Positions 1 through 64,000 of a DNA stretch of 64,000 nt are shown here, piece by piece (positions within the stretch are counted from its first letter, which is position 1; each line of letters opens with the position of its first letter). The notes under the pieces were generated by a model, which worked only from the letters and a program-made list of their open reading frames with translations, made no database searches and was not told the DNA's origin. The DNA comes from Centroberyx gerrardi. Its lineage: Eukaryota > Chordata > Actinopteri > Beryciformes > Berycidae. The stretch spans positions 26,796,480-26,860,479 of the forward strand of contig NC_136010.1 of the NCBI RefSeq assembly GCF_048128805.1, in the 5' to 3' direction. The position numbers were made by a program, and so were the translations under genes.

Positions 1-180
1 AACGTTTCATTTGAATCAAATATGTTTCATTAAGCTATATATTACACTATATTTGAGACAGATACTACTGTCTTTACTACTGTCCTTTGACCAGTTGTAA
101 AGACCAGTAAAAGTACTATAATACAGATACAGAAAAAATATATATATCTCCAAACATTGCCTTTGCTTATTTAAGTGATG

Positions 181-524
181 TACACTACCAGTCAAAAGTT
201 TGGACACACCTGATTGAATGTACTATGTATATTCATTTTCTTAAAGACATTTTGATTTAAAGGCTTATGCTTAAATGCTTGAAATTTGTTTGTTAGACAA
301 ATATAAATAGTGAAGTTGATCCTATGTATGAATTTCTTTCCAAAGCCTTTGCCTTTCCATCAAGGCAACGGGTGACTACTTTAAAGAATCTCAAATATAA
401 GATAGATTTGATTTAACACTTTTTTTTGTCACTGCATAATTCCATTTGTGTTATTTCATAGTTTTGATGTCTTAGTAAAAATGAAGAAAAATATGGTGTG
501 TCCAAACTTTTGACTGGTAGCGTA
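181..524. mobile_element. Tc1/mariner-type non-autonomous element, complete
   Basis: Both ends carry the same 30-base inverted repeat, beginning TACACTACCAGTCAAAAG on the left and its complement (one difference, TACGCTACC) on the right. The ends begin and finish with TA, as expected for Tc1/mariner insertion. The 344-base interior has no coding potential. A left-end-only copy lies at 53154. Copies with this end sequence are common in fish genomes. Confidence 0.85.
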
Positions 525-1624
525 TGTTAAAAATAGCATTAACTAATGCTAAATATATGCGCTAAATATATGCAACCCCATCCCTGAGTGTTAAAATAGC
601 CTTATCTCTGTAAAGGTGGCACAAGAGGGATCACATTTACAACATGTGCATGCGAGTCTTTCCACAGCCAGCAGGAAGGGGAAGGCATGATGTAATGCCG
701 TGGGAGTCTGGGATAGATCTGGAACAGGACTAGGGAGGGCTGATGGAGACCATGAAGGTTGAAATGGTATTCTGGTGCAACTTTACCCACTAGCAAGGTG
801 TGGATAACACTGGGAAAGAAGAGATTACAATTTCCCCATTTGGCAGACGCTTTTATCCAAAGCGAAGATTCCAGCAACACAATGATTTTGGAAGTATTAT
901 TATGCTATCTAAGGGTTATGCTATCTAACTAAATCATTGTTCTCAGTGCTGCAAGTGTTGTTGGATATCCAGACCATCACATTGGCTGCCTGAATTCACA
1001 TGTTTGGCTTTTCAAACAGATTTGCACTGTAGCTCAGCTTAAAAAACCACAATGGTGGTGAGGAGGTTAGAGAGGCTGGGTTGTGAGATGATTTATGGAA
1101 TAGGAAAAAAACATATTTCTGCTATACAAATTTATTATCACGTAATTTTTCAGATTTTTCTCAAATTTTAGCTTTTTTTCTGGTGAAATACTTAATAGTT
1201 TTCAGTCTCTAGGCAGCCTTTTAAGGGGTAACAAGCCAAAAAGTTTGAGAAACACTGGCCTAAATGATGGAGTCAGACATCAGAAAACAACATGATAGTT
1301 AAGATTAGACCGAAGTTTACTTGCAATAGACTTACATTTTTTTCCTATACAAGACGTTCGCTGTTTTATATGATACAAGGGTGCCATCTCTGTTTTTAAA
1401 GCTGCACTAGGCAACTTGGCACGTTGGCAACTGTTTGAAAAAATTTGCCCTAGATTCACCTCATGTCTCAATTAGTCTTACTCTTTTGCAGCCTCACTTT
1501 GTGATTTAGGCTAAGGCGGCTGGATTTTTACAGAAACGTCTTGCCTAGTGCAGCTTTAAAGACAATCTTCAATGCATTTCTCCATTATTAGACGTCAGTG
1601 TGGAGAGACAAAACAGATGAGAGA

Positions 1625-1715
1625 GAGGAAGACATGCAACAAAGTCCATAAGTGGGAGTCGAACCCACAATACCACAAATACAGGGTATGTGCTCCACTG
1701 TGCTGAGCCACCAAG
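1625..1715 (-). repeat. tRNA-like SINE head
   Basis: Read on the minus strand this contains a D-arm/box A-like GTGGCTCAGC and a box B-like GGGTTCGACTCCCAC about 45 bases later, the layout of a tRNA-derived pol III promoter. No clean cloverleaf with an acceptor stem is visible, so a SINE head or tRNA relic is more likely than a functional tRNA gene. Confidence 0.5.
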
Positions 1716-4293
1716 AGACGCCATATAGGTGCTATCTGCACTAGCTGTCATTTATTCCCTGACCTTTTCTATGGCCTCCAAATGCCATTCCAGTATGAGC
1801 TCAACACAAGCCTCTTTTGAGGACCTCTGAGATGACAAATCTTCCTCCACTCCTCTCCTTCTACCTCATAACATCAAATGCATGATCTTTCAACATGAAA
1901 TGAATGATCACGTGGAGAAATACACTTGATGGTTGCAATCTAGAAATAACCACAGCCCTGCTGTTTTTCAAATATCTCATCTCTGCCGTCAGGTTAACGA
2001 GTCAACCAGATTTGCCACATTGTTTCTAGAAAGTCAAGTTTCGACGGCTATTTTTGGCGTGAATGTCAATGATTGGCTAAAAGTGGAAATGAATGAGCTC
2101 TGAACTGGAGGAAGAGTCAAAAAAGAAAGAAAGCAAGAACCTTTGTGGGCAGTGACCCCACACTGAGGTCAGAAACTTAATTTAAACCCAACATTGGAGA
2201 CACATGAAAATTGTACGTTAACACACGAGGAACAAAATTTAGAAGCAGCATTTAATTTCTCAGGGAGTCAAAAACTAGTGATCATTGACAACTGGCTTTT
2301 ACAATAGCTTCTGTGTAGTCCTGAAGCTATTGAATGAGTTCTACCAACAACAATAAAATATGTTTTTTCAGTGTTCCAACTGTAAACTTGGGAAAGCCTT
2401 TGTAGCAACTGATAATGTAATAACTGATGGATAATTTAATAATTGGTCAAAATGTAATAAAATGTCTACATGGATTGACAATGTAATGTAATTAATTGTA
2501 ACATAACATATTAAGACTGATATTTATATATTTATATATATTCAATATCGATCTGAATATTTTATTACATCATTGGACATGTATTACATTAAAAGGTTTG
2601 ATTACATGTTTGACTCATTAGTCTGGAATTTATCCAGCCTTTTATTACATTTTACAGGTTAAAATTACATGAAAATAAATACATAAAAAATCACAAAAAA
2701 GCAGAGGTCCTTGAGCAGGTCCCAGGGGGTCTCCAGCAAAATGAGGACTAGTTTAATTTCACTATATTTTAATTAACTAGAATTACAAAAATGACACTTC
2801 AGGCTTTTGTTTTAGGTTTCATAGAAAGTTAAGATGATGTTCTGCTTGGGCAGACAGTTAGGCAAGGATAGCTGAGTATTCTTTCAGCAATGTGTTGGTG
2901 ATAAGATAATCTAGTGAAGGGAGGAAGTGCTGGAACAGTGCTGACAGGAAGGCTTAGATGCGAATATCTATGACCGACTGTCCGTCTCTATGTCCCATCA
3001 CTTATCAGGTGCCACATTCTCTGCATACATCACATATTGCTGCACATTGTGTTGAAATAGGTTGAAGTGTCAACGAATGAAGGTTTCGGTTGAAGTGTCA
3101 GCAAATGTGTCATAACCATGATGCAGTTATTGCTATCCTGAGTGTTATCATTAGCATATTTGAATGGTGTGTCATATTACAGAACTTGTGGTCCAAGTAG
3201 GACGCTGATGAAAGAAGGAAATGGAGGAAAAATCGTCACCTTCTGCCTCAAGTCAAACATTACTAGAAAGGTGCCCTTTTCAGTCACACTAACCCACACA
3301 AATACACACTGAGCTAACTGAGCACTCATTACTGAGTGATAAATTAAAAGGTGGGTAAACTATGATCTCCAGTAAGGAATCATAAGAAAAACAACCACCA
3401 ATTGAAATGAAAGTCAATTAGATTTTCAGTAAATCATTCTTTTTTTTCTCTCTTTAAATCTTTTTATCCTTTAAAGGACATTATTTTGATATAACTTACA
3501 TCAATTTGATACACTATAAATTAACTTCACTTAAAAAGGAGGTTAAACTCCTTGAGTAAAAGCAGGCTACAGCACCTAGTTTAGGTGGGGAGCGGAGGGG
3601 GTGTGAACATTGCAACGTGAAATCAGCAGCCGTCCACTTCCAGATTAAGCTGCTATGCTTTTGTAATATCTGATATTTCCATGTTTGTTTGATAGGCGTC
3701 TGTGTGCCTATGCATGTGCTCATTTCGAATGTGTGTGTGTATGCTTATTTGCATGCATAGGCTTTCTCACCAACACCCATTCTCCCCCCAAGAGTGCCCT
3801 GCCACCAACAAGACGGGGGCCAGGGGTAAATGATGAGCGATTAGCCCTGGACCCAGTGAAGCTGAGCACATCGTGTGGAGGTGGAGGGCGACTAATTGAC
3901 ATTTCACCAGCTTCTCAACTCAAGGGCTATCATGCCAAATTGACTCAGGCCTCAGGGCAGAATATAATAGAGAACATTCCAGGCTTTTTTTTCTGGCAAG
4001 AATAGGAGCTCTCCTAACTTGACTTTGTAGTACTGTCATATGTGGCCATAACAGCTACCAGATCAGAAAGTGACCCACTCTCTTATGGTTCTTTTTGCCT
4101 TGAGGTCAAGTGACTATTTGAATTAGGTTTACACCAACATTTCGGTTTGGCACTTTCCTTAAAAACCAGATATGGCCCAATCAGTGTTTTTCACCTTCAA
4201 TATGATGCAGTTTGATTGATTACATAATTATTGTGATGAATACTACACTGGTTGTCTATGGGAAACCCTTAATCTGCATTGATTCTAATGAGA

Positions 4294-4570
4294 TATTTTG
4301 ATCACATTTCACAAAAATGTGGATGAATATGTTTTATTATTATTGTTGGTGTTGTTATTATCCTGGGTTTCAATGTAGAGTTTGTGTTCCGTGGTCTAAA
4401 TGCTGTTTTAGAGGCTTTTCCACACCACAAAACACTACATATTTGGATTTTTTATTTTTTATTTTGGGCATGAACACGGTCAAATTTAAAGATATCCAGA
4501 TAAATAGATATCAACGCAAATGTCAGCTATCGGCAGATTCAAGCCAAAACTATTGGTATTGGTATTAGTC
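4294..4570. repeat. Interspersed repeat family with CCTGGGTTTCA and TCAAGCC/AAAAAC(T)ATTGG blocks
   Basis: This copy shares ordered blocks (TATTATTATCCTGGGTTTCA, then GGTCAAATTTAAAGATAT, then a CAGCTATCGGCAG-like segment and a closing run of GGTATTGG) with 28480-28615, 42755-42990, 47880-48050 and 51345-51445. Shorter pieces occur near 19310, 30180, 33245, 33690 and 36300. The family is non-coding and I cannot name it. Confidence 0.55.
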
Positions 4571-7500
4571 TTAAAATAGTAAAATTGCCTGAACTCTAAT
4601 TTCAGTTTCTGTTGGTAAGAATTGTTTGTATTAGATAATTTTACATACTATTAAACTGCAGATTTTATTTTACCCTTTTCTGAGTTGATATCCTCCCTCC
4701 CCCTGGCATCCACATGAAAGCAATATCAACCTCAAATACTGTTTTGTATTAATTTAGCTTGAGCGGGTGGGTTATTATGACCATGCTCTGTTGTAAGTGG
4801 ACAGGTTGTAACAGTATTTCATCAGTTCACAATTTGTTGCAAATTGCCTGTAGGTTTCTAAACTTTACAACAACTGAAACATGCGGTTTGGTGGTTTTCA
4901 CAACCCAGCAAGTCGGTTAGACCGCCTGACATTTCAACCACTTAACTGTCACTCAGATGAAGAATGTGTAATCCGCCTTCACACCGGTTCCCCCTCATTA
5001 AAGGCCTTAATTAGAACATAAGCGCCTCATCATCCAAACGACGGAGCTTGCTGAACTGAGGAATAGAATTTTGAAATGAGAGGAATATAGTAGGTTAAAA
5101 GTCACACTGACGTCAGACCACATACTTATGTATATCACACATTACCGTGTATAGCAGTGGTTCCCAAAGTGGGGGCCTTGAGGGGGATTCAATCAATTTC
5201 CCTATGGTTTAAGATGGTAGGTGGTATGGCAGTACAGAAATAGTGCGCTATATAGTGAGTGTCTGGATTCTCAATGGTTAATTTGGTTCCCTATATAGTT
5301 CACTATGAAATACCCACAATATACTGCAAACTGTAATGAACAGACGATGTGCCCTACAATTTCTCCAGTATACCACAATACAATGCGATCGTGTCTTACC
5401 GAAGAAGAAGAGGAAGAGTCGTCAAGATTGTTATCGACAATTTACCATCCATAGAGCCCTTGCTGTCGTGGGGCTAAAAACTAGCTTTACCAGTGGCTAG
5501 AAGTCGCAATATTGGTTGCTTTGCTAAATGAGCCTGCTGGCTAGTTAGCTAGCTAACAGTTTGTTCAGGTTAACTGAGCTGAGTCTTCTTAAGCTAAAAC
5601 TCAGAGTGTTTTGGAGTAGAGACTAGAGCTAAAGACAAGACAGTTTACTGTGTCACAGTAACCTAGGAACAAGTCTACCTTATCAGACTATTCACTTTTA
5701 CTTAACAGAATTGATCTACATCCACACCACAACAATCTTTTTCAGGTATCTCTCTTTTTCTAGCCCAGTTGTTATAGCTACAGTACAGCAATAATTTACT
5801 ATCTCCAATGGACCTCCAGGAGATTTGTGACACAACTGCAAAGTCTTTTGCATCTCCCCATGTACAGTGTTGAGTGACAGTTCTGCAATTCAACACTAAA
5901 AGCGACAACTAAAATCTTCCCATATGGGTCTCTAGGACTAAATCTGCTCAAATGGGGATCCGTGGCCAAATCTGTGTATATTTGGGGGTCTGTGATATGA
6001 AAATGTTTGAGAGACCATGGTAGATTTATGAGACGTGTGAAAAGCATGGTTACACCTGCCACACACTGTCAGATGTGTTTGATCAAGCACAGTTCTGCTT
6101 TCAACACTACTTGAGCCAGTATACAACCTTGCCATAACACAGACTAATACTTGCTGAAAATACATTTGATATGTTCAGGTGTGTGTAATTTTGTCGATAC
6201 ATGTTATCCAAATGACTAATTTGTATACAGATGTAATACAGATTCATTTGATGCATAGGATCATCCAGATCACAAATAAATCTGTGGATATGAGCATCAA
6301 AATAATAGCCTGATATTCCAATCCGTTCTCATCCCCAACTCGTCCTATATTGACTCTTTGTCAAATCCCTTGGCGTCACGCCAACGACGACTTTCTCTCC
6401 TAGACCACCGAACACATAGTCTGGCCTACATTTTTTGGCCAAATAAGGGATTCCGGTTTGCTGCATTTCTTTGCTTGAGCTCTTTGGTGCTAATATTGAT
6501 TTTTTTTAAATTGGTTAGTATGGTTGTAGATCAATTTCGAGGCCAAATGGAAAAAATAAATAAATAAATAAATATCGCTTGCATTTTACCATTTGATGTC
6601 ACCTGCTAGATAAATAAATTAATTTGGCTCATAACCTATATAACAAGTTATTTCAGTGGCATCTCAATAAACTCCATAAAAGATAGCACTTTATAACGAC
6701 TGTATTGTTATCTCTACTTTACAATAAGCATAATTTAAATAGAAGAACGCAGCCGGGAGTTCTGTTTCTAAACGTTGCATAATCCATTTCATCATTAAAG
6801 ATACATTCTTTCTGCCCGTGAAACATAGCTGAGGAAATCACGGCAAAATAGCACCAACACATTTTTTTTTTATAATATCCTCTTATAACATCGACCTTTT
6901 GGTTCAGATTGTATTGCATCTTTGTAATATTGAGCAGTTTGCCTTTTCACAACCGTAACCTTGCACCCAGAAAACTACAGTTTGCACTGTTTGGCACTTC
7001 CTAAGAGCACTTCACAATAAAAGCCCTGCTGCGTGGGTTTTGTAGTTTTGTTGTTGTTTCTCCCATAGTTGACGTTGTAAACATGGAATTGACATCGTTA
7101 CTGGGGTATTTGAGGGTGGAAGAAAACAAATCTTTTGTCAGATTTGAACCATCTTAATGGGAAGCAGGAGAATTTCAGAAAATATTGCATTTCAACCCAA
7201 CTCAGTGCCGCCTGCCATCAGTAACCCCACAACCCAAGTTGGGATATTATTTTTGATCTAAAATGTAATCTTTGCAAAGACAATATGTTGGTTAAGTGAG
7301 TGATTTGAAACACCAATGAAAAACTGTTCAAACTTTAGTCCTGCCCGCAAAGGCGCTGATTGGCTCAAGTTTGTTGTTTCTCCGAGGTAGAACAAGCCGT
7401 TGACTAGAGCAGCAATCTGAAGAGTGGGCGGGTCATGATTTAGGAGTCTGGAAGCAGGCTACCAAAATATATTAACATGACACACCTCATAATCCTGCAT

Positions 7501-8336
7501 CATTTTAGATCAGCACAAAATCAAATAGAATTCCACTCAGTTCAATGCCATATACCTAAGGCTATACTGTGAACTCTTATCACTCCTTTATATTGAATCA
7601 TAGTGACCATTGGAAAAATGTATTGAAAATGATAGGTTGTGTTATGGCATAATGCTCGATACTGTGCTTTAAGCTTCAGCAACAAGCCCTGGAGCTTATC
7701 CCATCACCATTACATAGCAGTAGCCTGAAGTAGTGGTAACGGATCATTCTCTGTGTCCATGACTACAATGGTATTGGCAATTTGCTGATTTTATCCTCAT
7801 CATTAATATCACAGGACAGTACGCAGTATCCATGCAAAACAAATGCCAAAGTCAATTTAACTTGAAAAGGCGATCTGGGAGAGAGGGAGGAGAGAGACAG
7901 AGAGAGACAGAGGTGCCTTTAACACATTGTCAAAGTGAAAAATGGGTTGTGGAGAGTGGGAATTATATTCTTGGAACTGATTTTTAAGTACCGGTATCTC
8001 CAATAATAAAGTGGCGACTTGACAGTGAGCGGAGATGATAGGGTCTTTTAAGAGGAAAGAAAGAAACATACAGCAAAGAAGAATCAAAGCTTTTCTGAAA
8101 ATATAATTGATTTTTGTTTATGCAAGTGGTTGTGTGACTGGAAACCATAGTTTACCCACCATTATATTTACCACTGGTTATATGTATAATCTACTGTCTA
8201 TATGTAGACTGACATGTATAGTCTGCTGTCTATATGTCAAGTGATAGTCTACATGTAGAGTGATATGTAAACCTATTGTATAATCTGAATATGAATTCCA
8301 GTAAGTACGATTGATGTTTGTTTATACTGTTGTTGT

Positions 8337-8532
8337 TTGCCTTATGATGGTCACCAACTAGAGGTCATAGTTAATCCATCTTTTTTATTTACCACTAAGT
8401 CAATCAAATCTGTTAGGCCATACCTTAAAGTTGTCAAATTGTTAATTAACACAAGGTTTTTTTTCTATCCTTTAGAGTTTGAAGCAGCTTTTGTTGAAAG
8501 AGAGCGTAACACAACACTGTACTGTACCCTCT
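8337..8532 (+). pseudogene. Degenerate partial duplicate of cnp3 intron 1 end and exon 2 start
   Basis: A 50-base block starting at the AG at 8474 aligns with the first 50 bases of cnp3 exon 2 (10182 onward): both read AGTTTGAAGCA, then CTTTTG, GAGAG, GTAAC and CA.CAC.GTA at matching spacing. The bases before it resemble the end of cnp3 intron 1: both carry CTAGAGGTCATAGTTAATCC/CTGGAGGTTATAATTAACCC, TTTTTATTTaCCACTA, and a pyrimidine tract ending CTTAG/TTTAG. Similarity stops after about 8530, before any ring-coding sequence, so it cannot encode a hormone. It lies 1.1 kb upstream of cnp3 in the same orientation, which suggests a decayed tandem duplication. Independent insertion of a shared repeat is less likely because the match crosses the splice acceptor into coding sequence. 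Confidence 0.7.
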
Positions 8533-9220
8533 GTCACTCTGCAAGCTTATATTTCTGTTATGTGGGAGGCAAGCATGTTGAATTGAAATAAATAATTTAA
8601 ACACTTCACCATTCACTCTTGAGTAGTTACAGCATATTTGCATACTTAGCATCTTGGTCACTATTTGTGATTGGCTGAGTGCACTGTCTATCTACATGCA
8701 TTAGAGTCCGTCTGTTAGCTACACATGGTTGAATATCACTGTGGTTTTTAGACATTTTTTGCTAGTCAAAATAATGACACAGCAAAAGGCAGTGACATGC
8801 AACATCAGTGACAGCAGTGAGTGTTCCTCCTCACATTTTACTTCTTAAAAAAAGAGCTAGTTAACAAATTCTGAGCAAATATGAACAACACTAACGTAAA
8901 ATGACGTAAAAAGAGCAGGTAAACATTGTCCTTGACTGGGCCAGACTAGAATGCCTTAATTTGGTCCAATGATTTTGTCACCATAACTCAGCACTTGGAA
9001 GCCACTTGGAATTATCCACTGCTACCTGTGAGGCTTGACACATTTAACCTGTAATTGGGTTGCTCTCTTGGTGTCACAGTGTTAATCACGTCAATTCAGG
9101 TGGAGCTTTGAGTCAAATTATTTTCATTCACACAGAGTAGGCTATTTGTCGATATTACTTGGGAACTATGTCGTCATGTGTAGGCAATGATATATTAATT
9201 TCAGATAAAATTCATCACAA

Positions 9221-9470
9221 TTTTCATCACATAAGTCATTTTGTGAGCTCAACTCTTATAATGCCAAGACAGTAAACAGCTACATACTGTATTTTTGGTT
9301 TGCTGTAAAACATAAACTCAAGTGTATTCTCACCAAGTTCATGTGTGTCAAGTGTGAAAAAGCTGATCAGGAGTCTGCAGATACGTGGCGCCCTGACAGC
9401 TTCAAACGAGTTTGAACCCGTGAACACTTCCAAGTCCTTGTTTTTAACTGTCAAGCCGTTCCGACGAGTT
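9221..9470 (+). repeat. Repeat shared with the mthfr upstream region
   Basis: Ordered blocks here recur at 60148-60295: ATTTTCATCACATAAGTC, CAACTCTT, a GTGTGT.AAGTGTGAAAAAG block, and AACACTTCCAAGTC followed by TTG. The copy ends about 80 bases before the cnp3 TATA box, so it forms the distal part of the cnp3 5' flank. The interior of the two copies differs by insertions. Confidence 0.6.
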
Positions 9471-9475
9471 ACTCC

Positions 9476-9486
9476 CACGTGACGTG
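9476..9486 (+). promoter_or_regulatory. E-box/CRE-like motif upstream of cnp3
   Basis: CACGTGACGTG overlaps an E-box (CACGTG) with a CRE-like TGACGTG, about 65 bases upstream of the cnp3 TATA box. A second GTGACGG lies at about 9530. Binding by CREB/ATF or bHLH factors is inference from the motif only. Confidence 0.4.
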
Positions 9487-9548
9487 AACGCAGTATATTA
9501 GTCACCCTTCGTTAATTTTCCCAGGCCTCGTGACGGAATCAGGTCGTG

Positions 9549-9554
9549 TATAAA
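9549..9554 (+). promoter_or_regulatory. TATA box of cnp3
   Basis: TATAAA within GTGTATAAAGGCGG lies 112 bases before the cnp3 start codon, with GC-rich sequence following. Transcription would start near 9580, leaving a 5' UTR of about 80 bases with no upstream splice site needed. Confidence 0.7.
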
Positions 9555-9660
9555 GGCGGCACCTGGCGACCGTTTACGAGCACAGACAGGCACGAGACAG
9601 AGGAGGGGTACAGGTTGAGTCGCGCGCCATTTGATCCTAACGGGGAAACTACACAAGAAA

Positions 9661-10487
9661 ATGAATTCAAATATCTCCTTCTACTGTTTGTCTGTACTTT
9701 TACTGCTTAATTTAGTAGGAGCCAAACCAGTTTCTGATCTACGGGTAAGTTTACCTAGCTTACCTTTTATCTGCAGAATAGATTTTATCCACCTTTTTTG
9801 CCTGATGTAAATCTCTATGATGTAAATTTAGACTAAACTTTGGTATTGTAGCATATAAACGATGTAGGCTAAGTTATATGAAGATATGGTCTTTAGGGGA
9901 ATAAAAGAATGAATTAGTACTTAAAATTTTTTGGGGGGGGTTTATTGGTGGTTGTTTGACTGAATGCCAATGTCTTTGTAATAATAAAGTAATTTAATTA
10001 AAGTAACTTAATAAAGTAACTTAAAATAACATAAAATACGTAACTTAAAATCTATCTTGAAGTGTAACTGGAGGTTATAATTAACCCATCATTTTTATTT
10101 TCCACTACAGCAACGCACACTGCTATGAAATGCCTGTCTTATTGACCATTTTCACGTTTTTTTAATGTCTCTTTCCCTTAGAGTTTGAAGCAACTTTTGG
10201 AAGAGGAGAGTAACGCAGCACCGTATTATTCCTCTGAAGAGATGGAGGTCGAGGGGAGAGATGTGAACGCAGCCAAGGCGGTGTTCGGTGCTACAGAGGA
10301 GCACCCGTGGGACTCCGACCTGACCAATTCGGCGCTGGCGGCGAAAGAAAACGCCCTCGTGCGTCTCCTCAAAGACATCATGAGGACCTCCAAACGCTCG
10401 TGGAGCCGGTACAAGAAGGGCGGGCTGAGAAGCTGCTTCGGTGTCCGGTTAGAGAGGATCGGCTCCTTCAGCGGACTGGGATGCTGA
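9661..10487 (+). CDS. cnp3: C-type natriuretic peptide 3 precursor (CNP-3)
   Basis: Two coding exons, 9661-9744 and 10182-10487, joined in phase 0 (CGG|GTAAGT ... CCCTTAG|AGTTTG), give a 129-residue precursor. Residues 1-21 are a hydrophobic signal peptide ending VGA. The acidic pro-region follows. The last 22 residues, after a Lys-Lys pair, are GGLRS plus the 17-residue ring CFGVRLERIGSFSGLGC. The stop comes directly after the second ring cysteine, so there is no C-terminal tail and no third coding exon, which is diagnostic of C-type peptides. CNPs bind the NPR-B type guanylyl cyclase and act locally. Its position beside nppb, nppa and clcn6 identifies it as the linked CNP-3 that is regarded as ancestral to the cluster. 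The start is the first ATG after the TATA box. It could be named differently in fish nomenclature, but its class is clear. Confidence 0.95.
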
Positions 10488-13400
10488 ACCACAAAAGGTA
10501 GAAATCAGAGAAGGACCCAAATGAAAGATAGCTTTTAATCTTCTGTTTGCATAGACTTAATTCATTGCTGGAGCATACAGGGAAATTCACCGAGTTTGAT
10601 GGAGTCTTAGATGCCACATATGTCTCTAGTTTGGTTTTAAAGATGTGTAAGACAACTTTTAACTACGTTTTTGGTAGGCTATTTATGATGTAAAGATAAG
10701 CCAAGAGAGACATTTGGGTTGTGTTATGCATTCCAAAAAGTATAATACTTTTCTCTAATGTATTTTTGGTAGAATTCTATAATCTTTTGCAATGATTTTT
10801 TTGGGGAAGGTTGTTAAATTTCTCATGAAATGCATTTTGACATCCACTTTAGATATCGAAATGCATCAAAAAAATCTTTGCTGGTGTTGTGACAGGTTTG
10901 TGTTTTGTCACCAGGTGTGGACGACGTGAGGTTTTCCTGCAGATCAGTGTGACCAGACCAACAGTGGAGCTCCACCTCTGCAACTCACCAAGCATTGACT
11001 GAGAGTTTACAAGGGCGTTATAGCGGCGGGGGTTATTTAAGTCTCTCCTTTTCATTTGGGCATATCCTATGGTTCAGAACTATGATTTCATGTTTTTTTC
11101 CACATTAAAACGCTGAGCTGTTGCTAAATTATTGTAAATGTATTTATTTATTATTTTCTTGTAAGATAAAGTAGTCTTGGCTTGAAATAGACTATTGAAG
11201 TAAAACAAATATTTTGCATAACATCTGAGTTTGTGATTGAATTTATTTCTTGTTTCATAAATGTTGATGGCACCTTCAAAGTAGAAGGACTCTTTTTCAA
11301 TTCCATCATCATCATCATCTGAAAATACATCACCTCCGCTGAACTTTAACATGCAATACACTGCAACTTAGTCCATATGTGTGAGATTTGAAACAGACAT
11401 GTCATGTTTTGTTTTTGGCTACGATTTTCATAGCCAAGTTTTGATGTCAATTTTAAAGTGGGGGAATCAGTGAAATGAGCTGCTGTAGTGTTAATCTGGA
11501 ATGAAAACCTGCATACTCTTGGGTCGCAGTGGCACATGATTGAAAACCACTGATCTAGATGACAATGATATAGTAATGAGGCTATGCAGACTCCTAGGTA
11601 TTGTTTGCTGCAGCGAGACAGTTACGCACAGTTTTGCCATCACTCCAAATGGACATACTGAGGCGGTTGTTTCTATAGCTTGCTGACATCTCTGCTGAGG
11701 GGATGCAGCGGCTCTATATAAGAGACACCAGGCATTCCCGCTATAGAACACAATGGAATGAAGTCTCTGATAAATACTGGCATCTGTTGGGATATGGGGA
11801 AATCCATATGTCAGTCGGTTTAACATTAAGGAGTTATGGTAAGAACTGTCTATGTTGCCACCTTTGAAAAGACTACATGTTATTAAAAAAAACTCTAGAG
11901 TAAACCCTAAAATAACAGTGGCATCACATCTGAAGGTTCTGGTTGGACAAGGACTACTGGATCCAGTTCGGATCCATCACCGGATTGGAAAGCATCTAAA
12001 AAAAAAGCATTATATTGACATTGACATGACGTTAATCTATTGGTATTGTTATTGTTTTACGTATGAAAGCATACCCCGTTCTATAAGCATGATAGCTGCA
12101 CGAAACAGCTATAGTGCCCAAAGTCCCTCTGACTGGCCGCAAAAACGCGTGCGTAAAAGTACTTTTACGCGCGGCTTTCGGGTACTAAATAAAACTCCAT
12201 TCAGCGCAAATATGTCTTTACTAGTGACAAAATTACTCTTACCATCCACACAATAACTTATGAAAGATACATCACAAATGGTTGGCGTTGTTCAATCATA
12301 AATTAATTATAAGTAGGCTAATACACTTGTCTTTCAGGTACCAAAAATGAAAAAAAAAAAAAAACGTGGAAGAGAGCACAGTCCTGCTTATAACATTCAA
12401 CAATTTCTATGCCTATGGCAAAGAGACGAAATGTATCTTGGTCAAATTACTAAAAACATGTTATTTTATTCATGTGTTTTGGCCAAATGGATAAAATATA
12501 TACTATATATATATATATATTATTAACAGCCCTAAGGATTCTAACACCCAAGCATATAATTAAGTAAAACGGGACCATGTTGTCTTGACTGAAATGAGCA
12601 TTTCAAAAATGCATTTCTGAGCCATACATATCATTTTGCTTTTGACAATCTAAAAGTTTGGTCTGTCTGCAAAATATATGAAATAGTTCTCTGTGCAAGT
12701 CTGTGCAGTTTCTATGATAATGATAATGCAGTTACATGTGTTTTTTATAAATTAGTTTGTAAGTGTTTTGCTCTGTGTCTTCCTATGTAGGCTATGGTAT
12801 GTTGTTTTTTGAGTGGAATTGTTCCATTTATTATTTCAACCTGTAGTATATTCTGGATTGTATCAAAAAAATGTATGAGGGGAATTATGAGACCAGCATC
12901 TTCGTTAAACCTTTATTTACCAAGAGTTGTCTGTTCTTGATTCACATTCACACAATTATACATTCACATCTAGGAACACGTAATTTAATAAAAATTCCTC
13001 AAATATCATGACCAACATTGACTGAAGTAATAGTAGATATCAACTAGATTGCAACGAGTCCCACTTGCTTTTACTGCTAATCTCACACTGATCATTTATA
13101 CAGTGATGCTTGGATTACAGTAATTAATCTTGATGCAAGGTTGTCTCCATTAACACACACAAATGTAGCTTGATAGTTTTTGTGAAACCATATGAGCCAC
13201 TATTAATTATAAAAGTGAAATATTACATTACTTAGGCTAAAGATTACATTACAATTAAATTCTCGGTTTCATTCCAAAGACCTAAGACCACACCGTTTTA
13301 ATTCTGGTTAACCAGTCTTAGACTAAGACTAAGACTAAGACTTAATTTACAGTGGTTGGAGGTCTATTGAATTTATGTCTCTGAATGTTTTGGTCATAAA

Positions 13401-13639
13401 GCCACTTTTCAATATGCAATGATTGCAAAAAAATAATTGGAAGATTGGAAAATAATGTTATTGGACTAAAAAAAAAAAAAGGACTGGATTTATGAAAAAG
13501 GGAGGCAAAGGGAAATATACAGTAGTTTACCATAAGAAGTGTCCAACAATTTATTAAAAAACTTAATGTGGGATAAGTCTGTGAGCAAAACTTTAAGGTT
13601 CTTAAATTCCATTTGTATGTAAGATAGACCTACCTACCT

Positions 13640-13880
13640 AGATACAGTGACACAATAATATGAATGTAATGACATACTTTATTGCTCCCTGTAGGGAAAT
13701 AGTCGCTTCTCTTGCCCTCCTCCACAGGAAGGTCAGAGGTCAGCATCAGCTGCAGAACAGCACCTCTGGAGCTGGTAGGGATTCAGTGTCTTGCCTAAGG
13801 ATACTTCAGCAGGGTGGGGGTTTGAATTTATTTGGTTCCTCTGGTTGAAAGCTGGCTCTCTAACCACTACCCTGCCACAA
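13640..13880 (+). repeat. SINE/LINE-like 3' repeat
   Basis: It contains fish-repeat blocks: ACTTTATTGCTCCCTGTAGGGAAAT, GTCTTGCCTAAGGATACTTCAGCAGG, and GAAAGCTGGCTCTCTAACCACTA. These blocks recur in order in many fish interspersed repeats (general knowledge). There is no coding potential and the boundaries are approximate. Confidence 0.5.
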
Positions 13881-13886
13881 GCACGT

Positions 13887-13921
13887 ACACCACCGAATTT
13901 AGTGTTACTAAATTCGGTGGT
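13887..13921. repeat. Short perfect inverted repeat (hairpin)
   Basis: CACCACCGAATTTAGT and its exact complement ACTAAATTCGGTGGTG are separated by only GTT. It lies about 280 bases upstream of the nppb TATA box. It may be part of a decayed element; no terminator or regulatory role can be assigned. Confidence 0.6.
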
Positions 13922-13993
13922 GTCTGTTGGTCACATCTGTTGGTTTACTGAACGCTGACTTCCCGTAGCTCAGTGACAACAATGTCCCACGCT

Positions 13994-14021
13994 GGGGGGG
14001 GGGGGGGGGGGGGGGGCGGGG
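13994..14021 (+). repeat. Poly-G tract upstream of nppb
   Basis: An uninterrupted run of about 23 G is followed by C and four more G. It ends about 175 bases upstream of the nppb TATA box. Such a run can form a G-quadruplex or triplex and is also prone to length error in sequencing. Confidence 0.8.
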
Positions 14022-14128
14022 TCAAACCATGTTTCTAAACCAAAGTAGCCTATGGAAGCGACTATGTCATAGTTATGCCCCATATCTAAGAGACAAAGCT
14101 TTAAAAGGAGTAATTTCCGACAGCTAGT

Positions 14129-14154
14129 GTTATCATAATCAGGTGTCAGGAATG
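14129..14154 (+). promoter_or_regulatory. Candidate GATA and M-CAT sites of the nppb promoter
   Basis: TTATCA (GATA site on the minus strand) and, 15 bases on, GGAATG (TEAD/M-CAT core) lie 45-65 bases upstream of the TATA box. GATA4 and TEAD factors drive cardiac natriuretic peptide promoters in mammals. Use here is inferred from motif and position only. Confidence 0.35.
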
Positions 14155-14195
14155 CAAGTCCAATTCCTGGCATAGCTCTACGTGTCAAACTTAAG

Positions 14196-14202
14196 TATAA
14201 AA
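14196..14202 (+). promoter_or_regulatory. TATA box of nppb
   Basis: TATAAAAG lies 106 bases upstream of the nppb start codon, the usual spacing for these genes, and predicts transcription from about 14225. Confidence 0.75.
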
Positions 14203-14301
14203 GACCAGCAGCTGCTGCTGTGGGGTCAAGCATACAAACAGCTACCAAGCAAAGACGCAAAAGAACATTCATCCACCACCAGGACAGAGTCACTGAGAAA
14301 C

Positions 14302-16038
14302 ATGCATCTTTCTTCCATTCCTCTCTACAGCCTCCTCCTGCTCTTAAACCTGCAGCATCTCAGTGCATATCCCATCAGCAACGGCTTGACCGATGATGAT
14401 GTTGACATCTTAAAGGTACGTCTCTAAGTGGTTCTCAGGCTGAAGCCCAGGGACCCACCTAGGGGTCCTTGAGGAGGTACCAGGGAGTCGGCAGCCACAT
14501 GAGGAATAGTTGAATTTCACTATAGTTCACTAGAAATTATCCCAGTTAGAGAATGGATAAGAATGACTACCATAATCACAGGTATCACTCTAACCCCTGT
14601 TATCTCCTCTCATAGACTGTAGACAGTTGTACAATTCAATACTAAATCAACAACTAAAATCTTCCCATATGGGTTCCTGGGACAAAATCTGATCCAATGG
14701 GGGTCTGTGGTTTAATATGCGTCTATTTGGGGGTCTGTGATGTGAAAATATGGTAATACTTTGCTTGAAGTGGTGCTCAAAAGTCATTATATGGCATTAT
14801 AAACGCATTATAAGCACATTGTGAGAGCTGCATGATAAATATAAGAGCATGATGCAACTGTATAGTTCATGACATGACATTAAATTGTGTATGTGTATGT
14901 GTAATGTAATTTTCTGATGTTTGTCTGATGATGTTTATCTGATGATTATAATGTAAGAGAAGGTTTATGCTTATAATAGTCTTACTCTTGTAATGCATCA
15001 CAATGCACTTAAAGTAAAGTGTTACTGCAAATGTTTGACAACCCTTTAACCCTTTTAGCTCTAAATGAATACCATCATTAAATATTCATTTTTAAGTTTA
15101 AGTTAAGTTTAAAACTTTTGTAGCCTGACGTATCTCTATCTGGATGTTGCAGGTGCTCCTTCACAGACTAGAAGAGTCCATTCCTGAGCAGAGTGAGGTC
15201 GACCAGAGAGTCCCTGCTGAAAGGGAAAGGCTTCACAACCTGAATATGGAAGAGAATGCAGATGTAGAGCAGCCCCAAACCGGACTGGATGAGGCTGCGA
15301 TCAGGGAGTTTTTCTCGGCCAAGAACCTGAAGGCCGTCCGGAACGACTCCTCCAGGAAAAACTCTGGCTGCTTTGGGCGACGGATGGACAGGATTGGCTC
15401 CATGAGCTCTCTGGGCTGCAATACTGTCGGCAGATACAGTAAGTTACAGCGCCACAGTAACTCCAGTACAGTAAGTTACAGCGCCACAGTAACTCCAGTG
15501 CAGTGAGTTACAGCGCTACAGTAACTCTAATACAGGAAGTTAACAGTACTGTACTGAAACAGTAAGTTGCAGTAACTCTAATAAAGTAAGTTACAGGGCT
15601 ACAGTAGCTCCAAGTTGAGGTGATTGTATTGGTATTATTTTTCAGGGCAAAGAGATACTTGAGAACCAATACGAAACCCAATAAGAAAAAAAAAAATTTG
15701 ATCTAGCCAGTGATGTAGTGCTAAATAATAAGGTGGGAAAACTATGACTTCCAGTCAAGCCACCACCAATATTAAAAAAACTATAAAAACATAATTTATT
15801 TTATGTTTTAATTATGCATACCACCAATTTACCTCACACACATTTATGTCAGCCTAAAGAGTTGCTAAACTCTATTCTATAAATGAAAATGTGGGTAAAC
15901 TCAGTCTAGGTTGTGTTACTCTCCACTACAATCCTGCACACAGACAGACAAACTGTTCTTTGAATCAGGGGGGAAATATGAATGGTCTTAATAATGCTGT
16001 TGTTGTTTTATTCACTAACAGACCCAAAGACAAGATGA
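14302..16038 (+). CDS. nppb: B-type natriuretic peptide precursor (BNP)
   Basis: Three coding exons: 14302-14415, 15153-15438 and 16022-16038. Junctions are AAG|GTACGT ... TTGCAG|GTG (phase 0) and TACA|GTAAGT ... ACAG|ACC (phase 1), giving 138 residues. A leucine-rich signal peptide spans about residues 1-22 (ending LSA). The pro-region is acidic. The ring CFGRRMDRIGSMSSLGC is residues 110-126, followed by tail NTVGRYNPKTR, in which the Asn codon is split by intron 2. The NTVGRYNPK tail is typical of teleost BNP, and the final Thr-Arg is a slight extension. Basic residues before the ring (SSRKNSG) offer processing sites. BNP is a cardiac hormone acting through NPR-A type guanylyl cyclase. A tandem repeat begins at the exon 2 donor, and unspliced reading would replace the tail with a different 17-residue end. 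Confidence 0.95.
14453..14760. repeat. Decayed hAT-like repeat in nppb intron 1
   Basis: Blocks such as AGGGGTCCTTGAGGAGG, CTTCCCATATGGGT.CCTGGGAC and GGGGGTCTGTGATGTGAAAAT match the family seen at 5925-6030 and, in reverse, 41868-42115. The terminal CAGTGGTTCTCAA end is lost here, so exact borders are uncertain. Confidence 0.55.
15436..15614 (+). repeat. 32-base minisatellite overlapping the nppb intron 2 donor
   Basis: The unit ACAGTAAGTTACAGCGCCAC followed by AGTAACTCCAGT repeats with period 32 at 15436, 15468 and 15500, then in degenerate form to about 15614. The first unit contains the real splice donor (GTAAGT at 15439). Later units repeat donor-like GTAAGT or GTGAGT at 15471, 15503, 15562 and 15586. 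Confidence 0.9.
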
Positions 16039-16102
16039 AGTCTTACCGTCTAAAACCTGGAACTGCAACGTCTCTACCAAAGGATATTTTTATTGAAAGG
16101 CT

Positions 16103-16154
16103 ATTTATTTACTTGTATTTATTGAATTTTGTTCATGGCTTACCAGTATATTTA
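16103..16154 (+). promoter_or_regulatory. AU-rich element in the nppb 3' UTR
   Basis: Four ATTTA pentamers (16103, 16107, 16117 and 16150), two of them overlapping, lie in the 3' UTR 65-115 bases after the stop. ATTTA repeats are a known feature of BNP mRNAs and confer rapid turnover. This supports both the 3' UTR position and the BNP assignment. Confidence 0.7.
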
Positions 16155-16199
16155 TTTGAATTGATGTGAGATTGTTCTTTATATGCCGCTGAATGATTT

Positions 16200-16205
16200 A
16201 ATAAA
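16200..16205 (+). terminator. Poly(A) signal of nppb
   Basis: AATAAA lies 162 bases after the nppb stop codon, just beyond the AU-rich element. Cleavage is expected 10-30 bases downstream. Confidence 0.7.
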
Positions 16206-16348
16206 TGTTTACAATTGCATATAATTGTTCAGTTTTCATTGAAGAACCAAGCAATCCAAAAAGAGGCAACAAACAGACACGCAAAAAGAGATTAAATTTG
16301 CCTCTAGCATCAACATGCATGGCTATTAGGCTTCTATGGGGACAGTGA

Positions 16349-16715
16349 CCACATTTATATGCACGCAAACAAGGTGACTGTAATGGGAATAAGACAATAA
16401 TGCGAGTAAGGCAGGACCCATGGAAACACCACACTCTGATGATGTTGTGTGATTATGCTCTTAGTCAGAATAAGAGTAATTGCAGAAATGCATGTTGAGT
16501 ACTCTGACTTTACTGGCATTAATAGAGACCAGTCAGGACATGGATACACCTTCATCACATTTCTTTAAGTGTGATTTTACTGGCATTAATAGAGACCAGT
16601 CAGAGCATGGATACACCTTCAGCAGGGGAGGTTTCAATTTATAGAATCATGTAAATGCTAAATGTAAATTAATCCGAGTATTGGCAATAGTCGCATTATT
16701 GTGCACATGTAACTG
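16349..16715. mobile_element. Short terminal-inverted-repeat element, copy 1
   Basis: The left end ACATTTATATGCACGC roughly complements the right end GTGCACATGTAACTGT. The interior (AGGCAGGACCCATGGAAACACCACAC, TTTACTGGCATTAATAGAGACCAGTC, GGCAATAGTCGCATTATTGTG, each as ordered blocks) matches 48186-48470. A roughly 60-base block around TTACTGGCATTAATAGAGAC is tandemly duplicated in this copy only. Confidence 0.6.
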
Positions 16716-17327
16716 TGACTTAACCATTAATTCAAGATTTCAGCACCTTGGAGAGCGCAAAAGGTGCCAAGAAGTTTTGGATTGTTCATTCATTCTTGAC
16801 AATCTTACTGATCATGAAACAAAACTCCTATCTCTTTCCTTCTGGAGTCGGAGACTTCATTTCAACATTGGAAGCCCCACTGCTGCTGCTGCTGCTGGCA
16901 ATAACACTCTTGACTTCTGCTGTCATGACAGATTGGGGTGTCATATTAAAAAGCAGTCTATCATCATCAACTCAAAGCCTATACCAGTCATTTTGTCTTA
17001 TGAAATTCTCAAAGGAAGTGTGACGCTTACACGTGTAAAATTGAAAAATGGCTCTAACAATGAATAGAATACATATAGGTGTAGATTTAGGGGGAGACAG
17101 GGGACTATTGAGAGCTAGGGGAATTGCTGAATTGCGGATATGCTGTTTTCTGAATTTTTTTTTAAATAATAATAATAATATGCAATAAATTGTATAACTT
17201 TGGAGGATAGATATTTTAAATGGTAATTCTTGCTACTTTTCCAATAGATCAGATATAGCAGGTATAGCCTCAGCAAAAATTGAGGGCTGCTCATAGTACT
17301 GTAACAAATTAATATTTTATAGAATAG

Positions 17328-17390
17328 AAGAAGAAGAAGAAGAAGAAGAAGAAGAAGAAGAACAACAACAACAACAACAACAACAACAAT
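17328..17390 (+). repeat. Compound (GAA)n(CAA)n microsatellite
   Basis: About ten GAA units run directly into about ten CAA units. GAA·TTC tracts can form triplex DNA. Confidence 0.9.
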
Positions 17391-17637
17391 AACAAATATA
17401 GACACAAGTGGCAATTGCGGGGTCCAAGCACAATTTGAAAAGACAGACAAAACAGAAGGTAGAAAGACACACACAAAAACTGACATGTGAAGATAGGACA
17501 CGCAGGCTATTAGTTATGGCTTAAGACCTGTTTTTGTGTTGGCCCGGGACTTCTGTCAAGATAATCTTGTCATTGCAACTGCATTGCTGAAGTTATACAC
17601 AATGGCCAAACATTCTATTACTTGTTGTTGACGACTA

Positions 17638-17965
17638 ATGACTTCGGAAAGGAAAAGACTGGTTTTGAACACATAACCTTCCACATGAAAGGCTGATGCT
17701 TTACCTACTGAGCCAAACTGCTGTCAATGGTTTACTGAGGAGATGCTAACTAAAGGGAGAAGTATTGTGATACTACAGCCTATGATTGACAGATTGACAG
17801 TGCAAATCACTTTATAGAACATTGTAGTGCTCTCCATTAACGAATAAAACAATACTAAGTCGATTTACTTTTCATGAAACTTCACAATGGTCATTGTACA
17901 TCAAGGACTTGAACTCACGACCTTGTGGTACAAAGACCTGAGCTTAACCACTCTGCCAACTTCCA
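17638..17965 (-). repeat. Two tRNA-like SINE heads
   Basis: On the minus strand, 17638-17715 reads GGCTCAGTAGGTAAAGC followed by GTGTTCAAAACC, and 17880-17965 reads GGCAGAGTGGTTAAG followed by GAGTTCAAGTCC. These are box A/box B arrangements typical of tRNA-derived SINEs. Neither shows a full acceptor stem, so I do not call tRNA genes. Confidence 0.5.
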
Positions 17966-18359
17966 CTTTGGTGTGCCGCAGTGGGGAAACAAAACAAAGG
18001 GACAAATGATAGGTCATAGGTGATAGTCCCATATTGAAAGCCTCAGAAAGAATATTATAACTGTATTAGTGCCCCACATTAATCAATTTACACATGGCTT
18101 TACAGACATCATCTTGCCAGACATAATTTGTATTTAGTTTGAGTAAGAAGATTGATCAAACTATCTCAAACATATCACATTGTCAATTTATCAAACTATT
18201 TGCAGCTGCACATTTCTATCTACCGTACGTTCAGTTTTCAAGATATCATTAACATTTTTTGGCTGTTTACTAATTAAGGTATGACGATTTCAAAAATCAT
18301 GTTGTTTTTTCCCTGTAATGTACAGTTTAGGAGGACAACACTGTGGGATCACAGTCAGT

Positions 18360-19310
18360 TTTAGCTATAAACAGAGGGGGGCGACTTCAGAATCGGGGGT
18401 AGGCCGACATGTCCTGAAAATTTCAGCTCTCTAGGACATACGGCTGATTTTTTATGAATTTCTGAAGTTGTGACTTTAATACCTATGAAGATTTGATTTT
18501 TATGCAATAAGCCACGCCCACTTTAATCAATAATGACCAAATTTCATGGATCGACTTGGACATGATCCTAGAACATGTAAAAAAATTCATATAAATCTAT
18601 TCAGTCAATTATGAGATGAAGTTGAAGATGAGAAGATGAAGTTGTTGCATTTGTAGCGCCCACTAGTGGTAGAGTTCAAAATGCTTTCGTGGCTGTGTTC
18701 AAGCAACACTTCTCAACATGTGTTTCAAATTTTGGCTTGATTAGATAAACGGTTAATGAGTTATGGCCAATTTAGTGTTAGGGCGTGTTCCGTTAAAAGT
18801 TTATTGGTCGATAAAAGCCAAACCATTTAGCCTATCAATAGCCTTCATGCAACTTTGAAAGAGGATGGTCTCAAGATTGTACACACAAAGTTTCGTGTGA
18901 ATCGGATGAATGGCCTAGGAGGAGTTGCGAAAAAAATGTTTCTTAAATAATTAAAAATGGCAGACAATACAATATGGTGTACATTGAAAGTGATATATGG
19001 GTTGGACTCGGCACCTTCCAAAGAATCTATGGACATAAGAATTTTCAGTCTACGACACACGGTTTAGAAGTTATTGGCCAAAACGTAAAGTTGCTTGTTA
19101 TAGTGCCACCATCTGGCCAATATGCGTGGGCTGCCTTGTCTGAGTAGTGGGGGGCCATAGGAGCTCACCTGCCAAATATGGCTGCTGTAGGACTTACGGT
19201 TTCTGAGCTGCAGACAGGGAGGGGAGAAAAAAAAAGAAAGAAAAAAAGAAAGAAAGAATTCCAGCAAAAACAATAGGGTTCCAGCAGTACGTGCTTGGAC
19301 CCCTAATAAT
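18360..19310 (+). repeat. Long unclassified interspersed repeat
   Basis: The sequence is dense in motifs familiar from a fish repeat: CCACGCCCACTTTAAT, GTAGCGCCCACTAGTGG, CCTAGGAGGAGTTGCG, and an end reading AAAAACAATAGGGTTCCAGC then GTGCTTGGACCCCTAATAATAATA. It is non-coding. I know the motifs but cannot give its class. Confidence 0.6.
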
Positions 19311-20056
19311 AATAGTATCCTGGGTTTCAATTAAGAATTTTAGTGTCCTATTATGGTCTAAATGCTTGAGACTTCTATCCTGCTAACTTGTAGTACTTGT
19401 AATGTGGGAATTTTTGGCATATATGTGTGGGAAATATGGCAAATAACCCTAACCCTAACCATTAAAAACAAACAAAACTATCCCTAACCATACTTCAACA
19501 TATCACTCAAAATGTGGAATTTGTGGAAAACAAATTTGAAAATAAAATGCAAACCAAAACTAATGAAACTATAACATATTTGCTCCACATTAATGGAATG
19601 ATTTCATCACCTATTATCACAGACACAATCTACAACGAGAATAAAACACATGATTAAGTCTTAATCTCAATAACATTTGACGTTGTTTTCTTTTTGCTAT
19701 AATCTAAAACATGTTCAGGGAAAACGCCTCCCTCTAAACATGGAACAGCAGAGCCCGCTTTTAGCCTACTATGGTATTTTGAAGGCTTCGAAGCATTCCT
19801 GTCAGTACACACCATGTCTGAGCTCAGAGCTCTAAGATGGCTCCTGAGGTCATGCCACTGTTGGCGGGCAAACATGACAATACACAGACACTTGTACTGT
19901 ACACACACACACACACACACACACACATCACCCACCACCCAAGCAGCACTTAAAAAGGACATATGACCAGCCGTGTTATCATGTGGAGGTGTCAGAATGC
20001 ACTTGAGACAATCTACAAAATGATGAGCCACTGACACCTGACTGTCTGTTGCATGG

Positions 20057-20098
20057 GGTGTGTGTGTGTGCGTGTGTGTGTGTGTGTATATATATATG
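20057..20098 (+). repeat. (TG)n(TA)n microsatellite abutting the nppa TATA box
   Basis: A (TG)n tract with one CG interruption passes directly into (TA)n and then into the TATATAAG used as the TATA box. Alternating purine-pyrimidine DNA of this kind readily adopts Z-form. Confidence 0.9.
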
Positions 20099-20106
20099 TA
20101 TATAAG
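20099..20106 (+). promoter_or_regulatory. TATA box of nppa
   Basis: TATATAAG lies 79 bases upstream of the nppa start codon and predicts transcription from about 20130. It is the last, imperfect unit of the adjacent (TG)n(TA)n microsatellite, so the core promoter has grown out of simple repeat or been overrun by it. Confidence 0.65.
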
Positions 20107-20177
20107 CCTGCTTCGGTAGCAGTAGTATCATTAGTAGTAGCAGATCAAGCCACAGTGAACCAGGACTAAAGGACAAC

Positions 20178-22410
20178 ATGAGGACAGCGGTCCTATGGGG
20201 CCTGCTGGCCCTACTATGTCAACACACACTGGTTACCAGCCATGTACTGGGAAGATCCTACTCTACCAGTGACCTAGCCCAGCTTAAGGTAAGAAACAAG
20301 ATATCATCCCTCAGAGGAGAGATGCGTTCTGATCTCTTTATCCAGAGACAGCAAGTTGGAAGGTCGTGCACATTAAAGACAGGAGACGCTGTATAGCTCC
20401 ATAGTTAAAGATGTGTATTCTAACGTAAAAGATAAGAACATTTTCTGATTTCACTTTTCTGATGTCTTGGTCTTGGGTTTCTCTGGGTCTTAACTGCTAT
20501 TGGACGTTGACTCAACTTTTTTAGTAAAATCCTACGCTTTATTTAGTTGGATGTTGAAGGGTACAGTACAGAGCTCCCGCAGATAGATCTACATCTCTGT
20601 TCATTCTTCAGAAACTCCTTAATCATTATTTTTGCATTTGGAAAGACGTGTACTGTTTATTGGCAATCTTGGTCCTGGTCTTGACCCCCTTTGGACCTGA
20701 TCTTGACTCGAACTCAATTGGACCTGGTCTTGGAATTAACTTGGACTTACAAATCGTGCTGCTGCAGCAGCAATTAGCAATTGGATCCAGCAAAGAAAGA
20801 TAGTGTATAAATAAGAATAAAGCAAACAGGGGTATTAAACAAATGCAACCGATAATTTCAACATTATAACATGGTACATAGAAATGCATGAATGAAAAGT
20901 ATGAAAGAAGTATGGATTATAGCATTATGAGGGCATGCAAAATAACAGCAGTAGAATATACTTTAAGGAGGATTAGGATATTCTATCATATTAGGATGCC
21001 TCTGCTCCCAATTTATCTTTTACCATAAACAACAAGCACTTGTACCAGTGTTTTGGTAATTGAGAAATGAGAAAAAAATTGTTTGCAATTTGTTATGAAT
21101 GCTAGTGCAAGTCAACATACATATCAAAAAACATATTTAACAAATCATTCCTAAGTTTACCTGTGAAGTAAACCATGTTTGAAACATTGAGTCTAAAAAT
21201 GTGGTGCATTGGGAAGTTTAAGAGATTTTCAGCTGTAGTGCCAACAACAATACTATCAACTTCTGCCTCCAACATCTCAAGAACTAAAACACTGAGAATC
21301 TGAACCATGTCATTAGGATTTAAAAGGGCATAAAGTAACCTAGGACCTTTAGTGAGTTTTGCAGGGCAGAAGTCTCAGCAGATGGCCAAGTAATCATTGA
21401 GCAACAACCCTATCAACCCCCCCGCAGATGGTAATTTTGTGCTATGGGGCAGTGAAATTCTTACTTATTGTTTAATGTATGATGCATGTTTTGGGACACC
21501 TGTAGGTGCAGATTTAATAGGAGGCTTACAGTCTATGTTTGCCAATCAGCATGTGTCTGCTTTGTCCAAAATATGTTGACAGAGTATTGGGTTGTGACTG
21601 CAAAACAACATTCTTTGCTTGAAACCCATCTTCATCTCTCCTTAATAGTCTTTACTGGAGCGATTTGAAGAGACTCTGGCTGAAGCAACGCAAGAGGAGG
21701 ACTCTGAAGCTGACTATGAAGGGACAGACCAAGAGCCTGAGCGCAGCCAGGCCGGCCGAGGATGGAGCTCAGACCAGGAGGGTGGCCAACATCCTTCCAT
21801 ATCAGAAAGACCACAACTGCCAGCTGAGGGCCGCAGTCGGATCCCAAGTCAGAGGAGTCGGCTGCAGGACCTGCTGATGGCCACCAGGAGTCGGTCGTCC
21901 GGGTGCTTTGGAGCCAGGATGGACCGAATCGGAAACGCTAGCGGTCTGGGATGCAACAATGGAAGAGGTAAGACTGCTGCGGGGGATGGTAAAAGGAAAT
22001 CAAGTACGATACTGCAGCATGAAGGCAAAAAGTTTATCCTGATCACATGGTTAGGGAATGTAACAAAAGGAATGACAAAATCAGCATTTGACAAAGGTTT
22101 AATATTAAAAACTCATGTTTTGGCTGGAATAACCTTTGTCAGGGATTTTTGCATGCAGAGTCAACATGCATAGTAACTACACATGCAATCCTGCCACCCT
22201 GATGAAGGCTATTCCAGACAAAACATGTTGGTTTTTAATATTAGGGCTTCAACAATTGTTCTCCAAAGGTGTTTTTCATTCCTTTGGTTGATGTTTTGCC
22301 TTTAGAAATTCTAACAGAACAAAATAACAATATAATTTGAAGCTACTGCAAGACCAAGAATTTATTACAAATTCCTGTGTTTTTTCCTTGTGTTTTTTCC
22401 ATCAGGGTAG
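20178..22410 (+). CDS. nppa: Atrial natriuretic peptide precursor (ANP)
   Basis: Three coding exons: 20178-20288, 21649-21967 and 22406-22410. Junctions are AAG|GTAAGA ... TTAATAG|TCT (phase 0) and AGAG|GTAAGA ... ATCAG|GGTAG (phase 1), giving 144 residues. Residues 1-21 are a signal peptide (hydrophobic core WGLLALLC, ending VTS). The pro-region is rich in Glu, Gln and Arg. The ring [17 protein letters not shown] is residues 123-139 with tail NNGRG; the last Gly is split between exons 2 and 3. A terminal Gly after Arg could be used for C-terminal amidation, as is known in eel ANP, but that is inference. It is the peptide gene next to clcn6, the position of ANP in all jawed vertebrates. An alternative VNP call is unlikely because VNP has a long C-terminal tail. 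Confidence 0.94.
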
Positions 22411-22471
22411 GCCGACAGTTTCTTGGGATACACCTTTGATTACAGTTTTATCATCTCCAAATGAAGATCTG

Positions 22472-22477
22472 AATAAA
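22472..22477 (+). terminator. Poly(A) signal of nppa
   Basis: AATAAA lies 62 bases after the nppa stop, giving a very short 3' UTR. A second AATAAA at about 22720 is a possible alternative. Confidence 0.65.
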
Positions 22478-24009
22478 GAGATGGGCTAACTGTCACTGTA
22501 TACTTTCATTACTTACAGTTCAACTGTATATATCTATGTATACCTATGCTTGAAACAACAAATGGGCTCTGCCAACTCTGTTTCCAATTTAGTAAGATGA
22601 TGAAATAAACACAGTAGTTGTTGTGTACATTCAGGTGATATATAATACTGTATAACATTAACACCTCAAGTGATATGAACTGACTACATAACTGCATGTA
22701 TGTGGGTTGCTAACAAAAAATAAAATATCTTTTTTTCATGAAAAGAATTCAGTTGTTTTCTCAAGCCTGCACAGTTAGGTAGAAATCACAGTTGTCTACA
22801 ATGGAGTCCTTCCTTCATTTCATTATCTCTCTACCTCATGTCCAAACTGAAACCATAGTACAAGAAAACCACATTTGCCGTTTGCTTTGCCATCACCGAT
22901 CCAGGTTTCTCCTTCAGTCAGTCTATTCTTAGTCTTTCCTGCTTGTACTGTCAACTGGTGTCATGCAGTTAAGTGGCTGTGACACCAATTGTACAAGCAT
23001 CTATTTGTCTAACAAGAGATGTTGGGTGGCAAAAAAACAAAATCAGGCTCAGACGTCATGAGTTTGGATTCGGAGTGGGACCTTCGTCCCCTTATCTCTC
23101 TCCAATCTTTCGGGTCTTTCTTCACTATAGAATCTAATGTAAACTAAATCTTAACTCTAATAAAAGGAAAATGCTAAAAAAAATAAATAATAATAAATCA
23201 ATGTAATAGCTGTGACAATGAAATAACCAGAAAACAAAATAATACCTTGGAATCAGATACTTAGATTTAGTATTAAACCTTTGAAACTGAAACCAATATT
23301 TAATTGAACTAAGTTTTATGTTTGAAGTAAGGAAGTATTCTTCAGAAAAACTTTCATTTTAACCCTATGCTCAGACACCAAAAAATACTGACGCTTTTTT
23401 TGCTTTGCTTCCAAACCAGTTTTTGCAGGACAAAAATAGACATATTGAGATAGCGGAAGTGACTCATTCATAAAATATGAAAGTGATGCACCCATTGTGA
23501 TATGTATGTGCAGTAAATGTACTCTGACAGCTAGCAAGAAGGAGATGTCACTGTGGGTTATGACAAAGTAAAACAGTGTCACGCAGCCCTGTCAAGTTTG
23601 ATTATGAAGATCGTGGAGATCAATTAAACTCCGGTAATACACTTCACACACTGAAGCATTTCAACAGATGGCAACAGCCAACCAGAGAGCTGGTGACCAA
23701 CCTCGGGAGGAGCAATTTAACAGAACACAAAGTAATCAAACCTGAAATAATCTGACTCAGTTTTTCACATGATGCTTCATAATGTCTTGGAAAACTAATA
23801 GAACACCAGAATAGAGCCCTGTGGGACACCGTTTCGATGCCAGCAGTAATGGCCTGATCCCAGTGATAAGGACAGGTGCAGGGTCTCTTTCCACTGTGGT
23901 TAAGATTGACTGGATTACTAAATGGGCACTTTATCAAGGTGGGCAACATTCCCAGGGCCAGACAAATGTGGAAAACTAGGACCTAGACCTTGTAGAAAGC
24001 CCTGCATCT

Positions 24010-25010
24010 ACACACAGAAAAATAAAGGTGCGAACTGGAACCGGGTTAGGCCTTTCAAAAACCTTGTAATATCCCAAAGAACCATATATGGTTCTTTAAA
24101 AGTAAAAGGTTCTTAATTCTTAGTTATACAACAGTTAGTTCCGGCAATTTGATTGGACAAGAGGCATTCCATGAGTGCTGATATACAGTATAACAGCACT
24201 GGGACGCTGTACTGTATGTATCACTCCGCTTCACAGGTGTTCTAATGTAACCTTGATTAGGCTGCATTCACACACAGCGTTTTTCTGTGTGGAGAAAGCT
24301 CTGCCTGGAGCGCTTCTTTTGAGGAGAAATAAAAAGCGGATCACGACAACGTCATCTGACGTTAGCTGAGTAGCTGGCTAGCTAACCAGCTGGTTAGCAC
24401 TTCTAGCAGACAATACAGTGTTGTGCAACAAACAAATGCTTACCAGATATTCCCAGTACATGCCCACACAAAACTCTAACTTCATTCGCACCTAGCGACA
24501 GCGATATGGATACATTTGACCTTAATTATGAACGATCGGCCGAGGCGGAAGGTTGGGAAGAAAGTAAGCTGAAATCGTCTGTGCTAACCTCAAAGTAGCT
24601 ACTTCCAATAATTAAGCAATATCACACTCGAGGTCGTGCTGTTGTACTGTATATCAGCACGGGTGTGATTATCTTCGGCACTCTGCCTGCGGCCTCGTGC
24701 CTACGACCGAATCACAGCCGTGCTGATATACAGTACAACAGCACTCCCTCTCGTGTGATATTGCTTAATTATTGGATGGTGGGTGATGGCATACATGTGG
24801 AAAATAACCAAACCCCTCCATAGATAGTACATATTGTGCAATTGCAAATGAGGCAATACAAGGGCAGATAAACAAAAACACATTGTAAGTGTCTAAGCAA
24901 AAGAGTGAAATGAAATGGTTCTTTAAAGAACCTTGGTCTTCTTTATGGAACCAGAAATGGTTCTTCTATAACATCACTCTGAAGAACCATTTTCAGCACC
25001 TTTATTTCAA
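24010..25010. mobile_element. AGAACC-repeat MITE split by another insertion
   Basis: The outer parts (24010-24120 and about 24890-25010) carry repeated GGTTCTTT/AAAGAACC blocks and a CATCACTCTGAAGAACC motif characteristic of a fish MITE. They are separated by an unrelated inverted-repeat element at about 24140-24790. The outer borders are approximate. Confidence 0.5.
24605..24775. repeat. Long inverted repeat (about 66-base arms)
   Basis: CCAATAATTAAGCAATATCA begins the left arm at 24605, and the right arm ends with its exact complement TGATATTGCTTAATTATTGG at 24775. The arms also pair through a TACTGTATATCAGCACGG block, with a spacer of about 39 bases. The unit appears to be the right half of an element beginning near 24140, where a related GTGCTGATATACAGTATAAC block occurs. 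Confidence 0.8.
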
Positions 25011-27188
25011 AGTAGATACCCAGCCTGAACATGTATGTCAAGCTCACCCTCAGGTGAGGGTGAACCCCAGGATGGGTAAAATTAAAAGCACTATTGACAA
25101 TTATAATACTACAGGTTATGTAAGTTCTAAAGCTTAAAAAAGCTATTGAATAAAAAAAGGCTGCATACACCATTTGTATTGTTGACAAAACAGAAGGACC
25201 TTTATTTGAACAATAATAAAGGCACAAGACAGAGGTCTTTCTGCTTTTTTGTTCTATGAGAGCAGTATTTTGCCATCAGCTTGCTTCTTATATTTGTAGT
25301 AATTACAAATTTCCCCAACAAGCACACATCAATGCCTACATCTCCATTATAGATATATGAAACACAGGCATGTCACAAAATGTATTTAGCAAAACAGTCT
25401 CTCAAGTCTGGCTTCAGAGTAGGACATATATCATTTTGTCCATTGTTTGTCTTAATCTCATGTGATGCATACCACCTGCACAGAGACATTGCCATTTATA
25501 GTATTTATAAAGGATAGATGATACAGAAAAATCACTTTTAAAATAACAGGTGAGCAATGGCTAGACTACAAACAATAATATTTTCCTGGACAGCCTTGGT
25601 CCATTTTTAACTGCAATCGTACGTCACTGAAACAATCACAGCACAGTCAGCAAATCATAAAAATAAAATTTTATAAAAAATAATCTCTTAAATAAAACAA
25701 TAGGTAGAGACATGATACATATAAGGAATGCTTGATGTATACATATGTGCCATCATGTTTGCTCAACCTAACCTGGATTTTATATCCATCAATAAAAAAA
25801 TCAGTTCCTTTTACTTGCATACTATAGCAATAGTTTGTTGGCTATTTTGTTCATCCTTTATTAGTTTTGCTTTGAGTCACATCTTTAGTCCCTTTGCTTT
25901 GAGGAGTCACAATGAAATTATGTACTGGAAAAATTGACCAGAAACATACTCTTTTGCTAGAAATTAATAGTAGTGACTGCAAGGATTTGAAAGCTGAAAT
26001 AGGTAGTTTCTTCTAATACAAAATGTATTGTAGTCCTTTTAAATTACTATACCAAAAAATCTTGGTCAGCATACCCCAAGATTGTCAAAGAGAAGATTGA
26101 CCTTCCCCTAAACACACTTTAAACACTTGGATTTGGCTGAATATCGGTGAAAATATTTCTCCCCTACCACACTTTGGTCCATATTCATAAAACTCAGAGG
26201 TAACAGCATTGTGCAGCGCAAAATCTGCAGTGCGGTAATTTGAGGTGATTCGCCACCGCTACGGAGACACTTTACCGTGGCGTTATTGTGAAAGCCAATG
26301 AAAATCAATATGTAAATGAGGTGTTGCATATTAAACACCCTCGTGATCATCCACACCCATGTGCAAACACAATGGAACGCAAACTAGATCTGTCACATAG
26401 GAAAAGAACATAGCTTTTAGAGATATTTTGTTTATCAATCAAAGTTTTTCAATGGAGATAATCATAAGTTGGAACTATACTGCCTTGCCCCATCTATAAA
26501 TATAATAAACCCCATTTATGATTAGGGAAAATGTCTACTGCCACGGTCTTACCCACTAAGGTGTAGTTAACTCTGGTGGTGAGTTTTATAAATATGGGCC
26601 TTTATATATTACAAGTGCAATAAATTTGTTCGTGTAATTACAGATTTTTGAGGCGTTTAAAAATGTTTTGCTCAACACTGAATGAACTGACATGATCACT
26701 AAGCAAACTCTCAGTAGTCGCAAGCCATAATGGAATGGCGACCTGGTTTTAGTGCATTCCACTTAGATACCCGGTAAACAAAATGTACAGACAAGTCAAA
26801 AATAAAAGTGCTACAGTGACAATGATAAAATGTAGTTAGCCAAGGTCAAGGGAAAGATCCAGTTATGACGGTAGTAAAGAAAACGTGACCTCTTGAAGGA
26901 ATATTTCACTTTAGTAGCACAGAACATATTTTTTTGTACCCCTACCTCTATAACCACGCATTCAGACTGGGAGCAAGTCTGTGAAGAAGTCCGTTCATTT
27001 CCTATAAAGCTGAACGACCATGGAAACTCGGTGGGACAGTGTGTGGACGGTCACCAAGCTTGTCGGCTGAGAAAAGTTGCGGCTGAACTCTTCGCGATCA
27101 TTGGGCATCAACAGCCAATCGGATTTCTGCACTCCTTTGTTTCCCTATCAGTGCGATTTGCTTCAATAGTTCCGCTGGCTAGCGCAAA

Positions 27189-27318
27189 ATGGACGAGACG
27201 TATATTACAGCCATTCAAAGCTTCCCAGTTGTCTACAACTTTTATTTGAAAGACTTCAGGAATAAACGTCCCCAAAATTCTGCTTGGAGAATGGTTGCAT
27301 CAATCGTTGGGATTGACG
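27189..27318 (+). pseudogene. MADF-domain gene fragment (Harbinger-type element protein)
   Basis: From the ATG the frame reads MDETYITAIQSFPVVYNF then YLKDFRNKRPQNSAWRMVAS, ending at a good donor G|GTGAGC. The spacing Y-N-F-Y-L-K-D-F-R-N-K and a following A-W matches the start of MADF domains, which occur in the DNA-binding protein of PIF/Harbinger transposons and in some host regulators. I find no second exon. A truncated, frameshifted relative lies at 34236-34330, so this is most likely a transposon-derived relic rather than a host gene. Confidence 0.55.
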
Positions 27319-28088
27319 GTGAGCTTGAAAGTGATTTTATTGAGTTATTTCTGTTCAGTTTCGATTAATGCCATCTAACTAGCTACGTTTACTCATCAAA
27401 ACAATGTAACGTTGTACTGCACGAGACCACTACATAGATGCTATCAAAGCCTCTCACATCGCCCGCAGTCGATCAGAATAGAGCAATCCATCCACAAATT
27501 TGCTCACAGTGTGAATGCACGGTAAGTGTTCATGAAGCGTCAACCATCAATATTGGCCATTTCGGTGGTCCGTAATTATGACCATCAACTTTGTTTCTTG
27601 CTTACTTATATATATATATGTATACACACTATATAGAAGCAAAGTAAAGTAAATCCAGGTATTATTACTCATTTCTGTGTCCATAAATGAGTAATGTGTT
27701 CAGTGTCTACTTATTGATATGTATTTTTTTCTGTTACAATTATTGATATTGATTTGAGCCAGGGAGAAACCTGATTTCCAGTTATGCCAGTGGATCCTCA
27801 GAGCAGCTAATGCTAAAGGCTGACTCTTCCTGAACACTGATGCTGCTATGCATGTTGAAAAGTGAAATTTCATACCCAAGTAAATAAAAAGACCGAAAGA
27901 TATCGCTTATCAGCGAGCCGTGTTCCCCCTTTGTACCATTAAGAATGTGTATATGGTTATGTATATATTATATCTGTTTGGAAGTGCATACATGCGTTGG
28001 GAATGGACAGAGATAAAGGCTCAGGACCAGGTTAAACAGTTTGTGTTTGAAGGACGGCAAGACGTCAGCACTTCATTATAGAGGCAGG

Positions 28089-29906
28089 TCAAACAGTGAT
28101 GTAGTGCTGTCGGAGTTTGGCCTGAAGGAACTCATGGGTTAAATTATGTCTTGTGATTATCCCAACAATCTGAAAGAGATGGCAAATAAGTGTCTCATTA
28201 GAAACAACATAATCCACTGCACACTAGAGAGACACAAATACAAATCTGCAGGTTTCAGAAAGCCAAATCTAATACTTTTTAACATTTTTATAATGCTACC
28301 TGAAATTGAATGTAAGACCAATTTGGAAACCAAAGTAAAGAAACAAAGATGGCAAAACCCAGCCTATTTCTGTTTTCATCAAGTTCTGGAACTTGATGAA
28401 TGTTCTGAAATTAAAAATTGGCGTATATATAGAGTATAGGAAAACAGAGGATCCCACTCTATAATAACATTATGGGGGAAGCAGTGAATACTTGTATAAT
28501 TTGTGGCATGAATATAATCAAATTTAAATATACTTCTTATCAGCACAAAATATCGACAGCTTCAATCCAAAAATATTGATTTCAGCCTTCAAAAACCAAT
28601 GTCGAATCCACACCTTTATCATTTTGGAATACAACTACTCATTTTCAAAGTGATACTTACTTCTCCCACAGCATTGACCACTGGTAGGTGTCGCAGGCCC
28701 ATGGTCCTGAACAGGTTGAATACCTGGGAAACGTGGGTGTTCGGTGACACCGTGTAGGGACACGGGTTCATGTAGGGCGTGACATCCTGGGAATATGGCC
28801 ATTGGAGAATTATAGCAACAACATCAAATGTACAGACTAGAAAACTTAAATATCCTAAAATTAGAGATGTATACGACACAATAGCAACTGATTTTGTATT
28901 TTTGACTGAATATCAAATTTTTACATTCAAATTGCTCTGTCCTATTCTAATCCAGACAGTACTCTACATCAGTGGTTCTCAACGTGGGGTCAGGGGACCA
29001 CCAGGGGTCCTTGAGGGGGTTGCAGGGGGGTACCCAGTAAATTGATGAATTGTTAACCTTCACCATTATTTAATTTATAAGAAGTTAATACAATTATGTA
29101 GAAGAATGTATTTTGATCATAGTTTCACTGTTATCTCTCTACCTACAATACAGATAGTCATGGAATTCTGGACAAAATCATATCCAACAATAAAAATATT
29201 TAATATTTTGGTCCGAGAGACAAAATCTCATCAAATGGGGGTGTGTGGCTCTAATGTGGACTAAATTAGGGTCCTTGATATGAAAAAGGTTGAGAATCAC
29301 TGCTCTACATAATTAATTGTGAGTGTTTGACAGAATGGGTCTTACCACTATCATGCGGGGATTGAGCAGCGCCAGGTCCAAGTCATGGATGTCAGGGTAA
29401 CGTGGGTAATCCTCAGTCATCTCTGCAAAGGACAATCTGGGCTGAGTGGCGCTCTGTGTTGGACGGCATGGGGAGACAGACAGTTGGATGTAGAGAATGA
29501 CAATTAAAATATGTTAGACCAGGGATTCTTTACAAACACACCCTGAAATGTGCCCACTCCCTTCCTCAGTGGCCTTGGTTCCGGAAGTAAATTTCCCATT
29601 CATTTAGTCCATAGACATTTCAGAAAATCCCGGTGTAAAGAGTTTGAAGCTTTGAATTGAACCAACCAGTGCGAATCACGGCAAATGAATCACAAGCTTT
29701 TAGCAATAGATACAGAAACAAGTGAAAACTGGCTTAGTGGTAGTTTCAAGCTCACCACCTGTTTTGTCTATGAAGCTGACAGGTTAAAGTATCAAACCCA
29801 GGTACCCAAGTATATCAATTGTACATTCAAAATTTCCAATAATTCCCAACATCTAGGCTAAGCTAATAACATCACACAAACAACAAAAATCAAGAAGACC
29901 CAAGGC

Positions 29907-29957
<51 letters not shown>

Positions 29958-32900
29958 CTCCCCTTGAATGTCTCTCCATAGATATTTCAAGTCTAACCGC
30001 CACTATAAGTGGCTCCTTTAAAAATAGGAAGATGCGTACAATAATACTACGGAGCTCTAAGGCAAACACAAGTTGTAGAAGCAAGATCCGCAATTCTAGA
30101 GTGACACTGCGAATGAAGTCAATTCCCTTTCCCTGTGGTTACGCAGTGTTGTTGTAACTAAGAGAATCCCTGAACAAAATATTTAATTCATGCGTAGACT
30201 ATCAGCGCAAAGTATCAGCTATCGGCAGCTTCACACCTCACTTCTAAGTTTGTGTGACTGACCGACTGGTTCTCGGCGTAGCAGACCCTCCGGATGAGCA
30301 GGTTGACCAGCTGGGATCGTAGGATGAGGCCATGGAAGGTGAGCGGTCTGAAGCGCTCCTCCATGGTCCACTCCTCGCTGGGCGACTGGTCGGGGCACAG
30401 GTTGGGGTAGGGCGCATGTCTGCACATGGACAGCAAGAAAGACACAACAAACAAGCGAGAGTAAATAGGTTAACATGTCACCAAATCATACAATAATGTG
30501 GAAATAAGAATAACGCACATATCGTATCATAAATTAGACCTGCTCATGTGCTTCACAATATATAGTGTGAGTAATGGCTGTGTACAACGATACAATGGCT
30601 GCTTTGGCCTGTTAGAGGATGCTGCCAATCCACTAAGCAGAGAACGAGTTTGATTTTTCTGGCCCATGATGATGATTGGTGTTTATGTCCATTTCACCTC
30701 CGGGGCTCTGTATATTCGAACTTGGGCGGCACCAAATAACTGCACTGCGGGTTCCGGTGCTCTTCCAAGAGTGAGTGAGAACATAATCTGAACCAACTAC
30801 AGGAAACGACCCCAGAATGCAAGGTTTTATAGGTATAAAGTGATGGATGTTGACATCTGATAGCCAGCAGTTCCTCATACTTGGAAAGCCTCCCATAACA
30901 GCATAACAGGCCACAACCGCAGTCTGTACTGATGCTCATATTCAGCCATTTCTTAATGTGTTCTCACCTGGTGTGAAGACCAGAGATGATAAATTACAGC
31001 AAAGAGCACAGACAAGTCCATCATGCTTAGCTTAAATTATAGGGACTGGAATCAGATTTGTTTAATCTTTTTGTTATGGATTAATTCTTGGTAAACTGTA
31101 GACACTGTAGCGCCAAAAACCAAACAAACAACGTTCAAAGTGGCTTAAATCAGCGTCTTGTCCATTCTGACGTTTAGTGAACAGTAACTGAACCTCTCTA
31201 CCCTAGCTGCATGCTTTATACTTATGCTTTATTTATGTGTGACTTTTCCATTGGAGGTGCAAGCTGTTTGCCAAAACAGAGAGGTATACCTAATAAAATG
31301 GATACTGATTGTGTGCGTGCGTGTGTGTGTGTGTCTCCCCTACCTCCTCTCTAACATCTGCTGCAGCATGTCCTCTCCCTCCTCAGCGGGCTCCACCACT
31401 GCGGCCTGGTCGTCACAAACGTTCCTCAGTTCGCTGGACGGGTACGACTTCATGGACTGGCAGCGCCGCCGCTGCTCCCCGGCACGCGACACAACACTGG
31501 ATTTCTACACGGAACAGCAGGGAGTAGGTGTGGACTGATATATTGGTTTGCTGTGACGGAAAAGACTTTCACATTGAGCCACGAGACGCCGGCCCACCCG
31601 AACACGCATGGCCAAACTGAAGACCATTGTTTGAGATAAGTGACATGAAAAACAATTCCTACCGTTTCAAATGCCTGCAGTATTCCGCATCTAAAAAATC
31701 TGTGTTCCAAGGAGTCACCCTCAAACTCGAGAAAGCAAGCTGATATCACGTTTACCAATAATCACTTTAATATGTGTGTAGTGTTCCTATAGAGACAAGG
31801 TCAACTAGGCCTCTTCGCTTAAATTTGACTTTGGTGCTGTATCACCTGTTAGGAGAAATAAAGAAGGCAAAGGCAAATCATTAGGGTCTTCTGGTGAATT
31901 CGGGATACAAGTGATCCAGAGAACAGCACTTTATTTCAATAAAATCTCAACTTTTGGAATTTATTCACACTGCTCGCTACCACCCACTAGGATGGAAGAA
32001 GATTAAGGTATAACAGGCCAACCTATTCTAAAAGTTGAAACTTAAGTGAAATAAAGTGCTGTTTGATGTATTGGGTGCATTCCAAATTGAAGAGTGAATA
32101 CCAACGACTCATAAATGTCTGAAGTCATGTTCTATGAAGTGTGGATGTTTGCTGAGAAACATTACATTACCAGATTATTGAATGGAGTTTGGTGTGACGT
32201 TCGGGGCCAGGGGCATTCATACTTTTACTCAAGTAATGGGTACAGTCACCTGTGTGATACTCTCTGACTTATTTCTGTCACTTATTTCTGTTACGTGAGG
32301 CTGGAGTCAGCCCTTCTTAACATGGTCCTCTATATCCCTCTACTGATGATAGGGTGCAAGTGCTTCCCTATACGACAGTGGTTCTCAACCTTTTTGGCTT
32401 GTGACCCCTTAAAACAAAGCGATGTCCACTTGTGACCCCAGTCACAGGCTGCATATGGAGAGAGGTGAACAGTTTAACCAAAGAATGATTTTCCCTTTTC
32501 AGGTTGTTCCATTTGATTAATTATCAGAGTGGGCCTAGAGGCCTAAACTATTCAGCATTTCACAAGAAAAAAACAAAAAACAGAGAAAAATTATAAAAAA
32601 TAGGCATGATAATTCATTTTTATGGTAGAAATGTTTTTTTTCCTATCCCATAAATCATCTCGTGACCCCCCTAAATGATCTTGCGACCACCTGGGAGTGC
32701 AGCAGCTATTTTCTGCCCCATGAGATTTGGTATTGATTCATTTTTTAATGTCTGGAACTGTCTGGAAAAAACCTACACATTGAAGGGGAGTGGACTGCTC
32801 CACCTCTGCTTAAAAAAAAAAATTTTCCCCATGCCCACTGTTGCAATGTGGCTGTGTGGTGGCAGGGTGTATATAGTCATTAGAGAGATGTCAGTGTGTC

Positions 32901-33218
32901 CATCAACAGCCATTTGTCCTGCAGAAGTGTCCTTCAGCAAGACACTGAACCCCTCCTCATTCATTGTAAGTCCCTCTGGATATGAGCTGTCAGCTAAATG
33001 CCTAAAAATGTAAAAACCGCATGGGACGTACCTTGAAGCGGATGTTGTTGCTGACCAGGATGTTGCCCTTCATGAAGTCCCGTTCATTCTGCCGGTTTTC
33101 AGTGACCACAGGGAAGGCGTGGTAGACAGTGGTACGCAAGATGCTGACCAGAGACTGGACTCGGGTATGGGGGTAGACGTAAGTAAGGTTGGGCTCCATG
33201 ATATCACTGGCCGTCAGC
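28089..33218 (-). CDS. clcn6: clcn6 exons 18-23: cytosolic CBS domain pair
   Basis: Exon 18 33032-33218, 19 31344-31504, 20 30263-30419, 21 29346-29453, 22 28661-28786, 23 28089-28169 (stop TGA at 28089-28091); residues 592-864. CBS1 starts at [20 protein letters not shown] in exon 18. CBS2 spans exons 21-23 ([20 protein letters not shown], then [13 protein letters not shown]). Exon 19 codes the variable linker rich in Arg and Glu. A CA repeat begins 9 bases inside intron 19. Confidence 0.95.
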
Positions 33219-36200
33219 CTTTGAGGGACGTGGGAGTAAGATGTTAGGGTTCACCCAATATTGGTTTTTGAAGGTCAAGACTAATACTTTTGGATTGAAG
33301 CTGCTGACACTGAATGTCTAACAATTACCTATAGGAAAAATTAGGGCAGGAGCTCTCATTTTGCTGGTTTCTTTCAATTCTTTTGTATTCTGTCCATTTT
33401 TCTTTTAATAGGAGCCATGCTGATTCTGTTTCTGCCTAATTATGGTGGCCTTCCTCAGCAGAATGGAGGTGACTGAGGTCATTTTTCACAGTTGAGTGCT
33501 GTCCCTGCCCTAACTTTCCCTTCGGGTAATTCTTTGACTGTGATTGGTTTGTGGCAAAGCACCCTGTCAAAATTAGGAGAAGCGCATTTGATTTATCTCC
33601 TTCTGAGTTGATATTGAGTGTCTTTAAATTTGAATATTTCTATGCCAAAAAAGTCCAGAAAATTCAGAATTCAGTGTTTCCACCAGAATCATATTCTTGT
33701 CAGGGTGGAAAAAGCTAATAATAATAACATATTCATGCATACTTGTGTGGAATCCAATCAAATATTTTTACAATAAATCGAACAAGTTGCATCATATCCA
33801 CCATATCAGAGGAAAGGCCAATATTGGCAAACCAATGTAGACACAGTATATAGGTATAAAGAGAGAGACACAGAGAAAGATCATTTGTGATTGCAGTAAA
33901 AAAAAAAGGCATTTTGCCGTTTTTTAAATTACTATGGTAATTATGGTGGGACGGTAATTGAGCTTCAGTCAAGAGGCGGAGCCAGGAGTGGCCCATTGGT
34001 ACAATGAGGTGCCCCTGCACCTAATTAACCTTTCTGTATATGGGTGCACTCTTTTCAGGGCACCCAGTACCCTCCCAGTAACTTTATGGGCAGACAGCGG
34101 CAAGGGCGCAGAGTACTGCCATAATTGTATAAGCTGGCGGCAGCAGCAAAACAAATAAAACCCCTGACAGATGGAGTGAGAAGTGAAATGTAGTTTAATT
34201 TACATCTAGTCTAGTCAATCTACATCAGTACGGAAACAAGGCTCACTACAACTTTTATTTGAAAGACTACAGGAATAAACAATGCTTGGAGAACATTTGC
34301 ATTGGTTGATGGTTGAAGCTCTTGAAGTAAGGAGTGAGGAGTTTTTTCTGTTTATTTTTTTATTAATGCTACCTAACGTGTGCTCGCCAGCTAGCTATGT
34401 TAACTCATCACAACAATGTAATGTTATGAAAGGCAATACAAAAGCAGCAAAAAATTACATGATTTGCCTGTTCAATACTTTGTAGCAGCAAACCGCTACA
34501 CAGATGCAATTGGAGCCTCTTGCACCGCTCACACTGCTGATCATTCATGCCACTGCTGCTGTTGACCAAAGTCAATGCAAACTCCCTCAACCTCCTCCTG
34601 CTATTATCTGTACACAGGATGCTTGTGCAAGCTATCTCTGAATTATGTCTGGTTTTATGTTGGTTTCCATATTATTAAATGATATATGTCTACTATGCCT
34701 AGGGGGGTTTATTGCGCTCCCCGCAGAATCGCTCGCTTGCTGCTTGGATTCATTTGGGGAGCATCCTCAACAGCAGAGCCTTTTCCGCCAAATACAACTG
34801 CATAACCATTTGTGCTACAAATGGTCCAAACTCCTTTGACGTAAGTGTCTCTGACTGAAATGTCTTACTTGTCCATCTCCACCTCTGTCTCCCACTCCAG
34901 CAGAGGCACTCCTCTCAGCTCAATGTGGATATCGTAGATGCCTTTGTTGAAGAAATCTCCTGTCCACTTGGCAACCTGATAATATCACATAAACCCAGCA
35001 TGTAATACATTAGTGAATGATAGACTACTCGTTTGTCAATGAATCTAGAAGTTTCTCACTATTGATGTAAGACAAAAAGGGAAAGCTATAATGAAGAAAT
35101 AATGACAGCATTTTATCATTGTTGGAGTTGGAATCATCTGAACATGGAATCATCTTAAATGACAGAATTAACAGACAATGACTATAAAATATGTTGAAAT
35201 AAATAAACACAACACTTCTCGTTATACCATCAGCGTTATCATGATGGGCAGTCCATATGTGATTTCATTGGTGGATTCAATGAGGATGACAGTCAGACTG
35301 ATGGTCATCCTGACCACGCCCCCGAGGAAGGAGGCTGCTCCAATCAGAGCAAAGGTCCCAGAGTAGATTTCCATTCCTAGGTTTCTGACATATGACAGAC
35401 AGACAGTAAGAACCAGTTAGGAATGTGGAGGTCACTGGATTTTTTACACCATCACTCAAAACAAAGTCAATGGTGAGCAGGCGGATGGGGAAAACATTGT
35501 ATGACCTATTGTGAATAATTTCCCACCAATTACCTTTGAGTATGGGAGGTTTACAAACATGTATTACATCCTGTATTTTTTCCATTCATCCACAGCATGA
35601 ATGTATGATGAGAAAAGTGGCCGAGGGAAACCAAACGGGGGGCGAGGGAATGCACAGTGAGAATGTCGTGCCTGGAGTGCATAAAGACCCTGGCCAACAA
35701 GCTGTCACCCACAGTTATTAGGCATGGCTGCAAGATGGTGAGGGCTAACAATCATTACTTGCGGCTGAGCAGAGTTCAAAAGCATGGCTGTGACAGCAGA
35801 GGTTGGCAATGGAAATGGGTCAAAGGCTACGTTCACACTACAGGTTCCCAAATCATATTTTTTGGCCTACATGTCAGACAGATCTGATGTTTTCAGAGCA
35901 GTGAGAACACCAAAAAACACATGGAATCTGATATTTTTAATTCCGATTTGGCCTACAGTTGTATGTGGTCCTAGATCCAATACATATCTGATACACGGCA
36001 ATACCTAAGTCTGATTGGTCAGATTTGTGTGGTTTTTGCGTCACACTCCACAGCGCAGATCCTTGTTGTCATTACTCTGCGTTGGCGCACTTCGGAAAAA
36101 GATGGAGGACAGCAACAACGATGGAAGTCGAAAGGCAAATATTCCTTAAAATGAACGTTTCACGGTCACTTTTCAAACGTGAATGAGAACAGTTAAAACA

Positions 36201-38897
36201 AAAAAGAAAATCAGATCCGAGAAAAAAATTGGAATTGAGCATTAAGGCCTTTAATGGGAACGTAGCCAAAGAAACCAGGAAGAAGAATAGAGTTGTAACC
36301 AGGGTTTGACCAATATGAGTTTACCAATATTTTTGATCTAGGGTGTGAACGATATGGGTTTTTGAAGGCCAATACCAATATTTTTCAGACTAGGGTTAGA
36401 CTGATATGGGTTTACAGACATAAGATATAAGGCCACAAACATAAGAAAATAATGGCATAGGACAATAGCAGTAGGCAGAATGGTATCTCTGAATGCACAA
36501 CTCATGTAATGGTCAGAGAAGGGCTATAGCAGCAGATAAACACCTAGCACTAGATGGGTGAACCTAACAAACTGGGTGTATCTTATAGTGTAACATCTGG
36601 TTTATGGAAGTGTTTAACTTTGAGATTTGCTAATTTCACGACAATGTACTTCCAACATTTTGAAAACATCCCCAGTGGAAGATATGTATGTTTGTGTTCC
36701 AACATTTTCACATTGCACATTTAAATGGGGTCCCACCCATTACTAAGTTGGAGCACTTCCATGACCTAAAATGTTCTTCATTCCTGGTTTGTTAATGTTG
36801 TATTTTTTAAGGGGGGAACAGTCCACCATCTAATAAAATGAATGTGTTTGGAAAAAACATTCTGCTGTATTCCTGTGAAGTGACATATTTGTAATATTTC
36901 CTGATAGTCCCTGACTTTCCCTGTCTGGAATATCTCCATATGCCATGATATTCCAGAGATTTCATGGAGGAATCACCTCCGGTCTCAAAAATTGGTCATT
37001 AGAACAATATGAAAATGCTTGTCTTACATTTTGAGGAGGTTGGCTACCAGACGTCCAAACGACGCCCCACACAGCAGTGCTGGGACAAAGAGACCACTAG
37101 GTACTGACACACCGTAGGTCCAACAGGCCAACAGGAAGTACAGCAGGAAGAACACTGACAGAGTCACAGGGCTGAAGGTACCTATGGGGAAAGGCAGTTA
37201 GCCATTCATTATGACCAGTCACTGAGTAGTATATTCCCAACTCAAGTAGACCAGATAACAAAGACTGGACACGAATAAAGTCAGACCAGATTCAAAGCCC
37301 CATTCTGAGATTTTCTGAGCGTATCAATTATGGGCATATGTCTTGAAACGTAGGACTTTCTGGTGGAAATAAACAACTGTGCAACTGTCAAATCACCTAG
37401 GACATGGGATGGTGGGAAGGAGTGCTTTAGTTGTCGGTGGAGGAAGAGGCATTGGCTGACAGAAATGCCCCACCTGCTCAGACCATTGCAAATTGGCTTG
37501 AATGTAGATACCCAGGATCTTAATGACATCCACTTTCTCCAGTTCAGTGTGGTTAATTGATCGCACTGGGGGATGAGGGAGCTTTGTAGTGGAGTAGCAG
37601 TGAATGATCTTACTCTATTTTGGGTGTAGCACCATGGAGCTCTAAGTAGACCACTTCTCCGGACCAGTAAGAACATGTTGAATGGTGGATGGTGAGCACA
37701 GCTGCCATATCTCAAGCAAATTGAGGTCATCAGCAAATTACCAGCGTTCGGCTGATGCGTCTGCACCATTGATGTAGGCTATGAAGATGTGAGGGTATGT
37801 GAGGGCCTTGATATGTGGCCATCTGATTTCCATTAGTAAGGAAACCTGCCATCCATCTTGCAAGGGATGGACAGACAACGCGGTTCAGTAGCCTTATTAT
37901 TGCCAGACCGTGGTCAGCACGATCAGAGGCTTTACTATAATCTGTGACGAGAGAACAGATGAAGCCAGGTTTGTCAAGAGACTTCGAAAAGATTAGTCAG
38001 GTCAAGAAGGTAGTGAGTTGTAGATCAGTCTTGCAGGCATCCAAACTGCTGGGTGTCAGTTAGGGGGAGGATATCACTGAGGGCCCACTGGAAGATAAAG
38101 CTCTCCGCTACTTTAGCAAGGAAGGACAAAAGAAATATGGGGCGTATTTCACTTATGGGGGGAGGTTCGGTTTTGAGTATTGGGAGCATAGTCGTTGCTT
38201 TCCATTCATCAGGGATGATGCCACCCTTTAGTGAGAGGTTAAGGATGTTGACTGGAGGGCCACTGAGTTCGCAGGTGGATTCCTTGATAATCCTCCCACA
38301 GATGCCATCAGGTCCGGCTGCCTTTCAGTCCAGCCTCCCAGGGCTGATGGTGCTGGGTGTGCAGGGGTTTTGTTTTCGCATATTGTCAGTTCTTGTACCA
38401 AGTGCTCAGTAAATCAATTTGATTTAAATTAATAATCAGTGACATTTTCATATAGATAACTGTCCAGTTTTCTTCTCTATCATTAATTGACACAATAATG
38501 ATTCAACCTATACTCAGTTCATGAAAGCTTTCACATTTGCTGTTCTAAACAGCCGGTGTTGGGTAGGTCTTTCTTGGGAAAAATCCTCTGGCAAACAGGA
38601 AGTGATGCGTTTTACGTTTCCGGTTTGTTTGTAATAAGTAGAAGAAGAACTGGGTAGTTAGCATGAGCAGCAATAGCCACCATGGCTGAACTGCATCAAC
38701 AAAAAATCAAAGGAAAAAAAGGTCACAGTACCAGCCACACTGTGCGAAGCAAAAACACCACAGCAATGAGCGCTTAGCACCAAAGAGACAAAAAAAAACA
38801 ACAGAAAAAAAAAATTGGCACTTAAAACAATGTCTTGTAGTGCCAGTCATGAGGAATTCAGGGGGAATTTCAGAATTTCAGGCTTTAACCAACATAG

Positions 38898-38950
<53 letters not shown>

Positions 38951-41900
38951 AGTCCATCTCACCATCCTGGTGGAAGAGCTGGTAGATAGCAGCCTCCTGG
39001 GGGTTGAAGAATAATGTGGCCATGTCATTGTAGGTCTTGTTGGGACAGAAGAACTGGCGGATGGTAGAGTTGATGTCCTCACTGCTAGTCATCTGAAGAA
39101 AAAAAAACACAAAACAACAATTTCCGTATATGTCTTCGAGCTCTTTATTTCAAGAACAATGCAGTGTTACTTCATTCAGCAAGGTGTGCCAGTACAGCAA
39201 GAAATATGCCCCCAATGCTAGAGAAAATGAAGGAAAAAAACATCATGACTTATTATGACCAACTCCCCACATAACATGCAACAAGTAATGCTCAACATTA
39301 CTGCTTTTATTATTATTGGAGAGTAAATAAGGAGAGTTAAACTGGGACCAGAATTAAAAACCCAACTTAAAATACTCCACTTCTACAATAAAAGATGAAG
39401 AACTGGGAGGAGAGGCAGAAGTTTGCATCATAAGTTTTTACCTTAGCCAGACCTGTTATAAGAAAACTGATATTGAAATCCTGATATCCAAAATGCTGGC
39501 CACGATAGCTAGAGAGTGCTGGGTGTGGCAAAGGCAACTTTTTAGCCAGTGTTCTCGAGAAAGCTGCACTACGAGCACGAGCGGTTCTCGAGAAAGCTGC
39601 AAGCAGCAATCGGCCTATTCCGGACAGGCACGTTTTGAACAGGCACTGCACTAGTTAATCCTAACTTTGCAACATGGTGTTGAAATATGCCATTTGATGG
39701 ACATTTATTAAAAACATCTTACAATTCCATGAGTGAACACATATTTTAGTATGTATATTTTAGTCATTTTAGTATGACCGGACCACAGTGGCAATTGAAC
39801 CCCTAATCCTCACAGTTTTAGTGCTATGCTTAACTCAGCTATGCAGGACCATATGATGAGCTGATGAATGTAAATACTAGGAATGGGTCATTAAACCTGA
39901 ATATGCACCTGTTTGCCTGGGATCAACGTTGACTTTTGTAATTTGGTCATTTTTTTAAATAGTGAGATGCGAAGATTAAGAGATTAAAATAATTTGATAG
40001 TAACAATGCAATGATTAAATGGCTGAGTAAGAGCTATGGAGTACACCAGCCACTAGGGGGCTTCTGGTGTCATTTACAAAACCCTTTACCTCTCTTTGCT
40101 GTTGTTTTGTCCTCATCTTCCGCTAGCTGCTTTCACTAGCAGTCTTTATCAAAGCCACACTAAAGGCTAGCATGGGCAAACTGTAAAGTCAAGGACAAGG
40201 TAGCATGGCTCCATCCAGCTATTTCTTCCGTCCAGGAAGATGGAACTAGCCAAACTAGCACGACAACATTTGAACTGAGAGTGCGGTCACGCCTACAGTT
40301 CATTTTCTTTGGTTTGAACCAGAGTGGGAAAGTCTACATTGTTTCATTTTTGTATTGGTTCGTTTAGGTTCACACTGCCTAACTGCAACTGAATCACGGC
40401 TTGTTATCCCACTACATTGGACTCCAGTCCCTGTGACTTCACATGATGGACTTGTCTGTGGTCTTTGCTATAATTTACCTTCTCTGTGGTGTTCATGCAC
40501 ATGAATAAATAGCCGAATATGAGTAGGGTTTGCCCTTACTTCATTTTGTTATGCTAGGCTTTCCAAGCATGAGGAACTGCTTGCTGTCAAATGCCAACAT
40601 CAGTTTCCTTATACTCATAAAACATTCCATTTTGGGGTTGTTTCCTGTAATTGGTTAAGATTATGTTCTCACACCTAATGAACAGCACCGCAGTTCACTT
40701 GGAAGAGGACTGAGACCTGCATTTTCAGACATCTCGTGCAGTTATTTGGTGCCACTTGAGTTCAAATGGCATTGTTCTCAACTGGCTAAACAAAGAGTAA
40801 ACACTCCACTGCTTTAGCCATTGTACATTTTGGCAAGCACTGAATATTTGAATATTCGAATAGTCATTTGGAACATGCACTGAATAGTAAACCATGTGAA
40901 AATGGACTTATACACATCCCCACTACATACTGAATGTTGTAGAAGAGAGGAGATGCTTACCAGTGCTGTGGTGTTATGGGTTGTGGGGGAGGCCAGGTCA
41001 CGACATTCGCCCAACGTCATGGATGCCACAAATATCACCACTGTTGTCACCATGGTGACCAACAGACTCTCCAGAACCCTGGAAAAGGGTGGAGATCATT
41101 GTTATTATAGGTTTGGATTTTTTATTAGTTTTTATTTTTATACAGTTTTCTAATTTATTTCAATTTCAGTTTAGTTTAAGCTAATTTTCAGTGTTGCTTT
41201 GTTTGCTTGATGTTTAGTTTTAGTTTAGTTTTTAATTTGTTTTCATTCTAGTTTTAGTATTTTTGGTAGGGATGGTATTTTCACAGGTATAATTAAAGAA
41301 GTTCAGAACAGGTATTATGTAATGCAAACAATACATTTAAAAAAAATTAATTAAAAAATATTTCCATAATTTTTTCGAGACATGCTCAACTAATGTAAAG
41401 TTGGTACCACTTGGCTACATGCTGCACAAATGAAATGCATTAGAAGACTCAACAGCTCAAAATAATCTCAAACAAGACTCTGGCATTTGTCCCAAGTATT
41501 TTCAACATGAGTTGGGCAAATGGCAATGGCATTGGTCATGCCGGCACTTCCTTTGAGAGCAAAAGGTGCTCGGGGGCCTAACAAGTCAATGTACAAGATT
41601 GCCAAGTTTTCAGGTGAGTTTTTTCAAAAAAAAGTGGACGATAAGGAGAAAACGTAGGACCCACAACACTATGCTCCACTGCACCTTTATTCAAAAATAT
41701 ATTTTTGGTTTCAAAAATCCCTTTGGATGTTGAAGAGAAGGTTGCATGCAAAGGGAGTTCTTCATTAAATATTTTGTTATTCATTCATTTAATACATGAA
41801 GTCACATGATCCGGTCAATTCTTACAAATAAATGCAAGCAGTTTTTTACCATATCTAATAAACTTAGATCAGGGATTCTCCAACATTTTCATGTCATGGA

Positions 41901-44900
41901 ACCCCAAATAGAGGAGCCATGGACCCCCATTTGATCAGATTTAATCCCATAGGGACCCATATTGTTGGTGATTTAGTACTGAATTGTGGAACTGTCTACA
42001 CTGTACATGGTGAGGTAACAGTGGTGAGGGTGAACCCTATGATAACCAGTCATTCTTGTACATTCTCTAATGGGGATCATTTCTGGTAAAATTAAATTAT
42101 AATGAAATTAAACTGACCCCCTGATTAAAAGAGAATAATTACATGATTAAAATGACATGATTAGAAAAGAAATGGTATGAATATTTCACTGTAATAACCT
42201 TTAAAGGGGCTTTAAGTAAACTAATACCTCTATCAACCTCTATTGGTGACCAGCAGGAACTGCAATAACATCAATAGATCTTATCTCTTCCTAGACATGT
42301 CTCTGGCACCCCCTCCCACACATCCACCACACCACCACCCCCACCTGCCAGACATATTAGTACCTGACCAAGTAATCAGTGAGTCATTGGTATTGATCTG
42401 AATCTTTAACAAAATAGGATGATACCCTTTTAAGAATGGAATACATTAATCAATTGAGGGCCTATGTGTGTGTGTGTGTGTGTGCATGTGTGCTTGTAAT
42501 CACCTAACAAACTTGGCCTTGGGGTGGATATGTCTGATGCGATACTTGGCCAGGCTCTTGTTGATACAGTTGAAGAGCGCCCCCAGGAGGCCGCCCACCA
42601 CGCCCATCAGGACAAAGAAGGCCAGGTCCACTGCTGTCCACAGGTGGCAGTTCTTATCACCATCTGGACACTGGGGATTGACCAAGGTGTTGTTTTATTG
42701 GGGTTGAACTGACATATCACTGTGTCAATATATCAGGCCAGTGTTTGCCTTTTGTTAAAAAAAAATATGATTGATATGACACCAGATTCCACACAAGTAT
42801 GCATGAATATATTTTATTATTATTATTTTGATCCTGGGTTTCAGTGGTGAGTTTAACATGTTTTTACACATTTTACATGAAAACAGTCAACTTTAAAGAT
42901 ATTGAATACCTGCACAGAACATCGGCAGTTTTAATTCAAAAACTTTGGCATCGGCCTTCAAAAACCCATATTCGTTGAACCCTAGTGTGTATGTGTAATG
43001 CACACGTGCATAAAAACATGTACGCAAGATGGAGAGCCACAATCTCACATTATATTCTTCACACAAAAAATTGAGAAATGGCATCAGCAGTAAATCAGTG
43101 GGTTTTACCTTGAACTCTCCAAAGTTGAGCAGGCCGGGGAGCTGGAAGGAGCCCCACTTGTTAAAGTTGATTCCCGAACGGAAAAAGTTGAGGGTGAAAG
43201 TGGCCGACATGGAACAGAAGAGCTGGGGAAGGGAAACACAGTTCATCATACTTGATGCTTAATACTTAATGTTATCCATTTTCGAGACTGTAGAAAATGG
43301 CATTCTCACTGATAGATTGAGGCAGTTGGCTGGTATTTCAGGGACCGCCCTACATTGGTCCTCTTCCTATTTGACGGATATAAAATTCCTTGTGTCTATT
43401 GAAAGCTATATACACAGTCCTTGATCACCTATGGTGTGCCACAAAGCTCAAATCTTGGACTGATTTTATTCTCCCTGTCTATACGCTTCCTCGGGGTCAC
43501 TTAATTAGGTGGCAGAGCATCTCTTTCCAATGCTATGCTGATGATACCCAGTTGTATCTCTCAGTCAAACCGATTGAATTAACGAAGTTGGGCTCTCTGC
43601 ATAACTGTTTAGAAGATGTAGGACTCAATGTCAAAAGACTTAAATTCAGACAAAACACAAGTCCTCATTATAGGTCCTGAGTGCACTTAATCTGGCCTAC
43701 CCTTGGTCCTCTAACTCTGCAAATTAAGCCTGCCTCTAACACCTTAGGAGTCCTATATTTGACCCGAGCCTTAACCTTGAGCAACATACCAAAAAGCTCT
43801 TCTAAATTTCCTCAGCTCTGTATGAATTGTGCCCACTGCATTCCTATATGCGGCTGCATAGCTAGCATAAATTGCTGCACTGTCATTTTCCTCATGCAGT
43901 GAAGGACTGTGATCTTCTTCTGATCTTCTTCCAATCTTCGGTTCGAGTTTCTAAAACGCAGCCATTGTTTCTCATTGTTCTACCTGTTTAATTTATGTCA
44001 ATTATTCCTATTTATTTTCCATGGTTGTGAAGCACTTGAAATGTGCTATATAAATACTTTTTTTTTTTTCTTCAAATTGATCACTGCACAGTGTTTCTGA
44101 CACATGGTTTTGTACAATAATCAGACACACCCACCACACATAGGTTTCCCAAACTGAAACAGTAGCACATTAACAATCAGTGTTGGGTGGTACCCTGTTT
44201 CTCAGCAAAGCATTACAGTAATGTCATTGCTTCCCCCACTAATGAAGAATGTAACAAATTACTATTTAAATTTCAGTAATAGTATTACAGTTACTGATCA
44301 GAAAAGCTGTTCATTTTGTTATTGCCTCCTCTAATCGTCCTCTCAACTGAAGCTAGCTTTGACAAGTAATGGTAAAAAAGTTGACTTTCTCTGGGTGTAA
44401 GTATTCCCACTACTTGAGTGAGAAATTGGAAAAAAATTGTCTGTCTGGTGGAAGTATTCCCATTACTTTGATTTTCTCCAGTAAAAGGACAACAAGAACA
44501 TTGGACATCAACATCCAGATCATTCACAGGAGAGGAAACTGACTGATCCTGATTTTGGAAAGAAGAGAGGATGAGTAATGGAAAAGTAATATAGTAGTGT
44601 AACAAATTACTGTTCCAAGAGATTCATATGTAAAGTAATAACATTACTTTTGAAATAAGTAATGAGTAGTTGCCTGGCCCACCTTACTACGACTACAAAC
44701 AATACAAGGCCACTGTGGGAAACACTGCTATGAATTGGCAGATAACTGAGGGACACAAAGTGAGGTAAAATTGACAACTAAATTGAGTTTGCAGGGGGAA
44801 CAGAAATGTCCTGGCCCTCTTGGAGCTCACTGGATAAGGTGACATACCACTTTCCAAGTGAGGGCCTGGTTCCAGAAAGAGGAGCCTTCCTCCAGACTGA

Positions 44901-47900
44901 AGAGAGTGCCACCTATGGGAGCACCGAAGGCAGCAGCCACTCCAGCAGCAGCCCCCGCTGACACAAAGTCTCGCTTGTCCCTGGAGAACAGGTTAAGAGA
45001 ATGTGATGGGCAGCACAGTATGGTACAGCACATAACTGTCAGTTACAGTCAAACTCCACTCTCTTGTTCCAGCTGCTCCACAGAGTGTTTTTATTTTAAA
45101 AAAGGAGCAGAGGGGAAAGTGTCTGGACCAGATTCATCAATATTCAATATCAATATCAATATACAAAGTGTCACTTTGGTAGTTTTTTCACTATGTACAC
45201 ACGCAAAAAAAGCTGAGCTGAAACAAACCGCAATACAGCAACAAACTTCAGCCAAACACTAAGTCTGTCTACTGTCTTTATATTTCCAACAATCATTCTG
45301 CAGTGCATTGTTAAGGAAAATTCCACTGATTCCTGTTACATATCATCAATCTGTGATGTTAAATGCGTTTCAGGAGTTATTTTACTATTTTGATGTGCTC
45401 CCTTTCCCTCAACCTGCCTCTTCTACTTCTGTTAGTGATTTCCTACATTTCCCAGAATGCCTCGACAGCCCCAAAGAAGGGGTGTGAACTTGCTGCATTT
45501 AGCTGTGGGTTATGCATGTGATAGCAATAGCAGAGCGAGGGTTTTTCCAGTAGAGAAAAAGTGAGAGTCACACCCCTTCCTATAAATACAACATGTCTTG
45601 TGGCTGCATTGCATTGTGGTCTATTGAGGCTACTGTCGATGGAGAAATTGGTCTCTCTGCCTCTTCTACGATGGATTTCTCCCTGTATGATGGATAAACA
45701 TTGGTGCAAAATGGTGGCTTGAATGGTGGAAAGAAGCCCTCGCTCTTTGATTCTGACTGAAACCAAAACCGGACTTTTACCTGATTTGATATCAAATGCC
45801 ATTGTAGCTGCACTGCAAATATCATGTAACATCATCAAAGATAATGGAGAAGGAAAGATACTGCACATGCTATTACAGCTATAGAAACCCTATAAAGCAG
45901 AAACATGTAGAGGTGGGGAATTCATCTTTCACAAGTGTACAACTGTCTAAAATTCCAATATTATCATATTACCACACCTGCTAAACAAAGAAGTTTCTTA
46001 CTAATTTAAAGTATGGATCTCATGTCAGTATCCGTAGTTTAGCAAGACCTTATACTGTCTTGCCTAAATCAAACAAGCCGCATGTAACAACGCATTATGT
46101 AATAACACCCGCATTTTGTAATACACAGCCTGAATGCAATATGTAATAAATTTCCCCACATTTTATAATAATTTATTACATATTGCAGCCCACTCCCACT
46201 TGACCTGAGAGGCCTGGCAGGAGTGTACTCCTTAAACATGTCTGTAATGTATTTGGTCCCACTCCATCTATTGATTTATAAACAAGCAGCATTGCCTTAT
46301 ATTCAATTCTGTGGCTGACAGGAAGCCAGTGTAGTGACTTAAGAATCGGGGTGATGTGGTCTGACCTTTTGGTCCCTGTAAGAACCCTAGCAGCTGCATT
46401 TTGAATAAGCTGAAACTTTTTGATGGTCTTTTTGGGGAGCTCTGTCAAAAGACCATTGCAGTAGTCTGCTAGAAATAAAAGCGTGAATGAGTTTTTCCAG
46501 GTCGGCTTTTGACATGAAGTCCCTGAGTTTGGCTGTATTTGTAAGATGATAAAAAGCTGATCTTGTTACTGCTTTTATGTGGCTATTTAGACTAAGATCA
46601 GAGTCAACTATAACGCCGGTCTAATTTAATATTTGGGAAGTTTAATTTAGCTTAATTGTTAAAAATATAACATGTACAGATGAAGACATCCATTTTGGTT
46701 GGTTATTACATAATGCACTGTATTATTACATTTTCATCATAAAAAAAGTGCAACTCCCGCATTTTGTAATAACCACCGCAATATGTAATAATTTATTACA
46801 AAATGCGGGGAAATTTATTACATATTGCGTTCAGGCTGTGTATTACAAAATGCGGCAGATTATTACAAAATGCGGGTGTTATTACATAATGAAGTGAAAA
46901 TTTATTACATTTTGTCGTGTTATTACATAATGCGGTGTTATTACATAATGCGTTGTTACACCGCAGAAAAAAGATATTGGTCTGAATGTGAAACACTCAT
47001 TGACTCCCAGTCAAAAAAGAAGTATTTTCAGTGAAGACGGGGCAAAATCAAGTGAGACCAATCACTTCGCCTGTATGCTGTCTGATGTCATGTCGAGTAC
47101 ATTTGGCCAGTTATCCACAGAAATAAGAATAGTTTACCAAAATGGGCCCAGAAATGCAAGGTATACATTGTCAACGCCTGTTTTTTTAACAGTGTTGAAG
47201 TACTTTAAGGTGGATATTTCGTTTTACAATATTTTGGTGTGTGTGTGTGTGTGTGTACAACAGCCATACCTGTCACAGCGGAAGTAGGGGAAATCGAATC
47301 TTATCTTCTTAAAAGTGATGCTCTGAAACTGAGGAAGGTAATATCTGATGAGTGCACTTAAGCCATAATGGGACCATTATTGCACTTATAAATGAATCAT
47401 TCAATAAATCAATAAGCTTTACAAATCGCCAACCAGTGGATGTCGACCATTTGACAGTGGAATCAACTAAATGCCACTCGTGATATACTGTATTTGATAT
47501 TACACACTTGATATAAGCGAATCTCAAAGTGAACTCTAAATCTAAATACTGATATTTCAGATAGTGATCATATGGGTACAAGAATACATGTGGTGGTAAT
47601 AATCACATGACGGCTGCAGATGTATGTGTGTGATCTATTCTACACTGTTCATGGCACTTTGTTGGTGTTCAATCCAGAATGTGTGGCTCTGTACCTGAGG
47701 AAGCCCGGCTCCCACAATGGCTCCACTGTGTATCATTGGACCCTCCTTCCCCACAAAAAGACCTGAGTGAAGACACACAGAGTCAGTGGCACTGCCCACC
47801 CACCTACTGATCACTAATGGTGACTCATCAGTCACAGGAACTCCGTTTCATTTTCAGTATCACATGATCATCAGTGTCCTGGTAAAACCTGGCATTTCCA

Positions 47901-50900
47901 ACTGTGCCATTTTGAACTTGGTTTTTGGCAAGAAAAAGGTCAAATTCAGCAATATTGAGTATCGGCACAAATTATCAGCTCAGTCAGTCACTTCAATCCA
48001 GAAATACTGGTATTGGCCTTTAAAAACATATATCTGTCGAATCCTACTAAGAATGCTTTGGAAAATATCAAAATATATACATGTCAATGAAAAATGTGTA
48101 CATTCTCAATTTCTGAAAAGCTGACTTTGTCGAGCTACAAGGTTTTTCCAGGACACCTGTAATTTTATAGCCAGCAATTTCAGTTTACATGCACACAAAA
48201 AATGTGCAAGTACAATGCAAGTAAGGAAGGACCCATGTAAACACCACACTGATTATGTTGTTGTCATTATGCTCTTAGTTGGAGTAGTTACAGTAAAATA
48301 TGTAGAGTACTTCAGCTTTACTGGCATTAATAGGGAACAGTCAGAACATGTGTACACCTTCATATCACTTTTGTAACTTTACAATCATGTAAAAGGCTTA
48401 ATCATACTATTGTGTTAATGGGAGCATTGGCAATAATCGCATTATTGTGTGCATGTAAATGTAACCATTCTCACTGCCCTGACAGGCTGTACATCCCATT
48501 GATCAGGTGACAGAAAACAGACAAATGCCCTTTGCGTCAAATATCTGTCAGCTGATAAATATATAACCATATTATAATATCGTACACATTTGGCAGTATA
48601 CTACATACTATACCTCCAGCAACAGTGAACAGGACTCCAACAGCCTTGCAGAGGAAAGTGCGTAGTCGGACAATCCCGGGTATCTTCACTCCGTTCAAGT
48701 AGCTTTTGATTTCTGGGATCCCAGAGCCTGCAGCTACCGGCTGAATAACGGCAGATCAAAAGACAATAACATGTTGTTATGATCCCATGACTCAGTATGA
48801 TATGGCTCTATCTAATAGCACATATATATTCTGAAAAAGATCTAGGACCATTTTGTCCCAGGAAAATGCTTAAGAGTTGGAAGAAATGGTTTCAGGCCAT
48901 TTTCTAATGACTTCACAAAACACATGGATAGATGTGGAACGTTTATGCGAAACACCCGAGATGTGAGTGTGAATCACTTGATTATGAATTAGATTTATTG
49001 TTCTCTTATGGGGCACCCACTGTTAGCTTGAGACATACCACAAAATAAACTTTGGTAATGTTATAAAAATGAATAAATCTACAGAAATAAATACATTTAC
49101 AATACTGTACAAAATTCAGAGACCAGTCTTTCGTTTATTTAATTTCCAGTCAAAACGGCCATTGAGTGCAAGTTATTTATTTTTCAGTGTCAGAAAAAAA
49201 ATGCAGGAAACATATATTTAGCACAAAATTACACAAAAGCCTCCACAGTTAAGCACAATATCAAATTTTTCAGTATTTAGTGTGTCCACCCTTTGCCTTT
49301 ATTACAGCTTCCATTCTTTTCAGGAGACTTTTTCCGATCTGAAGCAAGAGTGGAGTTCGGTGGTAGTTTCGGTACTCTATCAGGTCTTACACGGTTGTTA
49401 GGATTCCCATTTTCTTTACATCTTGCAATGTTTTTTCACTAATTTTCCTTTGACTTTCACCTTCCTTTTGCAAGTGTATTATCTTATTGTATTGTATTAT
49501 CTTATATTGTATTATCTAATCTCAATCTTATATCTAGTCTCATCAGAAATATCGCCTTTAGCCATTTTAGATGCACATGAGAAAGAAATGTGCAAAGCAG
49601 CTAAGGTGTGTTTGGGTAGTTGTTTGTGTGAATGTTAGTGATGCTTTTGAAGGGAAAGTGTGCTAACAATGTCAGACACTTTTGTTGGTTTTAATATTGG
49701 AAGGATGGAAGAGTTAAAGTGGCAGTAGGGTGCACAAAAGTAAAGAGTGGACAAATTAAATCATGATGATATAAATCCTGATCTTGATATGATACTTAGT
49801 GTTGGGGCCTTTTGTGTAATTTTTTTGTTAAATAAATGTGTCCTGCATAACTGAATGGCCGATTGACTGGGAATTAAATAAAGAAAAGTTTGGTGTCGAC
49901 TTTTACACAGTACTGTACATATAAGCCTATTTTGTCCACAAAATGAAAATGGAGTTTTCATATTCATCCACAAAATAAAATTTCACAAACTGAATTTCAG
50001 GCACGAAAAGAATTACTACTTACAAAAATGCATTTCATGCCACAAAATCAATTTGGTGCACAAAATTCACAAGGTAACAGTTGGCACAGTTTTTCCAGTT
50101 TGTTATTAAAGGATAAGGCCGGTGTTTTTTAATGCATTGCTTACCGTCAACAAATCCTATGAAAATAAATTAATTTGTTTTGCCAACAAGTCTCGTCCAT
50201 GTAGCTGGTGCCCAAAGAAGCCATGTCCCAGCAGCCATAGAACTCCATTGTATTAAAAAAACTATTAAAAACACGTCAAAGAGCCATGCCGTTGCTCTGG
50301 GCAGCATATTTCATCATCACGATGCACCGGGCCAGCCGACATTTTCCTCAAACAACTTAATAAGCCGGCTGTAAACACTTTGCGATCTCAGGAAAGTAGT
50401 TCCATAGCACCGAAAATAGTCCCCGGCGTAATGAAGAATTTGTTCCCATTTGAATTTGATTTGGTAATAACTACAACAGTCTGACTTTTCATGGTCAGTT
50501 AGCGATTTTTAAAATTGAAACTATGTCTTTGTGAGCTGTATTTAAAGGTTTTTAGCTTACAATTGGAGCCAATTACTTCCGGGTTGAAGGCTAAAAACGG
50601 TACGTGGGAAGTCAGAAAGTAACGGGAGTAGAGCAAACGCATTGTTGATTTTGTTATTTTCATAGGATTTGTTGACGGTAAGCAATGCATTAAAAAACAC
50701 CAGCCTTATCCTTTAACAAAGTTTGTGGGTTAAAGCTGCACAAGGCAACTTCACATATTGGCGGCCCCAAATGGCCCCCAAATCCTGTAAGGTGACGTCA
50801 TGTTTACCAAACCGGCCAGACTATGATGCTTTATACCAAAGATATCAAAGGGACGAGAGAGACAACACGCGTTTTCAACTTATGAATTTTTCTCTTCCAT

Positions 50901-53900
50901 ATTAACTTTCAAAAAAAATAAATATGTTTGATTTAGATCCTGTCGCCCACTTCAGAACAATAGTGTGATGACACCCACAGAGTTCCTGGACAGGAAACGT
51001 ACATGTGTGTGGATGAAGTGAAAGCATGTAAAAACATTGGTAAAAACATGGATATCGACAGATACTGGTAAGAAAAGTTTGAACCTGCTTTTTTCAGACA
51101 AACCATGCCAAGGAAGTGCTTCAGAGAAATCTTGCACATCCACACTGTTTATTTCTTCTTCTTATTATTATTCCTATTATTATTTATACTGTGTAATACT
51201 GCAAGATGTAAGAGGAAGTGTGAGACGGGTATGTTCGTAAAAACGCATTCCAAGAAATCCATGCAGCAAATGCTTACTCAAGCACTTTTGGCGATGTGCC
51301 TATAACATGTTGCATAATCAAGCAATGGCTTTGCCTACATTTTCCACCTGTATATATTGGTTGTGTTGTTTGGGAACTGGCAGCTTCGATTCAAAAATAT
51401 CAGTATCAACCCTGAAAAATATGATGTCATATTGTAAAACCCTACTCAGCAGCCTTACCTCGATGAGGACGAGCACACTGGCAATGAAGACGAAGGTCAT
51501 GTTGAACGCCAGAAGCTCCAGGAGAGAAAGAGCAAGACAACCTTTCTCACTGCACTCCTCCACAGCTAGAAAGCTTTGGCTAAGGTAGAGAAACCACCAA
51601 CATCGTGGAGAGTTCTTTGACTTTAGAGCTGCAATTCATAATGTTGGTGTCAATGAGTGTATTCACATGCACAAAGTATTCTGGAGAGTTGCTCTTATCC
51701 TGTTTATATGCATCTCTACATCCCAATCACCTCCTGTATATCAGTGATTCTAAACCTTTTTCATATCAAGGACCCTTAATTTAGTCCACATTAGGGCAAC
51801 AGACCTCATTTGATGAGATTTTGTCTCTTGGACCCAAATCTGAGAATATTTTTATTGTTCGATATGATTTTGCCCATGTTCCATGACTATCTGTATTGTA
51901 GGTAGAGAGGTAACAGTGAAACTATGATCAAAATAGTCATTCTTCTACATTCTCTAATTGTGTTAACTTCTTGTAAATGAAATAATGGTGAAGTTTAACA
52001 ATTCATCAATTTGCCCCACGTTGAGAACCACTGCTGTATATCACTGTATACATCAAGAATCAGAATATTCTGAATATTACCATTCAACATGTGAACTCAC
52101 AGAGCGAATGCTGACCACAAAACAACAAAAAAAAAGGATATAAACATGCCTCAGTATCCTGGCTAGTATATCCTAGTTATTATTGTATTTTGAGATCATG
52201 ATCATAAGAGCTTCTGCAGATCATTGGATATAATACAATGTGATATTTACATGAGCCAACTCAAATCAGAATACCCGAGCATCCTGAATTGTAGCGGCAT
52301 ACTGACACTGAAGCGCAGGGGAATTCCGTTTCACATGGGAAGTTTCTGGAGGCGTTTTAAAGGATACAATTTCCGACCAATGTGAATTTGAGATGGGTGA
52401 AGAGGCGTACAAAAAAGTCCACAAACAGGCCCATCTGAAAGAGACGGGAAAATAGAATTCCCTGTTTATTTGCAGCATGTTGTATTCGGAAGCTGTATAT
52501 TTATTTAGCAAGAAAAAACACAAGATATCACAAAAGCACGTACCAGACCAACCGTGACTCCAATAGCGAACACCAGAATCCACCGCACAGCTTCATACTT
52601 TTTGGCTTTCTATTGGCAGACGAGAATATCTTCATATAATCATGCGACATAAAACACCCAGAACCAAGGAGATTTCAACAGAGTAAGCATTATGATAAGG
52701 TATGGATCTTGTCACGCATGTATAATAACATAATAGCATATAATAAAAAAATGCACAGAAAAGAATGTGATTGGTCTATCCGAGAGTCATTTCAATCTGT
52801 CATTATCAAACACATTTGTTATGTAGGCAATGTGTAAATGTGTACATGTTTTGACCCATTTGGCTTTCCATATAGGTGGGTCTATAGTTTTTGACTTACA
52901 CCATTTGCTTGCACAGTTGCTGATCTGTACATACTATATTTCTGCACAGTCTCTGCATATGAATCAGTACATATCATTGGACACTTTTACAACACATGTA
53001 GTTGCACACCTAGACATTTTCTTTAAATATGTATGGCCTTCTACAGACCTGCTAATGAATATGAGCACATTTTACACATCCTGTACATATATTGTAAATT
53101 CACATATTGTTCTTTATACTCCTATTCCTCGCATTTGTTATATATTGCATACATACACTACCAGTCAAAAGTTTGGACACACCTGATTGAATGTACTGTT
53201 TTTCATGATCTTAAAGCCATTTTGATCTAAAGGCTTATGATTAAATGCTTGAAATGAGTTTCTTGGACAAATATAAATAGTGAAGTTGATGCCTATGTAT
53301 GAATTTCTTTCCAAAGCCTTTGCCTTTCCATCAAGGCAAAGGGCGGCTACTTTAAAGAACCTAAAATATAAGATAGTTTTGATTTGTTTAACACTTTTCT
53401 GGTCTAGTAACTAGTCTGGTCTTATTTGAACTATTTTACTTTTGTGAAGCACTGACTTTGCTCTGTGAAAGGTGCTATATAAATAAACTTTTCTTCTTAC
53501 TACTTTACCCCTCCCCCCAATATGCTTTATTCTTATTTGCATTATATTTTTCTTTGCTGTATCCCAGAACAGTTTACTGCTGCAATAACCCAATTTCCCA
53601 ACAGGCATCAGTAAAATTTCATGTTATCTTACCTTGTTGTCCATTAACTCCAGAACCTCCACGTAGGGCTCATTGATGCAGCGGTCATAATCCAGGCTCT
53701 ATTGAAGCAAAAAAAAAGGCTGTGTAAGAATTTGAACACAAATTTCTAATAATATTAATGTATCCCAGGTGCATTAACCCATTAAATAAGGAGAGCTTCA
53801 TTGTAACTCTCCAGATGAGGGTTTCTCACAAGTTTCTCACCTCATAATCCTTCCTGGGTAGAATCTCATCTTCTTCATCTCGGATTTCCCCAAGGATTGC

Positions 53901-56866
53901 CTGGAAAACAAGAAAAGCTAAATTCAAAATGTATTAAGTGAGTTTAGAATTAATTTGGCAACTAAAAATTATTTGTGGTAGGATTTTTTTTTGTCTACCA
54001 GCCCTTGGCAGGAGCCAAAAAGATAATTTTGGACACTAGTGGTAATAATAGGAAACAGTAGGAAAGTTGGCTGGCGCTTCTGAGCGGTTTATTTCACTCT
54101 TACTTTCAGTTGTTTATTTAATTTGGCAATTTAATTTATGCCAAAAAAAATGCATTTTCTTGAATTTTTATATCATAATCTCATTACTTTTACTTCCTGG
54201 AAAATGGAAAATCTTTAGTGGTGGCTTCATCGTGTACCAGGAGGCGTAGATAAAAATTTCAACCAATAAAACCATCACAGATTTTTGAACAACACCACCC
54301 CTCCGCCCTTCCCATCAAATAAAACTGCCTTTCTCTCCTTAACGGATATCCCATTGGTTTGCACTTATGAATGATCCCTTCCCACCTTATGTCACACCAC
54401 AATACCCTGTTTCAACAGGGAATACAATATTAAGTAGGCAAGATGCTCTCAAAATGCTGTTTCATTGTGACTTTTAGTTGCAATGTTAGCTAGCAAGCTA
54501 TCTTTACTATTGTGTTGATACTGTGGCGTGGAAGACGGAAGCGTTGGGGAGGCCTTGTTTTGTTTGAGTTAACGCTTCTGAGCGATTTATTTCACTATTA
54601 TTCTAGTTGTTTATCAAAACTTGATATTGGAGCACCTTATTTTTTGCTGGACTGCCTGAGCAGGGCAACAATAGTCTTTGTCCCTAACTGACTGACTGAC
54701 TGATCAAAAGTTGGCCAATGTATAGAAATTGATCTAAATCAATCTCTAATGCGCCTAATATGTACACATCATGTCATGCCTGCCATTTGGCAATGCTCAG
54801 ACCAGTAGACCAGTATTGTACTCCATCCGACAGAGCCTCCTGTTGTGAAAACGAAAGTGAAACTTAACTTTCTACAATTTGTTCCAAACTCCATGTGTTA
54901 GTAAAGGTATTTGTAAACAGTAACACGTTTTAATCGGAGATGTGTCAAACTGCTCAACAGAGTTAACATGAGTGCAGTGCAGACTGGCATATTGCCCCTG
55001 TTTACCATTGGATTCCACTGGAAACACTGCTGTCACTGTAAGTAAGGACAGGTAATTAATCCTATTGAAATTAATTGCACTGAGTCTACTATATGTGTAG
55101 ATTCAGAGCACTCCAATCCATTTTCCATGCCACAGCAGCTGTTTTAGGGCACATGCAGGGCATTACCCAAGAGCCTGAAAATGTTGTCTATGTCTCACTG
55201 ACTTTCACTAGGGTATAAGAAGGAACAAGGAAGTAGGCTTGTCTAGTTTAACTTGTTTTTCTTGTTTGCTGTTCTGTTGGTAGCCTTGAAATAAGTGTGG
55301 AGAGACATTCAAGGGGAGCTGTGTGTGTCTGAGTGTATGTGCTCGAGAGATAGAGAGAGTGAGAGTTTGTTGATTTTTTTTTTTTTGGGATGTCATACAA
55401 TGTGGATGTCATACACTTCAAGATTTACCCCCTCTGAGACTAGAATCATTTAGGCTTAAGCAGGTTGCCTTGTCTTCTTGGTTTTTGATGGTTGTGTGAT
55501 GTTGTCATCAGCTTAGCCTTGATGTTAGGAATTATTGGACTTTTGAATGATTGATAATACAATTGATGTACTTGGGTTTCATACTTTAACCTGTCTGCTT
55601 CATAGACAAAACAGGTGGTGAGCTTGAAACTACCACTAAGCTAATTTTCACTTGTTTGGATATGGCAGCTCATAGATTCTCAGCCAGCTACAAGATCTCA
55701 GGACCTCCTAACAAAGACAGAATATTCATGCTCACTGTTCTCTTACCAGCTGGTTAATTGTTAGCTAAAGGGGTTTCAACCCCAATGACCTGGCACCAGC
55801 CCCCAAGAGACCAGGCCTTCTGTCATCAACAATGTCATTATGTTAGCCCTAGAATAACATATCACAGAAATAGTACGTCAGACAAGAAGGGACACAAAAT
55901 ACAGCCTTCTATTGAATGACGATAAATTCACAACCTAGAGACCTTGTCAGGTCAAGCTGAACAAGCTACACATTTGCTATCACAAATAACCCAGTAATAA
56001 GCAAATCATGGCAGTGTAACGATACGCACCGTTCTCTCGTGTGTGGAGAACGTCAGACCGGAGTCTGTTCAGAAATGTGGTAGTTTAATGTCACCTTGCT
56101 TCTAGGCAAAGGCACATACCTGACAGAACGTAACTTAACTCACCGTAAACGATACGGTCTTCTAGTAAATTCGGCATACAGGTGGTCCAACGAGTAGCAC
56201 TTTAATTCAATAAAATCTCAACTTTTAGAATCGGTTCACACTGCTCGCTGCCGCTCTCATCTGTATCTGGGCGCAGAGAGGACTGTGAGTATAACAGGGG
56301 AATCAATTCTAAAAGTTGAAGATTTATTGTAATAACCGCTACTTGGTGGATAGCGTGCATGCCGAATTTAAGAGTGGATCATGACAAGTCGTAAAACGTC
56401 TTAAACTATGTTTTAACAGGTATGTACCTTTGCTGATAAGCAAGGCAATGTTAAATTGCTATATTTTTTAAATCGATTTGGCGTGACCTTCTCTTCATTA
56501 GAGTGAACGAGACATATCAGGGCTAGGTTGAAACTGATCTCCATATGGCCAACATATGCCCAGTTGTCGGGTATGCATTTGTGCATTATGCATTTATGAC
56601 GGATTTACTGTAACGTTAGTTTGCTTGCAATACAACAGAACATAGAATATGAAAACAGAACACAGGAGGGTGGAGCAAGCCAGAAGGAAGCAGTAAGGAA
56701 AGCTCATCATTGACTCAAGTTCTGCGAACATGTCCCATCTTGACTTAACTAAGAGATATGCACTTTACATATTAATTGCACCCTTCCTTACCAGCTCCTC
56801 AGGTGTACGCGTCTCTCCCTCCCGGCAGCAACATTGGCAACAAAAACTGTTTCCACAACACGCCAT
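28089..56866 (-). CDS. clcn6: CLCN6, endo-lysosomal 2Cl-/H+ exchanger ClC-6 (complete, 23 coding exons)
   Basis: Spliced on the minus strand, 23 exons totalling 2595 bases encode 864 residues, close to the 869 of human CLC-6, with every junction in phase. The protein exchanges chloride for protons in late endosomal membranes. Visible hallmarks are GSGIPE (152-157), GKEGP with gating glutamate E196, the proton glutamate in SLEEGSSFW (E263), GLFVP (482-486), the anion-pathway tyrosine region EIYSG (509-513), and two C-terminal CBS domains. Three sequons in the loop coded by exons 13-14 (N405, N417, N427) match the three glycosylated sites known in human CLC-6, which separates it from CLC-7 and CLC-3/4/5. 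It runs antisense to all its neighbours, convergent with nppa and divergent from mthfr, as in mammals. No frameshift or stop interrupts it. Exon coordinates are given in the three entries that follow. Confidence 0.98.
28970..29302. mobile_element. hAT-type MITE with perfect 8-bp target duplication (clcn6 intron 21)
   Basis: The element starts CAGTGGTTCTCAAC and ends with the near-complement GTTGAGAATCACTG. It is flanked on both sides by CTCTACAT (28962-28969 and 29303-29310), an 8-base target duplication as made by hAT transposases. The intact duplication implies a fairly recent insertion. Confidence 0.9.
29560..29830. repeat. Repeat shared in inverted orientation with 55552-55650
   Basis: AAACAAGTGAAAACTGGCTT, AGTGGTAGTTTCAAGCTCAC and CACCTGTTTTGTCTATGAAG appear here and, as their complements in reverse order, at 55552-55660 in clcn6 intron 1. 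The left part also carries a GGTTCCGGAAGTAAATTTCC block common in fish repeats. Confidence 0.55.
29909..29956. repeat. (CA)24 microsatellite in clcn6 intron 20
   Basis: An uninterrupted CA tract of about 48 bases on the plus strand, i.e. TG on the clcn6 sense strand. It lies mid-intron, unlike the donor-adjacent CA tracts. Confidence 0.9.
30640..31050 (-). repeat. Interspersed repeat, inverted copy of 40280-40790
   Basis: Blocks GTGCTCTTCCAAG, GAGAACATAATCT, GTTCCTCATACTTGGAAAG and AGCAAAGAGCACAGACAAGTCCATCATG match complements of blocks at 40280-40790, in reverse order. Both copies lie in clcn6 introns. The family is unnamed and non-coding. Confidence 0.55.
31885..32200 (+). repeat. Hairpin element, copy 1 of 3 (clcn6 intron 18)
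   Basis: It begins GGTCTTCTGGTGAATTCGGG, contains CAATAAAATCTCAACTTTT then an inverted ATTCTAAAAGTTGA, and ends near GGAGTTTGGTGTGACG. The same ordered blocks occur at 56156-56487 and 60857-61159 in the same orientation. It is non-coding. Confidence 0.75.
32378..32700. mobile_element. hAT-type MITE, decayed (clcn6 intron 18)
   Basis: It starts CAGTGGTTCTCAACCTTTTTGG followed by TGTGACCCC, a common hAT-element start, and ends in CTCGTGACCCCCCTAAATG followed by a damaged right end. No target duplication is recognisable. Confidence 0.6.
32895..33010 (+). repeat. SINE/LINE tail next to clcn6 exon 18
   Basis: CCTTCAGCAAGACACTGAAC and TAAGTCCCTCTGGATATGAG followed by GTCAGCTAAATGCC are the conserved 3' region of a widespread fish SINE/LINE. 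It ends about 20 bases from the exon 18 boundary at 33032. Confidence 0.65.
34236..34600 (+). pseudogene. Second, more decayed copy of the MADF-type fragment (clcn6 intron 17)
   Basis: ACAACTTTTATTTGAAAGAC, then TACAGGAATAAAC, then GCTTGGAGAA.ATTTGCAT align with the coding fragment at 27189-27318. Further on, CTACACAGATGC and GAGCCTCTTGCACCGC align with the sequence after it (27430-27470). Internal deletions destroy the frame. Confidence 0.5.
34869..52609 (-). CDS. clcn6: clcn6 exons 4-17: transmembrane transport core
   Basis: Exons 4 to 17, in transcript order: 52544-52609, 52368-52434, 51459-51565, 48614-48740, 47695-47762, 47270-47328, 44848-44980, 43109-43222, 42504-42670, 40961-41078, 38963-39092, 37028-37181, 35228-35384, 34869-34975; residues 68-592. 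They hold the membrane helices and all ion-coordinating motifs. The exon 5 donor is the unusual T|GTATCC, confirmed because phase and residues (GN-S-VEEC) then match the family. CA repeats lie just after the donors of exons 9, 12 and 14. Confidence 0.95.
35825..36267. mobile_element. Harbinger-like MITE (clcn6 intron 15)
   Basis: The ends are GGCTACGTTCACAC and its imperfect complement GGGAACGTAGCC, flanked by AAA on both sides, consistent with a 3-base target duplication. The 443-base interior is non-coding. Class is inferred from end sequence and duplication length. Confidence 0.6.
37400..38370 (-). mobile_element. Non-LTR retrotransposon reverse-transcriptase fragment, antisense (clcn6 intron 14)
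   Basis: Read on the minus strand in shifting frames it gives RT-like segments: IIPDEWK followed by P.L.TEP, then [22 protein letters not shown], and after a gap [10 protein letters not shown], a plausible catalytic-site equivalent. Stops and frameshifts interrupt it throughout. A clade cannot be assigned by eye. Confidence 0.6.
38901..38949. repeat. (TG)24 tract 13 bases inside the clcn6 exon 14 donor
   Basis: On the clcn6 sense strand this is a CA repeat of about 49 bases starting 13 bases after the exon 14/intron 14 boundary at 38963. Similar CA tracts follow the donors of exons 9 (47237-47256), 12 (42464-42484) and 19 (31311-31334). Confidence 0.95.
39775..39850 (-). repeat. tRNA-like SINE head
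   Basis: Minus-strand CATAGCTGAGTTAAGCATAG followed by GGGGTTCAATTGCC is a box A/box B arrangement. No complete cloverleaf is evident. Confidence 0.4.
40280..40790 (+). repeat. Interspersed repeat, partner of 30640-31050
   Basis: Shares TCCATCATG/CATGATGGA, GACTTGTCTGTG, CTTTCCAAGCATGAGGAAC and AGATTATGTTCTC blocks with the inverted copy. Non-coding; the right end is unclear. Confidence 0.55.
41868..42115. mobile_element. Decayed hAT-like MITE (clcn6 intron 12)
   Basis: GATCAGGGATTCTCCAACAT at the left resembles the CAGTGGTTCTCAA family end. GGACCCCCATTTGATCAGAT, CCCATAGGGACCCATAT and ATTCTTGTACATTCTCTAAT are reversed forms of blocks in the copy at 14453-14760. Confidence 0.55.
42755..42990. 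repeat. Copy of the CCTGGGTTTCA interspersed repeat (clcn6 intron 11)
   Basis: TTATTATTATTATTTTGATCCTGGGTTTCA-type start (in shorter blocks), then ACAGTCAACTTTAAAGATAT, ACATCGGCAG and GGCCTTCAAAAACCCATAT. It aligns block by block with 4294-4570 and 47880-48050. Confidence 0.6.
43280..44065 (+). mobile_element. L2-type LINE reverse-transcriptase fragment (clcn6 intron 10)
   Basis: Across shifting frames it encodes [16 protein letters not shown], then [14 protein letters not shown], the RT catalytic YADD box with L2-type flanks, then [11 protein letters not shown]-like sequence. It ends with GTGAAGCACTTGAAATGTGC then TATATAAATA, an L2-type 3' end. Frameshifts inactivate it. Confidence 0.8.
44190..44690. 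mobile_element. Decayed hAT-like element (CAGTGTTGGG end)
   Basis: The left end CAGTGTTGGGTGGTA and repeated GTAATATTAC/AAGTAAT motifs are typical of a fish hAT MITE in which the element keeps citing AGTTACT-like repeats. The right end near CCTGGCCCACCTTAC is damaged. Confidence 0.5.
46083..46960. mobile_element. Terminal-inverted-repeat element carrying an L2 LINE piece (clcn6 intron 9)
   Basis: It starts TGTAACAACGCATTATGTAA and ends with the exact complement TTACATAATGCGTTGTTACA; related inverted blocks extend roughly 105 bases inward. The flanks on both sides are CCGCA (46078-46082 and 46961-46965), a likely 5-base target duplication. Inside, 46195-46620 on the minus strand encodes a piece of L2 RT C-terminus. 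The ends are built from many TTATTACA..ATGCGG units. Confidence 0.8.
46195..46620 (-). mobile_element. L2 LINE fragment inside the 46.1-47.0 kb element
   Basis: The minus strand reads [16 protein letters not shown], then [20 protein letters not shown] and [20 protein letters not shown]. These are unmistakable residues of the L2 LINE domain after the reverse transcriptase. Upstream RT is missing. Confidence 0.85.
48186..48470. mobile_element. Short terminal-inverted-repeat element, copy 2 (clcn6 intron 7)
   Basis: TTTACATGCACAC at the left and GTGTGCATGTAAATGT at the right are complementary. Interior blocks match the copy at 16349-16715, without that copy's internal duplication. Confidence 0.65.
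49098..49917. mobile_element. Tc1/mariner-type element remnant (clcn6 intron 6)
   Basis: The ends TACAATACTGTACAAAA and the complement of TACAGTACTGTGTAAAAGTC fit Tc1-type inverted repeats. A TTTAGTGTGTCCACCCTTTG block followed by CCTTTATTACAGCTTCCATTC is familiar from fish Tc1 relatives. No transposase frame survives in 820 bases. Confidence 0.7.
50110..50712. mobile_element. TTAA-flanked inverted-repeat element, near perfect (clcn6 intron 6)
   Basis: Fifty-nine-base ends match each other with one difference: AGGATAAGGCCGGTGTTTTT on the left and the complement of AGGATAAGGCTGGTGTTTTT on the right. TTAA flanks both sides (50106-50109 and 50713-50716). TTAA target sites are used by piggyBac and Kolobok transposons; the AGG end favours Kolobok. 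The 603-base interior is non-coding, so it is non-autonomous and probably young. Confidence 0.9.
51742..52033. mobile_element. hAT-type MITE with perfect 8-bp target duplication (clcn6 intron 5)
   Basis: It starts CAGTGATTCTAAACC, ends GTTGAGAACCACTG, and is flanked by CTGTATAT at 51734-51741 and 52034-52041. It belongs to the same family as 28970-29302, inserted in the opposite orientation. Confidence 0.9.
53154..53395. mobile_element. Truncated Tc1/mariner-type element (clcn6 intron 3)
   Basis: Starts TACACTACCAGTCAAAAG and follows the left two-thirds of the element at 181-524 before breaking off. It joins an L2-type 3' tail (GTGAAGCACTGAC then GGTGCTATATAAATAAAC) at about 53440-53490. No right end is present. 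Confidence 0.8.
53633..56866 (-). CDS. clcn6: clcn6 exons 1-3: cytosolic N-terminus
   Basis: Exon 1 56792-56866 (start codon at 56866; Cys-rich [18 protein letters not shown]), exon 2 53841-53900, exon 3 53633-53698; residues 1-67. All three exons are phase 0. The acidic stretch [20 protein letters not shown] lies here, as in mammals. Intron 1, about 2.9 kb, contains one copy of the three-copy hairpin element at 56156-56487. Confidence 0.95.
54070..54610. repeat. Direct repeat flanking about 450 bases in clcn6 intron 1
   Basis: GCGCTTCTGAGCGGTTTATT at 54073 and ACGCTTCTGAGCGATTTATT at about 54571 share roughly 45 bases of similarity, continuing TTCACT then TTGTTTAT. The source is unknown. 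Confidence 0.5.
56156..56487 (+). repeat. Hairpin element, copy 2 of 3 (clcn6 intron 1)
   Basis: The best-preserved copy. AGTAAATTCGGCATAC near the left end pairs with GCATGCCGAATTTA near the right, and CAATAAAATCTCAACTTTTA then GAAT pairs with ATTCTAAAAGTTGA then GATTTATTG, so the unit is a nested palindrome. It ends GATTTGGCGTGACC. It lies about 300 bases inside intron 1. Confidence 0.8.
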
Positions 56867-57450
56867 CTTCGTTGTTGTCTCGTGCTGCCTTCACGTCCTA
56901 TGGTAAAAACCGTCATAACCCTTTAACGTTTCTTCTTCTTCTTCTTCTTTAGTTTTGAGGCGGTTGATATCCAACTGAAAGGTGTATTACCGCCACCTAC
57001 TGGGTTGGAGTGTGGGTAGAGACTTGGAGGATCTTGTACAGGTGCCTTCCCTTCTTTCCACTCTCCCAGCTCTGCTGCCATCTCTTGATCATCTCTGTCC
57101 ATAGAAAAGCTTTAGCTTCTGACTTAAATCCGAACATAAAATTTCAAGAAAAGTGACATGTGTTTCACATGAGAGGATTATTCTAGTATATTATAATTAG
57201 GCAAGATTCTAGTATATTTGGGGTACATTTTTTTAATTTTTGAGTGGAGAAAATCCACTTGGAATACAGAAAATAGAGTGAGAGACATTTTTTATTCATG
57301 AATAAAAAAAAATAGGTTCATGAATAAAAGGTTTGTTTATCACCTAATTCCAGAACTTACTGCTATAGTGATATTCACAGAATAACTACTCTAAAATTTT
57401 ATTACAGCAAAAACTGCAGCTACTGTCAATATTCAAATGATAAACTGCAA
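56867..57450. other. Left part of the clcn6/mthfr divergent intergenic region
   Basis: This should contain the clcn6 promoter just right of 56866. I see no TATA box, in keeping with a housekeeping gene. A (TTC)n run lies at 56931-56949, and GGTGTATTACCGCCACCTAC at 56980 belongs to a repeat common in fish and other vertebrates. Confidence 0.5.
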
Positions 57451-58790
57451 TCAATTCATTATATGGGTAAATTCTGTGTATAATTGGGGTGGAGAGAGCC
57501 AGGTACGTACTTCCAGACTGGAGAAAGACTGGAGATGGGATTGTTTATCTATAAAATAACCCTTTTATGGAAACGTTGTTAAATGTTTTATCTGAAATTT
57601 TAATCCCATTAATGTCAAAATGCCATCTAGGATAGCAGAAATGACAGTGGTATTCTTTAGAGGAAACACAGAGCACAGAACCATTTTTTTTTTTTATCAA
57701 TTGGTGATGACATCTTTCCTAATTTTTTGTGGTTTATTTTTCATTATGAAGTTATATAATCGTTTATCTAGATTATTGCGTATAGATTTAGACAATCCTT
57801 CAGATTTAGATAAGAGCACTCTTCCCTGAATACTGAGATCTTTTTAAATGTAGTTCAGTACAGGGTTAATATTTATGCTTGAGATATCTTTTGAGGTTTT
57901 TTGGAGGGGTTTAACACCTAGATATGATTCTTTCAGATAAAGCATTTGCAGAGGTGGGGACTCAAGTCACATGACTTGGACTTGATAGACTCAAATCACA
58001 GTTTTAATTGCTTGAGACTCAACTTCATGCATGAAGAGGAGACTTGAGACTTGACTTGATGCATGAAGAGAAGACTTGAGACTTGACTTTGACTTGTACT
58101 TTGATGACTTGAAAAGGTTTCTAAAGTCTTGACTTGAGATCTTGTGTTTGTGTAAATGACTCAGATTGAAAGTGATGAGATTTGTTCCAGCAGACGACTG
58201 AATTTAAATTCTGTTTTCTCAATTTGTATGGAATGATTGAATTTATTGGAGTTGAAACTGATTATAGAAATCAAACTCATGATGCTCTTACCAAGTTTTT
58301 ATCCTATTAAAACCATATTGCATTGAAAAGTCCTAGATATTTAGTTTTCATTAAGATATTAAATTGATACTGGACTCTTGATTTGTTCTGACTTGACTTG
58401 CTGTTCTACATTTAGACTTGAGACTTGACATTAATGACATGGACTTGACTTGGACTTGACTTGAGACTTGTGCCTCAAGACTTGAGACTGACTTGGGACG
58501 CAAACAAAGTTGACTTGGTCACACCTCTGAGCATTTCACATGTAGAGATATTTACTGTAAGACCTGAGGCTTGAGAGAACCGTGTGGAGAGCATTTCTCA
58601 CTTGTGAGTCATTGTTTAAAAACAGTGTAGCTTCATCTGCTAGTTGAGATAGTATCTTTATTTCTCTGTCTTGGAACATTATTCCCTGAAAATGACCCTG
58701 AAGCTGACATGAGATATGGTCGAGCAAAAGATTTGTGATATTGGGTATAATAGGGGAGACCGGGGGCAATTGTAACATTTTTTCCATTTT
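57450..58790 (-). mobile_element. L1-like LINE fragment, antisense, split by a hAT insertion
   Basis: On the minus strand 58538-58790 encodes FQDREIKILSQLADEATLFL, an L1-type RT catalytic box in which the usual second Asp is Glu (LADE). After the insertion at 57949-58529 the similarity resumes with KDLSIQGRVLLSKSEGLSK, the downstream L1 motif, then decays with stops to about 57450. It is dead. Confidence 0.8.
57949..58529. mobile_element. hAT-like element made of ACTTGAGACTTGACTTG repeats, nested in the LINE
   Basis: The ends are CAGAGGTG and CACCTCTG. Flanks AGCATTTG (57941-57948) and AGCATTTC (58530-58537) are an 8-base target duplication with one change. The interior repeats GACTTGAGACTTGACTTG many times. 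It interrupts the RT frame, so it is younger than the LINE. Confidence 0.85.
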
Positions 58791-58843
58791 CCCTCATAAC
58801 TCACAGACGACTTCAAATACACCAGTCATCCTTTGATATAAGA

Positions 58844-58847
<4 letters not shown>

Positions 58848-58884
<37 letters not shown>
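58848..58884. repeat. (TA)n microsatellite
   Basis: About 18 TA units with little interruption, between the LINE and the perfect inverted repeat. Confidence 0.9.
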
Positions 58885-58896
<12 letters not shown>

Positions 58897-58982
58897 GCAC
58901 TAATTAATAATATTTTCACTGAGAAGTACAAGACTATAATATTGAATTTAAAGCAAGAAGTCATAGTGTGCTTAGTGTGCAT

Positions 58983-59059
58983 AGTTGCCCCCACCCAGTC
59001 ACCGTTACAATTGCCCCCAGCAAGGGGGCAATTGTAACGGTGACTGGGTGGGGGCAACT
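58983..59059. repeat. Perfect 36-bp inverted repeat with 5-base loop
   Basis: The left arm, 58983-59018, begins AGTTGCCCCCACCCAGTCAC. The right arm, 59024-59059, is its exact complement and ends GGTGGGGGCAACT. The loop is AGCAA. A related CGGGGGCAATTGTAACAT lies at 58759. Perfect arms imply recent origin or active maintenance. Confidence 0.95.
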
Positions 59060-59319
59060 GTAACACTTGAAAAAAAGTAATATTAACCCACTGTATCTCA
59101 AATAGAAGCACACCTCAAAGTAATCCCATTACTGCTATAGTAGCCAAATAGAGAGGCTGGACAACCTTGGCTTACCCTTTTCTAGATGTTATCTCAAAGA
59201 TTTGCCTTGACAGAGTCTGACGCAGCTATTACCTCCATTGTTAAGTGTTTTTGCGTTTGTGTTTTATTTATTAAGTCTGAGTTATTGGGGTCCTTCTCCA
59301 AACCCATAAACCGCAAAAC

Positions 59320-60135
59320 CTGAACCTGAGGTGAACGGTATTTTCTAGTAGCCTATTTACATCTGAAAGCTGAGGTGAACAGTATTTTCTAGTAGTATTT
59401 ACCATCTGAAAGCTGAGGTGAACAGTATTTTCAAGTAATATTTAACAGCAGAACGCTGAGGTGAAACTGTATTTTGTAGTAGCATTTACCACCTGAAAGC
59501 TGGGGTGAACTGTATTCTCAAGTACGACATTCGTATCTACCATCTTTCTCAAGGGCACTGAATGCAGCATCAGCGTCTCCACATAGTATCACGTGACAAG
59601 AGTACCTGACGCCGAAAGGCAGGGACTACTCAAAACTGTCAAAGCTGCGTGACATTTACACATACGGCCATTTTCTAAAATTAACCTACCTCGATTTGCT
59701 CAAATAAATGCATTAAAAGACACTGAATATGTTAGAACGCCTACTGGCATTGAAAGAGGTTGCAAAGAAAAGCTAAACGTTAAGCTTTAGAGAAGTGAGG
59801 GGAGATTCTGGGAGATTCCCACCATAGAGGTTCACACTTTCTCCTGCTGCATTCCGGTGCCATTGGAAAGACGGTGAATACGGCCTTCCTACTAAAAATA
59901 CCATTCACCTCAGCTTTCAGCTTGTAAATGCTACTAAAAAATACAGTTCACTTCAGCTTTCAGTTTTAGTTGAAATGTATATTTCATTATGTGCATTTGG
60001 CCACAAACATGTACTTGTTGGTGATGTCAGAATTCGGGAAGTTATAGACGTAGAGGTCCATTGCCAAACTGAGTTCCCAAAAGGCTACCAGCTGAAAGCT
60101 GAAATGAACAATATTTTCTAGTAGTATTTACCAAC
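59320..60135. repeat. Minisatellite with direct and inverted units
   Basis: Units of roughly 50 bases with GAAAGCTGAGGTGAACAGTA then TTTTCTAGTAGTATTTACCA repeat directly at 59320-59530. Inverted units (CCATTCACCTCAGCTTTCAG) occur at 59900-59970, and one direct unit at 60085-60133. It fills the middle of the clcn6-mthfr interval. Confidence 0.75.
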
Positions 60136-60147
60136 AAAATAAACGAT

Positions 60148-60295
60148 TTTCATCACATAAGTCGCTGTGTGATCACAACTCTTGCTGGATTTTTGGTCAA
60201 ACATGAATTCATGTGTATCAGTAAGTGCACGTGTGTTAAGTGTGAAAAAGTGAAAGTGTAAACACTTCCAAGTCGTTGCTTTTATCCGCTGAGAC
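60148..60295 (+). repeat. Second copy of the repeat in the cnp3 5' flank
   Basis: ATTTTCATCACATAAGTC, CACAACTCTT, GTGTGTTAAGTGTGAAAAAG and AACACTTCCAAGTC match the cnp3 upstream sequence at 9221-9470 in order and orientation. Confidence 0.6.
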
Positions 60296-60856
60296 GTAAA
60301 GTCGGATTTTCCCATAGGGCATGAATGCAGCATCGGATAGCTTTTAAGTAGCTTTTGAGCATCAGATAGCAACTTGCTGCATTGTAGCAGTCGGTCGTGG
60401 AGGGGAGACATCCCGTAGCACCGGCAGTGAAAAGACAACCATTGACTACCAACGAAAACGTGAGTAGAGGCGGTAACGTTGCGTCTCGGTAGCTTTGTTT
60501 TCCCAGCATAAACAGAACACGCGTGGCTTGAGTTTATAGGGTAGAACATGCATCTGTATTTCACTTGGATTCCCAACTGAGCTAGCATCGCACGTAATTT
60601 AGTTCTGCTTTGTAAACAGATCTAGCAGGATAGCTAGTTGCTTTTCTAAAAACGCATTTGCTACTACTTTGCCTGCGTGTGTGTGAGTGCGAGGTAAAAA
60701 GAAGACCTAATGTTAGTGGGTGGACCTAGACCTAGTAAGTAAACGGCCCCGAAACGTTCTCTCTGCGTTTGGGACAGAACAGCAACCAAGCTCAATTAAA
60801 ACAAAAACATTACATACCGCGTAGAACATGAATTAAGACTCTTAACGAGTCGTTAT

Positions 60857-61159
60857 GGTCTTCGGGTGGATTCGGCATATAGATGCAGGACATAATTTCA
60901 ATAAAATGTCAACTTTTAGAATTGGTTCGCTTGTTATTCCCACGATCACATGGAGAGCAGTAACGTTAGCGGGCGGCGTGAAGAGTTTTAATGTTGACAC
61001 TTTAAAAATAAATAGTTGCTTCTTCGATTCTGTATTGACCGAATTTACCAGAAGAACATAAGGATCCGTAAAATGTCTTAAATGCTTTATAAGGTTTCTA
61101 CGTTTGCCAGCAAGGCAACATTAAACTGCCGGATTTTTGAATGTAGTTTGGCGTGACGG
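60857..61159 (+). repeat. Hairpin element, copy 3 of 3 (mthfr 5' flank)
   Basis: GGTCTTCGGGTGGATTCGGC, CAATAAAATGTCAACTTTTA, GACCGAATTTACCAGAAG and GTAGTTTGGCGTGACGG follow the order of the other two copies. The internal palindrome is partly degraded. It lies just upstream of the acceptor before the mthfr start codon, in the 5' flank or a 5' UTR intron. Confidence 0.75.
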
Positions 61160-61235
61160 TTTGTCCCATAGAGAGTATGAAAGAGTGTTCGAGTATCGAG
61201 TATATCTTGATAACTGCACAAGAATGAGGAATATT

Positions 61236-61255
61236 TTTCCCTTTTTTTTTCCTAG
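61236..61255 (+). other. Likely splice acceptor before the mthfr start codon
   Basis: A long pyrimidine run ending TTTCCTAG lies 15 bases before the mthfr ATG. This suggests that the start codon is in the second exon and that a non-coding first exon lies upstream, possibly in the CpG-containing 60.4-60.8 kb region. Confidence 0.5.
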
Positions 61256-61270
61256 TACACATTAGCCATC

Positions 61271-63723
61271 ATGGTGAACCAGGTTCAGCGAGTCGACGGT
61301 AGCTGGCAGACATGCAAGAGCGACTCCAGCGGGGCCAGCAACAGCGGCGGAGAGAGCTCCAAGGAGAGCTCCCGGTGCTCCACCCCGGTGCTGGACGCAG
61401 ACAGGTCCGACAGGCTTCGGGACAAGATGCGGAGGAGGATGGAGTCCGGTGACCCCTGGTTCTCCCTGGAGTTCTTTCCTCCCCGCACCGCCAGTGGAGC
61501 TGTAAACCTTATCTCAAGGCATGTCCAGTCAAAATGTATTGGTGTAGGGCTGCAACTAACGATTATTTTCATTGTCGATTAATCTGCCGATAATTTTCTC
61601 GATTAATCGATTAGTTGTTTGGTCTATAAAATGTCAGAAAATGCCCAAAGCCCAAGATGACGTCCTCAAATGTCTTGTTTTGTCCACAACCCAAAGATAT
61701 TCAGTTTCAGTCATAGAGGAGTAAAGAAACCAGAAAATATTCACATTTAAGAAGCTGGAATCAGAGAATTTTGACTTATTTTTCTTAAAAAATTACTCAA
61801 ATCGATTATCAAAATAGTTGGCGATTAATTTAATAGTTGACAATTAATCGATTAATCGTTGCAGCTCTATATTGGTGTAGCATATTTCATAGACAAGACA
61901 CTCAGTTTGCTTGACATAAAAACAAACAGAACATAGCACATACAAAAGGAATACACATCATACATATCATATCACATACCTAAATTACATATAATATGGG
62001 GGAAAACACATATATATATATACATACTGTATATTACATAGTGAATCCCTGTCCAAGAACCTTAACACACATGTACAGGGATAAAAAAAACTATTCAAAG
62101 ACTAGAGAAAAGTTTTAAGGCTGCTTTTAATAGAAGGAAGCGTTTGTACATACCTCAGGTCCTCTCGCAGGCTATTCCAACAACTGGGAGCGTAATGGCT
62201 AAAAGAGGATTTACCTTTTTTTTTTTTTTTTTATTTAATCCTTGGAGTAACTAAGAGGCCAGTGGTAGAAGAAACCTTATATCTTGTAATGAAGTCAGAT
62301 GTATTGTAGACAGCAGCAGAATCTTAAAGTCAACTCTAATGCTGACTGGAAGCCAGTGCAGCAATCTAAGAAATGTGTAATGTGTTCAGTTTTTCTTGTC
62401 ATCATCAAGCCTTTTGCTGCAGCATTTGATTAAGCTGGAAGACCGGAAAAAAGGGCAATTGATTTTCCTTTTGAGACTGCCAGGATCAAACCCAAGGATT
62501 GTTGTCCATACATTTATTAACACATTATTATCCCTAAACACTGTAGAATTGTCTAAACTCCCCGGAGTGAATCATTTCTTTACGTGCCCCATTTTTCTTC
62601 AGATTTGACCGTATGGGCTCCGGAGGGCCCCTGTTCATCGATATCACCTGGCACCCGGCGGGGGACCCAGGCTCGGACAAGGAAACCTCCTCCATGATGA
62701 TTGCGAGTACAGCGGTGAACTACTGCGGTCTGGAGAGCATCCTCCACCTGACCTGCTGCAACCAGACCAAAGAGAAGATCACTGGCTACCTGGCCAAAGC
62801 CAAGCACCTGGGTCTGAAGAACATCATGGCACTGAGAGGAGGTAGAGGAGCCAACAGGAGTCTGGTGTGAGGGCTGCTGTTTTGGGAGTGCGGTGCTAAT
62901 AGATTTGGGTTGACACTGACTTAGTCTTTTGCATTTCAGTAATGAATGCGTTCAAGGCCTTCTACAGCTTTATAACTTTAGAGCCAAACAAAAGCAGCAA
63001 CTACTGTATATTGCAATGACAAGACAATCTTTTTTTTCATTGTCAACATAAATATAGCAAAAACAATAAACTATTGATAAAATCGATAGACTGTAATTAA
63101 TTGTGGGGTTTAAACATATGCTGGCGACAATTTCAACATGTTGAGTAGTAAAAGTGGGTATGGGAAAGTAATGGATTGCATTTGTGTTCTCTCAAGAAGA
63201 ACAAAGTATTATAATGAATAAATATGAGCAATACAAAAACATTGTAAAATCGAAAAGTAACACTGTTGCTGGAGCTAAATTGCAGGATTGCTGGAGCTAA
63301 ATTGCAGATCGTGTGAATGCGTAAATAATTAGGCTTATCACTGCCCCGTCATTAAGGCACAGTAGGCATACGTTTCACTGATATGAATATGAATGATATG
63401 AATACGGAATGAGTATTGTGTCGTCATATTGAGGCTGTGAAAAGATGTTCAATTCACAAAGTGAATAAGTTAATGTAATCCCTCTTTTAATAGCCAGAGT
63501 GGGTACATGGTGTGGAAATTCTACCAACATTTATTATGTCTCTGATATAATAAATAATTGTGGAAAACAAAGAGGTGGACTATTTCATAGCCTAAAAAGG
63601 CAGAATGGGCAGAACAGACCTTTTTTGTCCTTTTCTTTTTTTTCCTCATTCTTTATTTGTTGCTGTATCTGCATGTAAGAAATATTAAAGTAAGTAAAAA
63701 GTAAATAATAGTAATAACACTGC

Positions 63724-63762
<39 letters not shown>

Positions 63763-63971
63763 GATTACTTTTATCTTTATTGTTTGTCATGCAAAAAAAA
63801 CAAACACATCACCACATATGACTGCCAGTTGATGTGTATGTCGTTCTGATATCTATGTAGACCCAATTGGAGAAGACTGGGAGGAAGAGGAGGGAGTCTT
63901 TAACTATGCCACAGACCTCGTCAAACACATCCGCTCTGAGTTTGACGACTACTTCGACATCTGTGTCGCTG
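61271..63971 (+). CDS. mthfr: Methylenetetrahydrofolate reductase, N-terminal part (gene continues past the window)
   Basis: Three coding exons are visible: 61271-61518, 62603-62841 and 63861-63971, joined in phases 2 and 1, with the last ending in phase 1 at G|GTATGT. They encode residues 1-199. The enzyme reduces 5,10-methylenetetrahydrofolate to 5-methyltetrahydrofolate with NADPH and FAD in the cytosol. Residues 19-39 are the Ser/Thr-rich phosphorylation region ([13 protein letters not shown]38 corresponds to human T34). SLEFFPPRT (65-73) contains catalytic E67 (human E63). [20 protein letters not shown] and MALRGDPIG follow in the barrel. Intron 1 begins with GC, not GT. The start ATG is in a good context (CATCATGG) and matches the vertebrate MVN start. 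Confidence 0.97.
61545..61869. mobile_element. hAT-type MITE with perfect 8-bp target duplication (mthfr intron 1)
   Basis: It starts TAGGGCTGCAAC and ends GTTGCAGCTCTA, flanked by TATTGGTG at 61537-61544 and 61870-61877. ATTAATCGATTAGTTGTT and similar blocks are typical of a widespread vertebrate hAT MITE. It sits 26 bases inside the intron. Confidence 0.9.
61880..62480 (-). mobile_element. LINE 3' fragment, antisense (mthfr intron 1)
   Basis: CTGACTGGAAGCCAGTGCAG and GCTGCAGCATTTGATTAAGC are antisense L2-like segments; the same pair occurs at 46320-46410 in a clear L2. CAGGCTATTCCAACAACTGG also fits. The left part is AT-rich and uncertain. Confidence 0.55.
63727..63762 (+). repeat. (TTA)n microsatellite in mthfr intron 2
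   Basis: About twelve TTA units, ending roughly 100 bases before the exon 3 acceptor. Confidence 0.9.
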
Positions 63972-64000
63972 GTATGTTCTCAGCCTCCATATACAATTGT

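Follow-up and report, generated by a model that had tools for sequence, protein, structure and literature searches.

Sense-strand CA tracts close to the donors of four clcn6 introns in Centroberyx gerrardi

Four introns of the clcn6 gene (introns 9, 12, 14 and 19) carry a CA-dinucleotide tract on the sense strand shortly after the donor. The place, length and orientation of these tracts and their non-random closeness to the donors were established within the window, the whole stretch of 64,000 nt that was analysed. All four tracts named in the original prediction were present, and its 3' ends for exons 9, 12, 14 and 19 (47270, 42504, 38963 and 31344) were matched exactly by a rebuilt clcn6 model. 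The gene and its tracts are as follows.

28089..56866, minus strand: clcn6 coding region, 23 exons, H+/Cl- exchange transporter 6, from tblastn and PDB-chain alignment
47237..47256, minus strand: CA tract of intron 9, 20 nt, starting at +14 from donor GTATGG
42464..42495, minus strand: CA-rich stretch of intron 12, donor GTGATT, wider limits set by eye
38901..38949, minus strand: CA tract of intron 14, 49 nt, starting at +14 from donor GTGAGA
31310..31334, minus strand: interrupted CA tract of intron 19, 25 nt of which 14 nt are pure, starting at +10 from donor GTAGGG

Counted after the first intron base, by subtraction, the tracts start at 13, 19, 13 and 9 bases (introns 9, 12, 14 and 19). 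The predicted range of 9–14 bases therefore holds for introns 9, 14 and 19 but does not fit intron 12, because its pure CA part (42465-42484, 20 nt, from +20) begins 19 bases after the first intron base; the sequence nearer the donor is CA-rich but impure. The clcn6 gene was rebuilt by tblastn with a human CLC-6 sequence as the query. Splice sites were picked by reading frame, similarity and site scores, starting from hand-set anchors, and the boundaries of intron 22 were adjusted by hand. Residues 2-864 of the resulting 864-aa protein aligned almost end to end (1669 bits) with residues 2-869 of 8jpj chain A. The record name of this chain is H(+)/Cl(-) exchange transporter 6 (CLC-6), and we take it to be the human protein. 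The host gene of the four CA-flanked introns is probably a fish chloride-transporter gene.

Other features of the gene and of the window were observed alongside. The donor of clcn6 intron 5 (51566-52367), GTATCCTTT, resembles the U12 type of the minor spliceosome and is the sole such donor among the 22. In the same intron, TACCTTAGC ends 13 nt before the exon and matches 7/9 positions of the branch-point consensus. Among the papers listed by a literature search for minor-spliceosome (U12-type) introns in CLCN6, none contained CLCN6, and a search on truncated ClC-6 isoforms found no paper. A region of intron 14 (37300-38400) is repeat-like and has, by eye, the look of a decayed retroelement; a Pfam scan of this degenerate repeat gave no match. 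The plus strand encodes two natriuretic peptide hormone cores (CFG...DRI...GC) at 15369-15419 and 21904-21954, the latter with a Pfam ANP match. At 19901-20087, roughly 130 nt separate an AC tract from a GT tract with which it could form an inverted repeat. The pair is followed directly by a TATA-like stretch and by what is probably the first exon of a natriuretic peptide gene (ATG 20178). An mthfr exon (62595-62843, plus strand; Pfam MTHFR, E 1.6e-21) lies head to head with clcn6, and 63187-63321 gave a weak Myb/SANT match. Scans of the whole 64-kb window for Rfam families (at gathering scores) and for tRNAs gave no match. An orthologue search in a set of viral contigs, in which fish genes would hardly be present, also gave none.

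The placement of the tracts was compared with chance using CA/TG tracts scoring at least 16, of which the window holds seven, and a donor zone of +6..+30 at each clcn6 donor (550 of 64,000 positions in all). Four of the seven tracts begin inside the donor zones. When all tract positions were rotated together, at least four fell in donor zones at 15 of 64,000 offsets (P 2.3e-4). Under independent placement the probability was 1.9e-7 by formula, with 1 in 1,000,000 by simulation, and 9.6e-7 when tracts in clcn6 introns alone were counted (4/5). A genome sample of 20 unannotated stretches of 10 kb, taken at round coordinates on ten contigs, contained 87 CA/TG tracts of at least 14 nt in 200 kb (0.435 per kb), a density in which interrupted tracts may be counted more than once. 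The window is sparser, with seven pure runs of at least 14 nt in 64 kb. At the sampled density, 0.12 (sense CA) or 0.24 (either strand) tracts would be expected in the donor zones, against four observed; the Poisson P for at least four is 7.8e-6 or 1.1e-4, respectively. All of these clustering P values are post hoc, as the cluster was chosen by eye before testing. Within that limit, the suspicion that four of 22 introns is non-random was borne out against both the local and the sampled genome density.

The preference for CA over TG on the sense strand is less clear. All four donor-side tracts are indeed sense CA, as had been claimed, but with n = 4 a two-sided sign test gives 0.125 (hand arithmetic), and by eye a TG tract was seen beside a donor in a different CLC gene of this genome. 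In this clcn3/4/5-like gene, which has an upstream exon with a match to exchange transporter 3 (E 1.2e-43), donor GTCAGC at L008:2575 is followed by a TG tract from 2597 (about +23, by eye); TG next to donors therefore seems to occur. The TG tracts of that gene (L008:2575-2710) lie in the intron after one with TAACCCTAA-like repeats, which are degenerate and were seen by eye at L008:1900-2060. At the other 18 clcn6 donors, positions +7..+30 hold ten CA and ten TG tetramers, without a CA excess. In the 200-kb sample, a donor-like site at threshold 2.8 lay 6-30 nt upstream of 4/87 CA tracts, compared with 3/87 at 206-230 nt and 5/87 when the tracts were read as TG. The corresponding numbers were 3, 3 and 4 at threshold 3.8, and 2, 2 and 2 at threshold 5. 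This comparison in unannotated DNA has low power, and the small sample does not support a genome-wide link of CA tracts with donors. No paper on exon-boundary microsatellites or CA repeats in teleosts was found in a literature search.

AC and GT repeats were reportedly predicted to be fish intronic splicing enhancers by Yeo et al. 2004, and the original abstract of Lin et al. 2016 is said to give 10% of genes with (AC)m-(GT)n introns. The enhancers of Yeo et al. reportedly share with clcn6 the AC repeats beside splice sites; clcn6 differs in having long microsatellites at 4/22 introns, while its other 18 show no CA-over-TG excess. PMC9024468, PMC6093180 and PMC9198270, which cite Lin et al. 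2016, describe a zebrafish intron class in which AC repeats lie close to the donor and GT repeats close to the acceptor; an intron of this class folds across its length and does not need U2AF2. Such introns are stated to make up about 10% of all zebrafish introns (PMC6093180), and AC- and GT-rich tracts are reported in fish and lamprey (PMC7404189). Like the zebrafish introns, clcn6 introns 9, 12, 14 and 19 carry an AC repeat on the sense strand shortly after the 5' splice site. Unlike the zebrafish introns, they are without GT near the 3' splice site and form no bridge. Over the final 150 nt of each of the four introns, GT runs reach no more than 3-5 nt, and over the whole intron 5-6 nt; therefore, these are not (AC)m-(GT)n bridged introns. 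The four tracts are in keeping with the wider concept of AC repeats on the donor side, which has already been described for fish introns.

Intronic CA repeats of the eNOS type are reportedly bound by hnRNP L (Hui et al. 2003). Like the clcn6 tracts, the eNOS-type repeat is said to be intronic, sense and downstream of the donor; the clcn6 case differs in comprising four introns of one gene and in being known from sequence alone. HnRNP L-responsive repeats are marked by CA in the sense transcript close to the exon under regulation, and the four clcn6 introns show CA in this position. That such repeats are bound by hnRNP L, as originally proposed, agrees with PMC12767766, where CA in RNA is a known ligand of hnRNP L and the bound protein either activates or represses splicing. 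Two predicted tetrapod clusters containing CA repeats, D.IE.14 and A.IE.9, appear in PMC2777938, and we read them as donor- and acceptor-side intronic enhancers. In human, longer AC repeats bind more HNRNPL, according to a preprint (PMC13174678). Among possible readers of the clcn6 AC repeats as intronic elements, hnRNP L would be the likeliest.

We tentatively favour, at somewhat short of even odds, the reading that all four tracts belong to the donor-side CA microsatellites found in fish introns and that hnRNP L-type binding would let them influence exon definition modestly, independently of donor strength. In the pre-mRNA, hnRNP L or a related protein would bind the CA tracts. Once bound, the tracts may mildly help or tune the definition of the upstream exon, whatever the strength of its donor, and a helpful effect would let them be kept, or at least tolerated, beside donors. 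We speculate that GU tracts at the same place would provide decoy GU donors and that CA could be the favoured orientation for this reason.

Ranking close behind this exon-definition effect is neutrality, a serious but somewhat less probable account: this genome is rich in CA repeats, which arise widely, four donors would have been hit by chance, and the cluster would have been picked after being seen. The sampled density, the even CA and TG counts at the other 18 clcn6 donors and the low-powered 200-kb comparison, in which donor-like sites were not enriched next to CA tracts, all agree with neutrality, and the long pure tracts may resemble recent slippage. Against it, P remains 8e-6 to 1e-4 even at the genome density sampled, though post hoc. 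Compensation of weak clcn6 donors by CA repeats through hnRNP L, the role originally proposed, is improbable. In its favour, PMC12767766 reports a correlation between hnRNP L-dependent regulation and alternative exons whose 5' splice sites are weak. Donors were scored with a weight table, and intron 5 was excluded as U12-type, leaving 17 other U2-type donors for comparison. The CA-flanked donors scored 4.4, 2.8, 4.7 and 3.8 (introns 9, 12, 14 and 19) against a span of -1.9 to 6.8 among the other 17 and were not weaker (one-sided P 0.59), nor were they weaker by U1 duplex energy (P 0.92). The lowest-scoring U2-type donors (introns 7, 8, 16 and 20) lack long CA tracts, with CA runs of at most 6 nt in the first 66 nt from base 7; intron 8 has an 8-nt CA run at +63. 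Weak-donor rescue was rejected on these grounds. Three of the four donors had been said to deviate from GTAAGT or GTGAGT; in fact all four do. Across the gene 21/22 donors deviate, with GTAAGT in intron 22 alone and GTGAGT in none, and such deviation is therefore the rule in clcn6.

Bridging, in which each CA tract would pair with GU repeats close to the acceptor of its own intron and replace U2AF2, is very unlikely. The donor-side position of the tracts matches the zebrafish class as described in PMC9024468 and PMC6093180, but the four introns have no GT partner near their acceptors, and these acceptors look ordinary and pyrimidine-rich by eye. Bridging within the intron was rejected on the GT runs of at most 6 nt. 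Scarcely credible, to the same degree, is the idea that the CA tract keeps the donor clear of RNA structure. Predicted folding favours it in intron 12, where just 5/100 random intron replacements gave a donor that was equally or more open. For introns 9, 14 and 19, however, 59, 27 and 19 of 100 replacements were predicted to do so, a GT replacement was about equally open in introns 9, 12 and 14, and the CA donors as a group were not predicted to be more open (P 0.20). As intron 12 alone stands out in folding, donor accessibility was rejected as a general effect.

One long GT tract does occur elsewhere in the gene.

29908..29956, minus strand: sense GT tract of intron 20, 49 nt, at +307 from the donor and 455 nt before exon 21

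The longest GT run in each other clcn6 intron is 4-7 nt. The tract is able to pair with the CA tract of equal length in intron 14, and predicted duplex energies of the GU tract with the four donor-side CA tracts range from -37 to -98 kcal/mol. From such modelling, it could conceivably be a docking site for any of the four upstream CA tracts, so that blocks of exons, for example 15-20, would be looped out and alternative or circular clcn6 RNAs formed; we consider this the most far-fetched of the readings.

As the CA-flanked donors are not weak, it is no longer donor rescue that is in question but whether AC repeats on the donor side have any effect when they lack a GT partner. Should the tracts influence splicing, the length of the repeats at the four sites in this one gene would offer natural variation with which to test the control of splicing by AC repeats in fish.
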